64,000 nucleotides of DNA from Sediminispirochaeta bajacaliforniensis DSM 16054. GTDB lineage: Bacteria; Spirochaetota; Spirochaetia; DSM-16054; Sediminispirochaetaceae. The stretch is from contig NZ_KB899406.1 in the NCBI RefSeq assembly GCF_000378205.1, positions 124,001 through 188,000 on the forward strand, given 5' to 3'. The notes under the pieces are model-generated. The model searched no databases. It was not told the DNA's origin and worked only from the letters and a program-made list of their open reading frames with translations. Positions within the stretch are counted from its first letter, which is position 1. Each line of letters opens with the position of its first letter. The translations under genes were made by a program, and so were the position numbers. Positions 1 to 64,000 of this stretch are shown piece by piece.

Positions 1-1382
1 ATGGAGAGGCCGATGCCGATGCCTCCGTAGGTTCTTGTTATCGGCTGTTCACACTGATAGAAACGTTCAAATACCTTATCCTGCTCTTCTTTTGGAATTC
101 CTATACCTTGATCGTTGAGGACTATCACCATCTGTTTTTTTTGTGCGGATACCTTGCACAAAATTTCTCCGCCTTCGCTGAACTTCGATGCGTTGGAAAG
201 CAGCTGATTGAGAATATGACTGACGGCGTCACCGTCACCCATAAGGCGTTTTAGCCGTTCATCCACTACTACCTTGTACTGAAGTCTTTCGTTACGTCCA
301 TCCGATTCATACATGCTGACAAGACTTCGAACCAAATGATCTATATTAAAGTGGCGTTGGGTGTCGTCGTTTTTTCGGCGCTCTATCGAGCTGAGGGTAA
401 GCAGCGATTCGATGATGTCCAAAAGCTTTTCACCGGAATGACGAATCATCTCTAAATATTCCAGCTCGATCGGGTCCTTCACCCTATTTTGCAACAGCGA
501 GACAAAACCAAGAATACCGTTGAGCGGGGTTCTCAGCTCATGGCTAACATTTGCCATAAGCATCGATTTTTTATTGTTTAACTCTTTTTCTCTCGATATG
601 TCGACCTCAAGGGCCTGCTGCATTTCTCTTTGAGTGGTAATGTCCTTGAAGACGCAATAGCTGGTCATGCCTGTTTGTTCATGCGGAAATCTGATGCACC
701 CTTCCATTGCGATGCGTAAAAAGGTTCTGTCTTTTGTTCTTATTTCATATTCGGTTGTTCGTTCATCATATTCTGAATCAGCGGCGATGAACTGGCTGCG
801 AAAGCGTTCGATGTGCTCTTCCTTTAGAAAGCTTCCGAACCATCTGCCGATTACCTCTTCTTTTGTATAGCCGAGGGTCTTTTCCCAGGCAGGATTTACA
901 TCGATAATATTCCCCTCCTGGTCAAGGGCCTGATATGGATTGGGAGATTTGTCGTAAAGCATCAGGTATTTTTGGTATTGTTCTTCCAGCTCTTCTCCTT
1001 TCCTTCTTATCTCGGTTTGATCATAGGCGAATTCCATTGCCCCGGTGATTTTTCCTGCCGGGGTTTTTAATGGGAAGGCAACCACCTCCCAGATACCGTT
1101 GGCTCCATGATCTAAGATTGCTTTCTCTATTTTTCCTGTTTTCAGGCTCTTTTGCACAGGGCATGTGGGGCAAATTTCCGATTGCCCTCTCCACAGGTTA
1201 AAGCAAAAAAACTTCTCCCCTTCGAAGGCCCCAAAGGAAAGATTTTTACGTGCTGCCTTATTGGCCCAGACAATATGTTGATCGGTATCTAAATAACAAC
1301 AGATCTCAGGTAAATTCTCAAGAACAAAATTTTGGATCTCTTTCGGAATAAAACGATTGAAAATATCATCATTATTATTCAT
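1..1382 (-). CDS. PAS-domain sensor histidine kinase (C-terminus cut by window edge)
   Basis: About 460 residues are visible, reading leftward from an ATG at 1382; an in-frame stop lies just upstream. The first ~125 residues form a PAS-like sensor with a Cys cluster (FCFNLW then CPTCPV), as in PAS domains that may bind a cofactor or metal. A second PAS follows (about 140-250). The dimerisation/phosphoacceptor helix carries SHELRTPLNGI (His near residue 280). The ATPase domain shows an N-box (QLLSNASKF), the G1 box (DQGIGIP) and the start of G2 (GGIGIGLS) before the sequence runs out. There is no transmembrane segment, so it is probably a cytoplasmic sensor. It lies 40 nt downstream of another kinase gene on the same strand, so the two are probably co-transcribed. 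No clear Shine-Dalgarno was seen at this ATG. Confidence 0.85.
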   Translation of the reverse strand, partial: MNNNDDIFNRFIPKEIQNFVLENLPEICCYLDTDQHIVWANKAARKNLSFGAFEGEKFFCFNLWRGQSEICPTCPVQKSLKTGKIEKAILDHGANGIWEVVAFPLKTPAGKITGAMEFAYDQTEIRRKGEELEEQYQKYLMLYDKSPNPYQALDQEGNIIDVNPAWEKTLGYTKEEVIGRWFGSFLKEEHIERFRSQFIAADSEYDERTTEYEIRTKDRTFLRIAMEGCIRFPHEQTGMTSYCVFKDITTQREMQQALEVDISREKELNNKKSMLMANVSHELRTPLNGILGFVSLLQNRVKDPIELEYLEMIRHSGEKLLDIIESLLTLSSIERRKNDDTQRHFNIDHLVRSLVSMYESDGRNERLQYKVVVDERLKRLMGDGDAVSHILNQLLSNASKFSEGGEILCKVSAQKKQMVIVLNDQGIGIPKEEQDKVFERFYQCEQPITRTYGGIGIGLS

Positions 1383-1422
1383 ACCGAAATAGTAATCGAT
1401 TTATATCATCATTTCAAACAAT

Positions 1423-3594
1423 TTATTGACTGCTGCCAAGTACCTGTCGGGGAATAGTTATCAGAAATTTGGTCCATGGCTCCCTTCGTAGTTCTACCTC
1501 TCCTCCCAGTTGTTCGGTCAGGCTACGGATTAACTGTAATCCGAGTGTTTGGCTGTTATCAAAGTCGATCTCTTTGGGGAAAGATCGTCCGCTGTTTGAA
1601 AGAATCAGCAGAAAATCATCCGAGGCTTCAAGCCTTTTCAGCACGACGGAGAACTCAGCTTTTTCTGAAGGGATGAAACCGTGTTTGACGGCATTTGTGG
1701 CTACTTCGTTAATGATAAGCCCTATGGCTACTCCGGTCTTTGCCGGAATGAGAAGTTCAGGGACATCGATGTGCAATGCCACTTCCATATTTGCAGCCGT
1801 CAAAAAGAGCGGGGTGAGGAGGTCCGTTATATACTCTTTTAGCTTAATATTGAGCGTACTGTTGGAACGGCTCAATTTATCGTGAATGGTCCGGATCGCT
1901 TCAAGCTGGGAACGGATATCCGAAAGATCGCTGTTGGGTCCCATGGAGAACTCTTTAAGGCTGATGAGGGAAGAGACCATTGCAAGATTGTTCTTGATTC
2001 GGTGGTTCATCTCCCTCATGAGTGCGTCTTTCTCATCCAGGGCCTTTCGCAGTTTTTCTTCTACTTGTTTTCGTTCGGTTATATCGGTATGTACGGCAAC
2101 AAGCCTGAGGGCTTTGCCGCTCTTATCCCGTTCCACGGCTTTGCCTTTTGAGAGTATCCACCGCAGGGTTCCGTCCTTGCTTACTATCCTTTGTTCAAGC
2201 CGGAAGGTATCACTTTTATTATCAATGCAATCGCGGTGTGCCTGAATTGCTGCGGGCCGGTCTTCAGGGTGGAGCATATTTGTCCATGAGGCAATGGTTC
2301 GCGGCAGGGTTCCGGGCTTATAGCCTACTATTGCTTCGCAAGCGGGACTGAAGTACACCTCGTTGGAGGAAAGGGTCCAGTCCCATAAGCCATCGTTTGA
2401 TGCTTCCATTGCATAGCTAAACCGTTCTTCACTCTTTCGCAGGGCGATTTCTGCGTTTTTATGTTGGGTGATATCGTAGGCAAAGAGCTGAACGAGTCGC
2501 TGTTTTCCCGCTTCGTACGGGGTTGGTTGAAAGATATTCGTGTAATGTCGTTCATCTCCTTCCGAACACTTCACGGTGTCGGTATATTCCATCTTTTTAT
2601 TTGCTTGTAAGCAGTTGCGAATACGATCAAGCAATACCCCGGAAAAGCCGGGAAAAAGTGAAGTAATGGCCTTGCCTGCAAGATGTTCTTTCGTTGCTCC
2701 CACATCTTCCGCCGCCGCCTGATTCAGATCGACGATAACCCCGTTGCTGTCGAAGATAATAATAGGGTGAATGGCCCCTTCAAAAAGCGATCGGTACTCT
2801 CGCTCTTTTGCCGAGAGCCGCTCTCGCGCAAGCTGGTACTCAGTCACATCTCTTCCATTGATAATAGAAAATTGATATTGCCCGTTATGATAGAATAGTG
2901 CTACATTATCCTCGATCCATGCATATGAACCATCTGGCTTGATGATCCTGTAGCGATGTCGTAGGCGCTTGCTTCCGTTTGCGATTGCGGCTGCGATATT
3001 GTTTTTTACTCTCGGCAGATCGTCAGGATGAACGCGTTTGAACAGATCGTCTAGGGATATCTCGCGATCGTCCAGTGATGTACATCCCAGCATGTGTAAA
3101 TAGGCCGGAGATACAAAATTTGTTTTATGATTTTCGATAACGGCAATACCATCGCTGCTGTTGTCTGCTACCCAACGATAAAGGCGTTCTTTTTTTACGA
3201 GCTCTTTTTGGGTTCGGAAGAAGTCGTACGCCATGTTCAGGACCTTGATAAGAACATATTCACCGGATGCTTTGAGAATGTAGCCATAACTTGGTATATC
3301 ACGTATCAGGTCAAGGGCTTCTTTGTCTCGCCTGTCTGTTAGAAAAAGGATAGGCAGTTCCCTGAGCGCAAGAATCTGACGGGCTGTCTCTGCCCCATTC
3401 ATCGATCTATCGATATCAATCTCCGTTAAGACGATCTCTATTTCTTCATGGGCGCTGATTATGGTAACGGCTTGCCGGCCTGTTTGTGCTGTGGTAACCC
3501 TATGGCCGTGCCGCTGAAGGAGTTCTTTTCCGGTCGATGCGATAATTCCATCGCTATCCACCAGAAGAATATTCCGAGGCTCCTTGTTTCCCAC
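1423..3594 (-). CDS. Receiver-PAS-PAS-PAS-HisKA_2 sensor kinase
   Basis: Soluble hybrid kinase of about 723 residues. Order: receiver (ILLVDSD to GYILKAS, about residues 5-125), three PAS/PAC blocks (about 140-590), then a HisKA_2-type phosphoacceptor (MNHRIKNNLAMV) and a HATPase domain (INEVATNAVKHGF). The HisKA_2 type usually works in general stress or light/redox signalling. The start was placed at the GTG at 3594 because AGGAGG lies 11 nt upstream (3606-3611) and the receiver begins right after it. An ATG at 3669 would add 25 unconserved residues. The phospho-acceptor position of the receiver reads LTEID, with Glu where Asp is expected, while the conserved Lys and Thr remain. Probably co-transcribed with the kinase gene that follows. 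Confidence 0.85.
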   Translation of the reverse strand: MGNKEPRNILLVDSDGIIASTGKELLQRHGHRVTTAQTGRQAVTIISAHEEIEIVLTEIDIDRSMNGAETARQILALRELPILFLTDRRDKEALDLIRDIPSYGYILKASGEYVLIKVLNMAYDFFRTQKELVKKERLYRWVADNSSDGIAVIENHKTNFVSPAYLHMLGCTSLDDREISLDDLFKRVHPDDLPRVKNNIAAAIANGSKRLRHRYRIIKPDGSYAWIEDNVALFYHNGQYQFSIINGRDVTEYQLARERLSAKEREYRSLFEGAIHPIIIFDSNGVIVDLNQAAAEDVGATKEHLAGKAITSLFPGFSGVLLDRIRNCLQANKKMEYTDTVKCSEGDERHYTNIFQPTPYEAGKQRLVQLFAYDITQHKNAEIALRKSEERFSYAMEASNDGLWDWTLSSNEVYFSPACEAIVGYKPGTLPRTIASWTNMLHPEDRPAAIQAHRDCIDNKSDTFRLEQRIVSKDGTLRWILSKGKAVERDKSGKALRLVAVHTDITERKQVEEKLRKALDEKDALMREMNHRIKNNLAMVSSLISLKEFSMGPNSDLSDIRSQLEAIRTIHDKLSRSNSTLNIKLKEYITDLLTPLFLTAANMEVALHIDVPELLIPAKTGVAIGLIINEVATNAVKHGFIPSEKAEFSVVLKRLEASDDFLLILSNSGRSFPKEIDFDNSQTLGLQLIRSLTEQLGGEVELRREPWTKFLITIPRQVLGSSQ

Positions 3595-3794
3595 TGGCCT
3601 CTGTTCCTCCTGGATATAAAAAATATCTAAACTATCTATTATAATAGTACCTTGCAAAGTGAAAAGCAAGAAAAGTGTGCATTTCCTTGTTTACGACCGC
3701 ACAGGAAAAAAATGCAACAAGAAGTAAAATAAAAACAAATTTCTCCTTGTTGTTGCAGTGAAATGAATATTCAGGTAGTATTTGCAACAATAAG

Positions 3795-3808
3795 TGAATA
3801 ATTATTCA
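3795..3808. promoter_or_regulatory. ARG box (ArgR-type operator) upstream of carA
   Basis: A perfect 14-bp palindrome, TGAATAATTATTCA, about 45 bp upstream of carA. It matches the classical ARG-box pattern (TGAAT, four A/T, ATTCA) bound by ArgR/AhrC. A shorter palindrome, TGAATATTCA, lies at 3764-3773. Carbamoyl phosphate feeds arginine synthesis, so arginine repression of carAB makes sense. The site is visible; the regulator is not in this window. Confidence 0.6.
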
Positions 3809-3849
3809 TTTTGTACGAAAATCGTTGTATTTTTATACGGGAGGCGACT

Positions 3850-5046
3850 GTGAGCAACACGCTGCTTTTACTGAGCGACGGAAGCTGGTTTCCGGGTAAT
3901 GGTTTTGGATCCCCTGCTCCGTTGCTGGATGATGTTCCGAAGGAAACAAGCAAAAACGCTGCTGGAGAGGTTGTGTTTAATACCAGCATGAGCGGGTATC
4001 ATGAGATGGTAACCGATCCTTCCTATGCGGGGCAGATTCTTGTTTTTACCTCTGCCCATATTGGCAACTACGGCTGTGATGAAGATTGGAGTGAGACCGG
4101 TGTTTCTATTGATCGAAATGAGCGTTTTCGTCCAAAGGCCGCTGCGGTTGTCGTCAGAAATCTCTACAGCGGACCGATCCCGGCCGGTCGAATCTCCTTT
4201 TCTCATTTTCTTGAGAGCTACGGCATCTGCGGAATTTGCGGCGTGGATACCAGGGCTTTGACCATCAGCCTGCGGGATGGAGGAAGCCGCAACGGAATGC
4301 TTTTTCGCCTCAATGAAGACGCCCGGTTCCCTTCCGATAGCTGGCTTGATGGGGCCCTGAAGCGCGTCAGGGCCATCCCTTCCATGGAGGGGCAGGCTCT
4401 TGCGCGCAAAAGCGGAACGGAGAAAGGGCCTGCGGCCGTCGAAAAGAATTTTTCTGCGAACGAGGCGAAGGTTAGGGTCGCTTTGATTGATTACGGGGTG
4501 AAGGGCGGTATCATTCGGGAGTTGAAGCGTTGCGGTTCCGACGTTGTTGTTCTTTCCTCTGTTTCAACTGCGGAAGAAGTACTTTCTCTGCATCCAGATG
4601 GTGTGCTCTTATCAAATGGTCCTGGTGATCCTGCAGTTCTCGATCGTGAGATTGCAACTGTTGCCGGTCTTGTCGGCAAGGTTCCCGTTTTCGGAATTTG
4701 CCTGGGACACCAGCTCCTCGCCACGGCCCTGGGAGGTAAGACAAGAAAGATGGCCTTTGGCCATCACGGCGCTAATCATCCCGTACGGGAGATGGCCACG
4801 GGACGTGTCTATGTGACGAGCCAGAATCACGGCTTTGAGGTCGATCCCGATTCTCTTCCCGAAGATGTTGTGGTGAGCCATGTGAATGCCAACGATGGAT
4901 CGGTTGAAGGTATCATGCATAAACATCTGGCAGCCTCATCCGTTCAGTTCCATCCCGAGGCCTCTCCGGGACCGAGAGAGGCGACGATCCTATTCGATCG
5001 CTGGATCGATACGCTTTTACAGAATAAAAACGAGGTGCACCCATGA
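3850..5046 (+). CDS. carA: Carbamoyl-phosphate synthase small (glutaminase) subunit
   Basis: Hydrolyses glutamine and passes ammonia to CarB for carbamoyl phosphate, the precursor of arginine and pyrimidines. The N-terminal CPSase_sm domain (GEVVFNTSMSGYHEMVTDPSY) is followed by a class I amidotransferase domain with the nucleophile Cys in FGICLGHQ and the His-Glu pair in QFHPEASPGP. Length about 398 residues, as usual. The start was set at GTG 3850, preceded by GGGAGG with a 6-nt spacer; an ATG at 3811 would add 13 residues with no ribosome site. The stop overlaps the carB start (ATGA), so translation is probably coupled. Confidence 0.96.
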   Translation: MSNTLLLLSDGSWFPGNGFGSPAPLLDDVPKETSKNAAGEVVFNTSMSGYHEMVTDPSYAGQILVFTSAHIGNYGCDEDWSETGVSIDRNERFRPKAAAVVVRNLYSGPIPAGRISFSHFLESYGICGICGVDTRALTISLRDGGSRNGMLFRLNEDARFPSDSWLDGALKRVRAIPSMEGQALARKSGTEKGPAAVEKNFSANEAKVRVALIDYGVKGGIIRELKRCGSDVVVLSSVSTAEEVLSLHPDGVLLSNGPGDPAVLDREIATVAGLVGKVPVFGICLGHQLLATALGGKTRKMAFGHHGANHPVREMATGRVYVTSQNHGFEVDPDSLPEDVVVSHVNANDGSVEGIMHKHLAASSVQFHPEASPGPREATILFDRWIDTLLQNKNEVHP

Positions 5047-8000
5047 GCGCGAGAGAGGATATACATACTATTTTGATCATCGGCAGCGGCCCTATCGTCA
5101 TCGGCCAGGCCTGTGAGTTCGACTATTCCGGAAACCAGGCGGTCAGGGCCCTCAAGGAAGAGGGGTATCGTGTCGTTCTGGTAAATCCGAATCCCGCCAC
5201 GGTTATGACAACACCGGGTAGTGCCGATGCCATTTACCTCGAACCCCTAAGCCTTGAGAGCCTGACCGTGATCATTGAGAGGGAGCGTCCCGACGCTTTA
5301 CTGAGCACCATGGGGGGGCAAACCGCCCTCAACCTTGCCGGCGAGCTTGCTCGTGCCGGGGTCCTCGAACGCTTCGGCGTCGAGATTATCGGTGCTTCTA
5401 TGGAGTCCATCGATTTGGCCGAAGACCGGGGCCGTTTTAAGGAGGTTGTTGCCTCCCTCGGCCTTGAGTCTCCCGTTTCCGTCCTGTGCCGAGAGATGCA
5501 TGAGGGACTTGCCTTTGCCGAACAGACGGGCTTTCCTTTGATTGTTCGTCCCAGTTTCACCCTGGGAGGCAAGGGAGGAGGGGTTGCGAATAGCCTGGAG
5601 GAGTTGGAGAGTCTCCTCGCCGAATCCCTGCGGGAGAGTCCCGTGGGTACCGCCCTTGTTGAGGAATCGCTTATCGGCTGGCGGGAATTCGAATTGGAAG
5701 TGATGCGGGATAAGGCCGACAACGCGGTAGTCGTCTGCTCCATCGAAAATGTCGATCCCATGGGGGTGCATACCGGGGACAGCGTGACGGTTGCCCCGGC
5801 CCAAACCCTTACCGAGATAGAGTACCAGCGTATGCGGACCGCTGCCATCGATATTCTTCGTGCCGTTGGTGTGGACTGCGGCGGCAGTAACGTACAATTC
5901 GCCATGCCGAAGGATGGTGAGCGCATGGTTGTGATCGAGATGAACCCTCGAGTCTCCCGTTCCTCGGCCCTTGCCAGCAAAGCCACCGGCTTTCCTATCG
6001 CCCGCTGTTCGGCGAAGCTCGCCGTCGGTTACACCCTTGATGAGGTCCTCAATGAGATTACGGGAAAGACGGCAAGCTGTTTCGAGCCTGTACTCGATTA
6101 CTGTGCCGTCAAAGTCCCCCGGTTTGAAACCGCCAAATTCCCTTCCGGCTACCAGCTCCTCGGTACCAGGATGAAAAGCGTGGGAGAGGCCCTTGCCCTT
6201 GGCCGCTCTTTCCTGGAAGCCCTTAATAAGGCCTTCCGCTCCCTCGAAGAGGGACATGAGGGGCTGGAACCCTTTGAATCTCCTGAGCTGATCGCCGATG
6301 CCGACAGGATCCTTGCCTCTCCGCACCCAAAGCGACTTCGCGCCGCCCTGACGCTTTTGGGACAGGGCCGGTCCATTGAAGCGGTCTCTTCCGTCAGCGG
6401 CTTTCATTCCTGGTTCCTTTCCCAACTCCTCGAGCAGAGCGGCTTGGAACAGCAGATTGCCGCCGGAGGGCTTTCATCGGACGGGGAGGGGGGCGATCTG
6501 CTTCTTTCCGCAAAGCGCATGGGGCTCAGCGATCGCCGGATTGCCGGGCTTGCGGGGCTGGAACCTGCTGCAATCTCTGCACTGCGAAAGCGCAGCGATA
6601 TACGGCCTTCCTACCACCTGGTTGATACCTGTTCGGGAGAGTTCGCTGCCCAGACCCCCTATTTCTACTCGACCTGGGGAGAGAAGGATGAAGGAGGCTT
6701 TCTCGAAGGCTCTCGCCGGGTCCTGATCCTTGCATCGGGACCAAACAGAATCGGGCAGGGACTGGAGTTCGATACCTGCTGCACCATGGCATCGGCTGCC
6801 TGGAGGAACCGCGGGGTTGGTACCATCATGGTAAATGCAAATCCCGAAACCGTCTCCACCGACTACAACAGTTCGGATCGGCTTTACCTTGAGCCCCTTG
6901 CTGCGGAAGAGGTGCTCTCCATTATGGACAAAGAGCAGATTCGCGATGTTGTGGTACAGCTCGGGGGACAAACCCCGCTTAACCTTGCTGAAGAACTTGA
7001 GGCCGCCGGTGCAAACATTATCGGAACGGCATCGTCCTCTATTTCAAGGGCCGAAGGGCGGGGCTCCTTTGCGGACCTGGTTCGCAAGCTGGGACTTCGG
7101 CAGCCCGATAACCGGAGCGCTTCGACCGCTGCCGGGATACGGGATGCTGCGGCGGATCTTGGCTATCCGGTTTTGCTGCGCCCCTCCTTTGTCCTCGGCG
7201 GAAGAAGCATGTATATCGCCTACGGCCCTGAAGAGCTTGAAGCCTTTCTGGAAACCAAGCCCCCGATGAGCGCTTCCCGCCCCATTCTTGTCGATCGTTT
7301 TCTTGAGGATGCCTTTGAGTATGACCTTGATGCGGTCAGCGACGGCCAGTCGATCTATATTGGGGGGATCATGCAGCACATCGAGGCGGCTGGGGTTCAT
7401 TCGGGAGATTCCGCTGCCGTCTTTCCTGCCTGGAAGCAGCTGCCTGAGATGCACCGTCAGATGAGGCAGGCCGCCCTCATAATCGCCCGGGAGCTCCCGA
7501 TCGTCGGCTTCCTCAATATCCAGTTCGCCGTGAGGGACGGAGAGCTCTACCTTATAGAAGTTAACCCCCGCGCCTCACGTACCGTTCCGTTCCTTTCCAA
7601 GGCCTCCGGGGTCGACCTGCTCGATCTGGCCGTGGGAATTTGGAGCGGCGAAACTCTTTCCTCTCAGGGTGTCATCGGAGAAGGCGGCATCGGTGAGGGG
7701 CACTGTGTCGTCGGATGGGCGGTGAAAGAGGCCGTTTTTTCAAGTGAACGATTTCCGGATTTTGACCCCCTGCTCGGGCCTGAAATGCGTTCGACAGGTG
7801 AGGTCGCCGGCTTCGGTGCCGATTTCGGCGAGGCCTTTGCAAAGGCGGAAATCGCGGCCGGAAACATTCTGCCGGTCGATGGAACCGTCTTTGTTTCCGT
7901 CAACAGACGGGACAGGAGAACCATACTTCCCACTGTCCGCCGACTTGCGGATATGGGCTTTCGAATAGCCGCTACCCGTGGGACCGCCTGGGACCTTTTT

Positions 8001-8273
8001 CGCAACGGCATCATGAGCGAGGTCATTCTGAAGGTCCATGAAGGCCACCCCAACATCATCGACCACCTTCGAAGGGGAACGATAGCCTTGGTGATAAATA
8101 CCCCCATGGGAAGCAATGCACGGCGTGGTGACGATGAGATTAGAAGTGAGGCCATGCGTCTTCATATTCCCTATACGACGACCACGAGTGCGGCAGAAGC
8201 CGCCGCCGAGGCCATTGCCCGCTTGAGAAGGGAACCGTTGATACCACGAAAGCTGCCGGAATTTAGCAAGTAG
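5043..8273 (+). CDS. carB: Carbamoyl-phosphate synthase large subunit
   Basis: 1076 residues, the full length of the family. Makes carbamoyl phosphate from bicarbonate, ammonia and two ATP. Both duplicated ATP-grasp halves are present: the first begins ILIIGSGPIVIGQACEFDYSG and has RPSFTLGGKGGG; the second begins VLILASGPNRIGQGLEFD and has RPSFVLGGRSM. The C-terminal MGS-like allosteric domain (about 930-1070) is where UMP or ornithine acts in relatives. It overlaps carA by 4 nt. Its end is followed by a hairpin shared with the convergent lacI-type gene. Confidence 0.97.
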   Translation: MSAREDIHTILIIGSGPIVIGQACEFDYSGNQAVRALKEEGYRVVLVNPNPATVMTTPGSADAIYLEPLSLESLTVIIERERPDALLSTMGGQTALNLAGELARAGVLERFGVEIIGASMESIDLAEDRGRFKEVVASLGLESPVSVLCREMHEGLAFAEQTGFPLIVRPSFTLGGKGGGVANSLEELESLLAESLRESPVGTALVEESLIGWREFELEVMRDKADNAVVVCSIENVDPMGVHTGDSVTVAPAQTLTEIEYQRMRTAAIDILRAVGVDCGGSNVQFAMPKDGERMVVIEMNPRVSRSSALASKATGFPIARCSAKLAVGYTLDEVLNEITGKTASCFEPVLDYCAVKVPRFETAKFPSGYQLLGTRMKSVGEALALGRSFLEALNKAFRSLEEGHEGLEPFESPELIADADRILASPHPKRLRAALTLLGQGRSIEAVSSVSGFHSWFLSQLLEQSGLEQQIAAGGLSSDGEGGDLLLSAKRMGLSDRRIAGLAGLEPAAISALRKRSDIRPSYHLVDTCSGEFAAQTPYFYSTWGEKDEGGFLEGSRRVLILASGPNRIGQGLEFDTCCTMASAAWRNRGVGTIMVNANPETVSTDYNSSDRLYLEPLAAEEVLSIMDKEQIRDVVVQLGGQTPLNLAEELEAAGANIIGTASSSISRAEGRGSFADLVRKLGLRQPDNRSASTAAGIRDAAADLGYPVLLRPSFVLGGRSMYIAYGPEELEAFLETKPPMSASRPILVDRFLEDAFEYDLDAVSDGQSIYIGGIMQHIEAAGVHSGDSAAVFPAWKQLPEMHRQMRQAALIIARELPIVGFLNIQFAVRDGELYLIEVNPRASRTVPFLSKASGVDLLDLAVGIWSGETLSSQGVIGEGGIGEGHCVVGWAVKEAVFSSERFPDFDPLLGPEMRSTGEVAGFGADFGEAFAKAEIAAGNILPVDGTVFVSVNRRDRRTILPTVRRLADMGFRIAATRGTAWDLFRNGIMSEVILKVHEGHPNIIDHLRRGTIALVINTPMGSNARRGDDEIRSEAMRLHIPYTTTTSAAEAAAEAIARLRREPLIPRKLPEFSK

Positions 8274-8285
8274 ACCATGAGGTTA

Positions 8286-8305
8286 CTGCCCCTTCCCCGG
8301 GGCAG
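8286..8305. terminator. Hairpin between convergent carB and LacI-type gene
   Basis: Seven-base-pair GC stem (CTGCCCC / GGGGCAG) with a 6-nt loop, 12 nt after carB. There is no strong U tract on either side, so it may be a weak or factor-assisted terminator serving both converging transcripts. Confidence 0.45.
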
Positions 8306-8315
8306 CTCCTATCTT

Positions 8316-9314
8316 CTATGTGGACTCGCGGATGATTAATTGATTGTTTATGGTAATGATCCGGCCTGTTTTTTCCGAATCGGCGATCTGTTGTATAAGC
8401 GACTGTACTGCGGCCCTGCCGATTTGCCCCCTGTCGACGGCTATTGTCGTTAGTGCCGGATTGCTCATTGCGGCGGCTTCAATATCATCATAGCCTGCCA
8501 CGGCGATATCTTTCGGAACGTTGAGACCTTCTCTTTGTATTGCATGAATGGCTCCGAGGGCCAGGGTATCTGTTGCCGCAAAAACAGCGGTGGGAAGATC
8601 CCTTTGATGAAGGATCCTTTGCATCATGCTGATTCCTTCCTGGAAAGTCGTGTGTTTTGCTCGATAGGGTTCTGAGAATACGGGAATATTGTACCGCTTA
8701 TGCATATCGAGATACGCACGATATCTGATGCTGAAACTTGGGTGGTTCAGGTCTTCGTTGATATGCACAATCTTGGTATGCCCCCGCTCCTTTATAAGAT
8801 GTTCCATGATGCTGCAGGCGCCTTGGTAATTATCGTCGATAATGAATGTATTTTTCTTGGAATCCACTACGTTGTTGATGACAACCAGTGGTATTTTTCT
8901 CTTTTCGAATTCCTTAATAACCTCATTGGGATAAAATGAGACGATCATTGCCCCATCTATGCTGTCCTGTATGAAGTATTCATCAAAGGTGTTTTCTATA
9001 TCGTCTGCTGCGGCAAGGATAATGTGATAACCTTGTTCCGCCGCTTGTGCTATTGCGCCGTCAAGTACGGGGCCGAAGAATGTGTGTGCAACATATGGCG
9101 GAGATTTTCTGTACATAAGAAATCCTATGATGCCGGATTTCTTTGTTGCCATTGCCTTTGCCAGCGAGTTGGGACGATAATTCATTTCCCGAGCTTTTTC
9201 CATGATCAGACGCCTGGTCTCTTCTTTTACGCGTGGGGACCCCTGGAGCGCCCGGGACACAGTCGACTTCGAAACCCCCATGAGATGGGCAATATCAATT
9301 AATCTAACAGGCAT
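8316..9314 (-). CDS. LacI-family transcriptional repressor
   Basis: About 332 residues: a LacI helix-turn-helix at the N-terminus (IDIAHLMGVSKSTVSRALQG), the hinge (NYRPNSLAKAMATKKSGIIGF) and a periplasmic-binding-protein-like effector domain. The start at ATG 9314 is supported by GAGGAG six nt upstream; a longer reading from 9374 would add 20 residues before the HTH. It faces the glycerophosphodiesterase/ABC operon, and the gap holds two matching palindromes, one touching this gene's own -35. It therefore probably represses both itself and the operon. The inducer is unknown; a sugar, polyol or glycerophosphodiester breakdown product is plausible. Confidence 0.92.
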   Translation of the reverse strand: MPVRLIDIAHLMGVSKSTVSRALQGSPRVKEETRRLIMEKAREMNYRPNSLAKAMATKKSGIIGFLMYRKSPPYVAHTFFGPVLDGAIAQAAEQGYHIILAAADDIENTFDEYFIQDSIDGAMIVSFYPNEVIKEFEKRKIPLVVINNVVDSKKNTFIIDDNYQGACSIMEHLIKERGHTKIVHINEDLNHPSFSIRYRAYLDMHKRYNIPVFSEPYRAKHTTFQEGISMMQRILHQRDLPTAVFAATDTLALGAIHAIQREGLNVPKDIAVAGYDDIEAAAMSNPALTTIAVDRGQIGRAAVQSLIQQIADSEKTGRIITINNQLIIREST

Positions 9315-9372
9315 TTCCATCTCCTCATGAAAATCTCTTAGAAGGCTCATACAAATGAAAAAAACTTTCGTC

Positions 9373-9402
9373 ATTCTACGATGTGTGGTATCATAGAGTC
9401 AA
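9373..9402 (-). promoter_or_regulatory. Promoter of the LacI-family gene
   Basis: On the minus strand, TTGACT (9402-9397) and TAGAAT (9378-9373) are 18 bp apart, giving a leader of about 50 nt before the ATG at 9314. The -35 end overlaps the upstream palindromic operator, which suggests autorepression. Confidence 0.6.
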
Positions 9403-9418
9403 TACAACCGGTTGTATT
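9401..9418. promoter_or_regulatory. LacI-family operator O1 (18-bp palindrome)
   Basis: Perfect inverted repeat AATACAACCGGTTGTATT with the central CG step typical of LacI-family operators. It overlaps the repressor gene's -35 hexamer. The same core recurs 30 bp away (centre to centre), about three helical turns. Confidence 0.75.
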
Positions 9419-9432
9419 TTTTTAGACCAAAA

Positions 9433-9446
9433 TACAACCGGTTGTA
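9433..9446. promoter_or_regulatory. LacI-family operator O2 (14-bp palindrome)
   Basis: Second copy of the operator core, TACAACCGGTTGTA, 27 bp before the glycerophosphodiesterase ATG. Same-face spacing from O1 suggests cooperative binding by repressor dimers or a tetramer. The operon's own -10/-35 could not be placed with confidence. Confidence 0.75.
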
Positions 9447-9472
9447 CAAACCTATGATACAGGAAATTCAGC

Positions 9473-10234
9473 ATGGATGGTCCGATGATAACTGGGCATA
9501 CGGGAAACGACGGAACAAAAGATAATTCTCTTGAGGCGGCCCAAAAGAGTATTGCCCTGGGTGCCGACGCTTTTGAGGTTGATGTTCGTAGAGATAAGAA
9601 TTCCGTTTTGATACTTTCGCACAATGAATGGGAACAGAATGGTTATGGTTCACATCCTCAGTTATCGGAGATATTTGAATTACTTCGGCACCATCCCGAA
9701 ATTCGCATAAACTGTGACCTTAAGGAGGATAACCTTCCCCTTGAAGTGATCTCCTTAGCTTCCCGTTTCGGTATAGGTTCAGATCGTCTGATCCTGACCG
9801 GGCTCATTACGCTCCCATATCTTGAAAAGCACCCGGAAATTACGAAGATGTCCACCGTTTACCTGAATGCCGAGAATATTCTTGAATCTGTCTATTTCCA
9901 GCTTGTTCGCAGTGAAGCGCTACAGCCATCGCATCAAAGCTTTTATGCCAGGCCGTGGAAATACTTACTTGAACGTATTCCCGGTATCACTCCCCATATC
10001 GGTCTTATTTCGGAGATGTGCCTGAGGCACAAAGTCAGGGGAGTCAACGTTCCGTACCAATATTTGAAAGATGAAAACATAGACGATTTAAAAAAGAAGG
10101 GCATTCCCCTCTCGGTTTGGACGGTTAATGATGAAAACGAGCTTGTTCGATTCCTTTCCTGCAGGGTGGAAAATGTAACGACGCGAAAGGTCGTCATGGC
10201 AAAAGCAATCAGAAAGCATCTTTTGGGATTTTAG
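9473..10234 (+). CDS. Glycerophosphodiester phosphodiesterase family protein
   Basis: 253 residues with the GDPD TIM-barrel pattern: GHTG near the start, then NSLEAAQKSIALGADAFEVDVRRD, and LSHNEW in place of the usual HD. The family cleaves glycerophosphodiesters to glycerol 3-phosphate and an alcohol. The two catalytic His are present, but the first motif reads HTG where most members have HRG, and ENT reads DNS, so activity or substrate may differ. No signal peptide is seen, so it is probably cytoplasmic and acts on imported substrate. First gene of a five-gene operon with an ABC importer, behind two LacI-type operators. An AGGA lies 7 nt before the ATG. Confidence 0.82.
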   Translation: MDGPMITGHTGNDGTKDNSLEAAQKSIALGADAFEVDVRRDKNSVLILSHNEWEQNGYGSHPQLSEIFELLRHHPEIRINCDLKEDNLPLEVISLASRFGIGSDRLILTGLITLPYLEKHPEITKMSTVYLNAENILESVYFQLVRSEALQPSHQSFYARPWKYLLERIPGITPHIGLISEMCLRHKVRGVNVPYQYLKDENIDDLKKKGIPLSVWTVNDENELVRFLSCRVENVTTRKVVMAKAIRKHLLGF

Positions 10235-10242
10235 AGGAGAGA

Positions 10243-11115
10243 ATGAAAGCGTATGAAAAGGTGGTGGTCCAGGTTATGAAGTTCCTAAATCCGAAACGGT
10301 GGGTTCACATGATGGGATACAGAAAATTCATCGAATTCATGGTTCTTATTGTGTTTATTCTTTTTTTCTATGGTCCGCTGTTGCATATGTTCATGCTGGC
10401 ATTTGCGGATACATATGAGGTACCGTGGGTTCTGCCGAGAACGTTCGGCCTGAAGTGGTGGGCATATGTATTAAGTCAGAAAAGCCTTGTAAGTTCCATC
10501 TCTTTGTCGTTTATCATTGCTTTTATTACAACTGCTCTTTCTCTTGCAATATGTCTCCCCGCCGCCTATGTCCTTGCCCGATATGATTTTCCGGGAAGGA
10601 AAATCGTCATGCTGTCGTTTCTGCTCGGGAATGCCTTTCCCCATCTTGGTCTCTTTATTTCCATGGGAATCATATTTTATAAAATCAATCTAATGGGCAC
10701 CTTCCTTGGGGTCCTTCTGATTCATATGCTCGGTTCGATGATGTTGATGATATGGTTGCCTGCGGGGGCCTTTCGCAGCATACCACGGCAGCAGGAGGAA
10801 GCAGCAAGGGATGCCGGTGCCGGTCCCATACGCACGTTTTTTCATGTGACGCTTCCCATGGCCTGGCCGGGTATTGCGGTTGCCGCAATGTTTACTTTTA
10901 TCGCATCGCTTGGGGAGAACCAGGGAACGCTTCTCGTCGGTCTTCCCAGATATCGAACAATGCCGGTGGAAATGTACGGTGTGATTCTTGATTATCCGGC
11001 AACGGCAGGTGCCGTTTTCGCGCTTATTCTTATTATTCCGAACCTTATCCTCCTGTTGCTGCTGAGGAAATATGTCGGCGCAGACACGATTTCAAAAGGC
11101 TTCAAGATGGAATAG
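10243..11115 (+). CDS. ABC transporter permease (PotC/FbpB-like)
   Basis: 290 residues, about six membrane spans, with the EAA loop EEAARDAGAGPIRTFFHVTL that docks on the ATPase. This is one of two permeases of a binding-protein-dependent importer. The start follows GAGGAG closely. It lies 8 nt after the phosphodiesterase gene, so it is in the same operon. Its partner is the permease at 13432. Confidence 0.88.
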   Translation: MKAYEKVVVQVMKFLNPKRWVHMMGYRKFIEFMVLIVFILFFYGPLLHMFMLAFADTYEVPWVLPRTFGLKWWAYVLSQKSLVSSISLSFIIAFITTALSLAICLPAAYVLARYDFPGRKIVMLSFLLGNAFPHLGLFISMGIIFYKINLMGTFLGVLLIHMLGSMMLMIWLPAGAFRSIPRQQEEAARDAGAGPIRTFFHVTLPMAWPGIAVAAMFTFIASLGENQGTLLVGLPRYRTMPVEMYGVILDYPATAGAVFALILIIPNLILLLLLRKYVGADTISKGFKME

Positions 11116-11149
11116 TACTTTTTCATGATTTCTGAAGGGAGATAATCGT

Positions 11150-12130
11150 ATGACCAATGAAGTAAAGCTTGAGATCCGTAATATGACGAAGAAATACAAA
11201 AACGGCGACGGGGTTGAAAACATCAATCTAAAGGTAAAAACAGGGGAACTGGTGACACTTCTTGGGCCTTCAGGCTGCGGGAAGACAACGATTCTGCGAA
11301 CCATCGGAGGATTCCTTGAGTGTACCGAAGGAAGTGTACTTATAGACGATAAAAATATTGAACATCTGCCGCCGGAAAGGCGCCCTACCGCCATGGTGTT
11401 TCAAAGCTATAACCTTTGGCCCCATATGACCGTGTATGAAAATATGGAATTTGGTTTGAAGCTGCGAAAGATTCCCAAGGTGGAAAGACGTAGGCAGATT
11501 ATGGCGATGATGGAACTCGTAAAGATTACCGGCATGGAGAAAAAATATCCGGGCCAAATGTCGGGCGGTCAGCAGCAGCGGGTTGCCATAGCCCGGTCAC
11601 TCCTGTTGAAACCCGATGTCCTCTTGCTGGATGAACCCTTTTCCGCGCTTGACGCCAAGATACGTTCTCAGATGCGGGAGGAATTACGCAAGATACAACT
11701 GGACCTGAATATCACCGTGGTCTTTGTCACTCACGATCAGGAGGAGGCCATGGCCTTATCCGACAGAATTGTGGTGATGAATAAAGGAAGTTTCGAGCAG
11801 GTTGGTACCCCCGCTGAAATTTACGATAAGCCGATAAATCACTACGTCGCCGATTTTATCGGCGATATGAACTTCATAGAAATGGAAGATAAAACGATAG
11901 CGGTGCGCCCGGAGTATATCACTATCGTTTCTTCTGAGGCGGGGGGGATTGCCGGTACCATTAGGGCCGTTATGATACTGGGGCACTATAGTGAAGTAAC
12001 GCTGGATACCGAATATGGCATCCTAAAGTCCTTTATCGTCGGTGAAAGTGCCGAGCAATTCCATCCTGGTAAGAAGGTCTCTCTTTCCTATTCAAAGAGC
12101 ATAGAGTTCTCAAGACGAAAAGGAGGTTAA
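11150..12130 (+). CDS. ABC transporter ATPase (PotA/FbpC/UgpC type)
   Basis: 326 residues. Walker A GPSGCGKTT, Q-loop in VFQSYNLWPHMTVYENM, signature MSGGQQQR, Walker B VLLLDEPFSALDAK and the switch His in VTHDQEEAM. A short C-terminal TOBE-like tail follows (about 260-326). It powers the importer formed with the flanking permeases and binding protein. Regulation by the upstream LacI-type sites is inferred. Confidence 0.92.
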   Translation: MTNEVKLEIRNMTKKYKNGDGVENINLKVKTGELVTLLGPSGCGKTTILRTIGGFLECTEGSVLIDDKNIEHLPPERRPTAMVFQSYNLWPHMTVYENMEFGLKLRKIPKVERRRQIMAMMELVKITGMEKKYPGQMSGGQQQRVAIARSLLLKPDVLLLDEPFSALDAKIRSQMREELRKIQLDLNITVVFVTHDQEEAMALSDRIVVMNKGSFEQVGTPAEIYDKPINHYVADFIGDMNFIEMEDKTIAVRPEYITIVSSEAGGIAGTIRAVMILGHYSEVTLDTEYGILKSFIVGESAEQFHPGKKVSLSYSKSIEFSRRKGG

Positions 12131-12181
12131 AAAAGAGCCATCTGATCTCAGAAACATCTGATTTCTTTTTAGGAGGGAAAA

Positions 12182-13357
12182 ATGAAAAGAAAAATGAAAA
12201 AGCTATGTGTTTGTGCAGTTCTTTGTTTCTTGATGCTTTCTCCGTTCACGCTATTTGCAGGCGGACAGAGAGAAGGCAGCGCAGCCGGTAACGGGGGCGG
12301 AAAGCCCAAGGTAACGTTATGGGCCACAGGTTCCGACAATGTACGGATGCTGTTTGAAAAGCTCATTGATGAGTACAATGCCAAGCCCGGGTCCACCAGT
12401 GTGGTTGAATTGCAGTTCGTCATGTCCGGTTCGGGAGGGCAGACCCTAAGCGACCGCATCGCTGCTGCCAAGCTGGCAGGCAAAACCGATACCGATTTTG
12501 ATCTGCTTGCAGAAAATGGCTCTGCCCTTGCTTCCTATGTGGACAAGGCAGGCGGCGACCTTTTTGTGCCCCTCGATTTCAGTAAAATCCCTAATTATGC
12601 AAACGTCAAAATGAAATCAGGTTTTTTTACCGACTGTGTTGTACCCTACAGGGGAACCACCGTTGTCATGGCCTACGATTCCGTACGCCTGCCCAATCCT
12701 CCGAAGACATGGGCGGAGCTTGATGCATGGATTACATCTCATCCGGGAAGATTTGCCTATAATCCTCCGGGCTCGGGCGGTTCCGGAGCCGGCTTTGTGA
12801 ATCTTGCTCTCTATAAGGATCTTCCTCCCGAAGCAAAGGTCTCGACCGACGAAAAGTGGGTGGAGCAATGGGGCCCCGGCTGGGACTGGCTGAAAAGCAT
12901 CCATCCCTATCTGTATACGTCCGGCGGAAAGGTCGTATATCCGAACAAAAATCAGGGTACGCTGGATCTTTTGATCAACAAAGAGGTCGACCTGATTCCT
13001 GCGTGGGCCGACCAGGTGCTGACGAATATCTCACGAGGCATATTGCCTGAGAGCACGAAAATTTATCAACTTACTCCCGCCCTCAATGGTACGGATGTTG
13101 TTCTTGCTGTCCCGAATATTGGTGGGGGAGCGGAAAAGACGTACGACTTCATTAACTTCATGATTTCTCCCGCGGCTCAGAAAATTTGTCTTGAAACCAT
13201 CTTTGCCGTACCTGTCATTGATGCATCGCTCATCGACTCTACATATAAGACAATGGTCAAGGATCTCGATATTTCGGGTTTTTCCGTCATTTCCAATGGC
13301 AAGCTTGGAGATGTGCGAAATCAGTATTGGGATAAGAATATAGCTCGCTTGCCGTGA
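12182..13357 (+). CDS. ABC transporter extracellular solute-binding protein
   Basis: 391 residues. A basic and hydrophobic signal segment ends LFAGGQREGS, a form common in spirochaete binding proteins. The body fits the type 1 solute-binding fold (KVTLWATGSDNVRML, then WAELDAWITSHPGRFAYNPPG, and near the end TYDFINFMISPAAQ). It captures the substrate outside the membrane for the adjacent permeases. The substrate cannot be read from sequence. Because a glycerophosphodiesterase leads the operon, a glycerophosphodiester or polyol phosphate is a reasonable guess. Strong AGGAGG site before the ATG. Confidence 0.88.
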   Translation: MKRKMKKLCVCAVLCFLMLSPFTLFAGGQREGSAAGNGGGKPKVTLWATGSDNVRMLFEKLIDEYNAKPGSTSVVELQFVMSGSGGQTLSDRIAAAKLAGKTDTDFDLLAENGSALASYVDKAGGDLFVPLDFSKIPNYANVKMKSGFFTDCVVPYRGTTVVMAYDSVRLPNPPKTWAELDAWITSHPGRFAYNPPGSGGSGAGFVNLALYKDLPPEAKVSTDEKWVEQWGPGWDWLKSIHPYLYTSGGKVVYPNKNQGTLDLLINKEVDLIPAWADQVLTNISRGILPESTKIYQLTPALNGTDVVLAVPNIGGGAEKTYDFINFMISPAAQKICLETIFAVPVIDASLIDSTYKTMVKDLDISGFSVISNGKLGDVRNQYWDKNIARLP

Positions 13358-13367
13358 GCGACATGTC

Positions 13368-13402
13368 CATCCGGTATTCCGAACTAGTCGGGATACCGGA
13401 TG
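13368..13402 (+). other. Stable stem-loop between binding-protein and permease genes
   Basis: A 15-bp stem with one G-T pair and a 5-nt loop, starting 10 nt after the binding-protein stop. It is not followed by a T run, so it is more likely to block 3' exonuclease decay or to attenuate than to terminate fully. Comparable hairpins after binding-protein genes raise the amount of binding protein relative to membrane subunits. Confidence 0.7.
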
Positions 13403-13431
13403 ATTTCGGATATCTGAAGGGGGAGTGACAT

Positions 13432-14286
13432 ATGAGAAAACCGAAATGGAAAACAAATCTCTATATTGCATTAATGCTGGCACCTGCGCTGCTGCTTACT
13501 ATGGGTATCATTGTGTATCCCATAATCAATACGGTTATTCGCAGCTTCAGTTCCCCGGAGGACGGCAGTTTTACCTTAGCGAATTACGTTTTCTTACTCA
13601 CCGATGATGTCTCGATGGAAAATATTGCCTACACACTCTGGATTGTGGTTGTTACCGTCGTCTTATCCATTCTCATCTCATATGTATTAGCCCTGTATCT
13701 CCGTTTTTACGACACAAAAATAAGTAAGTTTATCGGAACAATCTACCTGCTGCCTCGTTTTGTCCCTAGTCTCGTTGCCGTCTATGCCATGATAACCATC
13801 ATACGGGACTCCGGTTTTCTCAATCGCGTCTCCAGGCTGTTCGGGTATAATTTTAAGCCCGGCCTCATGTACAATGCCCGTGGGATCATTTTGATGAACC
13901 TCTGGTTCAATATTGCCTTTGCGACCATGATCATCGTGGCTGCACTCTCAAGTATTCCCGATTCTATGGTGGAAAGCGCGCGTGATGTGGGGGCCAGGAA
14001 GATCAACGTTTTCCTCAACATGATTCTTCCTCTCTCTTTTAAAGATGTAATGGTTGCGATGACCTTCATCTTTATGAGTAATGTCAGCTCTTTTACTACC
14101 CCGTTTGTCATGGGCGGTAATAATCCGATCATGCTTGGTGTGTACTTGCGAAAGCAATTTTCCGAATATTCGAACTATGAAATAGCCGCGGCTCTTTCGG
14201 TCATTATGTTTCTCTTCTCATCCGTCTCGGCGATCATCTATATCTATACAAACTTAAAAGAGAAAGAGTGGGAGAAGGCCAACTAG
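13432..14286 (+). CDS. ABC transporter permease (PotB/FbpB-like)
   Basis: 284 residues with about six membrane spans; the EAA loop reads ESARDVGARKINVFLNMILPL. It pairs with the permease at 10243 to form the membrane channel. The start follows GGGGGAG. It is the last gene of the LacI-controlled operon; placing the ATPase and binding protein between the two permease genes is less common than side-by-side permeases. Confidence 0.88.
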   Translation: MRKPKWKTNLYIALMLAPALLLTMGIIVYPIINTVIRSFSSPEDGSFTLANYVFLLTDDVSMENIAYTLWIVVVTVVLSILISYVLALYLRFYDTKISKFIGTIYLLPRFVPSLVAVYAMITIIRDSGFLNRVSRLFGYNFKPGLMYNARGIILMNLWFNIAFATMIIVAALSSIPDSMVESARDVGARKINVFLNMILPLSFKDVMVAMTFIFMSNVSSFTTPFVMGGNNPIMLGVYLRKQFSEYSNYEIAAALSVIMFLFSSVSAIIYIYTNLKEKEWEKAN

Positions 14287-14306
14287 GATAATTGCGTTGT
14301 GCTCAC

Positions 14307-14334
14307 TTGACAAAGCCCCCATTGATGTTATTAT
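14307..14334 (+). promoter_or_regulatory. Promoter of the methyltransferase operon
   Basis: TTGACA (14307-14312) and TATTAT (14329-14334), 16 bp apart. It runs directly into a palindrome at 14332-14349. The transcript would have a leader of about 110 nt before the GTG at 14451. Confidence 0.6.
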
Positions 14335-14349
14335 TAGCCATAGCTAATA
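14332..14349. promoter_or_regulatory. Palindrome at the methyltransferase promoter
   Basis: TATTAGC, four bases, GCTAATA: perfect 7-bp arms on top of the -10/start region. The left half plus CAT (TATTAGCCAT) recurs at the same place in the promoter of the convergent methyltransferase gene at 17676, which suggests a shared regulator. No regulator gene is adjacent. Confidence 0.5.
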
Positions 14350-14450
14350 TAATTAGTTATGATACATTCAGGGTAGAGATATATGCAAAGAAAGCGTCTT
14401 TTCATTATCGTACGTGCCTCGGTAGCGGCTTTGTCTGTCAGGGGGACCTC

Positions 14451-15473
14451 GTGGATCTGTTCCTGTATCCCGATGTGAGCCCTGGGCCTCTTCACGAAAT
14501 TGCTTTGGGAGCGAAAAGAGCTTCCCTCCTTTTTACTGCGATTGAAATGGATATCTTTTCCGGACTCTGTGAGGATATTTCTGCACACGAATTTGCCCGT
14601 AGGCGAGGATATGATGAGCGGAATACCGAATATCTGCTCAACGCCTTGGTTTCCCTCGGGCTCGTTTCGAAGAAGAATTCCTGTTTTAAAAACAGCCCGC
14701 TATCCGAGCTCTATCTCGTGAAGGGGAGAGAGCTTTACATGGGAGAATACCTGCTTTTCAGGGATCGCTTCACCTCTTTTGATGGCTTGTCGGATTATGT
14801 CCGCCGTGGCCCTGATGCTGAAGTCGTTAGTGAAAACAGAGGCTCCGATATCTTCGATTTTGCCCGCCTTGCCGAACTTTCGGTCGCTGAACAGCGCGCC
14901 GGACGGGCGAAAGAGGTTTGTGAAACTATCGTGCGGCTTTTTCCTGAGAAAGGACCGGACCGGATTTTGGATCTTGGGGGCGGTTCCGGGATGATTGCCC
15001 TGGCCCTTGCCCTGCACTATCCTTCCTGCCGCTGTTTCCTCTTCGAATCACCGGAGGTCGCGGTTGTTGCCCGCAAAAATATTGAGGCCCACACTACGGA
15101 GCCGCAGGGTAACCGTCCCGAGATACTTGCAGGGGACTATCTCAGTGACGATATCGGAACTGAATACGACCTTATTATAGCTGTTGCCTCGATACAGTTT
15201 GCCAAGGGACGGTTCCCTGTGGTAATCCCGCGGATCAGGGATGCCCTTGTCCCCGGCGGACTTTTTGTCAGTATCTGTGGAGCCACGACTTGCGACCGTA
15301 CCCAACCGCAGCCCCTGGTTATCGGCTGGCTTGGCAGCCATCTGCGGGGCCTGGAGGTACTTCCTGAAGCAGGAGAGATTCGTAATGAGGTGACTATGTA
15401 TGGATTTGAGGTTGTGGATCCTCTGGAATACGGTATCACAATAGCAATGGATGTATGTAGAAGGAAGACGTGA
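14451..15473 (+). CDS. O-methyltransferase-like SAM-dependent methyltransferase (MT1)
   Basis: About 340 residues. An N-terminal winged-helix dimerisation-like region (LLFTAIEMDIFSGLCED to NTEYLLNALVSLGLV) is followed by a class I SAM domain with motif I in ILDLGGGSG and a GGLF post-motif. This matches the acetylserotonin/hydroxyindole O-methyltransferase superfamily; the plant-type catalytic His is not evident. The start was set at GTG 14451 (AGGGGG 5 nt upstream) because this aligns with the start of the paralogue at 15894; an earlier ATG at 14292 would place the promoter inside the gene. It shares an operon with a small membrane protein and that paralogue. The methyl acceptor is unknown. 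Confidence 0.8.
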   Translation: MDLFLYPDVSPGPLHEIALGAKRASLLFTAIEMDIFSGLCEDISAHEFARRRGYDERNTEYLLNALVSLGLVSKKNSCFKNSPLSELYLVKGRELYMGEYLLFRDRFTSFDGLSDYVRRGPDAEVVSENRGSDIFDFARLAELSVAEQRAGRAKEVCETIVRLFPEKGPDRILDLGGGSGMIALALALHYPSCRCFLFESPEVAVVARKNIEAHTTEPQGNRPEILAGDYLSDDIGTEYDLIIAVASIQFAKGRFPVVIPRIRDALVPGGLFVSICGATTCDRTQPQPLVIGWLGSHLRGLEVLPEAGEIRNEVTMYGFEVVDPLEYGITIAMDVCRRKT

Positions 15474-15522
15474 AACGTACACGTATGCGACAGTCTTTCA
15501 TCATTCGATTAAGGAGAATGTA

Positions 15523-15879
15523 ATGACAAAAGAATTAATAATTTCTGCTTCTGCCTTTGGCCTTTTTGTGGTTTGTCCCCGTATGGCTGGGATGATGCAT
15601 ATTCTCAAAAGCTATTCTTCTGCCCCAATGCTTGTGACCGTTCTTTTGGGGGCCGCTTTCTCAATCCCCCTTCTGCTGCTCATGGTATTTGTCTTTTCTA
15701 AATTTGGCGTCCTTGGGGCCTTATGTGTATGTGTACTTACGGATATCGGAGCTGCCTTTCTGATGAAGGAGATAAGTCTGCGGGCCGGGCTTGAAACCTT
15801 TATTATCGCGTTATTTGTCATTCTCGGGGTGAAGATTGCTCCGCTTGTTTCAACCCTTCTTGTGGGGTCTGGGAAGTGA
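15523..15879 (+). CDS. Small four-span membrane protein of unknown function
   Basis: 118 residues, almost all hydrophobic, with about four predicted spans (starting near ELIISASAFGLFVV, MLVTVLLGAAFSIP, VLGALCVCVLTD and ETFIIALFVILG). I do not recognise the family. Start at ATG 15523 with AAGGAGA just upstream; a longer frame start at 15451 has no ribosome site. It lies between two methyltransferase paralogues and ends 14 nt before the second, so the three are surely co-transcribed. It could be a membrane anchor, a transporter of the methylated product or an enzyme partner; none of these is shown. Confidence 0.75.
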   Translation: MTKELIISASAFGLFVVCPRMAGMMHILKSYSSAPMLVTVLLGAAFSIPLLLLMVFVFSKFGVLGALCVCVLTDIGAAFLMKEISLRAGLETFIIALFVILGVKIAPLVSTLLVGSGK

Positions 15880-15893
15880 ATAAGGAGAAAACG

Positions 15894-16910
15894 ATGGACC
15901 TACCTGAAATTCGTGTTGAATCGAAGGAGCTTTTTCAGCTTCAATCCGGTGCTATACGCTCATGGCTTCTGATTACCGCAGTGGAGTTCAATCTTTTCAC
16001 GCACACGGCTGAAAAGAGGACAGCGGCGGAGATCGCTTCTATTCTCCGAACCCATGGGCCCAATACCGAGCTTTTCTTGAATGCCCTTTGCTCTCTCGGC
16101 CTTTTGCGAAAGGAGCACGGCGCATATATAAATACGGAATTGGCGGACACCTTTCTCGTTGAGGGCAAAGAGAGCTATCTGGGAGGTTTTCTCCTTCTGA
16201 ATGAACAGTGGAACCTCAGGAGCAGAGAGCAGATGAAAACCCTTATTCAGAATGGACCAATACCGGCGCAGGATAGCACCGATGTTCCTGAAGCCATGTT
16301 TTCCCAGTACATCAAGGAGATGAGAAATTTCGCTCGATCCGGTGTTTCCCAGCTTGTTGCCAAGGAGATAGAACGGCTGCCGGAGTTCCCGAAGATGAGA
16401 AATATGCTTGATCTCGGCGGTGCCCACGGCATGGATGCCATCGCAATTGTCAATCGGAATTCCTCATTAAGCGGTGTTGTCTTTGATAAACCGGCGATCG
16501 TGAAATTCACTCGGGAGATCATTCGTGAATATCATATGGAAGAGAGAATTACGACTATCGGCGGCGATTACATCTCGGATCCCATAGGCGGCGGCTATGA
16601 CCTTATTTTTACAAAGGGGACCCTGAACTTTGCCAAGGACCAACTGGCTTCTGTGTGCGAGAAAATCTACACGGCTTTAACGCCTGGAGGAGTCTTTGTT
16701 TCGCTTCATGAGGGGCTCACCGACGAAGATACAAAACCTGCGGGCATGGTGCTAAGTTGGTTGCCAAGCTGTCTTGCTTCCACCGATCTTTCCCTTTCCC
16801 AAGACGATATTCCCAATGCGATGATCAAAGCCGGTTTTACAAGGGTTAGGACTAAGCCCGTTTCTTTTCCCCTCGGCGGTGAGTTGGATTTGACTATCGG
16901 AAGGAAATAG
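15894..16910 (+). CDS. O-methyltransferase-like SAM-dependent methyltransferase (MT2)
   Basis: 338 residues, a paralogue of the protein at 14451 over its whole length (MDLPEIRVESKELFQ at the start; MLDLGGAHGMDAIAI as motif I; DYISDPIGGGYDLIF; ALTPGGVFVSLHEG). The same dimerisation plus SAM-binding layout as acetylserotonin O-methyltransferase-type enzymes. Start at ATG 15894 with AAGGAG six nt upstream; a GTG at 15876 is in frame but overlaps the previous stop. The pair may form a heterodimer or act in sequence on one substrate. Confidence 0.8.
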   Translation: MDLPEIRVESKELFQLQSGAIRSWLLITAVEFNLFTHTAEKRTAAEIASILRTHGPNTELFLNALCSLGLLRKEHGAYINTELADTFLVEGKESYLGGFLLLNEQWNLRSREQMKTLIQNGPIPAQDSTDVPEAMFSQYIKEMRNFARSGVSQLVAKEIERLPEFPKMRNMLDLGGAHGMDAIAIVNRNSSLSGVVFDKPAIVKFTREIIREYHMEERITTIGGDYISDPIGGGYDLIFTKGTLNFAKDQLASVCEKIYTALTPGGVFVSLHEGLTDEDTKPAGMVLSWLPSCLASTDLSLSQDDIPNAMIKAGFTRVRTKPVSFPLGGELDLTIGRK

Positions 16911-16920
16911 CCGCTTCTGC

Positions 16921-16941
16921 ATATTCCTTTCTGAGGAATAT
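16921..16941. terminator. Hairpin between convergent methyltransferase genes
   Basis: ATATTCCT / AGGAATAT, an 8-bp perfect stem with a 5-nt loop, 10 nt after MT2 and 6 nt before the end of the opposing gene. No T tract, so termination is likely weak; it could serve both directions. Confidence 0.45.
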
Positions 16942-16947
16942 ACGCTG

Positions 16948-17676
16948 TTACTGCACTTCCCAGGATATCAGTGCCAGGGTAGTGCTGGCCCCGTTTGTCT
17001 CTGTCTCTTTTTTATAGCGAATTTCCGGGGTGTATCCCTGAAGCCACAGCAGATTGAACATGGCGTAGAGGGCGTCCCGGTCGTTGTGAGGGTCATGGCG
17101 ACCCGATGCTGCTTCGGGGGACGTGCTCTTTTGCCTGACCGGAGCTCTGCTTTCGATGAACTGGGCAACTACGCAACTACGGCTTGAGGCACGGCTCATT
17201 TTCTCAAGGCCGTTTTTACTTCGTACTGCCGGGCACATGGCCGCAAAAACAAGATCAAACTGCTTTTCGAAACCAAGTGTGCCGAGTTCGATGGTGTTCC
17301 AGTCAAGCTTGCGTGTATCGATATTGCTCAAACCTGCAGCGGCGGCATTTTCCTTAAGATGCTCCAGCATCTGTGCGGATATATCGGTGGCGGTAACATG
17401 TCCACTTACCTTTGCCAGGGGAAGGGTGTATCGTCCTGATCCCGCGCCTATCTCGAGGATACTGCTGCCTGGTGTGATCAGTTCTCGATGAACCAGGGAA
17501 GTGACTGTATGTTCGTGAAGGCGGCTTTTTCCCTCAATTTGATGTTTGTTGAATTGCCTTGCTCTGGAGTCCCAGAAGCTTTCGGCCTTTTCCACGTCGT
17601 CAGGGCCATGCCGGAGAAGGGCCTCGTAGCTTTCCCAGCTTGGATACTCTATCTCTGCCGATGTTTCGTTAATCAT
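16948..17676 (-). CDS. Class I SAM-dependent methyltransferase (MT3)
   Basis: 242 residues with motif I ILEIGAGSGRYTLPLA, then VTATDISAQMLEHLKENA and FDLVFAAMCPAV. It belongs to the Methyltransf_11/25-like group and is not a close paralogue of the two O-methyltransferase-like proteins it converges with. A TTGACA / TATTAA promoter sits so close that the predicted transcript starts at or within a few bases of the ATG, and no Shine-Dalgarno fits. It may be leaderless, or the true start may lie inside. The substrate is unknown; the shared promoter motif ties it to the facing operon. Confidence 0.8.
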   Translation of the reverse strand: MINETSAEIEYPSWESYEALLRHGPDDVEKAESFWDSRARQFNKHQIEGKSRLHEHTVTSLVHRELITPGSSILEIGAGSGRYTLPLAKVSGHVTATDISAQMLEHLKENAAAAGLSNIDTRKLDWNTIELGTLGFEKQFDLVFAAMCPAVRSKNGLEKMSRASSRSCVVAQFIESRAPVRQKSTSPEAASGRHDPHNDRDALYAMFNLLWLQGYTPEIRYKKETETNGASTTLALISWEVQ

Positions 17677-17684
17677 GGCTAATA

Positions 17685-17714
17685 TTAATAGCTTAAACTA
17701 TATGAAGATGTCAA
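17685..17714 (-). promoter_or_regulatory. Promoter of MT3, ending 8 nt before the ATG
   Basis: On the minus strand, TTGACA (17714-17709) and TATTAA (17690-17685) with an 18-bp spacer; then TATTAGCC and the ATG at 17676. The distance leaves no room for a ribosome site. TATTAGCCAT also occurs at the start region of the MT1 promoter. Confidence 0.6.
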
Positions 17715-17828
17715 TATATATCTCCCATATATCTTCCGCCGGAACGACCAATGTATACATATTTTGTCGTACAGCACGTGAACTTCCGGGGGCTTCTCAG
17801 GGAGCCTTTCATAGTCAAAGCCGTTTAC

Positions 17829-18044
17829 TCATGCCTTGGGAAAGGCCCGGTATCCTGTCGCACCGACCGCCTTTATCAGATCTTCGGCACGAACTGCGGG
17901 ATCGGCGATCACTTTGGCCTTTTTTTTTCGTAGGCTGACCTTGGCCTTTTTTACCGCTTCCACCGATAATAGTGCCTCCTGTACCGTTACCGCACAGTGC
18001 CCGCACGACATATCTTCGATTCTCAGGATGATTGTATTGTCCAT
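17829..18044 (-). CDS. Heavy-metal-associated (HMA) domain protein, copper-chaperone-like
   Basis: 71 residues forming a single ferredoxin-like HMA domain with the metal-binding motif MSCGHC near the N-terminus. Such proteins (CopZ type) carry Cu(I) in the cytoplasm to ATPases or repressors. AGGAG lies about 8 nt before the ATG. No copper ATPase or CopY/CsoR gene is next to it, so it stands alone here; the only metal ATPase in the window (56112-58118) has its own Cys/His-rich tail. Confidence 0.88.
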   Translation of the reverse strand: MDNTIILRIEDMSCGHCAVTVQEALLSVEAVKKAKVSLRKKKAKVIADPAVRAEDLIKAVGATGYRAFPKA

Positions 18045-18311
18045 GAAAATTCTCCTCCGTATGTTCTATGAGCGTTCGAAAACCAATAGATAGATATGCT
18101 CTGGTTGCGTTTGCCAATAGCAAGATACACTCTTTTGCCAGATATCATCATGAGTGTTAGAATCAGCTTCTTTATTTAATATTAACTAATTAAATTAAAA
18201 TCATCAATATTGGGTATGACCTAAACGGGGCGTCATGGAAACGGAATGAAATTGGCTGCGGAGGAGTAAATCATTGCATAGTACAGAGAGCCTTCTTTAG
18301 GCGGGGCAATT
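18045..18311. other. Intergenic AT-rich stretch between divergent genes
   Basis: Holds the upstream region of the HMA-domain gene (leftward). CCAATAG occurs twice, 31 bp apart. A very AT-rich patch (about 18174-18206) may be an UP-like element. No coding potential with a ribosome site was seen. Confidence 0.4.
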
Positions 18312-18344
18312 CTGTCGATAATCTCATGAAAAGCTCATGTAAAC
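18312..18344 (+). promoter_or_regulatory. Pho-box-like tandem 11-bp repeats upstream of the phytase operon
   Basis: Three adjacent 11-bp units, CTGTCGATAAT, CTCATGAAAAG and CTCATGTAAAC, resembling the CTGTCATAAAT unit bound by PhoB. A TATAAA lies at 18348-18353 and TATGTC at 18356, either of which could be the -10. The downstream gene pair ends in a phytase, a classic phosphate-starvation product. The binding regulator is inferred. Confidence 0.5.
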
Positions 18345-18399
18345 AGGTATAAACCTATGTCATAAAATTCCCTTAATACCTGATTTTAGGAGTTGAATC

Positions 18400-18990
18400 A
18401 TGAAAAGCCATGTCGTATGGATTGCGGCCCTTACCGCAGCGTTGTTGGTGGGGTGCTCAGGGGCTGGAAACCTGACGATCAATGAAGTAGGTGCAAATGG
18501 AAGTGATTTTGTTGAGTTGTACAACGGCGGAGACAGGCCTGTTACCCTCAAAGCCGGTGAATGGTCCATCAAAAGTGGGGAAAAAATGGATAAGGCCTTT
18601 GTTTTTCCCGAAAAAGATCTCAAAGTCTCTGCCAAAGCCTTTGTGTTGATTATCGCTCCTCCGGATATAGAAGACGACGGGTCTGTGGAAGATTGGGAAC
18701 TTCCAACCTTGGGAAATAACATCTCCAATGTATCCGCCGATGCCTTAGTTATAACGACTCCAGGGGAAAATAAGCAGACGGGAGAGGACCCTGCGGATTG
18801 TATGTCTGTGGATGATTCTGGAGATACGCTTACCCTGATGCATGGCTCAAAGGTGATTGCGGTCCTGGAAACCCCGGAAATTCCCGAGGGTGATCCCGAA
18901 GGTGTGTATACCTACGGCTCTTTTCCCGATGGTTCTGACACCCATTCGAATCAGCTTACCGCAACGCCTGGGTCGGCGAACAAGCGATAG
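18400..18990 (+). CDS. Lipoprotein with lamin-tail-like (LTD) domain
   Basis: 196 residues. The signal peptide ends in a lipobox (LLVGC, Cys near residue 20), so it is probably lipid-anchored outside the inner membrane. The rest resembles a single lamin-tail domain: LTINEVGANGSDFVELYNGGDRPVTL is the typical first strand pair. Bacterial LTD proteins are often surface or secreted and sometimes fused to phosphatases or nucleases. It lies 15 nt before a phytase gene and shares its promoter region, so it may help bind or present phytase substrate; that is a guess. Start supported by AGGAG. Confidence 0.8.
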   Translation: MKSHVVWIAALTAALLVGCSGAGNLTINEVGANGSDFVELYNGGDRPVTLKAGEWSIKSGEKMDKAFVFPEKDLKVSAKAFVLIIAPPDIEDDGSVEDWELPTLGNNISNVSADALVITTPGENKQTGEDPADCMSVDDSGDTLTLMHGSKVIAVLETPEIPEGDPEGVYTYGSFPDGSDTHSNQLTATPGSANKR

Positions 18991-19005
18991 AGGTTTCGTA
19001 TTCCT

Positions 19006-20160
19006 ATGAAAGAAAGACGTACAAGGCTATGGTCACTGGTGCTGGGAATTCTTCCATTCCTCTCTCTTCTTGCGCTTACAGCTTGCCATCGGAGTAGCGA
19101 TACAGCCCCTGGACCTGAGTCAGAATTGACATATGCTTCTGCACAGGCTGCTCGGGAAACCGGATCGGTACCGGTGTTCGGTGATGTGGCCGATGATCCG
19201 GCGATCTGGGTTCACCCCGAGGATCCTGCGCTGAGTATCATCATCGGCACCGATAAGCATGAGAAGCGCGGAGGTTTACGGATATATGACCTTTCCGGCA
19301 ACGAGCTTCACTTTCTGCAGGTCGGAAAATCCAATAACGTAGATGTTAGGTATGACTTCCCTTTTGGAGATGCAAAGGTCGATATAGCCGGAAGCACCAA
19401 TCGTGCGGAAAATTCCATCCAGGTATTTGCCATCAACCCAGAGGACCGATCTCTTACCAGAATTGACGACGGTACTCTTACCAGCGGCCCCGGTAGCACG
19501 GAGGTCTACGGCTTCAGTTTGTATCATAGCTGCTCTACCGGCCGCTTCTACGCTGTGTGTGGTCTATACGACGGAACCGTTGAGCAGTGGGAACTTGTGG
19601 ACAACGGGATGGGGAAGGTTTCGGGAAGGAAAGTGAAGACCTACGCCTTCGGCGGGGTTTGCGAAGGTATAGCTGCCGATGACCAGAAGGATGAACTCTA
19701 TATTGCCGAAGAAAATGTCGGTTTATGGAAGGTAGATGCGGCCCCTGATGCTTCGAACGAACCCAAAAGTATCCAAAAAATTAGCGAAAATCCCTACATC
19801 CACAAGGACCTTGAGGGGGTGGCTTTATATGTCGGGGACAACGGAGGGGGCTACGTCCTCGTTTCCAGCCAGGGGACCGATAGCTATGCCGTGTACGACA
19901 GAGAAGACGGGTCCTATGCGGGGAGCTTTCGGATTGTCGATGGTCCTGTGATTGACGGGGTAAGCGATACCGATGGAATTGAAGTCCTCAGCTATGGCAT
20001 CCCCGGTCTGTTCCCCGATGGTTTCTTTATTGTCCAGGACGATGTGAATTTCGATGGGCAGGAGAAAAGCAAGCAGAACTTCAAGCTGGTGGATTGGCGC
20101 GCCATTGCGAATTCCTCGTTGGGCTTGAAGATTAATTCTGGTAATAATCCCAGGAATTGA
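19006..20160 (+). CDS. Beta-propeller phytase (3-phytase), lipoprotein
   Basis: 384 residues. The signal peptide carries the lipobox LTAC. The mature part shows beta-propeller phytase motifs in order: VADDPAIWVHPEDP, GTDKHEKRGGLRIYDL, SNNVDVRYDF, YDGTVEQW, CEGIAADDQKDELYIAEE, DLEGVALY and SDTDGIEV. The family uses calcium to release phosphate from phytate outside the cell. The operon with the LTD lipoprotein and the Pho-box-like repeats upstream fit phosphate scavenging. Length and motif order look complete. Confidence 0.93.
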   Translation: MKERRTRLWSLVLGILPFLSLLALTACHRSSDTAPGPESELTYASAQAARETGSVPVFGDVADDPAIWVHPEDPALSIIIGTDKHEKRGGLRIYDLSGNELHFLQVGKSNNVDVRYDFPFGDAKVDIAGSTNRAENSIQVFAINPEDRSLTRIDDGTLTSGPGSTEVYGFSLYHSCSTGRFYAVCGLYDGTVEQWELVDNGMGKVSGRKVKTYAFGGVCEGIAADDQKDELYIAEENVGLWKVDAAPDASNEPKSIQKISENPYIHKDLEGVALYVGDNGGGYVLVSSQGTDSYAVYDREDGSYAGSFRIVDGPVIDGVSDTDGIEVLSYGIPGLFPDGFFIVQDDVNFDGQEKSKQNFKLVDWRAIANSSLGLKINSGNNPRN

Positions 20161-20162
20161 AA

Positions 20163-20294
20163 TTATTGGGCCGTATTGGCCCAAAGCATCCCGTCCCTTC
20201 TGCCGAACTCCTCGATCCGGGTTGTACATTCCAGGTTCGGGGAGTCATCGGTGATCAACCTATCTACTTCATCAAGTGAATTACGTTTTATGTA
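20163..20294 (-). pseudogene. C-terminal remnant of a DeoR-like regulator
   Basis: On the minus strand, 43 codons run into a TAA with the text SLDEVDRLITDDSP, like the C-terminal end of DeoR-family regulators. The frame has no start and ends exactly at the TA that borders a repeat-element end at 20295, with nothing related beyond it. The element apparently inserted here and the rest was lost. A 7-bp hairpin (20166-20184) lies inside the remnant and may now serve as the phytase operon's 3' end. Confidence 0.45.
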
Positions 20295-20334
20295 GTGTTC
20301 CGAATCCTGGTGGGTGAAGAAGCACACTTTCTAT
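20295..20334 (+). repeat. MITE-like element, copy A (one end only)
   Basis: Begins after a TA with GTGTTCCGAATCCTGGTG and continues about 25 bp (TGAAGAAGCACACTTTCT), similar to the matching end of copy D. The other end is missing within the next few hundred bases, so this is a truncated copy. Confidence 0.7.
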
Positions 20335-20408
20335 TCCCGTAAACAGCCAAAAGGCTGTGCTATATTAGATCGATGTTAGATTTATGTTAAAATTTTGTTA
20401 ATCATAAT

Positions 20409-20436
20409 TTGACAACTGTTCATTCTGCCCTATAAT
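20409..20436 (+). promoter_or_regulatory. Promoter of the TRAP transporter operon
   Basis: Consensus TTGACA (20409-20414) and TATAAT (20431-20436), 16 bp apart, about 55 nt before the dctP-type ATG. The AT-rich run just upstream (about 20377-20408) could hold an activator site, but no clear palindrome was settled on. Confidence 0.75.
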
Positions 20437-20490
20437 AGGAGATCGCTGCCTGTTAGGGGTGTGCAGATGTAAATCTTTCGGAGGGGTAGT

Positions 20491-21636
20491 ATGAAAAAAA
20501 TTATTAATGCGGCTGGTGATGTCATGAGAAACATCTCATGTGAGAGAAAATTTTGCCGGCCCGAAAAGTGTAAGACTTGTTCTGTTTTGGGATTCGGGAT
20601 GAAGGCTCTATCTTGTACTCTTGCAGTCGTTATGCTCTCTATCTTTTTTATTGGCTGCGGCAATTCGGATAAGGGATCTGTGGGTGCTGCTAAGAAACAG
20701 GCAAAGCCCCGTGTCATCAAAGTGAGTACAAAGTTTGTCGACAATGAGCAGACTGCGAAGTCATTGGTTAAAGCTATTAAAAACATTAATGAAAGAAGCA
20801 ATGGTACTTTAGAGCTTCAGCTGTTTACCGGCGGTACGCTCCCCATTGGCAAAGATGGAATGGAACAGGTGGTGAATGGATCAGACTGGATTCTCGTTGA
20901 TGGCGTAAATTTTCTCGGTGACTATGTTCCCGATTATAATGCAGTAACAGGTCCTATGTTGTACCAGTCGTTTGATGAATATCTTGCCATGGTAAGAACT
21001 CCACTTGTTCAAAACCTGAATACGAAGGCTGAAGAACTGGGAATTAAGGTCCTCTCTCTTGACTGGCTCTTCGGCTTCAGAAGCATGATGACGAACAAGG
21101 TAATCAAAACTCCGGAGGATATGAAAGGCGTAAAACTCAGAGTTCCGACAAGTCAGTTATACACGTTTACGATTGAAGCCCTTGGCGGAAATCCCGTTGC
21201 CATGCCGTATCCCGATACCTACGCTGCCATTCAGCAGGGGGTAATCGACGGTGTCGAAGGATCGATTATGACGTATTACGGAACAAAACAGTACGAAAAC
21301 GTTAAAGAATATTCATTGACAAGACACCTTCTCGGTGTTTCCGCGGTTTGTATATCGACAAAGTGCTGGGATAGCCTCACCCCTGAGCAGCAAAAAATAA
21401 TCCAGGAAGAAATTGACCTTGGAGGAGAGGATAACCTCCAAGCAACTATAGAACTTGAATCGGAATACGCGAAAAAGCTTCAGGATCTTGGTGTTCGGTT
21501 TCACGAAGTGGATGCTGCTGCTTTTAACAAGGCGGCTGCTCCTGTTTACTCCATGTTTGATAAATGGACTCCCGGGATCTACGACGATATCATGGTCGAG
21601 CTGAATAAGATACGAGCTGACCTGGGAAAGATATAA
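20491..21636 (+). CDS. TRAP transporter substrate-binding protein (DctP family)
   Basis: 381 residues. The DctP fold is recognised from VDNEQTAKSLVKAIKNINERSNGTLELQLFTGG at the start and RSMMTNKVIKTPEDMKGVKLRVP plus QQGVIDGVEGS later, with the conserved Arg of KLRVP that grips a carboxylate. A lipobox (FIGC) shows a lipid-anchored protein. The first ATG has a good GGAGG site but puts 36 polar residues before the signal peptide; a second ATG at 20599 starts directly at it (MKALSCTLAVVM) with a weaker site. It feeds the two membrane subunits downstream. Substrate unknown, probably an organic acid. Confidence 0.9.
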   Translation: MKKIINAAGDVMRNISCERKFCRPEKCKTCSVLGFGMKALSCTLAVVMLSIFFIGCGNSDKGSVGAAKKQAKPRVIKVSTKFVDNEQTAKSLVKAIKNINERSNGTLELQLFTGGTLPIGKDGMEQVVNGSDWILVDGVNFLGDYVPDYNAVTGPMLYQSFDEYLAMVRTPLVQNLNTKAEELGIKVLSLDWLFGFRSMMTNKVIKTPEDMKGVKLRVPTSQLYTFTIEALGGNPVAMPYPDTYAAIQQGVIDGVEGSIMTYYGTKQYENVKEYSLTRHLLGVSAVCISTKCWDSLTPEQQKIIQEEIDLGGEDNLQATIELESEYAKKLQDLGVRFHEVDAAAFNKAAAPVYSMFDKWTPGIYDDIMVELNKIRADLGKI

Positions 21637-21668
21637 AAACTATATTTGCCGAGATTCATCACAACGAT

Positions 21669-21694
21669 AATAGGGGATAGAACTATCCCCTATT
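21669..21694 (+). other. Stem-loop between dctP- and dctQ-type genes
   Basis: AATAGGGGATA / TATCCCCTATT, an 11-bp perfect stem with a 4-nt loop, followed by TTATTA. It probably acts as a partial terminator or a 3' stabiliser so that more binding protein than membrane subunit is made. Confidence 0.65.
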
Positions 21695-21734
21695 TTATTA
21701 CAAGGTTAGAGGATTCATGCTATAGGGTAGATTG

Positions 21735-22229
21735 ATGAAGAATTTTCTTAAGAAATTCGAGTTATATCTTGGAAGCATATGTATAGCCGTTACGGTAGTT
21801 ATCGTAATTATGAATGTGTTTACCAGATATTGTTTGAGTTTTACATTTTTCTGGGCAGAGGAAATCGCTGTCGGATGTTTTGTCTGGACCATTTTCCTTG
21901 GTACGGCTGCCGCCTACAGGGAAAAAGGGTTAATAGGCGTAGAAGCTATCGTTACTCTTCTCCCTGCAAAAGTTAGAGATATTGTAGAAGTGTTTACCAG
22001 TATATTGCTTCTTATTTTAAGCGCAATCATGTTCTGGTTTAGTTTTACCTACGTTTCAACGTCGACAAAGATTACTGCTGCTTTGGAAATTTCATATGCC
22101 TATATAAACGTTAGCATCGTAATATCTTTTGGCTTAATGACAATCTATTCTGTTTTTTTCGTCATACAAAGCTTTAAAAAGGCATTTTCATCCACGCAGG
22201 ACGAGTCGGAAGTAAAGGAGCCGGTATAA
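21735..22229 (+). CDS. TRAP transporter small permease (DctQ family)
   Basis: 164 residues with four predicted spans and the DctQ core FFWAEEIAVGCFVWTIFLGTAA. It joins the large permease to form the sodium-driven importer. The ATG at 21735 is used; a TTG codon directly before it could also start. The ribosome site is weak (GGGT), which fits lower expression than the binding protein. Confidence 0.9.
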   Translation: MKNFLKKFELYLGSICIAVTVVIVIMNVFTRYCLSFTFFWAEEIAVGCFVWTIFLGTAAAYREKGLIGVEAIVTLLPAKVRDIVEVFTSILLLILSAIMFWFSFTYVSTSTKITAALEISYAYINVSIVISFGLMTIYSVFFVIQSFKKAFSSTQDESEVKEPV

Positions 22230-22230
22230 T

Positions 22231-23517
22231 ATGCTAGCGTTTTCTCCTATTATAGTTCTTTTTGTACTGTTCTTTCTGAACATCCCCATCGGTTTTGCGT
22301 TGATGGGATCTTCTTTATTCTATTTTATTTTTATAAACAACACGATGGCAATGAATATGGTAATTCAGCAGTTCACAACTTCTGTCGAATCTTTTCCATA
22401 TCTTGCTGTTCCCTTTTTCGTCATGGTCGGTTCTGTCATGAATTACTCAGGGATAAGTTTTCATCTCATGAATATGGCGGAAGTTCTCGCAGGACATATG
22501 AAGGGCGGGCTTGCTCAGGTCAATTGTCTGTTAAGTGCAATGATGGGAGGCATATCTGGTTCTGCCAATGCCGATGCCGCCATGCAGTCGAAGATTCTGG
22601 TACCGGAAATGAAAAGGAAGGGCTTCTCTACGGAATTCTCTGCTGCAGTTACGGCCGCATCCTCTGCGGTCAGCCCGGTAATCCCACCTGGAACAAATCT
22701 TATTTTGTATGCTCTTATTGCAAACGTTCCGGTCGGAGATATGTTTTTGGCAGGCTATACCCCAGGCATCCTGATGACCGCCGCGATGATGTTTACTGTT
22801 TACATCATTTCTTCAAAGCGCGGCTACAAGCCTTCAAGAGAAAAAAGGGCTACACCCAAAGAAATTGGAAAGCAGACACTCATCTCCATCTGGGCGCTTG
22901 CCATTCCCTTCGGGATTATCTTGGGGATGCGGATGGGCATGTTCACCCCGACGGAAGCTGGAGGAATTGCCGTAGCTTTTTGTTTTCTGGTGGGATTCTT
23001 TGTGTATAAAGAGCTCAAAATCAAACACATCCCACTTATCCTCATGGAAACCGTAAAGAATACCGGTACCGTCATGATCATCATCGCCAGTGCAAAAGTC
23101 TTTGGTTATTACATGACACTGGAGAGAATCCCGCAGATGATAACAGAGTTGCTGATGACTCTCACCGCAAATAAATTTGTCCTTCTCATGATCATCAACC
23201 TGTTATTGCTGTTTGTCGGGATGTTTATCGAGGGCGGAGCGGCTCTTGTCATTCTGGCTCCTCTTCTGGTGCCTGCCGTTGTTTCTCTTGGTGTAGATCC
23301 GCTTCATTTTGGTGTCATATTTATCGTTAATATTATGATTGGGGGACTCACGCCACCCTTCGGTTCCATGATGTTTACGGTATGTTCGATAGTCAATGTG
23401 AAGCTCGAAAAATTTATTAGGGAGGTATGGCCGTTCATTATAGCGCTTGCGGCAGTGCTTCTTTTGGTCACCTATTCCGAGTCTGTGGCTTTGTTTATTC
23501 CGAACTTATTCAATTAA
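22231..23517 (+). CDS. TRAP transporter large permease (DctM family)
   Basis: 428 residues with about 12 spans. Typical DctM motifs are visible: PYLAVPFFVMVGSVMNYSGIS, the GGISGSANADAAMQSKI loop and SAVSPVIPPG. It starts one base after the small permease stop, with AAGGAG inside the end of that gene. The channel moves the ligand from the DctP-type protein with a sodium gradient. Confidence 0.95.
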   Translation: MLAFSPIIVLFVLFFLNIPIGFALMGSSLFYFIFINNTMAMNMVIQQFTTSVESFPYLAVPFFVMVGSVMNYSGISFHLMNMAEVLAGHMKGGLAQVNCLLSAMMGGISGSANADAAMQSKILVPEMKRKGFSTEFSAAVTAASSAVSPVIPPGTNLILYALIANVPVGDMFLAGYTPGILMTAAMMFTVYIISSKRGYKPSREKRATPKEIGKQTLISIWALAIPFGIILGMRMGMFTPTEAGGIAVAFCFLVGFFVYKELKIKHIPLILMETVKNTGTVMIIIASAKVFGYYMTLERIPQMITELLMTLTANKFVLLMIINLLLLFVGMFIEGGAALVILAPLLVPAVVSLGVDPLHFGVIFIVNIMIGGLTPPFGSMMFTVCSIVNVKLEKFIREVWPFIIALAAVLLLVTYSESVALFIPNLFN

Positions 23518-23544
23518 CTGCAGATCACATGTGAGGGGGCTGTT

Positions 23545-24336
23545 TTGAGTGAACTATCAGAAAAGAAATGTTTTCTACTGGATATGGACGGTACCATATA
23601 CCTTGGTGATCGGTTGATTGATGGTGCCTCTGATTTTCTACATAAAATAAAAGCCAATGGTAAGCAGTATATTTTTCTAACAAACAACTCATCCAAAAAT
23701 AAACGTGTATACGTAGAGAAACTGAAACGGATGGGAATAGCTGCCGATTCCAGTGAAGTATTTACTTCCGGAGAAGCGACAATTATGTATCTAAACAAAA
23801 TAAAAAAGAACGCACATATCTTTCTTCTTGGTACTCCGGCTCTTGAAGAAGAATTTGAAGATGCCGGTTTCAGCTTGGTACGGGAAAGAAATCAGGATGT
23901 CGATTTCGTTGTTCTCGGTTTCGATACTACTCTTACCTACAATAAACTCTGGATTGCATGCGACTATATCGCGGAAGGTGTTGCGTATATCGCGACTCAT
24001 CCCGATTTTGTATGTCCGCTTGAAGGTGGAAGATGCATGCCTGATGCAGGTTCGATGATTGCCCTGATAAAAGGGACTACAGGCAAAGAACCGCTTGTCA
24101 TAGGAAAACCGAATAGATTCATTATTGACGCCATACTGGAAAAGTATTCTTTGAAAAAAGAGGATATGGCAATAGTGGGAGACCGGCTTTATACCGACAT
24201 CAGAACTGGTTTGGATAACGGGATAGATTCCATTCTCGTTATGAGCGGTGAGACCGATAAAAGCATGCTTGCAAGCACCAAGTTTATCCCGAAATACTTG
24301 TTTGGTTCCGTCAAAGATATCATTGGGGTTCTATAA
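23545..24336 (+). CDS. HAD-superfamily phosphatase, subfamily IIA (NagD-like)
   Basis: 263 residues. HAD motif I LLDMDGTIYLGD, motif II in FLTNNSSKN, the C2-type cap, and motif IV as GDRLYTDI. NagD/phosphoglycolate-phosphatase-like enzymes remove phosphate from small metabolites in the cytoplasm. Start is TTG at 23545 after GAGGGGG. It follows the TRAP genes by 27 nt, so it may act on a phosphorylated form of the imported acid; this is inferred. A 10-bp hairpin follows. Confidence 0.88.
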   Translation: MSELSEKKCFLLDMDGTIYLGDRLIDGASDFLHKIKANGKQYIFLTNNSSKNKRVYVEKLKRMGIAADSSEVFTSGEATIMYLNKIKKNAHIFLLGTPALEEEFEDAGFSLVRERNQDVDFVVLGFDTTLTYNKLWIACDYIAEGVAYIATHPDFVCPLEGGRCMPDAGSMIALIKGTTGKEPLVIGKPNRFIIDAILEKYSLKKEDMAIVGDRLYTDIRTGLDNGIDSILVMSGETDKSMLASTKFIPKYLFGSVKDIIGVL

Positions 24337-24364
24337 CAAAATCATTGCCGTTAAACGGGATTGG

Positions 24365-24390
24365 CTGAGAGGAGCATAGTCTCCTCTCAG
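24365..24390 (+). terminator. Hairpin after the TRAP/HAD operon
   Basis: CTGAGAGGAG / CTCCTCTCAG, a 10-bp perfect stem with a 6-nt loop, 28 nt after the HAD stop. No T run follows, so it may stop transcription only partly or protect the 3' end. Confidence 0.5.
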
Positions 24391-24606
24391 GTCTCCTGAC
24401 GGTGCACATGGCGGGATGTTCTGTAAGGCTTGTGCAAACGAGGCCTATGATATGCTTGACGGAAGCGGTATTCATAGAAGATAGACCTGTTATAAGCTGG
24501 GTGGGCCACGGAAGACATGGCTTTTGCGTCATATAGTCGTGGCCATCATCTCTATTCATACAGCAGATCTGTTTTTTATTTTTATTTCGTTTTATACACC
24601 AGCCTG
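24391..24606. other. Gene-free stretch with no recognised feature
   Basis: Between the HAD hairpin and repeat copy B. Open frames exist on the minus strand, but none has a ribosome site or a recognisable domain, and the frames are broken. It may be decayed coding DNA. Confidence 0.35.
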
Positions 24607-24764
24607 ACGGCCAGGGAATCCTGGTCCACTTCGAGATATTAAAGGGACACAATTCTCTTTTCCGCAGTCAATTAAAAGTCAAACTATGGGAAAAAGTAAG
24701 CACCGACATAAAAGCAAGGATTTTACCGGCAAAAGGGCATGCGTACCACCAGGATTCGGAACAC
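24607..24764 (+). repeat. MITE-like element, copy B
   Basis: The right end, CACCAGGATTCGGAACAC followed by TA, is intact; the left end keeps GGAATCCTGG (24615-24624) but has lost its outer bases. The interior aligns with the reverse complement of copy D over more than 110 bp, including CAGTCAA, CAAACTATG and TTTTACC blocks. About 158 bp. Confidence 0.7.
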
Positions 24765-24800
24765 TAAGTAAGATAGAAGATATTTTGTACTACGGCGTAT

Positions 24801-25436
24801 CTAATCCGATATGCTTACCGCCTTGCGAAGCATGCTGTCGTCGGTAATTTGTTTGAGCATGAAATCGGCAACATCGGATCTGGATATTTTTGCTGTAACA
24901 GATTGATCATAAGGGGTAAGCGTACGGTACCTGCCGCTTTTCGGGCCGTTTGTCAGAATCGCGGCCCGGACAATAGTCCAATCCGTATTGCTGTCCATGA
25001 TATAGCCTTCCTGGATTTCCTTATCAGCGAACATATTCCTGAGCAGAAAGGGGATCATAAACCGGTTGTAGAGCGGACCCAACCTATTTTGCTGGGCCTT
25101 GCTTTCTCCTATCCCTATTGCCGACATACAGATAAACCGTTTGACTCCTGTATCTTCTGCAGCACGGAGGATGTTTTTCGTTCCATCCGAAATAATGGTA
25201 TTCTTTTTGAGAATTCTTATTCCGAGAGCCGAAAGGATGACATCCTGTCCTTGGACTGCCGGTATGACCGCCTTGTAATCAAGAATGTCTCCCTGCACAA
25301 TCCTGAGATTTCTGTGTGCCAGCTTTACTTTATCGGGATTGCGTACAAACGCCGTTACAATATGGTTCTGTTCAAGGGCCTGTGTCATAATCTCATGGCC
25401 CGTGCCGCCGGTTGCGCCGAATATCAGTAGTTTCAT
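24801..25436 (-). CDS. NAD(P)-binding Rossmann-fold oxidoreductase (atypical SDR)
   Basis: About 211 residues. The N-terminal dinucleotide motif is GATGGTG, and the later FICMSAIGIG and DWTIVRAAILTNGP stretches match the NAD(P)H-binding/YwnB-like group of atypical SDRs. The start at ATG 25436 has GGAGA six nt upstream and overlaps the stop of the flavodoxin/ferredoxin gene (TGATG), so they are co-translated. Likely electron transfer or stress response; the substrate is unknown. Confidence 0.85.
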   Translation of the reverse strand: MKLLIFGATGGTGHEIMTQALEQNHIVTAFVRNPDKVKLAHRNLRIVQGDILDYKAVIPAVQGQDVILSALGIRILKKNTIISDGTKNILRAAEDTGVKRFICMSAIGIGESKAQQNRLGPLYNRFMIPFLLRNMFADKEIQEGYIMDSNTDWTIVRAAILTNGPKSGRYRTLTPYDQSVTAKISRSDVADFMLKQITDDSMLRKAVSISD

Positions 25437-26314
25437 CATATGTCTCCATACAGTGCGGATGCAGGTTCTTCCAGCTTTGCAAAGCCGTCGTTGAGCCGTT
25501 TCCTTCCCATTTCTATGTAGGGATGTTCAATGGCACCTGCGGGACAGGTATGAAAGCATTCCGCACAGAGTATGCAGCTACTGTTGTCCCGATGCATGAC
25601 AATTTCCCCATTTGCATATGTGAACATATCGACAGGACAGGCAGATATACATTTCTTGCACTTGGTACATTTCGCAGCATCGATACGCACTTGCTTAAAG
25701 TTTCTATGGAGTTTTTCCTGACTGAAGATTTTAAACAAAAACCGCTCTTTGGGCGGGGCGTATTTGAATGCTTTGGACTGGTCTTCAGCATCTTTCCCTT
25801 TAGTGTGAATAATAGAAATAATGTGTTCCACGGCTTCGGCTATGAGCTTTTCTTCTTCCGGGCCTGGCTTGTCCTCATAGATCACATTGGCATACGTTGA
25901 CGTAAGGGTGTGCTTTGCGGCTATCTTGATTCCGAGTATTGATTTGTACCCTTTCTTTCTTAGTTTCTTCCCCATTTCTTCAAGGGCGACGCTGCTGTGT
26001 ACGCCTCCATAGCTTACAAAGGGCACTGCAAGATTCGAATGCGTCTCATCGGGAACAGGTAGGGCCCCGATTGTGTGTAAAATCGTATGTTCGACATGGC
26101 CGGCATACAGCGGACCTCCTATACAGAGGAGATCATATTCGCCAAGCGCTTTCTCAAGAGTCTCTTTGATATGCTCACCATAGAGAAACTCCTGTTTGCC
26201 AGTTATGTTGATGAGTCTGACGATGTTGTTTTTTTTCTTGAAACCCTCTTCAATCTTCTTGGCGACGTTTAGGGTATGCCCTGACGGGCTGAATACCAAT
26301 ATGGAAACATTCAT
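25436..26314 (-). CDS. EFR1-type flavodoxin/ferredoxin fusion protein
   Basis: About 292 residues. Flavodoxin-like domain at the N-terminus (ILVFSPSGHTLNVAKKI; IGGPLYAGHVEHT), then a C-terminal two-cluster ferredoxin: CTKCKKCISACPVD and CILCAECFHTCPAG give two sets of four Cys. It would pass electrons between FMN and [4Fe-4S] centres in the cytoplasm. Start at ATG 26314, nine nt after AGGAGG; an upstream start at 26377 overlaps the MarR gene. It lies 2 nt after that regulator, in one operon. Confidence 0.92.
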   Translation of the reverse strand: MNVSILVFSPSGHTLNVAKKIEEGFKKKNNIVRLINITGKQEFLYGEHIKETLEKALGEYDLLCIGGPLYAGHVEHTILHTIGALPVPDETHSNLAVPFVSYGGVHSSVALEEMGKKLRKKGYKSILGIKIAAKHTLTSTYANVIYEDKPGPEEEKLIAEAVEHIISIIHTKGKDAEDQSKAFKYAPPKERFLFKIFSQEKLHRNFKQVRIDAAKCTKCKKCISACPVDMFTYANGEIVMHRDNSSCILCAECFHTCPAGAIEHPYIEMGRKRLNDGFAKLEEPASALYGDI

Positions 26315-26316
26315 GT

Positions 26317-26775
26317 CTATTGTCCCTCCTTTGATAGATCTGGTAGATAGTGCTCGATGACCTCCATGAGCCCGCATATAGCCTCCGTTTGCTCTTTGGT
26401 TAGGCCGTCGAGGTATTCGACTATTTTGTCATGTAGCTCTTTATGAAATATCCTATGGTTGTCGAAGGCAATTTCTCCTTCTTCCGTTAATTTCAGATAG
26501 ACTTCTTTCTTGTTGATCTCTTTTTTGTACTTACGAATGAGCTTTTTCTTTACGAGTTTGTCTGCAATCTGTGTGACCGCACCGTTTGTGATCCCCAGCT
26601 TTTGTGATAACCGGGATGCGTTTATCCCTTCTCCTGGTTCTATGGCATCGATAAAATGGATTTCCGACTGATGCAGCAATTGACTTGTTCCGAAAGGACG
26701 GGGTTTTTTATCATTGGAGTTGATTCGACTCTGTATCTTTGCTGCCTGTCGCATTATCCTCAAGCTCTCTTCCAT
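26317..26775 (-). CDS. MarR-family transcriptional regulator
   Basis: 152 residues with a central winged helix (NASRLSQKLGITNGAVTQIADKLVKKKLIRKY) and dimerisation helices. Probably an effector-released repressor. Two copies of TTTAGTAACTAAA sit at its promoter, one inside a 29-bp perfect inverted repeat. It heads the operon with the flavodoxin/ferredoxin and oxidoreductase genes, and faces the paired ABC genes, which it may also control. Confidence 0.92.
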   Translation of the reverse strand: MEESLRIMRQAAKIQSRINSNDKKPRPFGTSQLLHQSEIHFIDAIEPGEGINASRLSQKLGITNGAVTQIADKLVKKKLIRKYKKEINKKEVYLKLTEEGEIAFDNHRIFHKELHDKIVEYLDGLTKEQTEAICGLMEVIEHYLPDLSKEGQ

Positions 26776-26794
26776 GTGATAACCTTTTATTTAT

Positions 26795-26807
26795 TTTAGT
26801 AACTAAA
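26795..26807. promoter_or_regulatory. MarR operator, proximal site
   Basis: TTTAGTAACTAAA, 20 bp upstream of the MarR ATG and just after the -10. It is the reverse complement of the core in the distal site, with centres 46 bp apart. Confidence 0.65.
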
Positions 26808-26835
26808 GTATTATCGCTTTCACTGTTGCTGTCAA
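26808..26835 (-). promoter_or_regulatory. Promoter of the MarR operon
   Basis: On the minus strand, TTGACA (26835-26830) and TAATAC (26813-26808), 16 bp apart. The -35 overlaps the distal palindrome and the region after the -10 holds the proximal one, so repressor would cover both sides. Confidence 0.6.
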
Positions 26836-26861
26836 TATGTTTTAGTTACTAAAACATATTG
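26833..26861. promoter_or_regulatory. MarR operator, distal site (29-bp perfect inverted repeat)
   Basis: Two 14-bp arms around one central base, with core TTTAGTTACTAAA (26841-26853). It is long for a MarR site, so two dimers may bind, or the divergent ABC promoter may also be governed from here. Confidence 0.75.
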
Positions 26862-27059
26862 TTTTAACAAGTTCGTACCAATTGGGGAATCAAGGTATTG
26901 AATTTGATTTAAAATTAGGTTAAACAAATTATATTAGGATTGGCGTATTATGCCGTTAAGCTCCATGTAGAGGAAACGTCAATGTTGGCGATTTGCAACG
27001 ATCTATCTTTGGGAAGAGGGATACATCGGAAAAAATAGTTGATCAGGAGGTCAGGTACG

Positions 27060-28859
27060 ATGCCTGAAAAGAAAAAAGAATTTGTCTTACAGCGGTTTTT
27101 ACCTTATATGGGTAAAAAGAAAGCGCTTTTGCCTTTGGCTTTGGTATTATCGGGAATTTCCGCAATACTCAATATCCTGCCTTTTGTGCTGGTATGGTAC
27201 ATAACACGCAATATCCTCTCAAACCCTTCGGCGGTTGACATGACCCGTGTCGGCTTCTATGCATGGGTAGCGTTTGCCTGTGCCTTGGGCGGTGTTGTCT
27301 TTTACTTCTGTGCGCTTATGAGCTCCCACCTTGCTGCCTTTCGGGTGGAGGTAGGTATGCAGAAGATCGGCATGCAAAAGATCCTGTCGATGCCGCTGGG
27401 CTTTTTCGATAAGCACTCCAGTGGAAAAATCCGAAAGATCGTAAACGACGGGGCCGGTACGACACACACCTTTTTGGCGCATCAGCTTCCTGATATGGCG
27501 GGCAGTATCATCTCTCCCATAATCCTTTTGGTGCTGCTGCTTGTCGTGGACTGGAGGATGGGGCTTGCGTCCCTTTTCCCCATTATTCTGGGATTCATCA
27601 CCATGAAATTCATGATGAGCTCTCAGGGAAAAACGTTCCAAAAGAAGTATTTCGATTCTCTGGAGGAGATGAGCTCGGAATCCGTGGAATATATCCGCGG
27701 TATTCCGGTTGTGAAAACCTTCGGACAAAGTATTTTTTCATTTAAGCGTTTTCACGACAGCATTATCCGATATAAGGAGATGGTGCATGCCTATACACTG
27801 CTCTGGCGAAGGCCCATGTCGTTTTATACCGCGATTATGGAATCCGCCGGCTTCTTTTTAATTCCCATTGCAATCCTATTAATCGGAAGGGGAGCCGAGA
27901 TCCCTCTCGTGCTGGCCGATTTCGTCTTTTACATGTTGATTTCTCCTATCTTTACCCTGCTCTTGATGCGTTCCATGTATTTTCAGCAGAATGCAATGAT
28001 CGCGGAACAAGCCATCGACAGACTGGATAAGCTTTTACAGTATCCGGGCCTTGGCTATAGCGAAATCACAAAAGAAATTATGAATCACCGTCTGGAATTC
28101 AAGGATGTTGTATTTTCCTACGAAGGCAGTGATCAGCCCGCCCTTGATGGTGTCAGCTTTACACTACACGAAGGCGAAACAATTGCCCTGGTCGGCGCAT
28201 CGGGGGGAGGCAAAACAACCATTGCCCGGCTGGCTGCGCGTTTCTGGGATGTGGATGAGGGGGAAATCCTGGTCGGAGGGATAAATGTCAAGGATATCCC
28301 CAGGAAAGAACTGATGGATACGATCTCCTTTGTTTTTCAAACCACGCGACTGTTTAAAGGTCCTTTACGGGAAAATATCGTTTTTGGAAAAAAGAATGTT
28401 GATGACGATACCATTTCCCAGGCCATCGATTCCTCACAGTCGAGAGAAATAATTGACAAACTTCCGGATGGACTGGACACGGTAATCGGCTCCAAAGGAA
28501 CCTATCTATCGGGCGGAGAACAGCAGCGGATTGCCCTTGCCAGAGCCATAGTCAAAGATGCCCCCATCGTGCTTTTGGATGAAGCCACTGCTTTTGCAGA
28601 TCCGGAAAACGAGCACCTCATCCAGAAGGCTCTGAAAGAGCTTAGCCGGGGAAAGACGACACTGATGATTGCCCATCGGCTTACTACCGTACAACATGTC
28701 GACCGGATTCTGGTGATTGAGCGTGGAAGGATCGCGGAGGAAGGCTCTCACCAACAGCTGCTGGATAACGGCGGGATCTATAAGACCATGTGGGATGAAT
28801 ATCAAAGGTCCGTTGCCTGGAAAATCGCAGCCAAAGAGACTGTGGGGATAGGAGAATAA
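27060..28859 (+). CDS. ABC exporter half-transporter (membrane + ATPase), first of a pair
   Basis: 599 residues. About six membrane spans (residues 25-300), then a nucleotide-binding domain: Walker A GASGGGKTT, signature LSGGEQQR, Walker B VLLDEATAF and switch His IAHR. The D-loop region reads FADPENE instead of the usual SALD. Start at ATG 27060 after AGGAGG; a TTG at 27039 is less likely. The next gene starts 1 nt after its stop, so the two almost surely form a heterodimer. The GxSGGGK Walker A resembles the IrtAB/YbtPQ group, but cargo is unknown. Confidence 0.9.
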   Translation: MPEKKKEFVLQRFLPYMGKKKALLPLALVLSGISAILNILPFVLVWYITRNILSNPSAVDMTRVGFYAWVAFACALGGVVFYFCALMSSHLAAFRVEVGMQKIGMQKILSMPLGFFDKHSSGKIRKIVNDGAGTTHTFLAHQLPDMAGSIISPIILLVLLLVVDWRMGLASLFPIILGFITMKFMMSSQGKTFQKKYFDSLEEMSSESVEYIRGIPVVKTFGQSIFSFKRFHDSIIRYKEMVHAYTLLWRRPMSFYTAIMESAGFFLIPIAILLIGRGAEIPLVLADFVFYMLISPIFTLLLMRSMYFQQNAMIAEQAIDRLDKLLQYPGLGYSEITKEIMNHRLEFKDVVFSYEGSDQPALDGVSFTLHEGETIALVGASGGGKTTIARLAARFWDVDEGEILVGGINVKDIPRKELMDTISFVFQTTRLFKGPLRENIVFGKKNVDDDTISQAIDSSQSREIIDKLPDGLDTVIGSKGTYLSGGEQQRIALARAIVKDAPIVLLDEATAFADPENEHLIQKALKELSRGKTTLMIAHRLTTVQHVDRILVIERGRIAEEGSHQQLLDNGGIYKTMWDEYQRSVAWKIAAKETVGIGE

Positions 28860-28860
28860 T

Positions 28861-30594
28861 ATGATCAGTTTTTTTCAGAAGACATACGCGATGTCCGAGA
28901 AGGGCGCGAAAGATCTTCGCGGCGCGATTATCTGGACCATTGTAATGGATCTCAGCTTTATGTTCCCGGTGGTCCTTGGGTTTAAATTCTTGGATGAATA
29001 CCTGGGCGTTCTTTTATATGCTTCAGACAGCCGGGGCAGCAGCATCCTCTCTTATGTTGTTATGGCCCTCATATTGTTTTTCGTGATGCTTATCATTACC
29101 TATTTCCAATACGATTCGGCCTACACCAGAATCTATGAAGAAAGCGCTCGTCGGCGAATCAGCCTGGCGGAAACCCTGCGGAAATTACCTCTGGCTTTTT
29201 TCGGAAAAAAGGATGTCGCCGATCTAAGTTCCACCATAATGGAAGATGCCACACAGATAGAGCAGCTTTTTTCTCATACCGTTCCTCAGCTCTATGCCGC
29301 AATTGTCACCATGATCATTATGGGGGTGATGCTGTTTCTTTACAACTGGCAGCTCGCTCTTGCCGTATTCTGGGTGGTCCCTGTTGCCGCCTTGGTTTTT
29401 TATCTTTCGAGAAAATTCCAAAGCAGATCGCATGTGCTGTTGTATAACTTGAAGAGAGGTATCTCCGATAGTATTCAGGAGGGGCTGGACGCCATCCATG
29501 AAATAAAATCCTATAACAGAGAAGAGGCCCGTTCTCTTGTCATTAATGAGGAATTGGACAATTACGAAGAAACATTGATAAAATCGGAGCTTTTGACAGG
29601 CGCTCTTATCAACGTTTCGTATGCAATATTGAAGCTTGGCCTTCCCAGTGTCATCCTGGCCGGCGCGTATCTCGTATCAACCGGGACGATAAGCATCTTT
29701 ACCTATCTTGTTTTTCTTGTTGTTGCGGCACGGATCTATAACCCGATTATGGAGGCCCTGAACAATTTTGCGGCACTGATATATCTAAATGTGCGTATAG
29801 ACCGAATGAAAGAGATGGATCATATGCCCCGGCAGGAAGGTCGTACCGCATTCCAGCCGAAGAATTATGATATCGAATTCAGCAATGTCGACTTCTCCTA
29901 CCAGGATGATATGCAGACCTTGAAACATGTCTCCTTTACTGCAAAGCAGGGCGAAGTAACGGCGCTTGTCGGTCCCTCCGGCGGAGGGAAAAGTACCGTT
30001 GCCAAGCTATCTGCGCGCTTCTGGGATATTAACAATGGTCGCATAACCCTGGGAGGTGAGGATATTTCCCTCATTGACCCTGAAACCCTTCTGGAGAATT
30101 TTTCAATCGTCTTTCAGGATGTGACCCTGTTTAATGCAAGTGTCATGGATAACATACGCCTTGGAAAAAAAGAGGCTAGTGATAAAGAAATCTTACAGGC
30201 TGCACACTTGGCTCAATGCGACGACTTTGTCCGCAGGCTTCCGCAAGGATATGGCACCTTGATCGGAGAAAACGGGGAAAAATTGTCCGGAGGCGAACGG
30301 CAGCGCATATCCATAGCCCGGGCCATACTGAAAGATGCGCCGATTATCCTGCTGGACGAGGCCACGGCATCACTGGATGCGGAGAATGAGAGCAAAATTC
30401 AGAGTGCGCTGAGCGAACTTATAAAAAACAAAACGGTTTTGATTATCGCCCATCGCATGAGGACCGTTTCCGGGGCAGACAAGATTGTTGTCATTAAGAA
30501 CGGATCTATAGCCGAAACAGGCGCACCGTGGGAATTGGAGAAGCAGCAGGGGATTTTTTCATCAATGGTAAAAGCACAATATCAGAATAATTAG
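28861..30594 (+). CDS. ABC exporter half-transporter, second of a pair
   Basis: 577 residues: membrane domain, then ATPase with GPSGGGKST, LSGGERQR, ILLDEATASLDAENE and IAHR. This subunit has the regular D-loop, unlike its partner, as in asymmetric heterodimers with one degenerate site. Ends 30 bp before a strong terminator. Regulation by the nearby MarR protein is inferred from the shared intergenic region. Confidence 0.92.
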   Translation: MISFFQKTYAMSEKGAKDLRGAIIWTIVMDLSFMFPVVLGFKFLDEYLGVLLYASDSRGSSILSYVVMALILFFVMLIITYFQYDSAYTRIYEESARRRISLAETLRKLPLAFFGKKDVADLSSTIMEDATQIEQLFSHTVPQLYAAIVTMIIMGVMLFLYNWQLALAVFWVVPVAALVFYLSRKFQSRSHVLLYNLKRGISDSIQEGLDAIHEIKSYNREEARSLVINEELDNYEETLIKSELLTGALINVSYAILKLGLPSVILAGAYLVSTGTISIFTYLVFLVVAARIYNPIMEALNNFAALIYLNVRIDRMKEMDHMPRQEGRTAFQPKNYDIEFSNVDFSYQDDMQTLKHVSFTAKQGEVTALVGPSGGGKSTVAKLSARFWDINNGRITLGGEDISLIDPETLLENFSIVFQDVTLFNASVMDNIRLGKKEASDKEILQAAHLAQCDDFVRRLPQGYGTLIGENGEKLSGGERQRISIARAILKDAPIILLDEATASLDAENESKIQSALSELIKNKTVLIIAHRMRTVSGADKIVVIKNGSIAETGAPWELEKQQGIFSSMVKAQYQNN

Positions 30595-30624
30595 CAACGC
30601 AACGTTTAGTAATGGATTGATGAA

Positions 30625-30668
30625 GGGGCCTGTTGCAAAAGCAAATATGCAACAGGCCCCTTTTCTCT
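30625..30668 (+). terminator. Rho-independent terminator after the ABC pair
   Basis: GGGGCCTGTTGCA / TGCAACAGGCCCC, a 13-bp stem with a 10-nt loop and a TTTTCTCTT tract. It may also receive the converging aldolase transcript, though the T run on that side is poor. Confidence 0.92.
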
Positions 30669-31555
30669 TATGCTATCGAAGCCTTGTAAATGGACTCTAT
30701 GGAGCTTCCGAGAACCGTATCAAATTCCTGATCACTTTGCCGGGCAGACAATCCCTCGGCTAATGCCCGGGAGAAACTTGCAATTAAACCGGAATTCTGG
30801 GCCAGTTTATTGTTGGCCTCTTTCCGGGTATACCCGCCCGAAAGCGCAACGACCCGGACAACGCGGGGATCGTTCATTAATGGGGCATAAAAGTTGCTTT
30901 CATCCGGAATGGTAAGCTTGAACATCAGGCGTACCGTTTCATCTATTTGCCGCAGGCGGGAACTAATTGCTTCCCTCATTATTTGTTCGCAGCGTTTTTT
31001 TTCGGGGCAGTGGATATCCACCTCAGGCTCAAGAATCGGGATAAGCCCGTAGCCGACTATCTTCATTCCAATCTCAAACTGCTGATCAACGATCCGTTTT
31101 ATTCCCGTCTCGTTTGCTTCCTTTATTACCGAACGCATTTTTGTACCGAAGATATTTCGCTTTACAGCCCGAGACAAGACATCATCGAGATTGGGAATCG
31201 GTTTCATGACCTGGACGCCGTCCTGCAACTCTGCAAGTCCCTTGTCGACCTTTAGAAAGGGCACTATACCTTTTCTGTCCCAGAGAAAATCGGCCGTATA
31301 CATATCATCGACAAGACTATCCATTGTCCGTTCGAAAAGGATTGCACCCAGGATATGGTCTTTTGTGAAGGCCGGGCTTTTTATTATACGCGTACGCATT
31401 TGATGTACCAGATCGAACATTTGTGCTTCCGATGAATACTCATCGCTTTCTATTCCGTAGGCAGCCAAAGCCTTGGGGGTGCTCCCTCCACTTTGATCAA
31501 GGGCGGCGATAAATCCCTTGCCGTTTTTCATGACTTCCAACTGTTTTTTATTCAT
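30668..31555 (-). CDS. Class I fructose-bisphosphate aldolase
   Basis: 295 residues. Matches the bacterial class I aldolase (Fda type), with [19 protein letters not shown] at the start, [10 protein letters not shown], and the glycine-rich [12 protein letters not shown] near the end. It cleaves fructose 1,6-bisphosphate through a Schiff base, without metal. GAGGGG lies 6 nt before the ATG. It lies downstream of rpsD on the same strand, but a repeat fragment separates them. Confidence 0.93.
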
Positions 31556-31625
31556 CTAATACCCCTCATAAAAATTGCAATGATTGATACCTTTCAGTTT
31601 GAAGGTAATGCCTCTTGTTTGTATA

Positions 31626-31678
31626 AGCAAGGAATTTCACCGGAAAGACGGCATGAGTATCACCAGGATTCGGAACAC
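31626..31678 (+). repeat. MITE-like element, copy C (right end fragment)
   Basis: The end CACCAGGATTCGGAACAC plus TA matches copy B, and about 35 bp inward (GCAAGG, TTTCACCGG, GGCATG) still aligns. The left part is lost. It ends 5 nt from the rpsD stop codon. Confidence 0.65.
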
Positions 31679-31683
31679 TACAC

Positions 31684-32301
31684 TTACTTAGAATAGAACT
31701 CGATAATTGCCTGGAGATCTCCCACGGGCGTTGCCGCTTCAAGCGACGGATGTGCATCATATGTAGCAAGCAGCTTGTCATTATCCACACTTAGCCATGG
31801 TGTTCTTGCCGTTCCCGAGCTTACAATCCTTTCTCGTATGATCGACTGGATATTTTTCTTATCCCGCACAGCAATTTGATCTCCAGGCTTCAGGCGTGTC
31901 GACGGAATATTCGTCGATTGTCCGTTTACCTTGAAGTGCTTGTGGCTCACCATCTGCCTGGCTTGCTCTCTCGATACGGCCCAGCCGAGACGATAGATAC
32001 TATTATCCAGACGCGATTCGAGTAACTGGATAAAAATCTCATCGGTGACGCCCTGCTTTCTTTTTGCTTCAAAAAAGGTGGTACGGAACTGTTTTTCGGA
32101 GAGGCCGTAACAGTATCGGACCTTCTGTTTCTCAAGAAGCTGCATACCATAATCCGATATCTTCCTTCCTCTCCTGTTTTTCGGAGATTTTCCCGGTCCA
32201 TTGGTTTTTTTTTTGAGTATCTTGTCGTACTTGGGGTTTCCAAAGAGATTGACCCCCAGCCTTCTGACTATTTTTCCTCTTGGCGGCTTTTTTTGCGGCA
32301 T
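31684..32301 (-). CDS. rpsD: 30S ribosomal protein S4
   Basis: 205 residues. S4 N-terminal domain (RLGVNLFGNPKYDKIL) followed by the S4 RNA-binding domain (SRLDNSIYRLGWAVSREQARQMVSHKHFKVNGQ). It binds 16S rRNA early in assembly. The N-terminal Cys4 zinc site of some S4 proteins is absent (C-minus type). The gene stands alone here and not in the usual rpsM-rpsK-rpsD-rpoA operon. Confidence 0.96.
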   Translation of the reverse strand: MPQKKPPRGKIVRRLGVNLFGNPKYDKILKKKTNGPGKSPKNRRGRKISDYGMQLLEKQKVRYCYGLSEKQFRTTFFEAKRKQGVTDEIFIQLLESRLDNSIYRLGWAVSREQARQMVSHKHFKVNGQSTNIPSTRLKPGDQIAVRDKKNIQSIIRERIVSSGTARTPWLSVDNDKLLATYDAHPSLEAATPVGDLQAIIEFYSK

Positions 32302-32372
32302 ATAGACTACTCCCTTTCTCTTTCTTAATAGCTAAAGGTAATAAAAAAAGCTTTGGCTATCGATTCTATTGC

Positions 32373-32401
32373 AGAGTAATATATACTAAATTAGTAGTCA
32401 A
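32373..32401 (-). promoter_or_regulatory. Candidate rpsD promoter
   Basis: On the minus strand, TTGACT (32401-32396) and TACTCT (32378-32373), 17 bp apart. The spacer holds the palindrome ACTAAATTAGT (32385-32395). Confidence 0.4.
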
Positions 32402-32457
32402 TTCCTATACTTGCCTATTTTCGTGTTCTTTATGCTTTTTTGCGGGGTAGCGAATGC

Positions 32458-32485
32458 TTGACAAGTATGTATAGTGGCTATACAT
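32458..32485 (+). promoter_or_regulatory. Promoter with internal palindrome before the MarR/Suf operon
   Basis: TTGACA (32458-32463) and ATACAT (32480-32485), 16 bp apart. A 19-bp palindrome, ATGTATAGTGGCTATACAT (32467-32485), fills the spacer and covers the -10, a typical repressor position. Probably the binding site of the MarR protein encoded next. Confidence 0.65.
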
Positions 32486-32518
32486 TAGTCTTGGTTAATT
32501 TAGTTAAAGAAGACTACT

Positions 32519-32956
32519 ATGGATGTACTGATTGAAAATTTCATGTGCCTTATAGAAAAGATTGCCGCTACCAGCAAGTGTGCCCAGCGATTTGATACGG
32601 ATATTGAAATATACCGTAGCGAGATTCATGTTATAAAGCTTCTTGGTGATTATTCGGCTTTGCATGTGTCGGAAATCGCAAGGAAATTTGGGGTTACAAG
32701 GGGGGCTGCTTCACAGATTCTGAAGCGTCTCGAAAAAAAAGGATTAGTGAGAAAGTATCCTGACGAAAGCAACAACACCAAGATACTGGTTTCTCTTACC
32801 GATAAGGGACATACAGCCTACCACAGTCATGAAGAGTACCACAGACGGCATGATGGTGAATTCTTCACCTTTCTGGAAGGTCTGAATACGCATGATCTGA
32901 AAGTCATAGGGTCCTTTGTAGAGAAAATCGACAAAATGATGGGGAAACATGTTTAG
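32519..32956 (+). CDS. MarR-family regulator of the Suf genes
   Basis: 145 residues with the winged helix LHVSEIARKFGVTRGAASQILKRLEKKGLVRKYPDESNN. Its gene lies 35 nt before sufC, with one promoter upstream of all three genes and a palindrome between -35 and -10. Fe-S operons are usually controlled by Rrf2 proteins (IscR, SufR), so a MarR member here is unusual. Two Cys are present (one in MCLIE, one in KCAQ), but a cluster-binding role is not shown. Confidence 0.88.
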   Translation: MDVLIENFMCLIEKIAATSKCAQRFDTDIEIYRSEIHVIKLLGDYSALHVSEIARKFGVTRGAASQILKRLEKKGLVRKYPDESNNTKILVSLTDKGHTAYHSHEEYHRRHDGEFFTFLEGLNTHDLKVIGSFVEKIDKMMGKHV

Positions 32957-32991
32957 TTTCTCCTTCTCATCCTGATTATATAGGGGGAGAT

Positions 32992-33744
32992 ATGATTAAT
33001 ATCAACAACCTGACGGTCGAAGTCGAGGGGGCGCGGGTTCTTCGCAACATTAATCTCGATATACCTGAAGGTGAAGTCCATCTATTACTGGGGCCCAACG
33101 GAAGTGGGAAAACTTCCCTGATGATGACCATTACCGGCTATCCCCAGTACAAAATTGTAGAAGGTAATATTTCCATGATGGGAAAGGATTTGGCTGATCT
33201 TGATATAACGGATCGAGCTCGACTCGGTATCGGTATGGCCGAACAACGGCCTCCGTCAATCGACGGGGTTAAACTGAGAATGCTGCTTGATTATCTCTTG
33301 GCGGATCATCCGGAAAGAAGAAACGATATACGTAAATTGATTGCAACGACGAATATGGAATCTTTTCTGGACCGAAATATCAATGAGGGGCTCTCCGGAG
33401 GAGAAATAAAGAGATCGGAAATCCTCCTTCTCATAAGCAGACAGCCTCTTTTTGCAATGCTTGATGAACCTGATTCGGGTGTTGATATCGATGGTCTGGA
33501 GCTTCTGAGTTCAATGATAAACACCTTGTTCTCACCGATGCGTGATATTCCTGCAAAGCGCAGAACCGGATTGATCATAACCCACTCGAACCGAATGGCA
33601 GAGTATATTCATGTGGATAAGACTCATGTGATGCTTGGTGGGGAGCTTATCTGCTCCGGAAATCCGCAGATCATTATGAACAAAATCGTTACATCGGGAT
33701 TTGGATCCTGTGTGGAGTGTAAAAGAAATGAAAGCATCTCATAA
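32992..33744 (+). CDS. sufC: Fe-S assembly ATPase SufC (SmsC type)
   Basis: 250 residues. ABC ATPase with GPNGSGKTS, signature LSGGEIKRSE and Walker B AMLDEPDSGVD, the SufC form of these motifs. With SufB-like protein it forms a scaffold that builds Fe-S clusters. The stop overlaps the next start by 17 nt. No sufS, sufU, sufE or sufD is nearby, so this is a minimal two-gene set as in anaerobes and archaea. Confidence 0.93.
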   Translation: MININNLTVEVEGARVLRNINLDIPEGEVHLLLGPNGSGKTSLMMTITGYPQYKIVEGNISMMGKDLADLDITDRARLGIGMAEQRPPSIDGVKLRMLLDYLLADHPERRNDIRKLIATTNMESFLDRNINEGLSGGEIKRSEILLLISRQPLFAMLDEPDSGVDIDGLELLSSMINTLFSPMRDIPAKRRTGLIITHSNRMAEYIHVDKTHVMLGGELICSGNPQIIMNKIVTSGFGSCVECKRNESIS

Positions 33745-34864
33745 TAGAATCGAAGGGCAGCTTCAGGCCCTCGAACCTGAAGACAGAGAGGCTCTTTCGG
33801 AAGTAGCCGTAACAAGTGCAGAAGAGAATAGATCCGGGACATTTGTGTTGAAAGATGCCTCTCCTGTCTGTTCATGTTCCTACGTGGATGGAATTGAGCT
33901 CTTGCCGATAGCCGATGCACTGGAGACCTACGACTGGCTGCGGGAAAGGTACTATTGGGGGCTGATCCCTGAGGAAACGAGTCCCCTTTCCCAAAACAAG
34001 ACCTTCTCTGAGAAACCGCTCGGCTATTTTCTCAGAGTCAAGGAGGGAGAAAAGGCCAAACTTCCTTCGCAGGCGGCCCTCTATATGACCGGATCTCTTG
34101 GCAGGCAGCTGCTTCATAATGTGGTGATCCTTGAAGAGGGTGCCGAGCTTGAACTCATCACCGGTTGTGTATCAAACCCTTTCATGAAAGGGGGAGAGCA
34201 TATCGCGGTGAGTGAGACATACGTCGGCAAACATGCCAAGCTGATCAATACCATGATCCATAGCTGGAGCCCCAATGTTCGGGTGATGCCTCATTCCGCG
34301 ACCATTGTGGATACCGGCGGAAGCTATGTGAGCAACTATATATCGCTTCGTCCTGCGGGGATCATGGAATCCAATCCCGTAACATATCTGAAAGGAGCGG
34401 GGGCATCAGCGAAGTATTTCAGCATCATTCTTGGCTCTGAGGCTTCCATGATTACCTTAGGGGGAGATGTGTATCTCAATGCGAAGGGCACAAGCGCAGA
34501 GATAGCCCATCGTGCGGTTTGCACGGGGGGGAAGATCATACAAAAGGGCTTGCTTATCGGAAATGACGAATGCCATGCCCATGTAGATTGTGCCGGGATG
34601 CTGATTACCCCCGGATCAGACGGCTATATCGAATCCATTCCCGGTTTGCGCTCTCATCATGAAGAGGCCCATATGAGCCATGAGGCGAGCATAGGAAAAA
34701 TCGCTCCCCAACAGGTACAATACTTGATGGCCCACGGACTGGAGGAAAGGGAAGCTATTTCGATGATCGTTCGGGGCTTTCTTGATGTGGATATTCACGG
34801 ACTCGGTCCCGAGCTGGACAGAAGGATTTCCGAGATCGCCGAGCTTGCGGGCCATGGCGAGTAA
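33728..34864 (+). CDS. sufB: SufB/SufD-family scaffold protein (SmsB type)
   Basis: 378 residues from the ATG at 33728 (GGAG about 9 nt upstream); shorter than classic SufB. The C-terminal beta-helix part has the family landmarks HRAVCTGGKIIQKG, the Cys-containing NDECHAHVDC and SHEASIGKI, where His-Glu match cluster-assembly residues of SufB. Works with the SufC gene it overlaps. Being the only B/D member, it probably forms a B2C2 complex. Confidence 0.9.
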   Translation: MKASHNRIEGQLQALEPEDREALSEVAVTSAEENRSGTFVLKDASPVCSCSYVDGIELLPIADALETYDWLRERYYWGLIPEETSPLSQNKTFSEKPLGYFLRVKEGEKAKLPSQAALYMTGSLGRQLLHNVVILEEGAELELITGCVSNPFMKGGEHIAVSETYVGKHAKLINTMIHSWSPNVRVMPHSATIVDTGGSYVSNYISLRPAGIMESNPVTYLKGAGASAKYFSIILGSEASMITLGGDVYLNAKGTSAEIAHRAVCTGGKIIQKGLLIGNDECHAHVDCAGMLITPGSDGYIESIPGLRSHHEEAHMSHEASIGKIAPQQVQYLMAHGLEEREAISMIVRGFLDVDIHGLGPELDRRISEIAELAGHGE

Positions 34865-34886
34865 CATTCGATGTAAGATAAACGTA

Positions 34887-35031
34887 GTGTTCGGAATCCT
34901 GGTGGTTTTTATGCCGTTTTGCTGGTAAAACACTTGGTTTTAGGCTGGTGCATGCTTTTCCTCATAGTTTGGCTTGTAGTTGACTGCAGAAAAAGAAATT
35001 GAGCTTCTTCAATCACCAGGATTCCGAACAG
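34887..35031 (-). repeat. MITE-like element, copy D (complete)
   Basis: 145 bp with both ends intact: GTGTTCGGAATCCTGGTG on the left and CACCAGGATTCCGAACAG on the right, flanked by TA on each side. The interior has no transposase. Placed on the minus strand relative to copy B. It sits between sufB and the riboflavin promoter, ending 20 bp before its -35. Confidence 0.8.
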
Positions 35032-35051
35032 TAGAAAAAGATAACAGGCCG

Positions 35052-35080
35052 TTGACAGATCTCCTGCACGGGTATACAAC
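35052..35080 (+). promoter_or_regulatory. Promoter of the riboflavin operon
   Basis: TTGACA at 35052-35057, with TATACA (15-bp spacer) or TACAAC (17-bp spacer) as -10. Transcription would begin about 20-25 nt before the riboswitch. Confidence 0.55.
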
Positions 35081-35106
35081 ATATCTATATTAATTATTGG
35101 ACAATT

Positions 35107-35238
35107 AGATTTTCGGGGCAAGGTGAGCCGTATTACGGCAATTCCTTACTGGCGGTAAAGCCCGCGACTTCCTCGTTTGAGGAACTGAACCGGTTAGATT
35201 CCGGTGCCAACGGTTATAGTCCGGATGGGAGAAAATCT
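35107..35238 (+). promoter_or_regulatory. FMN riboswitch (RFN element)
   Basis: Strong match to the RFN consensus in order: CGGGGCAAGGTG, CTTACTGGCGGTAAAGCCCGCG, GAACCGGTTAGATTCCGGTGCCAACGGTTATAGTCCGGATGGGAGA. The P1 stem pairs AGATTTTC (35107-35114) with GAAAATCT (35231-35238). It binds FMN and stops riboflavin gene expression; a terminator follows about 75 nt later. Confidence 0.95.
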
Positions 35239-35313
35239 GAGTTGGGAAGTTCCTTTCCCGCTCACTGATACCAGATCCTTTTTTAGAACAGACGGCTTGT
35301 TTGTTCGTACCCG

Positions 35314-35340
35314 AAACTCCTTGTCCGAAGGAGTTTTTTT
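35314..35340 (+). terminator. Riboswitch-controlled terminator
   Basis: AAACTCCTT / AAGGAGTTT, a 9-bp stem with a 5-nt loop and seven T. It fits an off-switch by premature termination when FMN is bound. Confidence 0.85.
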
Positions 35341-35474
35341 ATGCCTGAAGGCAAAGTATTTCACAAACAGTTCATGCCGGGAGCTTCCGAACCGACAGGG
35401 AAAACTCTCCCCTTCCGGACCTGTATCTACGGGCCGGTACCTTCATATGGAATCGAAAGGAGGGAGGTCCACTT
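35341..35474 (+). other. Spacer between riboswitch terminator and ribE
   Basis: A 53-codon frame (35341-35502) begins right after the T tract and overlaps the ribE start, but it has no ribosome site and no likeness to RibD, which often comes first in such operons. Probably an untranslated leader; a decayed gene cannot be ruled out. Confidence 0.4.
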
Positions 35475-36101
35475 GTGTTTACGGGATTGATTCGGGAAAT
35501 CGGTACCGTCACATGGTGTGTGAGGATCGGCGCGGGCTGTTCGGGTCTGAGGTACCGGGTGGATTGCCCCGGCATCGTCACGTCGCTCGAACCAGGCGCT
35601 TCTATTGCGGTGAATGGTGTGTGCCAGACGGTTTATGCTCTTTCCTGTTCAAGTTTCGAAGCCGAGGCAGTGGCGTCAACGATGCAGAAATCTACGATAG
35701 GAATGTTGAAGCCGAACCAGAAAGTTAACCTCGAGCCTGCACTAAGGGCGGGGGATCCCCTTGGCGGACACATCCTTCAAGGCCATGTTCAGAATAGGGG
35801 AAGGCTCCTTTCCCTGCGCAGCAAAGGAAGAACCAGGATTTTGTGTGTTGAGACTCCCACAGGTCCTGGGACCGGAATCATCGGTGAGGGGTCGGTTGGG
35901 ATCGATGGAATCAGTTTGACCGTTTCGCTATGCCGTGCCGACAGGTTTGAAGTAAACATCATTCCAGAAACCTGGGAGTCGACGACACTGAAGTACAGAA
36001 AAGCCGGGGACCTTCTCAATATTGAGGGTGATCTCCTTCTTCGCGGATTGGAAACTGCTCCGGTTTTGAGCAGAGACAGATTGGAAGCATGGGGGTATTA
36101 G
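35475..36101 (+). CDS. ribE: Riboflavin synthase alpha chain
   Basis: 208 residues. The two lumazine-binding barrels are evident: MFTGLIREIGTV with SIAVNGVCQTV, and LGGHILQGHV with GEGSVGIDGISLTV. Converts two 6,7-dimethyl-8-ribityllumazine to riboflavin. Start is GTG at 35475 with GGAGG seven nt upstream. First gene of the FMN-riboswitch operon; the next gene starts directly after its stop. Confidence 0.95.
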   Translation: MFTGLIREIGTVTWCVRIGAGCSGLRYRVDCPGIVTSLEPGASIAVNGVCQTVYALSCSSFEAEAVASTMQKSTIGMLKPNQKVNLEPALRAGDPLGGHILQGHVQNRGRLLSLRSKGRTRILCVETPTGPGTGIIGEGSVGIDGISLTVSLCRADRFEVNIIPETWESTTLKYRKAGDLLNIEGDLLLRGLETAPVLSRDRLEAWGY

Positions 36102-36761
36102 ATGAATATAATCGATGTAGATGAGGCTGTCAGAAGGCTGGCAGCCGGGGAAATGATCATAGTTACGGATGACCATAGCCGTGAGAACGAGGGAGATATC
36201 GTTGTACTTGCCGATAAAGTCGGGACCAGGCATGTCGATTTTATGACACGTCATGCCAGAGGCTTGATATGCATGGCAATCAGCCACGGCATTGCTCGGC
36301 GTTTGGAGCTCAAGCCCATGACCGAGGCGAACACCAGCCTTCACGGGACGGCTTTTACCCTGTCTGTCGATGCGGCAAACGGTGGGACCGGAATTTCTGT
36401 CTCCGACAGAACCGAAACGATTAGACTTCTGGCAGCGGAGGAGAGTCGTCCTTCCGATTTTGGACGACCCGGACATATCTTTCCGATCGTAGCGAAGGAA
36501 GCAGGCCTGTTTGAACGGGAGGGGCATACCGAAGCGGCGGTGGCTTTGGCCCGGCTTTGCGGGGCCGTCGAGGCAGCGGCAATCTGTGAGGTCTGTAGCG
36601 ACCGCACGGACGATATGGCTTCAGGAGCCGAGCTTCAGGCCTTCGCCGAAAAGCATGGCCTCGGAATATTGTCGATTGCCGAACTAAAGGCATATCTGTT
36701 ACGGCCGTCAAACGGATACGACGGGTTAAAGCATGAGATTCTAAAAGGAGTAAAAGCATGA
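36102..36761 (+). CDS. ribB: 3,4-dihydroxy-2-butanone-4-phosphate synthase
   Basis: 219 residues. Motifs [27 protein letters not shown] and [14 protein letters not shown] are present. It makes the four-carbon unit of lumazine from ribulose 5-phosphate. It is a single-domain RibB and not the RibBA fusion common elsewhere; no GTP cyclohydrolase II part follows. It abuts ribE and overlaps ribH by 4 nt. Confidence 0.95.
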
Positions 36762-37225
36762 CGATATCTTCTTCTTTAAACGCAACTGATCTTAAGATTG
36801 CTCTGGTTTTAGGCAGATTCAATTCGCTGATTACCGATCAGCTTGAAAAAGGGGCAAGAGATGCTCTTGTCAGGCATGGTGCCGACGAAAACGAAATAGT
36901 ATCCGTATGGGTTCCCGGGGCCTTTGAGATTCCCCTTGTTGCTTCAAAACTTGCTGCAAGCGGCAGGTTCGACACGGTTATCTGTCTCGGGGCGGTGATA
37001 AGGGGTGCTACCACACACTACGATCTTGTCGCCGCCGAGACCGCGAAGGGGATTGCGAAGGTTTCGATGGAGACCGGGGTTCCGGTGATCTTCGGAGTAC
37101 TTACCACCGAGAGCATTGAGCAGGCTCTTGAACGGGCAGGGACAAAGGCCGGGAACCATGGATTCAATGCAGCGGTTTCGGCCATAGAGATGGCGAATGT
37201 GATAAAAGAAGTATCTGCTCTGTAG
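36758..37225 (+). CDS. ribH: Lumazine synthase
   Basis: 155 residues with [38 protein letters not shown] and [23 protein letters not shown]. Condenses the RibB product with the ribitylaminouracil and forms large capsid-like assemblies in relatives. Last gene of the operon. ribD and ribA are not in the window, so the pyrimidine branch must be encoded elsewhere or salvaged. Confidence 0.96.
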
Positions 37226-37235
37226 CTGCTGATTT

Positions 37236-37269
37236 GCTGCGGGGATTTGGCCCCGCAGCTTCTTTTTTG
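37236..37269 (+). terminator. Terminator of the riboflavin operon
   Basis: GCTGCGGGG / CCCCGCAGC, a 9-bp stem with a 6-nt loop, then TTCTTTTTTG. It begins 10 nt after the ribH stop. Confidence 0.92.
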
Positions 37270-37322
37270 TTCCTTCCTCGAAAACAAGGCAAAAGGATTC
37301 GGCTATTTTAGCGGCCTGTTCA

Positions 37323-37351
37323 TTGAAGAAGTGCGAAGAGCCTGGTACTAT
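37323..37351 (+). promoter_or_regulatory. Candidate promoter of the PNPOx-like gene
   Basis: TTGAAG (37323-37328) and TACTAT (37346-37351), 17 bp apart, about 60 nt before the ATG. It gives this gene its own start after the riboflavin terminator. Confidence 0.5.
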
Positions 37352-37410
37352 ATGAAAGGAACCATTATCCTCTTTGCTTGGTTTCCATACAAAAACTTTG
37401 GAGTTATATC

Positions 37411-37797
37411 ATGGCTAAACTTACACAGGAAGTACTGACTGCGATTGAAAAGACGAAACCTACATGCATAGCTACTGCAAGTTCCGACGGTATCCCCAAC
37501 CTGATCTATGTAACATACGTGAAGGCGGCCGGCGATGATATGCTTGTCGTTGCCGATAATAAGTTTAACAAAACAAGGAAGAATCTCGACAGCAATCCAC
37601 ACATGAGTGTGGCCGTTCTTGATCCCGATACCATGAAATCCTATCAGATAAAATGTACGGCGGAATGCGTGACCGAAGGCGAGCGGTATGACTCTGTTGT
37701 GAAATGGGTACATGTAAAGCATCCGCAACTTACGCCGAAAGCCGCCTTTTATCTTACGGTTGATGAGGTGTACTCGGGGGCTGATCGGATAGCCTAA
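37411..37797 (+). CDS. Pyridoxamine 5'-phosphate oxidase-related FMN-binding protein
   Basis: 128 residues. Split-barrel flavin-binding fold with TCIATASSDGIPNLIYVTYV, VVADNKFNKTRKNLDSNPHMSV and SYQIKCTAECVTEG. Such proteins bind FMN or F420-like cofactors; the small size argues against a true PNPOx. Start at ATG 37411 with GGAG 8 nt upstream. It lies just downstream of the FMN-regulated riboflavin genes, but has its own promoter. Confidence 0.85.
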   Translation: MAKLTQEVLTAIEKTKPTCIATASSDGIPNLIYVTYVKAAGDDMLVVADNKFNKTRKNLDSNPHMSVAVLDPDTMKSYQIKCTAECVTEGERYDSVVKWVHVKHPQLTPKAAFYLTVDEVYSGADRIA

Positions 37798-37870
37798 GCC
37801 TTGATTTGGATGCAGGCACTATCACCAATATTCCTGACACTATAGGATCTCCAAAAAGCGGAGGATGATA

Positions 37871-38929
37871 TTACCTCTCCACTCGTTTCGCCAGGGCCCG
37901 TGCGATCACCGGTCCGAGAAGCATAATCGACACCATCCTGCATACCTGCAAGGCCATGATAAAGGGAACATCGACCGGGGTGGTCATGGCAATGACCGCA
38001 ATGGTATTGGCGCCTCCCGGACTGCTTGCCAGGTAGGCAGACACGGGATCGATAGTGAAGAGATGGCTTACGGCGAAACCAAGGCCTCCGCACAAAAGGA
38101 TCAATAACAGGTTGCTTATGAAGATTCGTGGGAGCACGCGGATGGAGGATGCCAGAATTTCCCGGTCGAAACGTAGACCTACCTCCCATCCGATAATCAA
38201 ATAGCTGAATACCGCAAGAGGCTGGGGCATGCTTATCGTGACCCATCCTCCTACGTTGACCACTACGCCCAGAAACATCGGCACCAGCATCGAAGCCGCG
38301 GGAATGCGTGTATAACCGAAAACTACCCCGATGCCTGCAAGAAGAAGGAGCGATATAAGACCTGTTCTATCGGGAAGCTGGGCCCAACCGTCGAATAGGC
38401 CGCCTCTCGGTTCTCCGCCTCCACCAAGCCATATTGATGTGACAATCGATGCTGCGAGAACGACCAAGACGACTCTGGCATACTGCATGAGTGCAACCAG
38501 GCGGTCATCGGCGTCAAAGGCCCGTGCCATAATCACCATTGCCCCGGCAGCTCCCGGAGAAGATCCCCAAATCGCCTCTTTAGCAGGGATGACATGCAGG
38601 CGTGCCAGGATTAAGCCGAGCCCCCAGCTCAGGCCCATGACGCAGAGGATGACGATTACGAAGAGTGGCCACTGTCGTCCCAGCTCTCTGATAATCTGTC
38701 GCGTTAAGCTCTGGGCAATAAGGCATCCCATAAGGGCTTGCGACAGCTGGGAGCAGAATTTGGGTATCGTAAGCCGTAGTCCTATGATTGCCATGATGAT
38801 TCCCACCATCATCGGGCCGAGGAGCCAGCCTGCCGGCAGATGAAGGGCCGTTATTGCAATTGCCGTGAGGGCCGAGGGAAAAAATAGTAACATCCATTGG
38901 AACAATGTAGGTATTCTTGTGATGTGCAT
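37871..38929 (-). CDS. AbrB-family integral membrane protein
   Basis: About 352 residues with roughly ten spans in two repeats: WLLGPMMVGIIMAI in the first and SYLIIGWEVGLRFD plus SSPGGANTIAVIA in the second. This is the Pfam AbrB group (also called ammonia monooxygenase-like), of uncertain transport function; it is unrelated to the DNA-binding AbrB. No convincing ribosome site was seen; GTG at 38932 is directly before the ATG used. Confidence 0.8.
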   Translation of the reverse strand: MHITRIPTLFQWMLLFFPSALTAIAITALHLPAGWLLGPMMVGIIMAIIGLRLTIPKFCSQLSQALMGCLIAQSLTRQIIRELGRQWPLFVIVILCVMGLSWGLGLILARLHVIPAKEAIWGSSPGAAGAMVIMARAFDADDRLVALMQYARVVLVVLAASIVTSIWLGGGGEPRGGLFDGWAQLPDRTGLISLLLLAGIGVVFGYTRIPAASMLVPMFLGVVVNVGGWVTISMPQPLAVFSYLIIGWEVGLRFDREILASSIRVLPRIFISNLLLILLCGGLGFAVSHLFTIDPVSAYLASSPGGANTIAVIAMTTPVDVPFIMALQVCRMVSIMLLGPVIARALAKRVER

Positions 38930-39026
38930 CACGGAAGATGATAGCTTGAATTCTCCTTACTTCATAGCGGTTGGAGCCCGCATCCGTACTCTTTGTAAAA
39001 AGGTCGAAAAGGGATAAGCTTGTACC

Positions 39027-42000
39027 ATGCGCTTTATTGGTGATTTTCATATACACTCATCCTATTCAAGGGCCACCAGCCGGCAGCTCAACCCCGAAAA
39101 CCTCGATTTTTGGGGCAGAATCAAGGGGATTTCGGTTGTCGGTACCGGCGATTTTACCCATCCGGGTTGGGTTGCCGAGTTGAAAGAGAAGCTTGAACCT
39201 GCCGAACCAGGACTCTTCAGGTTGAAAAACGAATACCGCCTTGGAGGAGAAGAGGCCGGGCTGGTTCTTTCCGGTGCGGAAGGTGAGGCTGCTTCCTGTC
39301 GCTTTCTCCTTACCGCAGAGATCAGCTCAATTTACAAGTACGATGACAGGGTACGAAAGGTCCATAACGTAATCTTTGCCCCCGATTTTCCGACGGTGGA
39401 ACGTATTCAGGAAAAGATTGAGCGGCTCGGCGGGAATATTCGTTCCGACGGACGCCCCATTCTCGGTCTCGATTCCCGGGATCTGCTGGAGCTTTGTCTG
39501 GAAGCCAATGAACGCATTTTCTTTGTCCCGGCTCATATCTGGACCCCCTGGTTTTCCGCTCTGGGATCTAAATCGGGCTTTGATTCCATCAGAGCCTGTT
39601 ATCGGGACCTTTCCGATCACATCTTTGCCGTGGAAACCGGACTCTCCTCCGATCCTCCCATGAACTGGAGCTGCTCTTTTTTGGATGAGTACACCCTCAT
39701 CAGCAATTCCGATGCCCATTCCCCGGAAAAACTGGGAAGAGAGGCAAACCTTTTTGATACCGGCCTCTCCTATGACGAGATCGTCGCAGCAATGAAGGGA
39801 GGGGGAAAAGCTGGCTTTCGGGGGACGATAGAGTTCTTTCCCCAGGAGGGAAAGTATCATTTCGATGGCCACCGCAAGTGCGGTATTTCCTGGGATCCCC
39901 TTCAGACGCTCCACCATGACGGCCGATGCCCGGTCTGTGGGCGTCCCGTCACCGTCGGGGTACTGAATCGCGTTGCCCAGCTTGCCGATCGCAAGGAGCC
40001 CCTTGATCGTCCCAACCGCGATCCCTTTTACTCCCTCATTCCGCTAAAGGAGGTTATTGCCGAGCTGGAAGGGCTAGGGCCAGGCTCAAAAAAGGTCGGT
40101 CGGCGTTATGTCGATTGTTTGAACCACCTCGGCTCGGAGCTCGATATCTTGCTGTATAAGGAAATCGAAGAAATCAGAATCCTTGCGGGACCTGATCTTG
40201 CCGAGGCGGTGGAAAGGATGCGGCAGCGCCAGGTCCTTGCCCTTCCGGGCTTCGACGGAGAGTATGGCAGGATCAAAATCTGGAATCCTGGAGAAAAGCC
40301 TCCTGTAGAAGGAGACGCCTTCTCCCTTTTCGGAAAGCGTGAGGCCCTATCTCCGCCCGAAACGCTGGGCCTGATCGAATTTGACCTCGCCGCTTTTCAG
40401 GAGGAGAAAAAGATGACGATGGAGGCAACAGACCCGGAATCTCACAGCCTTCCACATGCTCAGGCAGCATCTCCTGCGTCGTCTTCTTCGTCAGAAGGAC
40501 TGAATCTCCAGCAGCAAGCTGCCGCCGATTATTGCGGCGGCCCGAGTCTTATCATTGCCGGTCCGGGGACCGGAAAAACCCGTACCCTCATCGAAAAGAT
40601 TACCCGGCTTATTCATGGAGGAGTCGTTCCTTCATCTATTGTCGCCGTCACATTTGCAAACAAGGCTGCAGGAGAAGTGGCGGACAGGCTGCGGTCCGCA
40701 GGAATCACCGTGAATTCTTCCCTTTCCGAAGCCGATGGAGTAAGGGTTTTTACCTTCCACAGCCTGGGACTTGCCATTGTAAAGCCGCACCTCGCCCTTT
40801 TGGAGCGCGAAGGCGATTTCCTTATCATCGATGATGAAGAGAAAATGGCCCTTCTGAAATCAAAGAGTGATCTTTCCATCCGGGAACGAAAAAATCTTAT
40901 CGGCTATATATCGAGGGTAAAGAACGGAATACTCCCTGAACCGGAAGTGTCGAGCAATGATTCCGCTGGCTTTCGTTTGTATCAGGGGTTGCTTCAGCGC
41001 CATAACTGCCTCGATTACGATGATCTTCTTTACTTGCCGCTTCGACTTTTCGAAGCGCATCCCGATATCATGGATTCGGTGAGAGAGGGGTTCCGTCACA
41101 TCATTGTTGACGAATATCAGGACATCAATCCCGTCCAGTATGAACTGCTTCGAATCCTGACGAAGGGGGCAGAATTTTGCGCCGTGGGAGATCCGAACCA
41201 GTCCATATACGGCTTCAGGGGAGGCTCTCCCGAGTTTATCCGCCGCTTTGCCGTCGATTTTCCCACAGCGAAGCTTTTTTCTCTTTCCAGAAGCTACCGC
41301 TGTCCCGATACGGTTCTCAAGGCTTCTTCTCAGTTGCTTGGAGAAGGGGCTCCGCTCCTTGCCGGTCCCCGGCCGGGGGTCAAAATCGCTGTCAGAAAAA
41401 CGGCGACTGCCGCCTCCGAGGCCGAGCAGATTGCCCGGGATGTTGAGGAACGCAGCGGCGGTATGGGCTTCTTTTCCCTCGATAGCGGGGTTGCCGGGGC
41501 GGGTAGCGATGATGAGATTGCTCTGTCGGATATTGCCGTTTTATGTCGTACCTCGATGCAGATGCCCATCCTTGAAAAGGCCTTTACCGATCACCGTATC
41601 CCTTTCCGGACGATACGAACCGATTCTCTTTTTTCCGGAGAACCTTATCGTACGTTCCTGAACTGGATCAGGTTTCTTGCTTATGGAGAGCGTGCTGCCC
41701 TTTTTTCAAGCGATATTGAACGTATCAGTCGGGCGGCTACAGGGGCTGCCGAACCACCTGCAACACTTCGGGCGGCCCTTGAATGCTTTTCCGATTCGGA
41801 TCTGCTTGAGGAAAAGGTGGATATTGAAGAGGTCGAGAATGAACTTGCCCGCTATTGGGTACCAGGAGGGGATGCAAAGGCCTTTCTGGAGGCATCGCAC
41901 CTGGCCTCCGGCAGCGACCGTTACGACGCTCGGTTCCAGGCGGTAAGTATCATGACCATCCACGCCGCAAAGGGGCTTGAGTTTGATCTCGTTTTCATTC

Positions 42001-42275
42001 CCGGTTGTGAGGATTCGATCATTCCCTGCACCCTGGTCGGTGAAAAGTCGGAGGATGTGGAAGAGGAGCGACGGCTCTTATACGTTGCAATGACCCGGGC
42101 AAGGCAGGAACTATTGCTCTCCTACGCCGCCAAGCGAACCATTTTCGGCAAAACGATAATGCAAAAGGAAAGCCCTTTCCTTACCGCGATAGAAGATGCG
42201 CTCATCGATCGCCGGGAGGCAGCTGCCCATCGGAAAGATACGGCAGATGATGATCAGTTGTCGCTTTTCGACTGA
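39027..42275 (+). CDS. Endonuclease Q (PHP domain) fused to UvrD-type helicase
   Basis: 1082 residues. The N-terminal half (1-430) is an EndoQ-like PHP nuclease: MRFIGDFHIHSSYSR with metal-binding His, NSDAHSPEKLGRE, and a Cys site (KCGISW about 281, CPVC about 301). EndoQ in archaea cuts at deaminated bases. The C-terminal half is a superfamily 1 helicase: Walker A AGPGTGKTRT (about 510), DEYQDINPVQYE (about 693), VGDPNQSIYGFRGG and VAMTRARQELL (about 1020). The two would join damage recognition and strand unwinding. The 3' end overlaps the opposing gene by 22 bp. The ATG is the first Met of the PHP domain. Confidence 0.93.
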   Translation: MRFIGDFHIHSSYSRATSRQLNPENLDFWGRIKGISVVGTGDFTHPGWVAELKEKLEPAEPGLFRLKNEYRLGGEEAGLVLSGAEGEAASCRFLLTAEISSIYKYDDRVRKVHNVIFAPDFPTVERIQEKIERLGGNIRSDGRPILGLDSRDLLELCLEANERIFFVPAHIWTPWFSALGSKSGFDSIRACYRDLSDHIFAVETGLSSDPPMNWSCSFLDEYTLISNSDAHSPEKLGREANLFDTGLSYDEIVAAMKGGGKAGFRGTIEFFPQEGKYHFDGHRKCGISWDPLQTLHHDGRCPVCGRPVTVGVLNRVAQLADRKEPLDRPNRDPFYSLIPLKEVIAELEGLGPGSKKVGRRYVDCLNHLGSELDILLYKEIEEIRILAGPDLAEAVERMRQRQVLALPGFDGEYGRIKIWNPGEKPPVEGDAFSLFGKREALSPPETLGLIEFDLAAFQEEKKMTMEATDPESHSLPHAQAASPASSSSSEGLNLQQQAAADYCGGPSLIIAGPGTGKTRTLIEKITRLIHGGVVPSSIVAVTFANKAAGEVADRLRSAGITVNSSLSEADGVRVFTFHSLGLAIVKPHLALLEREGDFLIIDDEEKMALLKSKSDLSIRERKNLIGYISRVKNGILPEPEVSSNDSAGFRLYQGLLQRHNCLDYDDLLYLPLRLFEAHPDIMDSVREGFRHIIVDEYQDINPVQYELLRILTKGAEFCAVGDPNQSIYGFRGGSPEFIRRFAVDFPTAKLFSLSRSYRCPDTVLKASSQLLGEGAPLLAGPRPGVKIAVRKTATAASEAEQIARDVEERSGGMGFFSLDSGVAGAGSDDEIALSDIAVLCRTSMQMPILEKAFTDHRIPFRTIRTDSLFSGEPYRTFLNWIRFLAYGERAALFSSDIERISRAATGAAEPPATLRAALECFSDSDLLEEKVDIEEVENELARYWVPGGDAKAFLEASHLASGSDRYDARFQAVSIMTIHAAKGLEFDLVFIPGCEDSIIPCTLVGEKSEDVEEERRLLYVAMTRARQELLLSYAAKRTIFGKTIMQKESPFLTAIEDALIDRREAAAHRKDTADDDQLSLFD

Positions 42276-43240
42276 GGGAGCGGTTTCCGGGTTTTGAGGT
42301 AGATAAGCAGATATTCTTCGATGCTTCGTCTGGGGCCGTCCGTGTTGCGGCATCTTCGAAGCTGAGTGAGTTGCTGACGTTGGAGGAAGCTCCTGTACAA
42401 TTGAAGGGCCGGAAGTTCATGCTCCTGCTCTTCGTCCTTCCCGAGGAGCTCCCTGGCTTGTCTCCGGTTGATGGCCGTAAGTTTCTTTTCCTTCATGACA
42501 CTTCGCAGAAGCGTGATCTCTTCGTGGCTGAGATTAAAGAGGAATTCTTCCAATGCTGGAAGTATTGAGGGATCGGTATGCAGGCTTTCAATAAAATTCC
42601 CCCAAAATAGGGGAAGCCGCATGCTGAGACGGAGCAGTTCCACCGTCCCCTGCAGGGTTCCCAGTGCTGGTACGATATGCTGCCGGGCAACCCAAAGGTC
42701 TCTGAGAAACAGCGCAAAATCGACTGTTTTTGCCTCAAAACGGTATTCCCAGAGTGATAGAAGTTCCTTGGCAATGTGCGGAATCCATGGCCTATCGGCT
42801 CTTTCCTTTGAAAGCATCTGTTTGTAGAGTTCTTCGGCCATGAGGGTAAAGAGTATCATGCTGTAGATCTCATCGAGTTCCTGGAGTTCTTGGAAGGGAA
42901 GACTGGTTTTTCGGCCGATCTTTCTCAGCAAGCCGAAGAAATGGAGCTTTGTGACGGTGAATCCATAGCCGAGAACGGCCTTTGTGGGCAAGTTGGTAAC
43001 CTGCAAAAGCCCTCTGTCGCACAGGCGTCTTGTCAGCGAGCCCCGGGTTCGTACTTCTCCGCTTATGCCTAAGTCGCCGGTGAGCGATGGTGAACGTTCT
43101 ATGATACCCGCAAGCTGCCAAAGGTCCTGTTTACGCTGTTCCACAAGGGCCGACAGGGCCGGGGAACGGCCCTGCATGTTCTCTTCGATATTTCGCAGAA
43201 GACATCGTTCATGCGCGCTGAATATCTCAATGGTTTCCAT
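42254..43240 (-). CDS. Hypothetical protein, 328 residues
   Basis: No family recognised. It is largely helical and soluble, with no signal peptide, and a possible winged-helix-like region (RGSLTRRLCDRGLLQVTNLPTKAVLGYGFTVT, broken here for the reader at about residues 65-97). The C-terminus is basic and Gln/Arg-rich (QQLTQLRRCRNTDG). It overlaps the 3' end of the helicase gene by 22 bp and is followed in reverse by none of the helicase pathway genes. The frame is open over its whole length with neighbour-like codon use, so it is likely real. Confidence 0.65.
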   Translation of the reverse strand: METIEIFSAHERCLLRNIEENMQGRSPALSALVEQRKQDLWQLAGIIERSPSLTGDLGISGEVRTRGSLTRRLCDRGLLQVTNLPTKAVLGYGFTVTKLHFFGLLRKIGRKTSLPFQELQELDEIYSMILFTLMAEELYKQMLSKERADRPWIPHIAKELLSLWEYRFEAKTVDFALFLRDLWVARQHIVPALGTLQGTVELLRLSMRLPLFWGNFIESLHTDPSILPALEEFLFNLSHEEITLLRSVMKEKKLTAINRRQARELLGKDEEQEHELPALQLYRSFLQRQQLTQLRRCRNTDGPRRSIEEYLLIYLKTRKPLPQSKSDN

Positions 43241-43264
43241 AATTTGCTGCTTGTCGTATCACGT

Positions 43265-43660
43265 TCAATATACAGGAGGGGTAATGGCGTCTATGCGTAG
43301 GGGGATATCCCCTGCCGGGGCATAACAAATCGTTCTGTTGTGTTCCGACTCCCCGATGAGCGCTGCTCCGAGGGGGGTAAAGATCGAATACCGCTTTTCA
43401 TCGTGATTCTGGTCTGCGGGAAAGACGATCGAGGCCTGATGTCTTGAACCTGTCGAAAGGTTCGTATACGCCACTTCTGCATAGAGCGTAACGGTCCCGG
43501 CGGGCAGGACCCCCTCATCCAAAACCACGGCAGCCTGCAGTTCATCATACAGATGGCGCAAATAGGGTTCTCTCAGCCTGTTGGAACTTCTCATCGCTTC
43601 TATTATGTTCCACAGTTTTTCGTATTCACGGCGTGAAAGTACGATACGTTTCTCTGTCAT
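43265..43660 (-). CDS. GreA/GreB-type Rnk-like regulator
   Basis: 131 residues. An N-terminal short helical part (VLSRREYEKLWNIIE) and a C-terminal FKBP-like GreA domain: VLPAGTVTLYAEVAYTNL, ASIVFPAD and SIFTPLGAALIGESE match the Rnk pattern. Rnk proteins bind RNA polymerase in the secondary channel region without the Gre coiled coil tip. Stands between two genes on the same strand with small gaps. Confidence 0.8.
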   Translation of the reverse strand: MTEKRIVLSRREYEKLWNIIEAMRSSNRLREPYLRHLYDELQAAVVLDEGVLPAGTVTLYAEVAYTNLSTGSRHQASIVFPADQNHDEKRYSIFTPLGAALIGESEHNRTICYAPAGDIPLRIDAITPPVY

Positions 43661-43748
43661 ACTTGTAACCTCCGATAGGATAGTAACTATAGCCTTTCCG
43701 CGAGGAGGGGGATATCGGCATTAACCATCCATTGAATCTACAGGTTTT

Positions 43749-44531
43749 CTACAGGGTAAGGAGGTAGTGCTGAAGATTTTCACCGCTTCCGGCAATACCG
43801 ATTTTTTTTCGGATTGAACAGCGATGGCGTTCCACGGTTTCCGTGCAGATATTGAGGGAATCCGCGATGGTTTTGCTGGTAAGACCTGATCGTACCATAT
43901 TGCAAATTTCCAGCTCTCTTGGGGTAAGAGGCATCGAGACCATGTTCGGCAGGCTTGAGGGTTTGCATATGGCTTCCAGCCCGGAAGCTACGAGATCAAG
44001 TTTCCGTTTATCATCTTCGTCGAGAAGGGCCCGCACCCTTTCCAGCATCGGAAAAATAGCGGTATACAGGTGCCGGCGTATAGCCTTTCCCTGCTCCTGT
44101 TCCGAGTTGCGAAGGTGTTCGATTAATTCCGCAAGGGCCTGATTCTTTGCGTTGATTTTCGCCTCAAGGCGGAGACGACAAAGAGCCTCGGCGATCAATT
44201 TTACTGCCGAGGACAAGAGTGATTTTTCACGTTCTAGGAGATCCATCTCCCCTGCGGTTGCGATAAGAACAAGAAAAAGCTCTTCAACCTCGGAGAGGGA
44301 AGCAGATGCGGAAAAGAGAAGATTTTGCTCTTTTTGCGGCTGGTCTCCGATGGTACGAATCGAACATTCTACCTTGCAGTTATCGGGACGACTCATCGCA
44401 GAGCGCAGAATCGTCCCCGATTCGGCAAGAAGCGTTGTTTCGCTTCCCCTGTATCCGGCCAGGAGATGAGCTATGCGATAGAGACTATCGAGCTCTTTTT
44501 CTCTTTCCCGCAGTGCTTCCCTCATGGACAT
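43749..44531 (-). CDS. LuxR-type HTH transcriptional regulator
   Basis: 260 residues. Long helical N-terminal region (about 90-160 likely coiled coil, LEREKSLLSSAVKLIAEALCRLR) that resembles a GAF/PAS-linked sensor, then a C-terminal LuxR helix-turn-helix: LTPRELEICNMVRSGLTSKTIADSLNICTETVERHRCSIRKKIGI (residues about 205-250). No receiver domain, so not phosphorylated in the usual way. It follows an amino-acid permease gene by 11 nt and is probably co-transcribed with it. Confidence 0.85.
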   Translation of the reverse strand: MSMREALREREKELDSLYRIAHLLAGYRGSETTLLAESGTILRSAMSRPDNCKVECSIRTIGDQPQKEQNLLFSASASLSEVEELFLVLIATAGEMDLLEREKSLLSSAVKLIAEALCRLRLEAKINAKNQALAELIEHLRNSEQEQGKAIRRHLYTAIFPMLERVRALLDEDDKRKLDLVASGLEAICKPSSLPNMVSMPLTPRELEICNMVRSGLTSKTIADSLNICTETVERHRCSIRKKIGIAGSGENLQHYLLTL

Positions 44532-44542
44532 CCGAGGAATCT

Positions 44543-45874
44543 CTATGCCGGCAGACTGTACTTTTTCCTAACGAGGAAAGGAACGCTTGCCGCAACGACG
44601 ATCAGCGTGATGATAAAAAACTGAAAGAACATATCTTTTTGCACCGCCCCGAAAATAATATAGAGAGATCCTGCGGCAGCAAGGAGCGGGGCTATGACCC
44701 TGCTCCCGAAAGGAAGGTCAGTAAAGGTTTTCATCATCCAAAAATAGATCGCAAGATAGATCACGTAAAGGAAGGCGATAGGCAGTTCTGAGATGTCCAT
44801 GAACCCGCCCCACCAGTTGTGAAAATTACCGTACCATACCATCAGCCAGATGGCAGAGAGGACCAGACCTGCAATGCCGGAGTTAACCATGCTGTCGCGT
44901 TTTTCGCTGACCTTCTTGAAGATATGGGGTGTCGGGCCGAGGTCCCTGCTCGCAATGGAAAACATCCCCCGTACCGAACCCATTACCAAGCCGTTGAGGG
45001 TGCCTAAGCAGGAGATGACGACAAACACGGTCAGCAGAGTTCCTCCGAGACGACCGAATACCAGTGAAATTACCTGGACCGGAGCTGCGTCACCGGCTGC
45101 CATAACCTGATCGTTGGAAAGAAAGCCGCTGATGCCGAGGTAGTAAAGCATGTAAACAAGAACTACGACCGAAGCCCCCACTACAAGGGCCTTTGGAAGA
45201 TTCTTTTTTGCATCTTTAAGCTCGGCATTGATGGATGTGGCGATGATCCAGCCCTCATAGGCGAAGGCCGTCGCAAGGGTTGCTACGGCAAGCCCTCCTC
45301 CCGAAATGTTCTGAGCGCTAACGGTAAAGCTCTGGATAGTCTGTCCCGTAACAAGCCCGCCGATGATTCCCACGATTGCTACCAGTCCAAGGGGAATTAA
45401 TTTGATGATGGTTGCCGAAACCTGCCACTTGCCTGCAAGGACAGGAGAAAAAATGTTCAACAGGAAAAAGAGAACCAGATAGACGGCGGAAAGGGGCCAC
45501 AGCAGCTGGGGCAAACCGAGCAGTCCTACCGTATAGTTTGCCGAGACCCAGGCAAGGACCGAGACGAGGGTTGGATAATAGATAAAGGTCATGAACCAGG
45601 CAACCAGGTAGCCTGCCTTTTTACCGTAAGCGGCCTCAAAGTAATCGACAACGCCGTTGACCTTCTCGATCCGAGTCGCCATCTTCGAAAAGACATAGCT
45701 GGTAACGACCATGATCGTACCGCCGATCAACCAGGCCAGCAGTGCAATCGGAAGTCTTCCTCCCGATGCCTTCAAAACGTCGTCTGCCTTAAAAAAGACC
45801 CCCGATCCAATTACGATTCCTACTACCATGGAGGTAGCCGTCCAGAAACCGTATTTTTTCTGTAATGCTTCCAT
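44543..45874 (-). CDS. APC-family amino acid permease
   Basis: 443 residues with 12 spans. GSGVFFKADDVLKASGG near the start is the family's first-span motif, and ATAFAYEGWIIATSINAELKD carries the span-6 region. Likely a proton-coupled or exchange transporter for amino acids in the inner membrane. First gene before the LuxR-type regulator. A promoter with a palindrome over the -35 lies upstream. Confidence 0.9.
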   Translation of the reverse strand: MEALQKKYGFWTATSMVVGIVIGSGVFFKADDVLKASGGRLPIALLAWLIGGTIMVVTSYVFSKMATRIEKVNGVVDYFEAAYGKKAGYLVAWFMTFIYYPTLVSVLAWVSANYTVGLLGLPQLLWPLSAVYLVLFFLLNIFSPVLAGKWQVSATIIKLIPLGLVAIVGIIGGLVTGQTIQSFTVSAQNISGGGLAVATLATAFAYEGWIIATSINAELKDAKKNLPKALVVGASVVVLVYMLYYLGISGFLSNDQVMAAGDAAPVQVISLVFGRLGGTLLTVFVVISCLGTLNGLVMGSVRGMFSIASRDLGPTPHIFKKVSEKRDSMVNSGIAGLVLSAIWLMVWYGNFHNWWGGFMDISELPIAFLYVIYLAIYFWMMKTFTDLPFGSRVIAPLLAAAGSLYIIFGAVQKDMFFQFFIITLIVVAASVPFLVRKKYSLPA

Positions 45875-45919
45875 AATACCAAAAAGCTCCTATAGGTGTG
45901 GGTGTTGAATAAACACAGT

Positions 45920-45950
45920 ATTATAGCGCTTCATCCTGGTATCGACCAGG
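45920..45950 (-). promoter_or_regulatory. Permease promoter with palindrome
   Basis: On the minus strand, -10 TATAAT (45925-45920) with a poor -35 (TGGTCG, 17 bp away). CCTGGTATCGACCAGG (45935-45950) is a palindrome with 6-bp arms that overlaps the -35, a place for an activator or repressor such as the LuxR-type protein. Confidence 0.5.
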
Positions 45951-46061
45951 GGAATATGATCCCAAATATGATTGACAATTGCTGCCACATGTTCTCTTGC
46001 ATGGATCCTCTTACGGAGAGAAAACTTGATTACCTGAATTCTGCTAAACTATTATAATTAG

Positions 46062-46110
46062 TTGACACTATTTATGGGGAGTGGTATAAACAGCGTGAAA
46101 TAACACTGTT
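46062..46110 (+). promoter_or_regulatory. Promoter and operator of the TetR/ABC/Feo operon
   Basis: TTGACA (46062-46067) and TATAAA (46085-46090), 17 bp apart. Just after it, AACAGCGT (46089-46096) and ACACTGTT (46103-46110) are inverted at 7 of 8 positions, fitting a TetR operator at the start of transcription. Confidence 0.65.
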
Positions 46111-46127
46111 ATGTTGAGAGGGCGCTA

Positions 46128-46745
46128 ATGAAACAGGATGATACCGTTACACGGCAGAGAATTCTGGTTTCCGGCAAGGAAGAGTTTTTGGAAAAGGGCT
46201 TTGTGCATGCTTCTCTGCGGACCATAGCAAAGAATGCGGGTGTCACGACCGGAGCCATCTATCTCTATTATGAAAACAAAGAGGCCCTTTTTAATGCCCT
46301 CGTTGCCGAACCGGTCCAAATGCTTCTGGGCGAGTACAGGCGTGTACAAGACGAATTTGCTTCACGTTCCCCGCAGCAACAATTGAACGTCATGCATGAG
46401 ATTTCGGAAGCGTGCCTCGAATGGATGATCGACCATATCTACGAGCATTACGATGCCTTTAAGCTTGTCGTCTGCTGTTCTACCGGCACCCGATATGCGG
46501 CATTCATCGAGCAGATGGTGGAGATCGAGGTGCGCTCCTCCTATAACTTTTTCGAAATCATGGAAGAGATGGGAAAGAAGGTGCGTCCCATGGATGACGA
46601 ACTCATCCATATTCTGGCGAGTGCACTTTTCTCGGGTTTTTTTGAGATCGTTGTTCACGACATGAATAAGGAAAAAGCCAAGGAGTATGTAGCCTGCCTC
46701 ATGGAGTTTTATGAAGCGGGTTGGGACCGATTGCTTGGCTTATAG
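46128..46745 (+). CDS. TetR-family transcriptional regulator
   Basis: 205 residues. TetR helix-turn-helix LRTIAKNAGVTTGAIYLYYENKEALFNAL near the N-terminus, then a helical ligand domain. First gene of a run leading through two ABC exporters, MATE and Feo genes; an inverted repeat overlapping its own promoter suggests autorepression. Ligand unknown. Confidence 0.92.
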   Translation: MKQDDTVTRQRILVSGKEEFLEKGFVHASLRTIAKNAGVTTGAIYLYYENKEALFNALVAEPVQMLLGEYRRVQDEFASRSPQQQLNVMHEISEACLEWMIDHIYEHYDAFKLVVCCSTGTRYAAFIEQMVEIEVRSSYNFFEIMEEMGKKVRPMDDELIHILASALFSGFFEIVVHDMNKEKAKEYVACLMEFYEAGWDRLLGL

Positions 46746-46784
46746 AGGTTTTTTATACGTTTTACCACAGGAGAAGCATACGAT

Positions 46785-48560
46785 ATGGGAGAAAAACAGA
46801 TGCAAAGCGGGTTTTCCCGCTTAAAGGAGTTGGCGGCCGGTCATAGGGGAAGCTACATTGCCTCGGTCGTCTTCGCGATACTTGGGGTGGCGGGAACCAT
46901 GGTTCCCTACATCGCTGTCTCGCACATCATCATCAAACTGATCGAGGGGCAAAGGAGCTTCGCTTTTTACCTTTCCTGGTGCGCCGTTGCCGCTTTAGGA
47001 TATCTTGCGAAGTCGGTATTCCACAGTATTTCCACGACCTTGTCTCACAAGGCGACCTTCGCCGTGATTTCGGAGGTTCGGTACAGAATCGCCGAGAAAC
47101 TTACAAGGGTTCCCATGGGGTATGTACTCAATACCCCTTCGGGAAAGATAAAAAACAGCATGGTGGAAAAGGTGGACAGTATCGAACCGGCCCTGGCTCA
47201 TGTTCTTCCGGAGATGACATCAAATCTGCTGATCCCTCTTTGCATTGTCTGCTACCTTTTTGTTCTCGACTGGCGTATGGCGTTGATCTCCCTGATAACC
47301 CTGCCGATCGGAGCCCTCTGCTACATGGGGATGATGAAGGATTATGAGACAAAGTTCGGGAAGTATGTCGGGGTCAGTAAGCATATGAATGCCACAGCCG
47401 TGGAGTATATCAACGGCATAGAGGTCATCAAGGCCTTCGGCCGGTCGGCAAGCTCCTATGCCAAGTTTTCCAAGGCTGTTAGGGAGAATGCGGAGTATGG
47501 TCTTTCCTGGATGAAGGAGGTCCAGATCTACTTTGCCATGGGAATTGGCATCTGGCCCTCTGTCCTGATCGGTGTCCTGCCGCTGGGCTGTGTTTTTTAC
47601 ATGAACGGAAGCCTTTCCGCTCCAGTTTTTATTACCGTGATGATCCTTGCCCTTGGTATCGTTGCCCCCTTGCTTTCAGCTCTCTACTACACAGACGATA
47701 TCGCAAAGATCGGAACCATCATGGGGGACATTGGATCGCTCCTGGACGAAAAGGAGCTTATCAGATCCCGGATACCGGCAAAGCCCCAGGGCCTTGATAT
47801 CGAGCTTCGCAATCTTTCGTTCTCCTACGACAAGATAGAGATACTCCACAATGTCTCCTTATCCATCCCCGCCTTCAGTGTTACGGCCCTTGTCGGCCCA
47901 TCCGGCGGCGGGAAAAGCACCATTGCCAAGCTGATCGCCTCATTCTGGGACGTCGACGGCGGGAGTGTTTCAATCGGCGGCGTAGATGTGAGGAAGATTC
48001 CAAGCGAGCAACTGAACGATTTGATCGCTTATGTCGCCCAGGACACCTACCTCTTCGACGAGACGGTCCTGGAGAATATCCGCATGGGAAACCCAAAGGC
48101 CTCCGACGATGCGGTAAAGGCGGCGGCTCAATCCGCCGGTTGTCATGATTTTATCCTCGCCCTCGAACACGGCTACGATACCGTCGCAGGAGGGGCAGGG
48201 GGACACCTATCCGGCGGTGAACGCCAGCGGATTGCCATTGCCCGCGCCATGCTGAAAGATGCACCTATCGTCATTCTTGATGAAGCCACGGCCTATACCG
48301 ACCCGGAAAATGAGTCGGTGATTCAGTCCGCCATCGCAAAGCTGGTGGAGGGAAAGACCCTTATCGTTATTGCTCACCGTCTCTCCACCATAACCGATTC
48401 CGACCAGATTATCGTCATCGATCGGGGACGGGTTGCAGATTGGGGACAACATGAAGAGCTCCTTGCCTCGAGCCCCCTTTACCGGAGCATGTGGCAGGCA
48501 CATATCAGCGCCAAGGATAACGTAAAGGACAACGTATACGAGGAGGCCGCACATGTTTAG
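46785..48560 (+). CDS. ABC exporter half-transporter, first of a pair (iron-linked operon)
   Basis: 591 residues. Membrane domain (about 20-300) and ATPase with GPSGGGKST, LSGGERQR, VILDEATAYTDPENE and IAHR. The YTDPENE D-loop differs from the canonical SALD, as in the partner pair at 27 kb. AGGAG before the ATG. It overlaps the next gene by 8 nt, so the two form a heterodimer. Sequence type resembles IrtAB/YbtPQ exporters-turned-importers for siderophores; with feo genes downstream, metal or siderophore transport is plausible. Confidence 0.9.
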   Translation: MGEKQMQSGFSRLKELAAGHRGSYIASVVFAILGVAGTMVPYIAVSHIIIKLIEGQRSFAFYLSWCAVAALGYLAKSVFHSISTTLSHKATFAVISEVRYRIAEKLTRVPMGYVLNTPSGKIKNSMVEKVDSIEPALAHVLPEMTSNLLIPLCIVCYLFVLDWRMALISLITLPIGALCYMGMMKDYETKFGKYVGVSKHMNATAVEYINGIEVIKAFGRSASSYAKFSKAVRENAEYGLSWMKEVQIYFAMGIGIWPSVLIGVLPLGCVFYMNGSLSAPVFITVMILALGIVAPLLSALYYTDDIAKIGTIMGDIGSLLDEKELIRSRIPAKPQGLDIELRNLSFSYDKIEILHNVSLSIPAFSVTALVGPSGGGKSTIAKLIASFWDVDGGSVSIGGVDVRKIPSEQLNDLIAYVAQDTYLFDETVLENIRMGNPKASDDAVKAAAQSAGCHDFILALEHGYDTVAGGAGGHLSGGERQRIAIARAMLKDAPIVILDEATAYTDPENESVIQSAIAKLVEGKTLIVIAHRLSTITDSDQIIVIDRGRVADWGQHEELLASSPLYRSMWQAHISAKDNVKDNVYEEAAHV

Positions 48561-50307
48561 CATCATCAAGCACTTTTTTGCCTTTGCCGGGGACCACCGC
48601 AAAAGGTTGCAACTTGGAATCCTGTATGCCTTTCTTAATTCGATATTTCACGCCTTTCAGATCGGTGCTCTCTACATCGTGTTGATGGCGATTATCAATG
48701 ATGGGGTAACCAGCTCCACCGCCTGGACCTCCTTTGCGATCATGTTCGTCAGCTTGGTCGGCGGGATTGTTACAAAGGATGCCTCTACCATGGCCGATGC
48801 CCGGGGCAGTTTCCATCTCTGCGCGGACAAGCGTACGGAAATCGGGGATCGTATGAAGTATATGCCTATGGGTTATTTCAACAGCAACAGCCTCGGTTCC
48901 ATAACGGCAACGGTGACCAGCACCATGGAGGATATCCAGGATATTGCACCGAGGGTTCTCGATAAGACGATCCACGGCTTTATTCATGCTGCCGTCATCA
49001 CCATCATGATAACGGCCTTTGACTGGCGTATGGGGCTGATCGTCATCGCGGGAATCCTCTTTTTCCTCCTGGTCAATCTCCTCATGCAGCGTAAGGCAGA
49101 AGCGATAAGCCCTGCCCGTGTTGCCGCCCAGAGCGCTCTTGTTGGAGCGGTCCTCGAATATGTCCAGGGGATCGGCGTCGTTCGTTCCTTTAACCTTGCC
49201 AGAGAGGCCAATAAAACCATAGACCGGGCCATCGCCGAGTGTGAGAAGCAAAATATCGGGCTGGAGCTCGCCTTCATCCCTTTTATGTTTCTCCAGTCTC
49301 TTATTCTGAAACTTGCAAGTGTGGGTATTGTGATAGCCGCGATTTTCTTCTTTCTCGGTGGAACAATGGAGCTTTCCGTTACCCTGATGATGCTTGTTTC
49401 CGCCTTTCTTATCTACAGTCAGCTTGAAACCGCCGGCAGTATGTCGGCCCTGCTGAGAACCGTTGATTTGTCCATCAAGCGCGTTGAGGAAATCAATGGA
49501 ATTCCCCTTATGGATGAAGCGGGCAAGAGCATTGTGCCCCGGGATTATAGCATCCGGGGAGAGGAGGTAAGTTTCTCCTACGATCAAAAGAGGATCATCG
49601 ACAAGGTAAGTTTCGAAATTCCCCAGGGCAGCAGCGTTGCCATCGTTGGCCCTTCCGGCGGAGGAAAAACCACCCTCTGCAATCTCATCACCCGTTTCTG
49701 GGATGTGGATGAGGGGGCCATCACCCTCGGCGGAAGAAATATAAAGGATTATACCCTCGATACCCTGCTCGCCAATTTCAGTATGGTTTTTCAGCGGGTC
49801 TACCTTTTTAACGATACCATCGCGAACAACATAAAATTCGGGAATCCGGATGCGACCATGTCGGAGGTCCGGGAAGCGGCGCGAAAAGCGTGTTGCGATG
49901 ATTTCATCATGGCCCTCCCCGACGGCTACGATACGGTCGTAGGTGAAGCCGGAGCCACCATATCCGGTGGGGAAAAGCAGCGAATATCCATCGCCCGGGC
50001 CATATTAAAGGATGCTCCCATCATCATTCTCGATGAAGCCACCGCCAACGTCGATCCCGAGAACGAAAATAAACTCCAGGAGGCAATAACGGAGCTGACA
50101 AAGAATAAGACGGTCATCATGATCGCCCATCGTCTAAAAACGGTCCGTAATGCGGATCAGATATGGGTGCTTTCGGGCGGCAGGATGATCCAGCGGGGGA
50201 CCCACGACCGTCTCATGTCGGAGGGCGGCCTTTACGCCGACTTTATCGGTATGCGCGAGAAATCGATCGGCTGGAAGCTGGGGCAGATGGAAACTGCCTC
50301 GGTATAA
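48553..50307 (+). CDS. ABC exporter half-transporter, second of a pair (iron-linked operon)
   Basis: 584 residues, six-span membrane domain and ATPase with GPSGGGKTT, ISGGEKQR and IILDEATANVDPENE. Partner of the previous gene; the 8-nt overlap suggests coupled translation. The signature begins ISGGE and not LSGGE, a mild departure. Confidence 0.9.
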   Translation: MFSIIKHFFAFAGDHRKRLQLGILYAFLNSIFHAFQIGALYIVLMAIINDGVTSSTAWTSFAIMFVSLVGGIVTKDASTMADARGSFHLCADKRTEIGDRMKYMPMGYFNSNSLGSITATVTSTMEDIQDIAPRVLDKTIHGFIHAAVITIMITAFDWRMGLIVIAGILFFLLVNLLMQRKAEAISPARVAAQSALVGAVLEYVQGIGVVRSFNLAREANKTIDRAIAECEKQNIGLELAFIPFMFLQSLILKLASVGIVIAAIFFFLGGTMELSVTLMMLVSAFLIYSQLETAGSMSALLRTVDLSIKRVEEINGIPLMDEAGKSIVPRDYSIRGEEVSFSYDQKRIIDKVSFEIPQGSSVAIVGPSGGGKTTLCNLITRFWDVDEGAITLGGRNIKDYTLDTLLANFSMVFQRVYLFNDTIANNIKFGNPDATMSEVREAARKACCDDFIMALPDGYDTVVGEAGATISGGEKQRISIARAILKDAPIIILDEATANVDPENENKLQEAITELTKNKTVIMIAHRLKTVRNADQIWVLSGGRMIQRGTHDRLMSEGGLYADFIGMREKSIGWKLGQMETASV

Positions 50308-50322
50308 GGGAGATAGAAAACG

Positions 50323-51675
50323 ATGAACGACAAACGAGAGATGCTTCTGAATCAGGGCATGGGCAAACTTTTTGTTTCTCTGGCCCTTCCCGGCATGGCG
50401 GGAATGATCGTTATCGGACTCTACAATCTGGTGGACAGCATCTTTGTGGGCCAGTTTGTTGGACCTGCTGCGGTATCGGCGGTTGCCATGGGCTATGCGG
50501 TCATCCTTGTCAACCAGGCAATACTGAGCCTCTTCGCAACCGGTGCCTCCTCCCTCTTTTCCCGCGCCATGGGAGCGGGAGACCAGAAAACCATGGACGC
50601 CCTTTTGGGAAATGTCTTCTGGCCCGTGACCCTCTGCTCGCTTGTGCTGACCGTGATCACCTTTTCCTTTGCGCCGGAGATTTTGTTCGCCCTTGGCGCC
50701 AGGGAAGAGATTCTCAGCCTCGGAATTGATTACCTCAGGCTCTTATCGCTGGGCTTTGTCTTCGGTGCAGTGGGCCCCGCCCTGAACTTTTTGATACGAG
50801 CCGAGGGGCAGATGAAGACTGCCATGAAAATCATGGCTTTGGGCACCATTACCAACATCATCCTCGACCCCATTTTCATCAAGGTTTTGGGCATGGGAAT
50901 GGAGGGGGCCGCCCTTGCTACCATAATCGGGCAAAGCCTCTTTCTTTTTGGGGATTTTGCCCACTTCAAATCGAAACAAAGCAGTATCAATCTCAGCACA
51001 AAGAGTTTTCGAATCACTTGGCCGCTTATGCCCGAAATCATCAGGGTGGGATTTTCCGGGATGATCATGTCCCTTGCGGTAGCCATTCAGCTCTCCATCC
51101 TGCTTTCGCTCAGTTCTTCCTACAGCATAAACAGTAACATCGTCATGAGCACCGCCTTTCGGATCATGAGCTTCTTTTACATTCCGATCTTCGGAATTTC
51201 TTACGGTCTGCAGCCCGTGCTGGGCGCCAATTATGGAGCAGGCCGCTTCGATAGGGTAAGGGAGGCGTTCTGGTATTTCGGCAAGGTCGCTTCCGCCATT
51301 GCTGTGGGTATATGGCTCTTCTTTCAGCTTTTTGCTCCCTTCATTCTCTCATGGTTCATTACCGATGCAGAAATTGTTGCCGAAGGAAGCCGCCAATTTC
51401 GGCTTTTTCTCTCCAGTTTTCTTTTTTACGGTCTGATTGCCGTATTTATCATGCTTTTTATGGCACTGGGGAAGGCGGGAAAGGGTGCGTTGCTGACTCT
51501 GGGACGCCAACTGTTCTTTTTTATTCCACTGGCATTACTGCTCCCTTATATGTTCGGCGAGATCGGCTTGTGGCTTTCCTATCCCCTTGGCGATCTCTGT
51601 GTCGTTCTTTTCGGGATGATTTTGGTGCGTAGTGAACTAAAGCTGCTGAAGAGGCCCCATTATGCGGGACAATAA
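50323..51675 (+). CDS. MATE-family efflux transporter
   Basis: 450 residues, 12 spans in two six-span halves. The start (LFVSLALPGMAGMIVIGLYNLVDSIFVGQFVG) matches MATE/NorM members. Exports drugs or metabolites with a sodium or proton gradient. Between ABC genes and FeoC-like gene, overlapping the latter by 14 nt. Confidence 0.93.
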   Translation: MNDKREMLLNQGMGKLFVSLALPGMAGMIVIGLYNLVDSIFVGQFVGPAAVSAVAMGYAVILVNQAILSLFATGASSLFSRAMGAGDQKTMDALLGNVFWPVTLCSLVLTVITFSFAPEILFALGAREEILSLGIDYLRLLSLGFVFGAVGPALNFLIRAEGQMKTAMKIMALGTITNIILDPIFIKVLGMGMEGAALATIIGQSLFLFGDFAHFKSKQSSINLSTKSFRITWPLMPEIIRVGFSGMIMSLAVAIQLSILLSLSSSYSINSNIVMSTAFRIMSFFYIPIFGISYGLQPVLGANYGAGRFDRVREAFWYFGKVASAIAVGIWLFFQLFAPFILSWFITDAEIVAEGSRQFRLFLSSFLFYGLIAVFIMLFMALGKAGKGALLTLGRQLFFFIPLALLLPYMFGEIGLWLSYPLGDLCVVLFGMILVRSELKLLKRPHYAGQ

Positions 51676-51967
51676 CCTCTTTTTGGAGGTCCTGGCGCTC
51701 TTTTCCGAGGGGCGACTCTGTTCTGTGAAAGATGCTGCCGATCGCCTTTCGATCGACGCTGATTTTGCCGTATACCTTATCGATGAATTATGCCGACGGG
51801 GATACCTAATAGTGATGAATCCTTCTTCCCCCGGCGAATCGGTTTCATGCGCCTCCTGTTGCGGATCAGGGGCCTGCCCCCGTTCTGTTCCACATGCAGG
51901 GGCGACGCAGGGGCCGAGGATCTGGAGCCTTTCTTTCCTTGGGGAAGGTGCTCTTGGTAAAGGCTAA
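51662..51967 (+). CDS. FeoC-like small regulator
   Basis: 101 residues. Winged-helix start (EVLALFSEGRLCSVKDAADRL ..., residues 8-50) and a Cys cluster near residue 62-75 (SCASCCGSGACP) as in FeoC, where it holds an Fe-S cluster. FeoC may control FeoB stability or transcription. Immediately before feoA and feoB. The distinctive C-terminal tail (SLSFLGEGAL) has no match known to me. Confidence 0.72.
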   Translation: MRDNNLFLEVLALFSEGRLCSVKDAADRLSIDADFAVYLIDELCRRGYLIVMNPSSPGESVSCASCCGSGACPRSVPHAGATQGPRIWSLSFLGEGALGKG

Positions 51968-52031
51968 GGAGATTTTTTTTGCGCTTAGTAGCATAGGCTA
52001 ATAAAGATAGTTGGATAATGGAGGTTGAAAG

Positions 52032-52259
52032 ATGTGTACCCTGGATCGCTTATCCGCGGGATGCCGTGGCGTGATTGACAGCCTGCAAGGGGGAAATGGC
52101 TTTATAAGTCGGGTCTCGGCTATCGGCTTCACTCCGGATACGGTTGTGACAATGGTTTCAAGGCGGGGCAGAGGCCCTGTGCTTGTTTGGTTGCGGGACA
52201 GCGAGGTCGCCCTAGGCCGGGGCGAAGCCGCGAAAATCACCGTTAGAGAGGTTCTATAG
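52032..52259 (+). CDS. feoA: Ferrous iron transport protein FeoA
   Basis: 75 residues, one SH3-like FeoA domain (GFISRVSAIGFTPDTVVTMVSRRG). A small cytoplasmic partner of FeoB. GGAGG lies 7 nt before the ATG. The stop is followed directly by feoB. Confidence 0.93.
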   Translation: MCTLDRLSAGCRGVIDSLQGGNGFISRVSAIGFTPDTVVTMVSRRGRGPVLVWLRDSEVALGRGEAAKITVREVL

Positions 52260-54311
52260 ATGGATACGGCTCAGAGAACGAGAAGGCTGACCATTGCCCT
52301 TGCCGGCCAGCCGAATACGGGAAAGTCGACGGTTTTTAACCGACTTACCGGTGCACGCCAGCATGTGGGAAATTGGCCGGGCAAGACCGTGGAACAGAAG
52401 AGCGGAGGTTTTCGCTATAACGGAAGCGATTACAATATCGTCGACTTGCCTGGTACCTACAGCTTGACGGCAAACTCCCTGGAGGAGACCATCGCAAGGG
52501 ACTTTCTCATGAAAGAGGAACCCGACGTTGTCGTGGTGATGGCCGATGCGTCCCAGCTTGAGCGGAGTCTCTACCTTTTGGGAGAGATCAGGCTCCTTTC
52601 TGTTTCCGTTGTTCTTGCCTTGAACATGACGGATGTTGCCGAACGACAAGGCAAGCAGATCGATACCTCTCATCTTGCCGCGGAGCTTCGGGTCCCCGTG
52701 GTTTCCATGACTGCTTCGAAGGGAATAGGCTTTGACGAGCTTATGGATGCCATAGCCGAGGCAGCCCTCTCCACTCCTCCGCCTCCCGATACTTTCATCG
52801 ATGATACGCTCTGCCTTGAGGCGTATGAGAGAATATCTAAGCTTCTGGCCCAAAAAGTTCTTGCGCCCTATTCGCTCCAGTGGCTTGCTGTAAAGCTCAT
52901 CGAGGGTGATAACGAGGCAAGGACCCTAACACGCCGGCTTTTATCCGATAACGAGTGGAAACAGCTGGTTACGATCATCGAAACCATTCCGGATGGGGCC
53001 CTCCGAATCGCCGGAGGCCGATATAGCCGAATACAGAGGGTCGTCTCTGCCTCCCTCAAGGGGATTTCGCCGAATGGGAAAAAGGGACTTCGAAAAAGAG
53101 GTTTCGATCGGGCGGCCACCCATCCCGTATGGGGAAAGTTTGTCGCTCTCGGTATCATGGTTCTTGCCTTTGCGGCAGCTATGATGGTGGCCATACCGAT
53201 TATGGGAGTGGTGCAGGGAGCGCTTCCCCCCCTGCTTTCGGGGCTGAAGGCACTTTTTGCTCCCGCTCCCGCCTGGATAGGATCGCTTTTTGTCGATGGT
53301 CTGGTCCCCGGAATCGGCATAGCTGTTATGATGCTTGCCTATATCTTCGGCGTCTATCTTGTTTTCGGTATCATGGAAGATGTCGGCTACCTTGCACGTC
53401 TTGCTTATGTTTTCGACAGCTGGATGAATAAGATCGGCCTTCACGGCAAATCCTTCATGCCGCTTATGATGAGTTTCGGCTGTAATATTGCCGGGGTTAC
53501 CGGTTGTCGGGTTGTTGATTCCTGGCAGCAGAGGATGACGACTCTGGTCATGGTCTCCATCGTTCCCTGTATGGCCCTGTGGGGGGTCGTTAGTTTTATG
53601 GGTACAATCTTTTTCGGCACCAACATGCCGTTGGTGATCTTTGCTCTTCTTGCCGTCATGTTACTTCACCTTTCGGGAAGCTCCGCCTTGCTGCGAAAAT
53701 TTCTTCTCAAGGGAGAGCACACAGGATTGATCATGGAGCTGCCTCCCTATCACCGACCCAACTGGAGGACCATTTGGTCCTATGTATGGAGTCAGGTCAA
53801 AGGCTTCGTAAAGCGTGCGGTCACCCTTATTGCCCTGATTTCGCTGCTGGTCTGGGCCCTTTCCTATCAACCGGATGGAAACATGGAGAATAGCCTCCTC
53901 GCCTCGATCGGCAGATTCTTCGATCCCGTCTCCTCACTGATGGGGCTTGACTGGAAGCTCTTCATAGCCCTGGTGGCTGCGGTAGCGGCCAAAGAGGCCT
54001 CCCTTTCCGTTCTTGCCGTATTGTACGGAATAAGCGGAGGGGTTGCATCGATCACCACCCTCTTTGTCGCCGGGACTGGCGGCTACGAACAGGCTGCATT
54101 GGTGGGAAGCCTTGCCTCTTCGATTTCTCCGGCCTCCGCATTGGCCTTCATATTCGCCTTCTTCTTCTCTATTCCCTGTATCGGGACGGTTGCAACCATC
54201 TACTCGGAAACAAAGTCTCTTCGGTGGACCCTCGGCTGTTCGCTGTACTATACCATTTCCTCCTTTGTTGCCGGGTTCCTTGCCTATCACGCAGGCTTGT
54301 TGATATTCTGA
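52260..54311 (+). CDS. feoB: Ferrous iron transporter FeoB (variant type)
   Basis: 683 residues. G domain: G1 GQPNTGKST, G3 DLPGTYSL and G4 NMTD; switch I reads GNWPGKTVE where common FeoB has GNWPGVTVE. The membrane part has paired gate regions; the first Cys motif is SFGCNIAGVTGCRVV and not GFGCNVPA, lacking the Pro. It imports Fe(II) across the inner membrane. The gene starts the base after the feoA stop. Confidence 0.95.
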   Translation: MDTAQRTRRLTIALAGQPNTGKSTVFNRLTGARQHVGNWPGKTVEQKSGGFRYNGSDYNIVDLPGTYSLTANSLEETIARDFLMKEEPDVVVVMADASQLERSLYLLGEIRLLSVSVVLALNMTDVAERQGKQIDTSHLAAELRVPVVSMTASKGIGFDELMDAIAEAALSTPPPPDTFIDDTLCLEAYERISKLLAQKVLAPYSLQWLAVKLIEGDNEARTLTRRLLSDNEWKQLVTIIETIPDGALRIAGGRYSRIQRVVSASLKGISPNGKKGLRKRGFDRAATHPVWGKFVALGIMVLAFAAAMMVAIPIMGVVQGALPPLLSGLKALFAPAPAWIGSLFVDGLVPGIGIAVMMLAYIFGVYLVFGIMEDVGYLARLAYVFDSWMNKIGLHGKSFMPLMMSFGCNIAGVTGCRVVDSWQQRMTTLVMVSIVPCMALWGVVSFMGTIFFGTNMPLVIFALLAVMLLHLSGSSALLRKFLLKGEHTGLIMELPPYHRPNWRTIWSYVWSQVKGFVKRAVTLIALISLLVWALSYQPDGNMENSLLASIGRFFDPVSSLMGLDWKLFIALVAAVAAKEASLSVLAVLYGISGGVASITTLFVAGTGGYEQAALVGSLASSISPASALAFIFAFFFSIPCIGTVATIYSETKSLRWTLGCSLYYTISSFVAGFLAYHAGLLIF

Positions 54312-54341
54312 AGCGAGGACGACAGAAGCAGAGGCCGGCTG

Positions 54342-55025
54342 CTATTGGCCCAGTTCGTCGTGCTCGAGGAAGCTATAATAGCCTTCCTGTGTAAAGATGA
54401 TATGATCAATTAAGGGAATTCCGAGAATTTCACCCGATGCCGTGAGGCGTCGGGTGACCTCGTGGTCTTCCGCGCTCGGTTGCAGGTTTCCTGATGGGTG
54501 GTTGTGGGCACAGATAAGGGCCGCAGCCCTATCTTTTACACAGCCTGCAAAGATTTCACGGGGATGAACCAGTGTCCGATTTACCAGACCGACCGAGATT
54601 ATCCGCAACTTGATAACCTCATGGGCCCCATTGAGAGAAAGGGCGAGAAATTGCTCCTGAGGCCTGTCTGCAAGATGGCGGACCAGTGGGAGAACATCAG
54701 CCGGCGAAGTGATTTTATTTTTTGCCGGTACAAATCGTCTCCGCGAGAATTCCAGCGCTGCGGCAACAAGCGCCGCCTTTGCTCGACCAATACCGGGTAT
54801 CGTTCTGATTTGGTCTACGGTACAATGCAGATCGCTGGTATCAAGTAGCTTCAACAGGGCCGAGGCAAGGTGCCCCACATCGTTTCCCTTGATCCCGGAA
54901 CCGAGGATAATGGTAAGGAGTTCTTTATCGGAGAGGGTCGACGGCCCGAAGGCGCTAAGCCGTTCCCGAGGCCGCTCTTCCGCGGGAAGAGACATGATCG
55001 GTATTCGTGATTCTTCGACTTTCAT
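54342..55025 (-). CDS. radC: RadC/JAB-domain protein
   Basis: About 227 residues. A helix-hairpin-helix (IPGIGRAKAALVAAALEFSRR) comes before the MPN/JAB metal site: the EFLALSLNGAHEVI start, then HNHPSGNLQPSAED, where two His and a later Asp bind zinc. Function in DNA repair is debated. Start at ATG 55025; an earlier TTG at 55064 would add 13 residues. It converges on feoB. Confidence 0.92.
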   Translation of the reverse strand: MKVEESRIPIMSLPAEERPRERLSAFGPSTLSDKELLTIILGSGIKGNDVGHLASALLKLLDTSDLHCTVDQIRTIPGIGRAKAALVAAALEFSRRRFVPAKNKITSPADVLPLVRHLADRPQEQFLALSLNGAHEVIKLRIISVGLVNRTLVHPREIFAGCVKDRAAALICAHNHPSGNLQPSAEDHEVTRRLTASGEILGIPLIDHIIFTQEGYYSFLEHDELGQ

Positions 55026-55071
55026 GACACAACCTACACGCAAAAAAAGGCGTGGTTGCTTCAACGGCCGG

Positions 55072-56061
55072 TTATACTGCTATGGAGACTCTGTTGCGCC
55101 CCTCTTGTTTTGCAAGGATGAGCCCCTCATCGGCCCGTGAGAAGAAATCTTGCCAACTTTCTCCCTTTTTGAACGATGTGATACCAAAACTACAGGTGAC
55201 CGTCATCGGAAGATCGAAAGGAAAGCCTTCTATCGAGCCTCTGAGTTTTTCCGCAAGTACGGCTGTTGAGTTTTCGTCCGTGTGCGGAACCACGACGGCA
55301 AACTCCTCGCCTCCCGTGCGGCCGAAGATATCGCTGTCACGAAGCAGCGAGGCGACAAGATTGGCCAAACGCTTTAAAAGGCCGTCACCGATCGTCCGGC
55401 CGTATGCTTCGTTCAACTGCCTGAAGTGATCGATATCAAAGATAATAAGCGAAAGCGGAAGCCCATAGCGTTCGGCCCTGGTAATCTCGCTTTGAAGCTT
55501 CGTATAGAAATAGTTACGGCTGTAACATCCTGTTTGTTCGTCTCTCAAAGGCTGACGGTAATTCTGCGAAGGTGTGAAATACCGTGAAAAAAGAACCAGG
55601 AAGAGGATAGCCGCCGTTCCCACAGCCGCCACTATCGCCCAGTACCATTCCCGTCGATCCTGCAAGATTAAGCCGCCGGGAATCCGGTCGGGGTCCAGTT
55701 CCTGCCAGATCAGTTCTCCCGATTGCGTAATGGAAGTCGCTATCAAAGCTTGCTCCATTTGCGTTGCTGTATGGTAACGACGGAGATCCGCTTTCAGCCC
55801 TTCCCACTCGTTTCTGGCAGACTCCGGAGCGGAGGCAAATATCAGATCCGCTTGGCCGATAAGAGGCAAGGTATTCTTGCCGGAAAGCTCCAGATGGATA
55901 ATCCGCTGTGTCAGGCCTCGAAGGGTATCCAGCCGAACCAGCGTCCTTGCCTCTTTTTTCAAGCTCGCACAATGGACCGCGAATATTCCTATTACTGCGA
56001 GGGCAAGGAAGGCAATCAAGAGGGACGGAAGCACCTTTCCCCCCTGTTTCTGTGGTTTCAT
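55072..56061 (-). CDS. Membrane-anchored diguanylate cyclase (GGDEF)
   Basis: About 329 residues. Two spans (about 10-32 and 140-160) bracket a sensor of about 105 residues outside the membrane. The C-terminal GGDEF domain has active site GGEEF and the allosteric I-site RDSD five residues before, so feedback by c-di-GMP is likely. Start at ATG 56061 with GAGG six nt upstream; an ATG/other start at 56079 is less supported. Ends 47 nt before the radC start on the same strand. Confidence 0.93.
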   Translation of the reverse strand: MKPQKQGGKVLPSLLIAFLALAVIGIFAVHCASLKKEARTLVRLDTLRGLTQRIIHLELSGKNTLPLIGQADLIFASAPESARNEWEGLKADLRRYHTATQMEQALIATSITQSGELIWQELDPDRIPGGLILQDRREWYWAIVAAVGTAAILFLVLFSRYFTPSQNYRQPLRDEQTGCYSRNYFYTKLQSEITRAERYGLPLSLIIFDIDHFRQLNEAYGRTIGDGLLKRLANLVASLLRDSDIFGRTGGEEFAVVVPHTDENSTAVLAEKLRGSIEGFPFDLPMTVTCSFGITSFKKGESWQDFFSRADEGLILAKQEGRNRVSIAV

Positions 56062-56111
56062 GCACAACCTCGCCCGCATTCTATCATAGAACCGGGCTAA
56101 GAGGTAATCAT

Positions 56112-58118
56112 TTACGCTTTGAACATCTTCAAAACCCTGGTTGAGTTAAGGATGGCCAGGAGAGCCACACCGACATCGGCAAAAATCGCCATCCACATGG
56201 ACGCAAGGCCGAAGATTCCCAGCAGGATGACAAGTCCTTTGATGCCGAGCGAGAAGATGATATTCTGAAGTACAACCCCTCTCGTTCGCTTCGCTCCGGT
56301 AATTGCTGTTGCAAGATTCGACGGCTTATCATCCATGAGAACGACATCCGCCGCTTCGATGGCTGCATCGGAGCCTATCCCGCCCATGGCGATTCCCACA
56401 TCCGCTCTGCTGAGGACCGGAGCGTCGTTGATACCGTCGCCCACGAAAGCGGTGCGTTTGTGGGTCCGGGGAGAGGCCATAATCTCTTCAAGCTTCGAAA
56501 GTTTCTCATCAGGGAGAAGTTTTGCGTAATAGCTATCCAGACCCAGTTTTTCTGCGACAGCCTTTGCCCCTGTTTCGCTGTCGCCGGTAAGCATAACGGT
56601 GTGGCGTATCCCTTTACCGTGGAGCGCACTGACAAGCCCTGCGGCATCTTCGCGGATCCTGTCGCTTACGGCTATCGTTCCTATATAGTTTCCTCCGTAG
56701 GCTATGAGCACGCTGCTTGCGGCCTCACCCTTGTCCTTCTCTATGGGGGGAGGCGAAGCAATATTGTTTTCCCTCAGCAACGTCTGATTACCCGCCAGGA
56801 GGGGCTTTCCCAACCACTCGGCCCTGACTCCTTTTCCCGCTATCTCTTCAAACGTGTTGAGTGAGGCATCGATACGAAATTCCGAAGGAATGGTTTCCGC
56901 TGCCCTGCGGATTGCTCCCGCAATTGGATGATTTGAATGGGATTCCCCAAAGGCTGCCAGGCCAAGAAGCTCTTCCCTGCTGTATCCCTTCTCTGGATAG
57001 ACGCCGGATACCTCGAATACCCCTTCGGTGAGGGTCCCTGTCTTATCAAATACAACGGTATCAAGTTCTGCCAGGGTTTCCAGATAGTTAGCTCCCTTGA
57101 TCAAGATACCTGCGGCAGAGGCGCCTCCTATTCCTCCGAAATACCCTAGGGGTATCGATATAACCAGAGCACAGGGGCATGATACGACCAGCAGGATAAG
57201 CGCCCTGCGAATCCACTCTGCAAAGGAGGCATCGACGAGCAAAAGGGGAGGAAGGAGGGCTATGAGCAGTGCAGCTCCTACCACGGCAGGTGTGTAGACC
57301 CTTGCAAAGCGGGTTATAAAGCGTTCGGTCGGGGCCTTACGCTCGGCAGCCTCCTCTACGAGCTTGATGATCCTGGCCATGGATGAATCTCCGTAGCGGG
57401 CGGTGGTTTCTATGATAAGCAAGCCCTGTCCGTTTACCGAACCGGCAAGTGCCTGGCTGCCGGGCCCCACTCTGACCGGAACCGATTCACCGGTCAGTGC
57501 CGAGGTATCGAAAAAAGAATTCCCCGATACAATGATGCCGTCAAGGGGGACCCTTTCCCCCGGCCGTACAAGAACCAGGGAACCCGGCTCTACCAAAAGA
57601 GGATCGGTTTTCCTCGGATCTGACCCCTGGCTGTCGGAAACAAGATAGGTTGTGTCGGGACGAATATCGGTAAGGGCTTGAATGGAGCGCCTGGCGGAAG
57701 AGGCCGCTCTCTCCTGAAACATCTCGCCGATGGTGTAGAATAGCATGACTGCCGCCGCTTCCGGCATTTCTCCCAGGGCGATTGCCCCTAAGGTTGCAAC
57801 CGTCATGAGAAAATTCTCGTCGAAGAGCTTACCGTTGATAAGGTTTCGCAGTGCCGACAGAATGACCCCGTACCCTACGGTAAGGTATGGGATAAGAAAA
57901 ATTACATATTCACCGATACGGTAGGGGCTTGCCTGAAGCTTGCTTCGAAATATGAGCCCTAGGGCGAAGAAAATAAGGGAGATAGTCAGCCGTATTGCCT
58001 CCGCCTTTGGGGAGGCCTCTTCAAAACTGTGATCATGTCCGGAACAATGGGGACAGCTTCCGGTAGGACAACCGGCATCTGCGGCGGGGTGGGGGTGTAT
58101 GTGTTTGATTTTCTCCAT
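56112..58118 (-). CDS. Zn/Cd/Pb-type P-type ATPase (P1B)
   Basis: 668 residues. The N-terminus has a His/Cys-rich metal stretch (HIHPHPAADAGCPTGSCPHC) in place of a full HMA domain. Transmembrane CPC (SCPCALVI) lies near residue 313, the phosphorylation site DKTGTLT near 358, and GDGINDAPVL near 561. It exports divalent soft metals. The start lies 7 nt after the ArsR stop; the GAGGAG before it lies inside that gene's end. The CPC type and regulator suggest zinc, cadmium or lead. Confidence 0.93.
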   Translation of the reverse strand: MEKIKHIHPHPAADAGCPTGSCPHCSGHDHSFEEASPKAEAIRLTISLIFFALGLIFRSKLQASPYRIGEYVIFLIPYLTVGYGVILSALRNLINGKLFDENFLMTVATLGAIALGEMPEAAAVMLFYTIGEMFQERAASSARRSIQALTDIRPDTTYLVSDSQGSDPRKTDPLLVEPGSLVLVRPGERVPLDGIIVSGNSFFDTSALTGESVPVRVGPGSQALAGSVNGQGLLIIETTARYGDSSMARIIKLVEEAAERKAPTERFITRFARVYTPAVVGAALLIALLPPLLLVDASFAEWIRRALILLVVSCPCALVISIPLGYFGGIGGASAAGILIKGANYLETLAELDTVVFDKTGTLTEGVFEVSGVYPEKGYSREELLGLAAFGESHSNHPIAGAIRRAAETIPSEFRIDASLNTFEEIAGKGVRAEWLGKPLLAGNQTLLRENNIASPPPIEKDKGEAASSVLIAYGGNYIGTIAVSDRIREDAAGLVSALHGKGIRHTVMLTGDSETGAKAVAEKLGLDSYYAKLLPDEKLSKLEEIMASPRTHKRTAFVGDGINDAPVLSRADVGIAMGGIGSDAAIEAADVVLMDDKPSNLATAITGAKRTRGVVLQNIIFSLGIKGLVILLGIFGLASMWMAIFADVGVALLAILNSTRVLKMFKA

Positions 58119-58125
58119 GGATGTA

Positions 58126-58494
58126 TCAGCGCTCCTCTGCAAAGTGATCGCGTGCAACCTTTATGAGCTGCTCGACATGTTCATCGTCGAGGCGATAAAA
58201 TACCTGCTTCCCATCTCGTCGATACCGAACAAGACGCATGGTCTTTAAAAGGCGAAGGTGGTGACTCACCGCGGGCAGGCTCATCTCCAGCAGATCGGAC
58301 AGATCGCAAACGCATAGTTCGTTGATTGAAAGAAGATAGATGATCCGTGTCCGGGTTTCATCACCCAAAACCTTAAAAAGTTCGGATAGACCCGCCACAT
58401 CCAGCAGCTTTTTCCGAAGGAACTCCGCTCGTTCAGGGCAGGTTGGGCAGTATTGGTCGCATATATCTGTTCGCTCTCCGGAACATCCGGTCAT
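58126..58494 (-). CDS. ArsR/SmtB-family metal-responsive repressor (CadC-like)
   Basis: 122 residues. Winged helix with LSINELCVCDLSDLLEMSLPAVSHHLRLL; the CVC pair in the recognition arm and the N-terminal Cys set (CSGERTDICDQYCPTC) match the alpha3N site of CadC-type Cd/Pb/Zn sensors. Start at ATG 58494 with AAGGAG six nt upstream; a longer frame start at 58617 would run through the operator. It forms one operon with the ATPase. Confidence 0.93.
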   Translation of the reverse strand: MTGCSGERTDICDQYCPTCPERAEFLRKKLLDVAGLSELFKVLGDETRTRIIYLLSINELCVCDLSDLLEMSLPAVSHHLRLLKTMRLVRYRRDGKQVFYRLDDEHVEQLIKVARDHFAEER

Positions 58495-58515
58495 ATCAGA
58501 CTCCTTATTAAATAG

Positions 58516-58539
58516 TTGAACAATTAAGCAATTGTTTAA
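58516..58539. promoter_or_regulatory. ArsR-type operator before the metal ATPase operon
   Basis: TTGAACAATT and AATTGTTTAA around AAGC; arms pair at 9 of 10 positions. This is the imperfect dyad typical of SmtB/CadC sites, 22 bp upstream of the repressor's ATG. Confidence 0.7.
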
Positions 58540-58599
58540 TTGAATAATATAACAGAAGGGCTCTTCTGTCAAAGGCAGAAAAATAATATTATCAAAATT

Positions 58600-59346
58600 A
58601 TGATGAATTCTTTTCACCTTTTTGTGGAATACCTCGGAAGAATATGGCCTGCCTTTCTCCTGCTCCTGCTCTCCCTTGCTTTTTCCAGGCCTCCGGCCTT
58701 TGGTCGAGTGGTTCTTTATATAGTCGGATTTGTTGTCTGCCGTGATGTCATGGCAAGCCTTGGTTTTTGGTTTCCTTCGACTGAGGGCGGCGTCCTTCGC
58801 TTCCTGTTTACCGATGATGCCTTGTTACTTGTATTGCTTTCGCTGCTCTTTTTCGCGGCGATGCTTGTATTCCTCGCCTTCGATAGGGAAAACCGTGATC
58901 GTTGTCGTTTTTTCTCAAACGACCGCGGTGCGGGGATTTTTGTGGGCCTTTTGGCTGGATTCTGTGTGGCTGCTCCCCTGCTTTTCTTCCAGGCGAAAGG
59001 AGGCACAGAGGCCATTGGGCCTGAATTCCGTGTAAACATGGCTCTTCCTCTTTTATGTCTGTCGCTGTCGCTGGCCTTCATCGAAGAGGGTTTATTCCGT
59101 GGTTATCTCCTTGCCTTTCTGAAAGATCATCAATCATCCCTGCTTGCCGGTGTGAGTTCCGGTATCCTTTTTGCCTTCTCGTATTTGCCTCTTGCTTTGA
59201 CCGGATCGGGGCTTTCCTTACCCCTGCTCCTTTTTGTTCTGTGGGAGGGGGTGATTACCGGGACAGTCGGTAGCCGGTATGGTGTTTTTCCTTCCTGCGT
59301 TACCCATGGGGTGGCTATTTTTCTGATCTCTGCTGCGTTTTTTTAA
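58600..59346 (+). CDS. CPBP-family intramembrane metalloprotease
   Basis: About 248 residues with eight or so spans. The catalytic motif FIEEGLFRGYLL (EExxxR form, near residue 160) marks the Abi/CAAX-protease family. In bacteria, many members process or protect against peptides. ATG at 58600 or 58603; no convincing ribosome site. Divergent from the ArsR gene. Confidence 0.82.
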   Translation: MMNSFHLFVEYLGRIWPAFLLLLLSLAFSRPPAFGRVVLYIVGFVVCRDVMASLGFWFPSTEGGVLRFLFTDDALLLVLLSLLFFAAMLVFLAFDRENRDRCRFFSNDRGAGIFVGLLAGFCVAAPLLFFQAKGGTEAIGPEFRVNMALPLLCLSLSLAFIEEGLFRGYLLAFLKDHQSSLLAGVSSGILFAFSYLPLALTGSGLSLPLLLFVLWEGVITGTVGSRYGVFPSCVTHGVAIFLISAAFF

Positions 59347-59350
59347 ACTA

Positions 59351-59478
59351 CTGTCCGAAATCGTGGTGGGAGGGAGCTGTGGGTCAGGTGCATTCCCACG
59401 GCCTTACGGTGGATGATTGACTATCTGCCTTCTTATGCATGGGCTTAAAGGTAAAGGAATCACCACGATTCCGGACAC
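59351..59478 (+). repeat. MITE-like element, copy E (complete, variant ends)
   Basis: 128 bp bounded by CTGTCCGAAATCGTGGTG and CACCACGATTCCGGACAC with TA on both sides. It has the same layout as copy D, but both ends carry CGTGG where the others have CCTGG, so the two arms changed together. Its start lies 4 nt after the CPBP stop. Confidence 0.75.
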
Positions 59479-59510
59479 TATATATTGTTTCAATTAATGA
59501 TTCAGGCTAC

Positions 59511-59539
59511 TTGACACAAATCTCCCCTTATCATAACAT
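59511..59539 (+). promoter_or_regulatory. Promoter of asd
   Basis: TTGACA (59511-59516) and TAACAT (59534-59539), 17 bp apart, some 60 nt before the ATG. Confidence 0.55.
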
Positions 59540-59558
59540 TACGAGCATATAGTAACAC

Positions 59559-59578
59559 TTTGTTATTATAATAACAAA
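59559..59578. promoter_or_regulatory. 20-bp perfect palindrome before asd
   Basis: TTTGTTATTATAATAACAAA, in the 5' leader and 7 nt before the GGAGG of asd. It may be an operator or an RNA hairpin that controls translation. No regulator is adjacent. Confidence 0.6.
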
Positions 59579-59597
59579 TCCCCTTTGGAGGTGGATC

Positions 59598-60731
59598 ATG
59601 AACAGCAAAATGAGGGTTGCAATCCTTGGAGCTACCGGAACTGTGGGGCAGAAGTTTATCACCCTGCTGACCGATCACCCCTATTTTGAGGTTGCCGAAC
59701 TTGTCGCTTCGGAGCGTTCGGCAGGTAAGCGGTATGTCGAAGCGTGTGCGTGGAAACAGAACACTCCGATTCCGGGGTATATTGCCGATATGCAGATTAA
59801 AGGCCTTGAAGATACACTCAAGAGCCCCGTACTTTTTTCAGGGCTTGATTCTTCTGTTGCCGGAGCTGCCGAAGAGCGGTATGCCAGACTCGGACATGTC
59901 GTTATCAGCAATTCGAAAAATCACCGGATGGAAGAGGATGTCCCTCTGGTCATTCCTGAGATTAATCCCGATCATCTGAGCCTTATTGCCGGCCAGAAAT
60001 GGGACGGTGCCATCATTACCAATTCGAACTGCTCAACGATGTTTCTGGCCATGGCCCTTGCCCCTCTTCACGAGACCTTTGGCGTGGAGGCGGTTCAGGT
60101 TACTACCATGCAAGCCATCTCGGGTGCCGGTTATCCCGGTGTCGCATCGTATGATATCCTCGGTAATATCATCCCCTACATCGGAGGGGAAGAGGAAAAG
60201 ATGGAGATCGAATCGCAAAAGATTCTCGGCACCCTGGCGGATGGGAAGGTTGTTGATGCGGACTTTGTGGTCAGCGCGCAATGTAACCGGGTTCCTGTGG
60301 TGGACGGCCATACCGAGACTGTCTCGTTTTCTCTTAAAAAGAAGGCGAGTCTTGAGGAGCTTCGAAGTGTCATGGCCGGTTTTCGAGGACTGCCCCAGGA
60401 GCTCAAATTGCCCTCTGCTCCCGACCATCCGATCCTTATGATGGATGATGCCGACAGGCCTCAGCCTTCCCGGGATGTATGGCTTGAAAAGGGAATGGCT
60501 ACCGTTGTAGGCCGCCTTCGTCCCTGCAATGTACTCGACTACCGTATGGTCATCATGGGACACAATACCGTAAGGGGGGCTGCCGGCGCGGCCGTCTTGA
60601 ATGCCGAAACCATGTTTCGCCTGGGGCTTTTCGGCGATAATCCTGCCGAGGATTATAACACTGAGGAACTAAAGCGTCGTGCATATGTCCTTTCAACGGA
60701 CGGAATGCGGGATGTCGTTTGCTCGAAATAA
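59598..60731 (+). CDS. asd: Aspartate-semialdehyde dehydrogenase (archaeal/fungal type)
   Basis: 377 residues. NADP-binding start VAILGATGTVGQKFI, catalytic Cys in NSNCSTMF and the QAISGAGYPGV region. It reduces aspartyl phosphate to the semialdehyde, the branch point for lysine, threonine and methionine. The sequence is of the class found in archaea and fungi and not the classic E. coli Asd. A GGAGG site precedes the ATG. Confidence 0.94.
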   Translation: MNSKMRVAILGATGTVGQKFITLLTDHPYFEVAELVASERSAGKRYVEACAWKQNTPIPGYIADMQIKGLEDTLKSPVLFSGLDSSVAGAAEERYARLGHVVISNSKNHRMEEDVPLVIPEINPDHLSLIAGQKWDGAIITNSNCSTMFLAMALAPLHETFGVEAVQVTTMQAISGAGYPGVASYDILGNIIPYIGGEEEKMEIESQKILGTLADGKVVDADFVVSAQCNRVPVVDGHTETVSFSLKKKASLEELRSVMAGFRGLPQELKLPSAPDHPILMMDDADRPQPSRDVWLEKGMATVVGRLRPCNVLDYRMVIMGHNTVRGAAGAAVLNAETMFRLGLFGDNPAEDYNTEELKRRAYVLSTDGMRDVVCSK

Positions 60732-60753
60732 TGTGATACGAACGTCCGTCATC

Positions 60754-60782
60754 GGCCTGCGGTAATCCGCAGGCCTTTTTTA
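60754..60782 (+). terminator. Terminator of asd
   Basis: GGCCTGCGG / CCGCAGGCC, a 9-bp stem with a 4-nt loop, then a run of T (60776-60781). 22 nt after asd. Confidence 0.92.
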
Positions 60783-60828
60783 TTGCCATGGCTTGACGTC
60801 AAAAATAATTATGCAGACAATACAGATG

Positions 60829-61662
60829 ATGGCATTACGGATAACGACATTAGTGGAAGACAGGGAAGGGGTTCGGAAGGAATTACGCCATGAGCACGGG
60901 CTCTCCTTTTATATAGAGTATCAGGGAAGAACGCTGCTTTTTGATACCGGACAATCCGGTCTGTTTCTTCACAATGCCGACGCCTTGCGGATAAATGTGC
61001 GGAAGCTTGACCATGTGCTTTTAAGCCACGGTCACTATGACCATGCCGGAGGTTTTCGCTCTCTTTGTACACTGACCAATTCGTTTCACCTCTGGACGGG
61101 AGAAGGGTTTTTTCAGCCGAAGTATGATGTCCGGCAGCAGGTCCCCCGGTTTCTCGGTTGTGATTTTGGTCCCGAATATATTCGGCAGCAAGGTATCTCG
61201 CATACTGTCATCGACAGGGCTGTTACGGAAATCGTGCCGGGAATCCATGCCGTGAGTCGTTTCCCTCGTATCCATGCAGAAGAGAAGATTCCCGAACGTT
61301 TTGCCCTTGAGCTCGACGGCAGGATGAAGGCCGATACCTTTTCCGACGAGATCCTGCTTGTTATCGAAACCGGCTCGGGTTTAGTGGTCTTGCTCGGCTG
61401 TTCCCATCCCGGAATGTGCAACATGCTTGATGCTGTGAAGCAACATTTCTCTCTCCCTCTTTTTGCCGTCTTGGGCGGAGCCCATTTGGTGGAAGCGGAC
61501 GACGAACACCTTGATGCCGTACGTGAATACCTGTGTGATGCTTCCATCTCCTCCCTTGGCCTGTGTCACTGCACCGGCGAGAAGGCGGAACTCCTTTTCT
61601 CAAAAACATGTAAGGGCTTTTTTTCAAACAAAACCGGAACCGATTTTACCGTCGATAGATAA
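60829..61662 (+). CDS. MBL-fold metallo-hydrolase
   Basis: About 277 residues. The dinuclear metal motif SHGHYDHAGG and later His (VLLGCSHPGMCN) and GGAHLVEAD match the metallo-beta-lactamase fold, subgroup with MJ0296/YP-type 7,8-dihydropterin synthase likeness. Activity unknown. Several ATGs are possible (60811, 60826, 60829), none with a clear ribosome site; the last was used because it starts at the fold. Confidence 0.85.
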   Translation: MALRITTLVEDREGVRKELRHEHGLSFYIEYQGRTLLFDTGQSGLFLHNADALRINVRKLDHVLLSHGHYDHAGGFRSLCTLTNSFHLWTGEGFFQPKYDVRQQVPRFLGCDFGPEYIRQQGISHTVIDRAVTEIVPGIHAVSRFPRIHAEEKIPERFALELDGRMKADTFSDEILLVIETGSGLVVLLGCSHPGMCNMLDAVKQHFSLPLFAVLGGAHLVEADDEHLDAVREYLCDASISSLGLCHCTGEKAELLFSKTCKGFFSNKTGTDFTVDR

Positions 61663-61679
61663 TAGAATAAGGAGCGCGT

Positions 61680-62828
61680 ATGAAAGTTGTCGTTGCGACC
61701 GATTCGTTCAAGGGCAGTAACAGTTCCCGAAGGGTGTGTGAAGCCATTGTCTCGGGAATGAAAAGGATCTACCCAAGGGCTGATTACCATATCGTGCCGA
61801 TTGCCGACGGGGGAGAGGGCACTATCGAAGCGGTTCTCGAGGTTACGTCGGGGACGATGAAGACGGTAAGGGTTATCGGTCCTCTTGGAAAGAACGTGGA
61901 TGCCCGATTCGGTTTACTTCCTGGCGGTCGGGCGGTAATAGAAATGGCGGAGGCCTCGGGACTTCCCCTTGTAGACGAACAGGAGCGAAACCCGATGTTA
62001 AGCACCACCTATGGGACAGGAGAGGTCATTAAGGCTGCTCTTGATGCCGGATGTCGTGAACTTTTCATCGGAATCGGAGGAAGTGCGACAAACGACTGTG
62101 GGGTCGGCATGGCCCAGGCCCTTGGTTTTTCGTTTTTGGACAAAGCAGGGAAGGAACTTCCCTTCGGAGGGGGAGCTCTCTCCGACCTCGACCACATCGA
62201 CGCCTCGAAGGCGGATCCCCGTATTGCCGATCTTCAGGTTACCGTTGCCTGCGATGTCAATAATCCTCTTTGTGGTCCCAAAGGGGCCTCGAGAACCTAT
62301 GGTCCGCAAAAGGGAGCCACCGAAGCGATGGTGAAAGAGCTTGATGCAGCATTGGCACACTGTGCCGAGATCATCGAGCGGGACCTTGGCCCCTCTATTG
62401 CGGAACTTCCCGGTAGCGGAGCGGCGGGAGGACTCGGCGGCGGCTTAGTCGGATTTCTTGGTGCGGAACTCCAAACAGGTATCGATGCGGTGCTCTCCAT
62501 CTTGCGTTTCGATGAACTGGTTAAAGATGCCGATCTTGTCGTTACCGGTGAAGGAAAGCTCGACCGGCAGACCGTTTTCGGAAAGGTCCCCGCCGGTGTT
62601 GCCTCATGGACCAAGAAGAGTGGGCCCATCCCGGTTGTCGCAGTGGTCGGAGACATCGGTGAAGGTTTCGAAGCGGTGTACGATGTCGGTATCGATGCCG
62701 TCATGAGCACGGTAAATAAGGCGATGCCACTCACGGAGGCAATGGCTCGAAGCCGTGAATTACTCGTTGAGACCGGAGAGCGGGTTGCCCGGATCATGAA
62801 GATCGGTAGCCAGCTCCCCGGCGAATGA
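61680..62828 (+). CDS. glxK: Glycerate kinase type 1
   Basis: 382 residues. Matches the GlxK/GarK family: VATDSFKGSNSSRRVCEAI at the start, PIADGGEGTIEAV, and GIGGSATNDCGVGMAQALG. Phosphorylates glycerate, usually to 2-phosphoglycerate. Starts 17 nt after the MBL gene, probably the same operon, with AAGGAGCG upstream. Confidence 0.93.
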   Translation: MKVVVATDSFKGSNSSRRVCEAIVSGMKRIYPRADYHIVPIADGGEGTIEAVLEVTSGTMKTVRVIGPLGKNVDARFGLLPGGRAVIEMAEASGLPLVDEQERNPMLSTTYGTGEVIKAALDAGCRELFIGIGGSATNDCGVGMAQALGFSFLDKAGKELPFGGGALSDLDHIDASKADPRIADLQVTVACDVNNPLCGPKGASRTYGPQKGATEAMVKELDAALAHCAEIIERDLGPSIAELPGSGAAGGLGGGLVGFLGAELQTGIDAVLSILRFDELVKDADLVVTGEGKLDRQTVFGKVPAGVASWTKKSGPIPVVAVVGDIGEGFEAVYDVGIDAVMSTVNKAMPLTEAMARSRELLVETGERVARIMKIGSQLPGE

Positions 62829-62846
62829 GAACGTAGGTATCTGTTT

Positions 62847-63374
62847 TTATACCGATGCGGTGCTTCCCGTTAAATGGCCGGATTCCCTATGGCTTTCATT
62901 TTCATAACCGGCAATGACGGTGAGACTATCGCGGTCGAGTAAGCCTTCAAGATCAAGAATCATAATGAGATTATCATCTTCCTTTGCTATCTCCTTGACC
63001 ACCATTGTGTCCTGAAAGTTGCGGATGTTTTGTGTCGACTGGATCTGGGCATTCTCAATTTCGATGACCTCATGAACATCGTCTACAATAATCCCCATGG
63101 AAAGGGTTTCCTCAAGATTAATCTCAAGCACAATGATCGATGTACTTTGTCCGGGAGTTTTACTTTCGCCTAACCGGAGATTTTGTCTTAGGTCGATAAC
63201 CGGAATCACTTTCCCCCGGATATTGATAACTCCCGAAAGAATATCAGGCGCCCTGGGGACCCGTGTCACCTTTTGGTAGGCAAGGACCTCCCTCACCCAG
63301 TGAATATCGATTGCATACGACTCATCTGCCAGAGAGAAGGTAAGAAAGGTCCTGGTGATAGGTTCTTCACTCAT
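62847..63374 (-). CDS. cheW: Chemotaxis coupling protein CheW
   Basis: 175 residues with the CheW fold: FLTFSLADESYAIDIHWVREVL, GVINIRGKVIPVIDLR and LDLEGLLDRD. Links chemoreceptors to CheA. The C-terminus is a little longer than usual (about 20 residues after the fold). 12 nt after the receptor gene on the same strand, so co-transcribed. Confidence 0.94.
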   Translation of the reverse strand: MSEEPITRTFLTFSLADESYAIDIHWVREVLAYQKVTRVPRAPDILSGVINIRGKVIPVIDLRQNLRLGESKTPGQSTSIIVLEINLEETLSMGIIVDDVHEVIEIENAQIQSTQNIRNFQDTMVVKEIAKEDDNLIMILDLEGLLDRDSLTVIAGYENESHRESGHLTGSTASV

Positions 63375-63386
63375 ATTCCACTCCTT

Positions 63387-64000
63387 TTAAAACTGCTCAA
63401 AGTCATCTGAATCGATCTTGGATGAAAGTGTGATGGCGGTCTCCATTTCCGGATTTTTTCGCGTTATGTGCCTGATTGCCTGTTTGGGAACCTGCCGGGG
63501 GGCTTCCACTGCTATCGGGTACTCCCGCTTTGTGTTTTCATGTTCGTCAATGACAAAGTAGTCTATTGTCCTCTGCAGCTCCTGAGCCTGGTTGTTCAGT
63601 TCGGTGGCAACCGATGCCATCTCTTCGGAAGCCGAGGCATTTTGCTGAATAACCTCATCAAGTTGACTGATTGCCACATTGATCTGTTCTGCACCCTTAC
63701 TTTGTTCCCTGCTGGCCGCGCTGATCTCCTGGACCAATTCGGCCGTCTTATGGATATTGGGTACCAGTTTTGTCAGCATTTGCTGTGCCTTGTCGGCGAC
63801 CGCGACCGAAGATGTCGAGAGGTTCCCTATTTCCCCGGCGGCACTCTTGCTCCTTGCCGCAAGTTTTCCTACCTCTGCGGCGACCACGGCAAATCCCTTT
63901 CCGTGCTCTCCTGCCCTTGCGGCTTCGATGGAAGCGTTTAGCGAAAGCATGTTTGTCTGCCGCGCTATCTCTTCGATAATGGTGATTTTTTCGGCAATCT
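63387..64000 (-). CDS. Methyl-accepting chemotaxis protein (N-terminus beyond window)
   Basis: Only the C-terminal 204 residues are present. The conserved signalling tip [23 protein letters not shown] and methylation helices ([19 protein letters not shown]) are clear. A tail of about 60 residues ends with basic stretches ([16 protein letters not shown]), not the NWETF-type CheR tether. It passes signals to CheW and CheA. Confidence 0.94.

Follow-up and report, generated by a model that had tools for sequence, protein, structure and literature searches.

An SMS-type operon behind a marR gene in Sediminispirochaeta bajacaliforniensis, probably accessory to other Fe–S assembly systems, and its recurrent genomic linkage to feoB

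The window analysed here is a stretch of 64,000 nucleotides from the genome of Sediminispirochaeta bajacaliforniensis DSM 16054. At 32458–34864 it encodes a SufC-like ATPase and one SufB/D-like protein behind a marR gene, and the question raised by this locus is whether it represents the minimal Fe–S assembly system of the cell, as the original prediction implied, or serves some other role. The two-gene system SMS is best known from methane-making archaea and has been proposed as the ancestor of SUF; the name is said to have been introduced by Garcia et al. Gene calls agree with the predicted content, SufC and a single SufB/D protein only, and the operon comprises the following features.

32458..32486, + strand: sigma-70-type promoter TTGACA-17-TACATT, with 10 of 12 consensus bases
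32467..32485, no strand: perfect 19-bp palindrome ATGTATAGTGGCTATACAT, that is ATGTATAG-TGG-CTATACAT (exact match), a candidate MarR operator
32519..32956, + strand: MarR-family regulator, 145 aa (PF01047, 48.4 bits, cut-off 24.6)
32992..33744, + strand: SmsC/SufC-like ABC ATPase, 250 aa (best NCBIfam model TIGR01978, sufC, 198 bits, below the cut-off of 212.8)
33652..33720, + strand: codons of SmsC C221, C240 and C243, a candidate [4Fe–4S] site CX18CXXC (sequence motif)
33728..34864, + strand: SmsB/SufB-like scaffold, 378 aa (PF01458, 106.3 bits, cut-off 27)

The three genes lie on the + strand and form one tight operon; marR and smsC are separated by 35 bp, and smsC and smsB overlap by 17 nt, with ATG 33728 chosen as the start of smsB (the first start of the ORF program is TTG 33701). 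As predicted, no cysteine desulfurase gene is present in the frames adjoining the operon, as judged by eye, and neither is a gene for SufD, SufE/U or Rrf2; such genes occur elsewhere in the genome. The regulator is of the MarR family, not of Rrf2.

The scaffold protein falls short of the NCBIfam cut-offs (SmsB, NF052511, 133.5 of 650 bits; SufB, 130.3 of 346.4). The equivalents of E. coli SufB C254, C405, H433 and E434 are all present in the window SmsB and in 29, 29, 28 and 29, respectively, of its 29 homologs. The AlphaFold models of SmsC and SmsB, made from hand-picked alignments of 23 SmsC and 30 SmsB sequences, are confident (mean pLDDT 88.3 and 89.5). In sequence (SmsB profile, E 1.2e-94) as well as in fold (SmsB model, TM 0.90 by query, 37% identity), the best match is the archaeal SmsB-type protein of Methanosarcina mazei (PDB 4dn7); its chain has 429 aa, against 378 aa in the window SmsB. 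Trees were built from 29 of the 31 window-type loci (the cut loci L062 and L069 were left aside), the proteins of the genome itself, three PDB segments and 15 loci chosen from 29 match rows, 10 of SufB type and five of M. jannaschii type. They contain three groups: the window type together with M. mazei 4dn7, the M. jannaschii type and SufB. All 12 SufB rows lie on one side of a branch with a support of 100, with the window SmsB outside it; uniting the window SmsB with 4dn7 and the 29 homologs takes two changes on the quick tree, and this grouping is not rejected (p-AU 0.80).

In sequence, the ATPase SmsC matches SufC of T. thermophilus at E 4.8e-44, SufC of E. coli at 7.4e-40 and M. jannaschii MJ0035 at 2.4e-38, and the first four matches of the fold search are all SufC. 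By neither measure does it stand nearer to its M. jannaschii namesake than to SufC, structures of which score slightly ahead of MJ0035. C221, C240 and C243 are the sole cysteines of the protein and are all C-terminal; the SufC encoded elsewhere in the genome lacks all three. Among 30 of the 31 loci (L062 left out), a cysteine occupies the C221 column in 26, stands one or two columns further on in two more and is missing in two; the motif G[YF]xxCxxC is found in 25 of the 30. In the SMS of M. jannaschii and methanococci, the cluster is bound by three C-terminal SmsC cysteines, according to the parts of the reports consulted (PMC12192291, PMC12584684); the M. jannaschii system is also reported to rescue E. 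coli devoid of isc and suf when sulfide is supplied without oxygen (PMC12192291). The M. jannaschii complex SmsC2B2 (MJ0035/MJ0034; PDB 9h78) resembles the window system in its two genes, a CXnCXXC motif at the end of SmsC and the same folds; its SmsB chains, though, are of 316–321 aa. The first cysteine of the motif also differs in place: the column of M. jannaschii C218 holds Leu215 in the window SmsC, and the cysteine stands at 221 instead, six columns later on the opposite strand of the hairpin, so that the geometry of the cluster is not transferable from M. jannaschii. Since the number, position and spacing of cysteines vary among archaeal SmsC (PMC12192291, as far as consulted), the C218 site is not strictly defining for SMS.

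Tree position, key residues and cysteine motif thus uphold the predicted likeness to SMS. SMS in bacteria has already been published, and the window system is a variant of it. Two-gene systems of Clostridium tetani, C. novyi, Dehalobacter and Syntrophus aciditrophicus are named, with models of their SmsCB and with Cys-rich, variable SmsC ends, in PMC12192291. Like the SUF system of the same genome (SufBCDSU, on C18), the window operon encodes homologs of SufC and SufB, and its SmsB retains the SufB key residues; it differs in its lack of SufD, SufS and SufU. It might still be a partial duplicate of a suf operon that has lost SufD and SufS and provides spare parts for SUF; SufS, SufU and SufD are encoded elsewhere in the genome, which makes mixing possible, and the slightly better matches of SmsC to SufC structures than to MJ0035 would fit. 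Such an origin is highly improbable: it is largely excluded by the trees, in which SmsB, just 25% identical to the genome's own SufB, stands in a separate group. SmsC also bears the SMS cysteines, which are missing from the SufC of this genome. The operon is very probably not a broken SUF operon.

The claim that the operon is the minimal Fe–S system of the cell does not hold. A full suf operon (L005), encoding a SufT-like protein and SufC, B, D, S and U, was found on C18; the original prediction had named such an operon as evidence against it. A pair of NifS-like and NifU-like proteins (L090) is also present, and C19 carries another SMS pair (L006), which belongs to the M. jannaschii type (E 5.7e-60 and 1.1e-60). 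With SUF, the NifSU-like pair and the second SMS pair in the same genome, the SMS of the window appears to be an accessory system. Across 33 genomes carrying the window type, it supplies the sole SUFBD protein found in 18, many of which are MAGs; a NifU_N protein occurs in 30 of the 33.

The genomic company of the operon suggests a tie to iron uptake by Feo. The relevant neighbours in the window are listed below.

27039..30594, + strand: ABC exporter-type pair; in three loci of Sphaerochaeta type, homologs with 53–58% identity are found upstream of smsCB
46785..51675, + strand: two proteins that by eye are of ABC exporter type, together with a MATE protein, ahead of Feo
51662..51967, + strand: small Cys-bearing protein, FeoC-like by eye (from the frame list)
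52032..52259, + strand: FeoA-like protein (by eye, from likeness to FeoA of L101)
52260..54311, + strand: ferrous iron transporter FeoB, some 18 kb away from smsB, in the neighbourhood and not in the operon

Across the 33 genomes, feoB lies within 20 kb of the window-type SMS at 12 of 34 places, the window included, against 0.95 expected, the linked genomes being partly related to each other; the other 22 places have no feoB within that distance. The comparison used 69 of the listed FeoB_N places, the last of them at E 1.6e-24; weaker matches (the next at E 3.4e-18) were judged to be other GTPases. No feoB was found within 20 kb of the 12 SufB places or the five places of M. jannaschii type. 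This recurrent linkage of the window SMS type is new in the present analysis. Among the literature matches listed for SufBC/SMS with FeoB is a joint survey, PMC8351635, which in the part consulted reports that both are present and not that their genes are linked. In the relative G008, genes for one ABC and one MATE protein lie between FeoB and smsCB. The ABC exporter pair upstream of the operon was considered as a part of the SMS and set aside; it lies 2.4 kb away in the window, and the JB007 homolog is on another contig. G008 has only a 37% identical homolog nearby, G004 only a 39% identical one on another contig, and G035 none at E 1e-90. The pair is left as a mere neighbour.

Control of the operon is a separate matter. 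The MarR protein misses the NCBIfam cut-offs; it has three solved relatives at E 1e-6, among them two members of the MarR family, FabT (PDB 6jbx, 1.5e-07) and AdcR (PDB 3tgn, 9.5e-07). Its H37, H104 and H108 align loosely with the zinc ligands of AdcR. No conclusion on metal sensing was drawn from these residues: the same histidines are common to FabT and the second MarR of the window and are therefore no proof of it. Cys10 and Cys21 are kept in both orthologs. SufR, IscR and RisR, which control suf and isc operons, are likewise encoded with an Fe–S assembly operon and belong to families other than MarR. Among the titles and abstract openings listed in a literature search, none described a MarR protein that regulates SMS or SUF.

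The predicted 19-bp palindrome is exact at 32467–32485; it had been placed between the −35 and −10 elements, but besides taking up most of the spacer it overlaps the −10 hexamer by five bases. The promoter match by itself is no proof, as three promoter-like sites occur in 32300–35120 against a mean of 4.5 in shuffled sequence. Taken alone, the palindrome is only mildly unusual: when the 217 bp upstream were randomised to first order, 284 of 5000 sequences (5.7%) contained one with arms of 8 bp and a gap of up to 6. It gains weight from its overlap with the promoter and from its exact conservation in G001, a genome of the same genus, where the promoter is identical too. No second exact copy exists in the genome, and a search for a regulon gave no sign of one (10 places with up to three mismatches, against 24 for a reversed control pattern); the nearest copy, with two mismatches, lies at C34:16118 within an open frame of 534 aa. 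The marR gene could be a chance neighbour and the palindrome serve another factor or none; this is somewhat unlikely. In favour of chance, the gene adjoins smsCB in only three of 34 loci (Sediminispirochaeta and one other member of the Spirochaetaceae, JB007), although three loci have fewer than 600 bases ahead of smsC; a scan of 33 loci found this MarR in L041 and L012 only, and a search of six relative genomes gave an E 1e-5 match in JB007 only. JB007 has no such palindrome ahead of its marR; neither neighbour nor site is kept beyond close kin, and random sequence yields the palindrome at the rate given. Against chance stand the place of marR as first gene of the operon, the overlap of palindrome and promoter, the persistence of the adjacency in JB007, whose MarR is 65% identical, and the constant site in G001. 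Because the palindrome is a single exact copy missing in JB007, control by MarR through it is plausible and local to close kin.

The window operon is probably a bacterial SMS, accessory to the SUF and NifSU-like systems, with MarR as its plausible repressor and a suggested tie to Feo. SmsB and the ATPase SmsC would form a heterotetramer that builds a [4Fe–4S] cluster on SmsC C221, C240 and C243 from ferrous iron and sulfide; the cluster would then be handed to apo-proteins under anoxic conditions. MarR is probably an autorepressor, which would bind the palindrome where it overlaps −10 and be released by some signal, with C10 and C21 as candidate sensing residues. SmsCB might instead be a complex for iron or sulfide handling or for holding clusters, with few clients, switched by MarR under some stress, and no general Fe–S factory. 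The company of Feo and the three further Fe–S systems would suit this, as would the unchanged total Fe–S content of M. acetivorans after deletion of both sufCB clusters, reported in the consulted part of PMC10500019; retention of the residues key to scaffold work, and the genomes in which the window type is the sole SUFBD protein (many of them MAGs, with NifU_N in most of the set), make it distinctly unlikely. A broader proposal, rather unlikely as a whole, would see in the window type a distinct iron-coupled SMS branch (Spirochaetota, Chloroflexota, Bipolaricaulota, Bacillota, Atribacterota and Promethearchaeota) with a re-arranged SmsC site, its cysteine on the second hairpin strand, Fe2+ imported by Feo as its source and, in one spirochaete lineage, a MarR repressor that may sense iron, sulfide, oxidant or the cluster via C10 and C21.

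The experimental SMS studies found concern archaea. A bacterium with two SMS types, SUF and a NifSU-like pair would allow a direct test of the role of SMS when it is not alone. The recurrent feoB link makes iron supply a point to test, and the relocated SmsC cysteine offers a natural test of the positions at which a cluster can be assembled.

The genes marR, smsC and smsB form a real operon, preceded by a sigma-70-type promoter found in a consensus scan. The elements of this region are as follows:

32384–32396, smaller inverted repeat TACTAAATTAGTA, upstream of the palindrome
32458–32486, + strand, promoter TTGACA-17-TACATT
32467–32485, perfect 19-bp palindrome, occupying most of the promoter spacer and five of the six −10 bases
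32519–32956, + strand, marR
32992–33744, + strand, smsC
33728 (chosen ATG)–34864, + strand, smsB

A gap of 35 bp separates marR from smsC. The chosen smsB start falls within smsC, with GGAG ten bases ahead (the earliest start codon of the frame is TTG 33701), and the two genes are likely coupled in translation. The consensus scan found no terminator-like site on the + strand between the operon genes, its sole + strand match lying inside smsB. Directly 3′ of smsB lies an element of 156 bp with inverted repeats at its ends (34880–35035). It is a MITE-like dispersed repeat: with 40 of 92 candidates scored, the genome shows at least 55 matches, at least 17 of which, this one included, are near full-length copies of 69–100% identity; fragments are found elsewhere in the window at 24653–24769, 20293–20335 and 31635–31681. 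An FMN riboswitch (RF00050, 98.8 bits) is located at 35105–35240, with apparent ribE, ribBA and ribH genes (by eye) downstream.

The original prediction that the SufC and SufB/D pair resembles the SUF-like minimal system (SMS) is supported by the SmsB tree and the SmsC cysteine motif, and the SMS-type assignment is sound. SmsB matches PF01458 with 106.3 bits; its profile matches include Methanosarcina mazei 4dn7 (E = 1.2e-94), Methanocaldococcus jannaschii MJ0034 (E = 2.5e-24) and Escherichia coli SufB (E = 1e-18). Trees were built from 51 rows and from 50 rows, the long SufD row being removed from the second. In both, a single branch sets the 12 SufB rows apart from the rest, and another does so for the 7 rows of M. 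jannaschii type; each of these branches has support 100 in the 50-row tree. On the quick tree, the 31 rows of the window type and 4dn7 can be united only at the cost of two changes, but a tree that keeps them as one group has the better likelihood and is not rejected (p-AU 0.80; 50-row set). A paper on Thermococcus SmsB also describes two SmsB clades, one closer to SufB (PMC12442378). The counterparts of E. coli SufB C254, C405, H433 and E434 are residues 147, 288, 318 and 319 of the window protein (from ATG 33728), kept in 29/29, 29/29, 28/29 and 29/29 SmsB homologs. The window proteins reach none of the NCBIfam cut-offs for SmsB, SufB and SufC, and SmsB and SmsC are thus claimed by no curated model.

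SmsC contains a D-loop motif besides Walker A and the LSGGE signature. The core has no special likeness to known SmsC, since SufC is slightly ahead by sequence (Thermus thermophilus SufC, E = 4.8e-44; E. coli SufC, 7.4e-40; MJ0035, 2.4e-38) and, in a fold search with the model, four SufC chains rank before the first SmsC. The distinguishing feature is the C-terminal end, which carries the only three cysteines of the protein, C221, C240 and C243 (CX18CXXC). Methanogen SmsC binds a [4Fe-4S] cluster through three C-terminal cysteines, CXnCXXC (PMC12192291, PMC12584684); in M. thermolithotrophicus (C218, C237, C240) the spacing is also 18. The first cysteine of the window type, however, lies six alignment columns C-terminal to the C218 position, in the second strand of a predicted hairpin (210–215 and 218–223 in the model). 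Of 30 homologs, 26 have a cysteine in the C221 column, two have it one or two columns on (L049, L055) and two lack it (L053, L057); G[YF]xxCxxC is present in 25, the other five (Megasphaera, Phascolarctobacterium and kin) having a longer spacing. The SufC of the same genome has none of the three cysteines, and the SmsC encoded on contig C19 has its first at the C218 site. PMC12192291 already records variation in cysteine number, position and spacing in this region and presents modelled SmsCB of bacteria (Clostridium, Dehalobacter and Syntrophus), so the window SmsC represents a variant of a known pattern.

The claim of minimality is refuted by the genome: a full suf operon, named beforehand as a finding that would overturn it, exists elsewhere. 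Contig C18 encodes SufB and SufD with a SufT-like protein, SufC, SufS and SufU (SufT, SufS and SufU by eye, SufU supported by a NifU_N match); C19 carries a second sms pair, matching MJ0034 (E = 5.7e-60) and MJ0035 (E = 1.1e-60); and C24 encodes a NifU-like protein and, by eye, a NifS-like one. SUFBD_core proteins are encoded in four places: SufB, SufD, the window SmsB and the protein of the C19 pair. The window operon is therefore an addition to other Fe-S systems. The two Rrf2 proteins are encoded on contigs C21 and C7, other than those of suf and both sms pairs.

When one genome of each species was scanned, with the search restricted by two short peptide patterns, 31 loci emerged, which are labelled as Spirochaetota, Chloroflexota, Bipolaricaulota, Bacillota, Atribacterota and Promethearchaeota; of 296 genomes drawn from the phylum, eight had a match at E 1e-70. 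A SufC relative lies immediately upstream of SmsB in 33/33 loci (the 31 plus L012 and L013). Among 33 genomes holding the window type, 12 also have canonical SufB (one with an internal stop), two have window-type and M. jannaschii-type proteins only, 18 have a single SUFBD protein and one has that single protein in two pieces, such absences being weak because many of the genomes are MAGs. A NifU_N protein is present in 30/33. In L063, a Lokiarchaeota MAG, window-type smsCB adjoins feoB and clusters with bacterial rows, possibly through interdomain transfer or a binning error.

FeoB or parts of it adjoin smsCB in five loci (L045, L050, L053, L057, L063), with a DtxR-FeoA-like protein as well in L050, L053 and L057. 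One relative, G008, has FeoA-FeoB, an ABC protein and a MATE protein upstream of smsCB and flavodoxin and a DtxR protein downstream; another, G031, has FeoA, FeoB, an ABC protein and then smsCB. When the 69 strongest FeoB_N places in the 33 genomes were compared with SUFBD places, FeoB was near 4, 9 and 12 of 34 window-type genes (within 5, 10 and 20 kb), where FeoB number and rounded genome size would predict 0.24, 0.48 and 0.95; it was near 0/12 SufB and 0/5 M. jannaschii-type places. The 12 linked places (Spirochaetota 6, Chloroflexota 4, Bipolaricaulota 1, Promethearchaeota 1) are not fully independent, so the computed tail probability is too small. The other 22/34 have no FeoB within 20 kb; short contigs conceal some, that of L045 holding only the end of FeoB. 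In L053, a Spirochaetales MAG, FeoB-type genes lie on either side of smsCB (1901–3138 and 5735–8324), the upstream one apparently internally deleted. The window has its own cluster about 18 kb from smsB, sharing an ABC protein, MATE and Feo with the smsCB-containing cluster of G008:

46128–54311, TetR (by eye), two ABC proteins, MATE, FeoC-like, FeoA-like, FeoB

A MarR like that of the window occurs at 2/33 other loci (L012, L041), three loci having fewer than 600 bases before smsC. The palindrome had been placed between −35 and −10; it does fill most of the spacer, but also overlaps the −10. Palindromes with 8-bp arms arise in 284/5000 first-order randomizations of the upstream region (217 bp) and occupy at least 22 distinct places in the 64-kb window among the matches listed; taken by itself, the palindrome is thus weak evidence. 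In G001, of the same genus, the promoter and palindrome are identical, yet 11/51 aligned columns differ in 32401–32450. No second exact copy exists genome-wide, and near copies are not in excess (10 places versus 24 for a reversed control). The third genome to carry this marR is JB007 (65% identity). There, a scan for inverted repeats (6-bp arms, gap up to 5) that recovers the site in the window and G001 finds none in the 250 bases before marR. Residues C10 and C21 are common to all three MarR orthologs. It is reasonable to read MarR as a local, self-controlling regulator and the palindrome as its candidate operator.

A palindrome with 14-bp arms, CAATATGTTTTAGT-T-ACTAAAACATATTG (26833–26861), a possible operator, is flanked by a second marR (26317–26775, − strand) and an ABC exporter-type pair (27039–30594, + strand). 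Beside this marR is encoded a protein (25436–26377) with 4Fe-4S ferredoxin domains and, by eye, a flavodoxin-like front half; a protein of similar make by eye, with a sub-cut-off Fer4 match, is encoded downstream of smsCB in JB007 (L041, 4211–5035).

The most likely role of SmsCB is scaffolding and cluster transfer, with MarR holding the operon low. SmsC and SmsB together would form the scaffold, and a cluster would be assembled from Fe2+ and sulfide on the SmsC cysteines and passed on, as archaeal systems and the kept residues suggest. Judging by the gene layout, MarR may keep expression low until a signal arrives. Counting against a broad role, total Fe-S content is reported to be unchanged in an M. 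acetivorans double deletion (PMC10500019). New here are a MarR gene heading the operon, a displaced cysteine that most of the family shares, the presence of SUF, a NifSU-like pair and a second SMS in the same genome, and the linkage to feoB.
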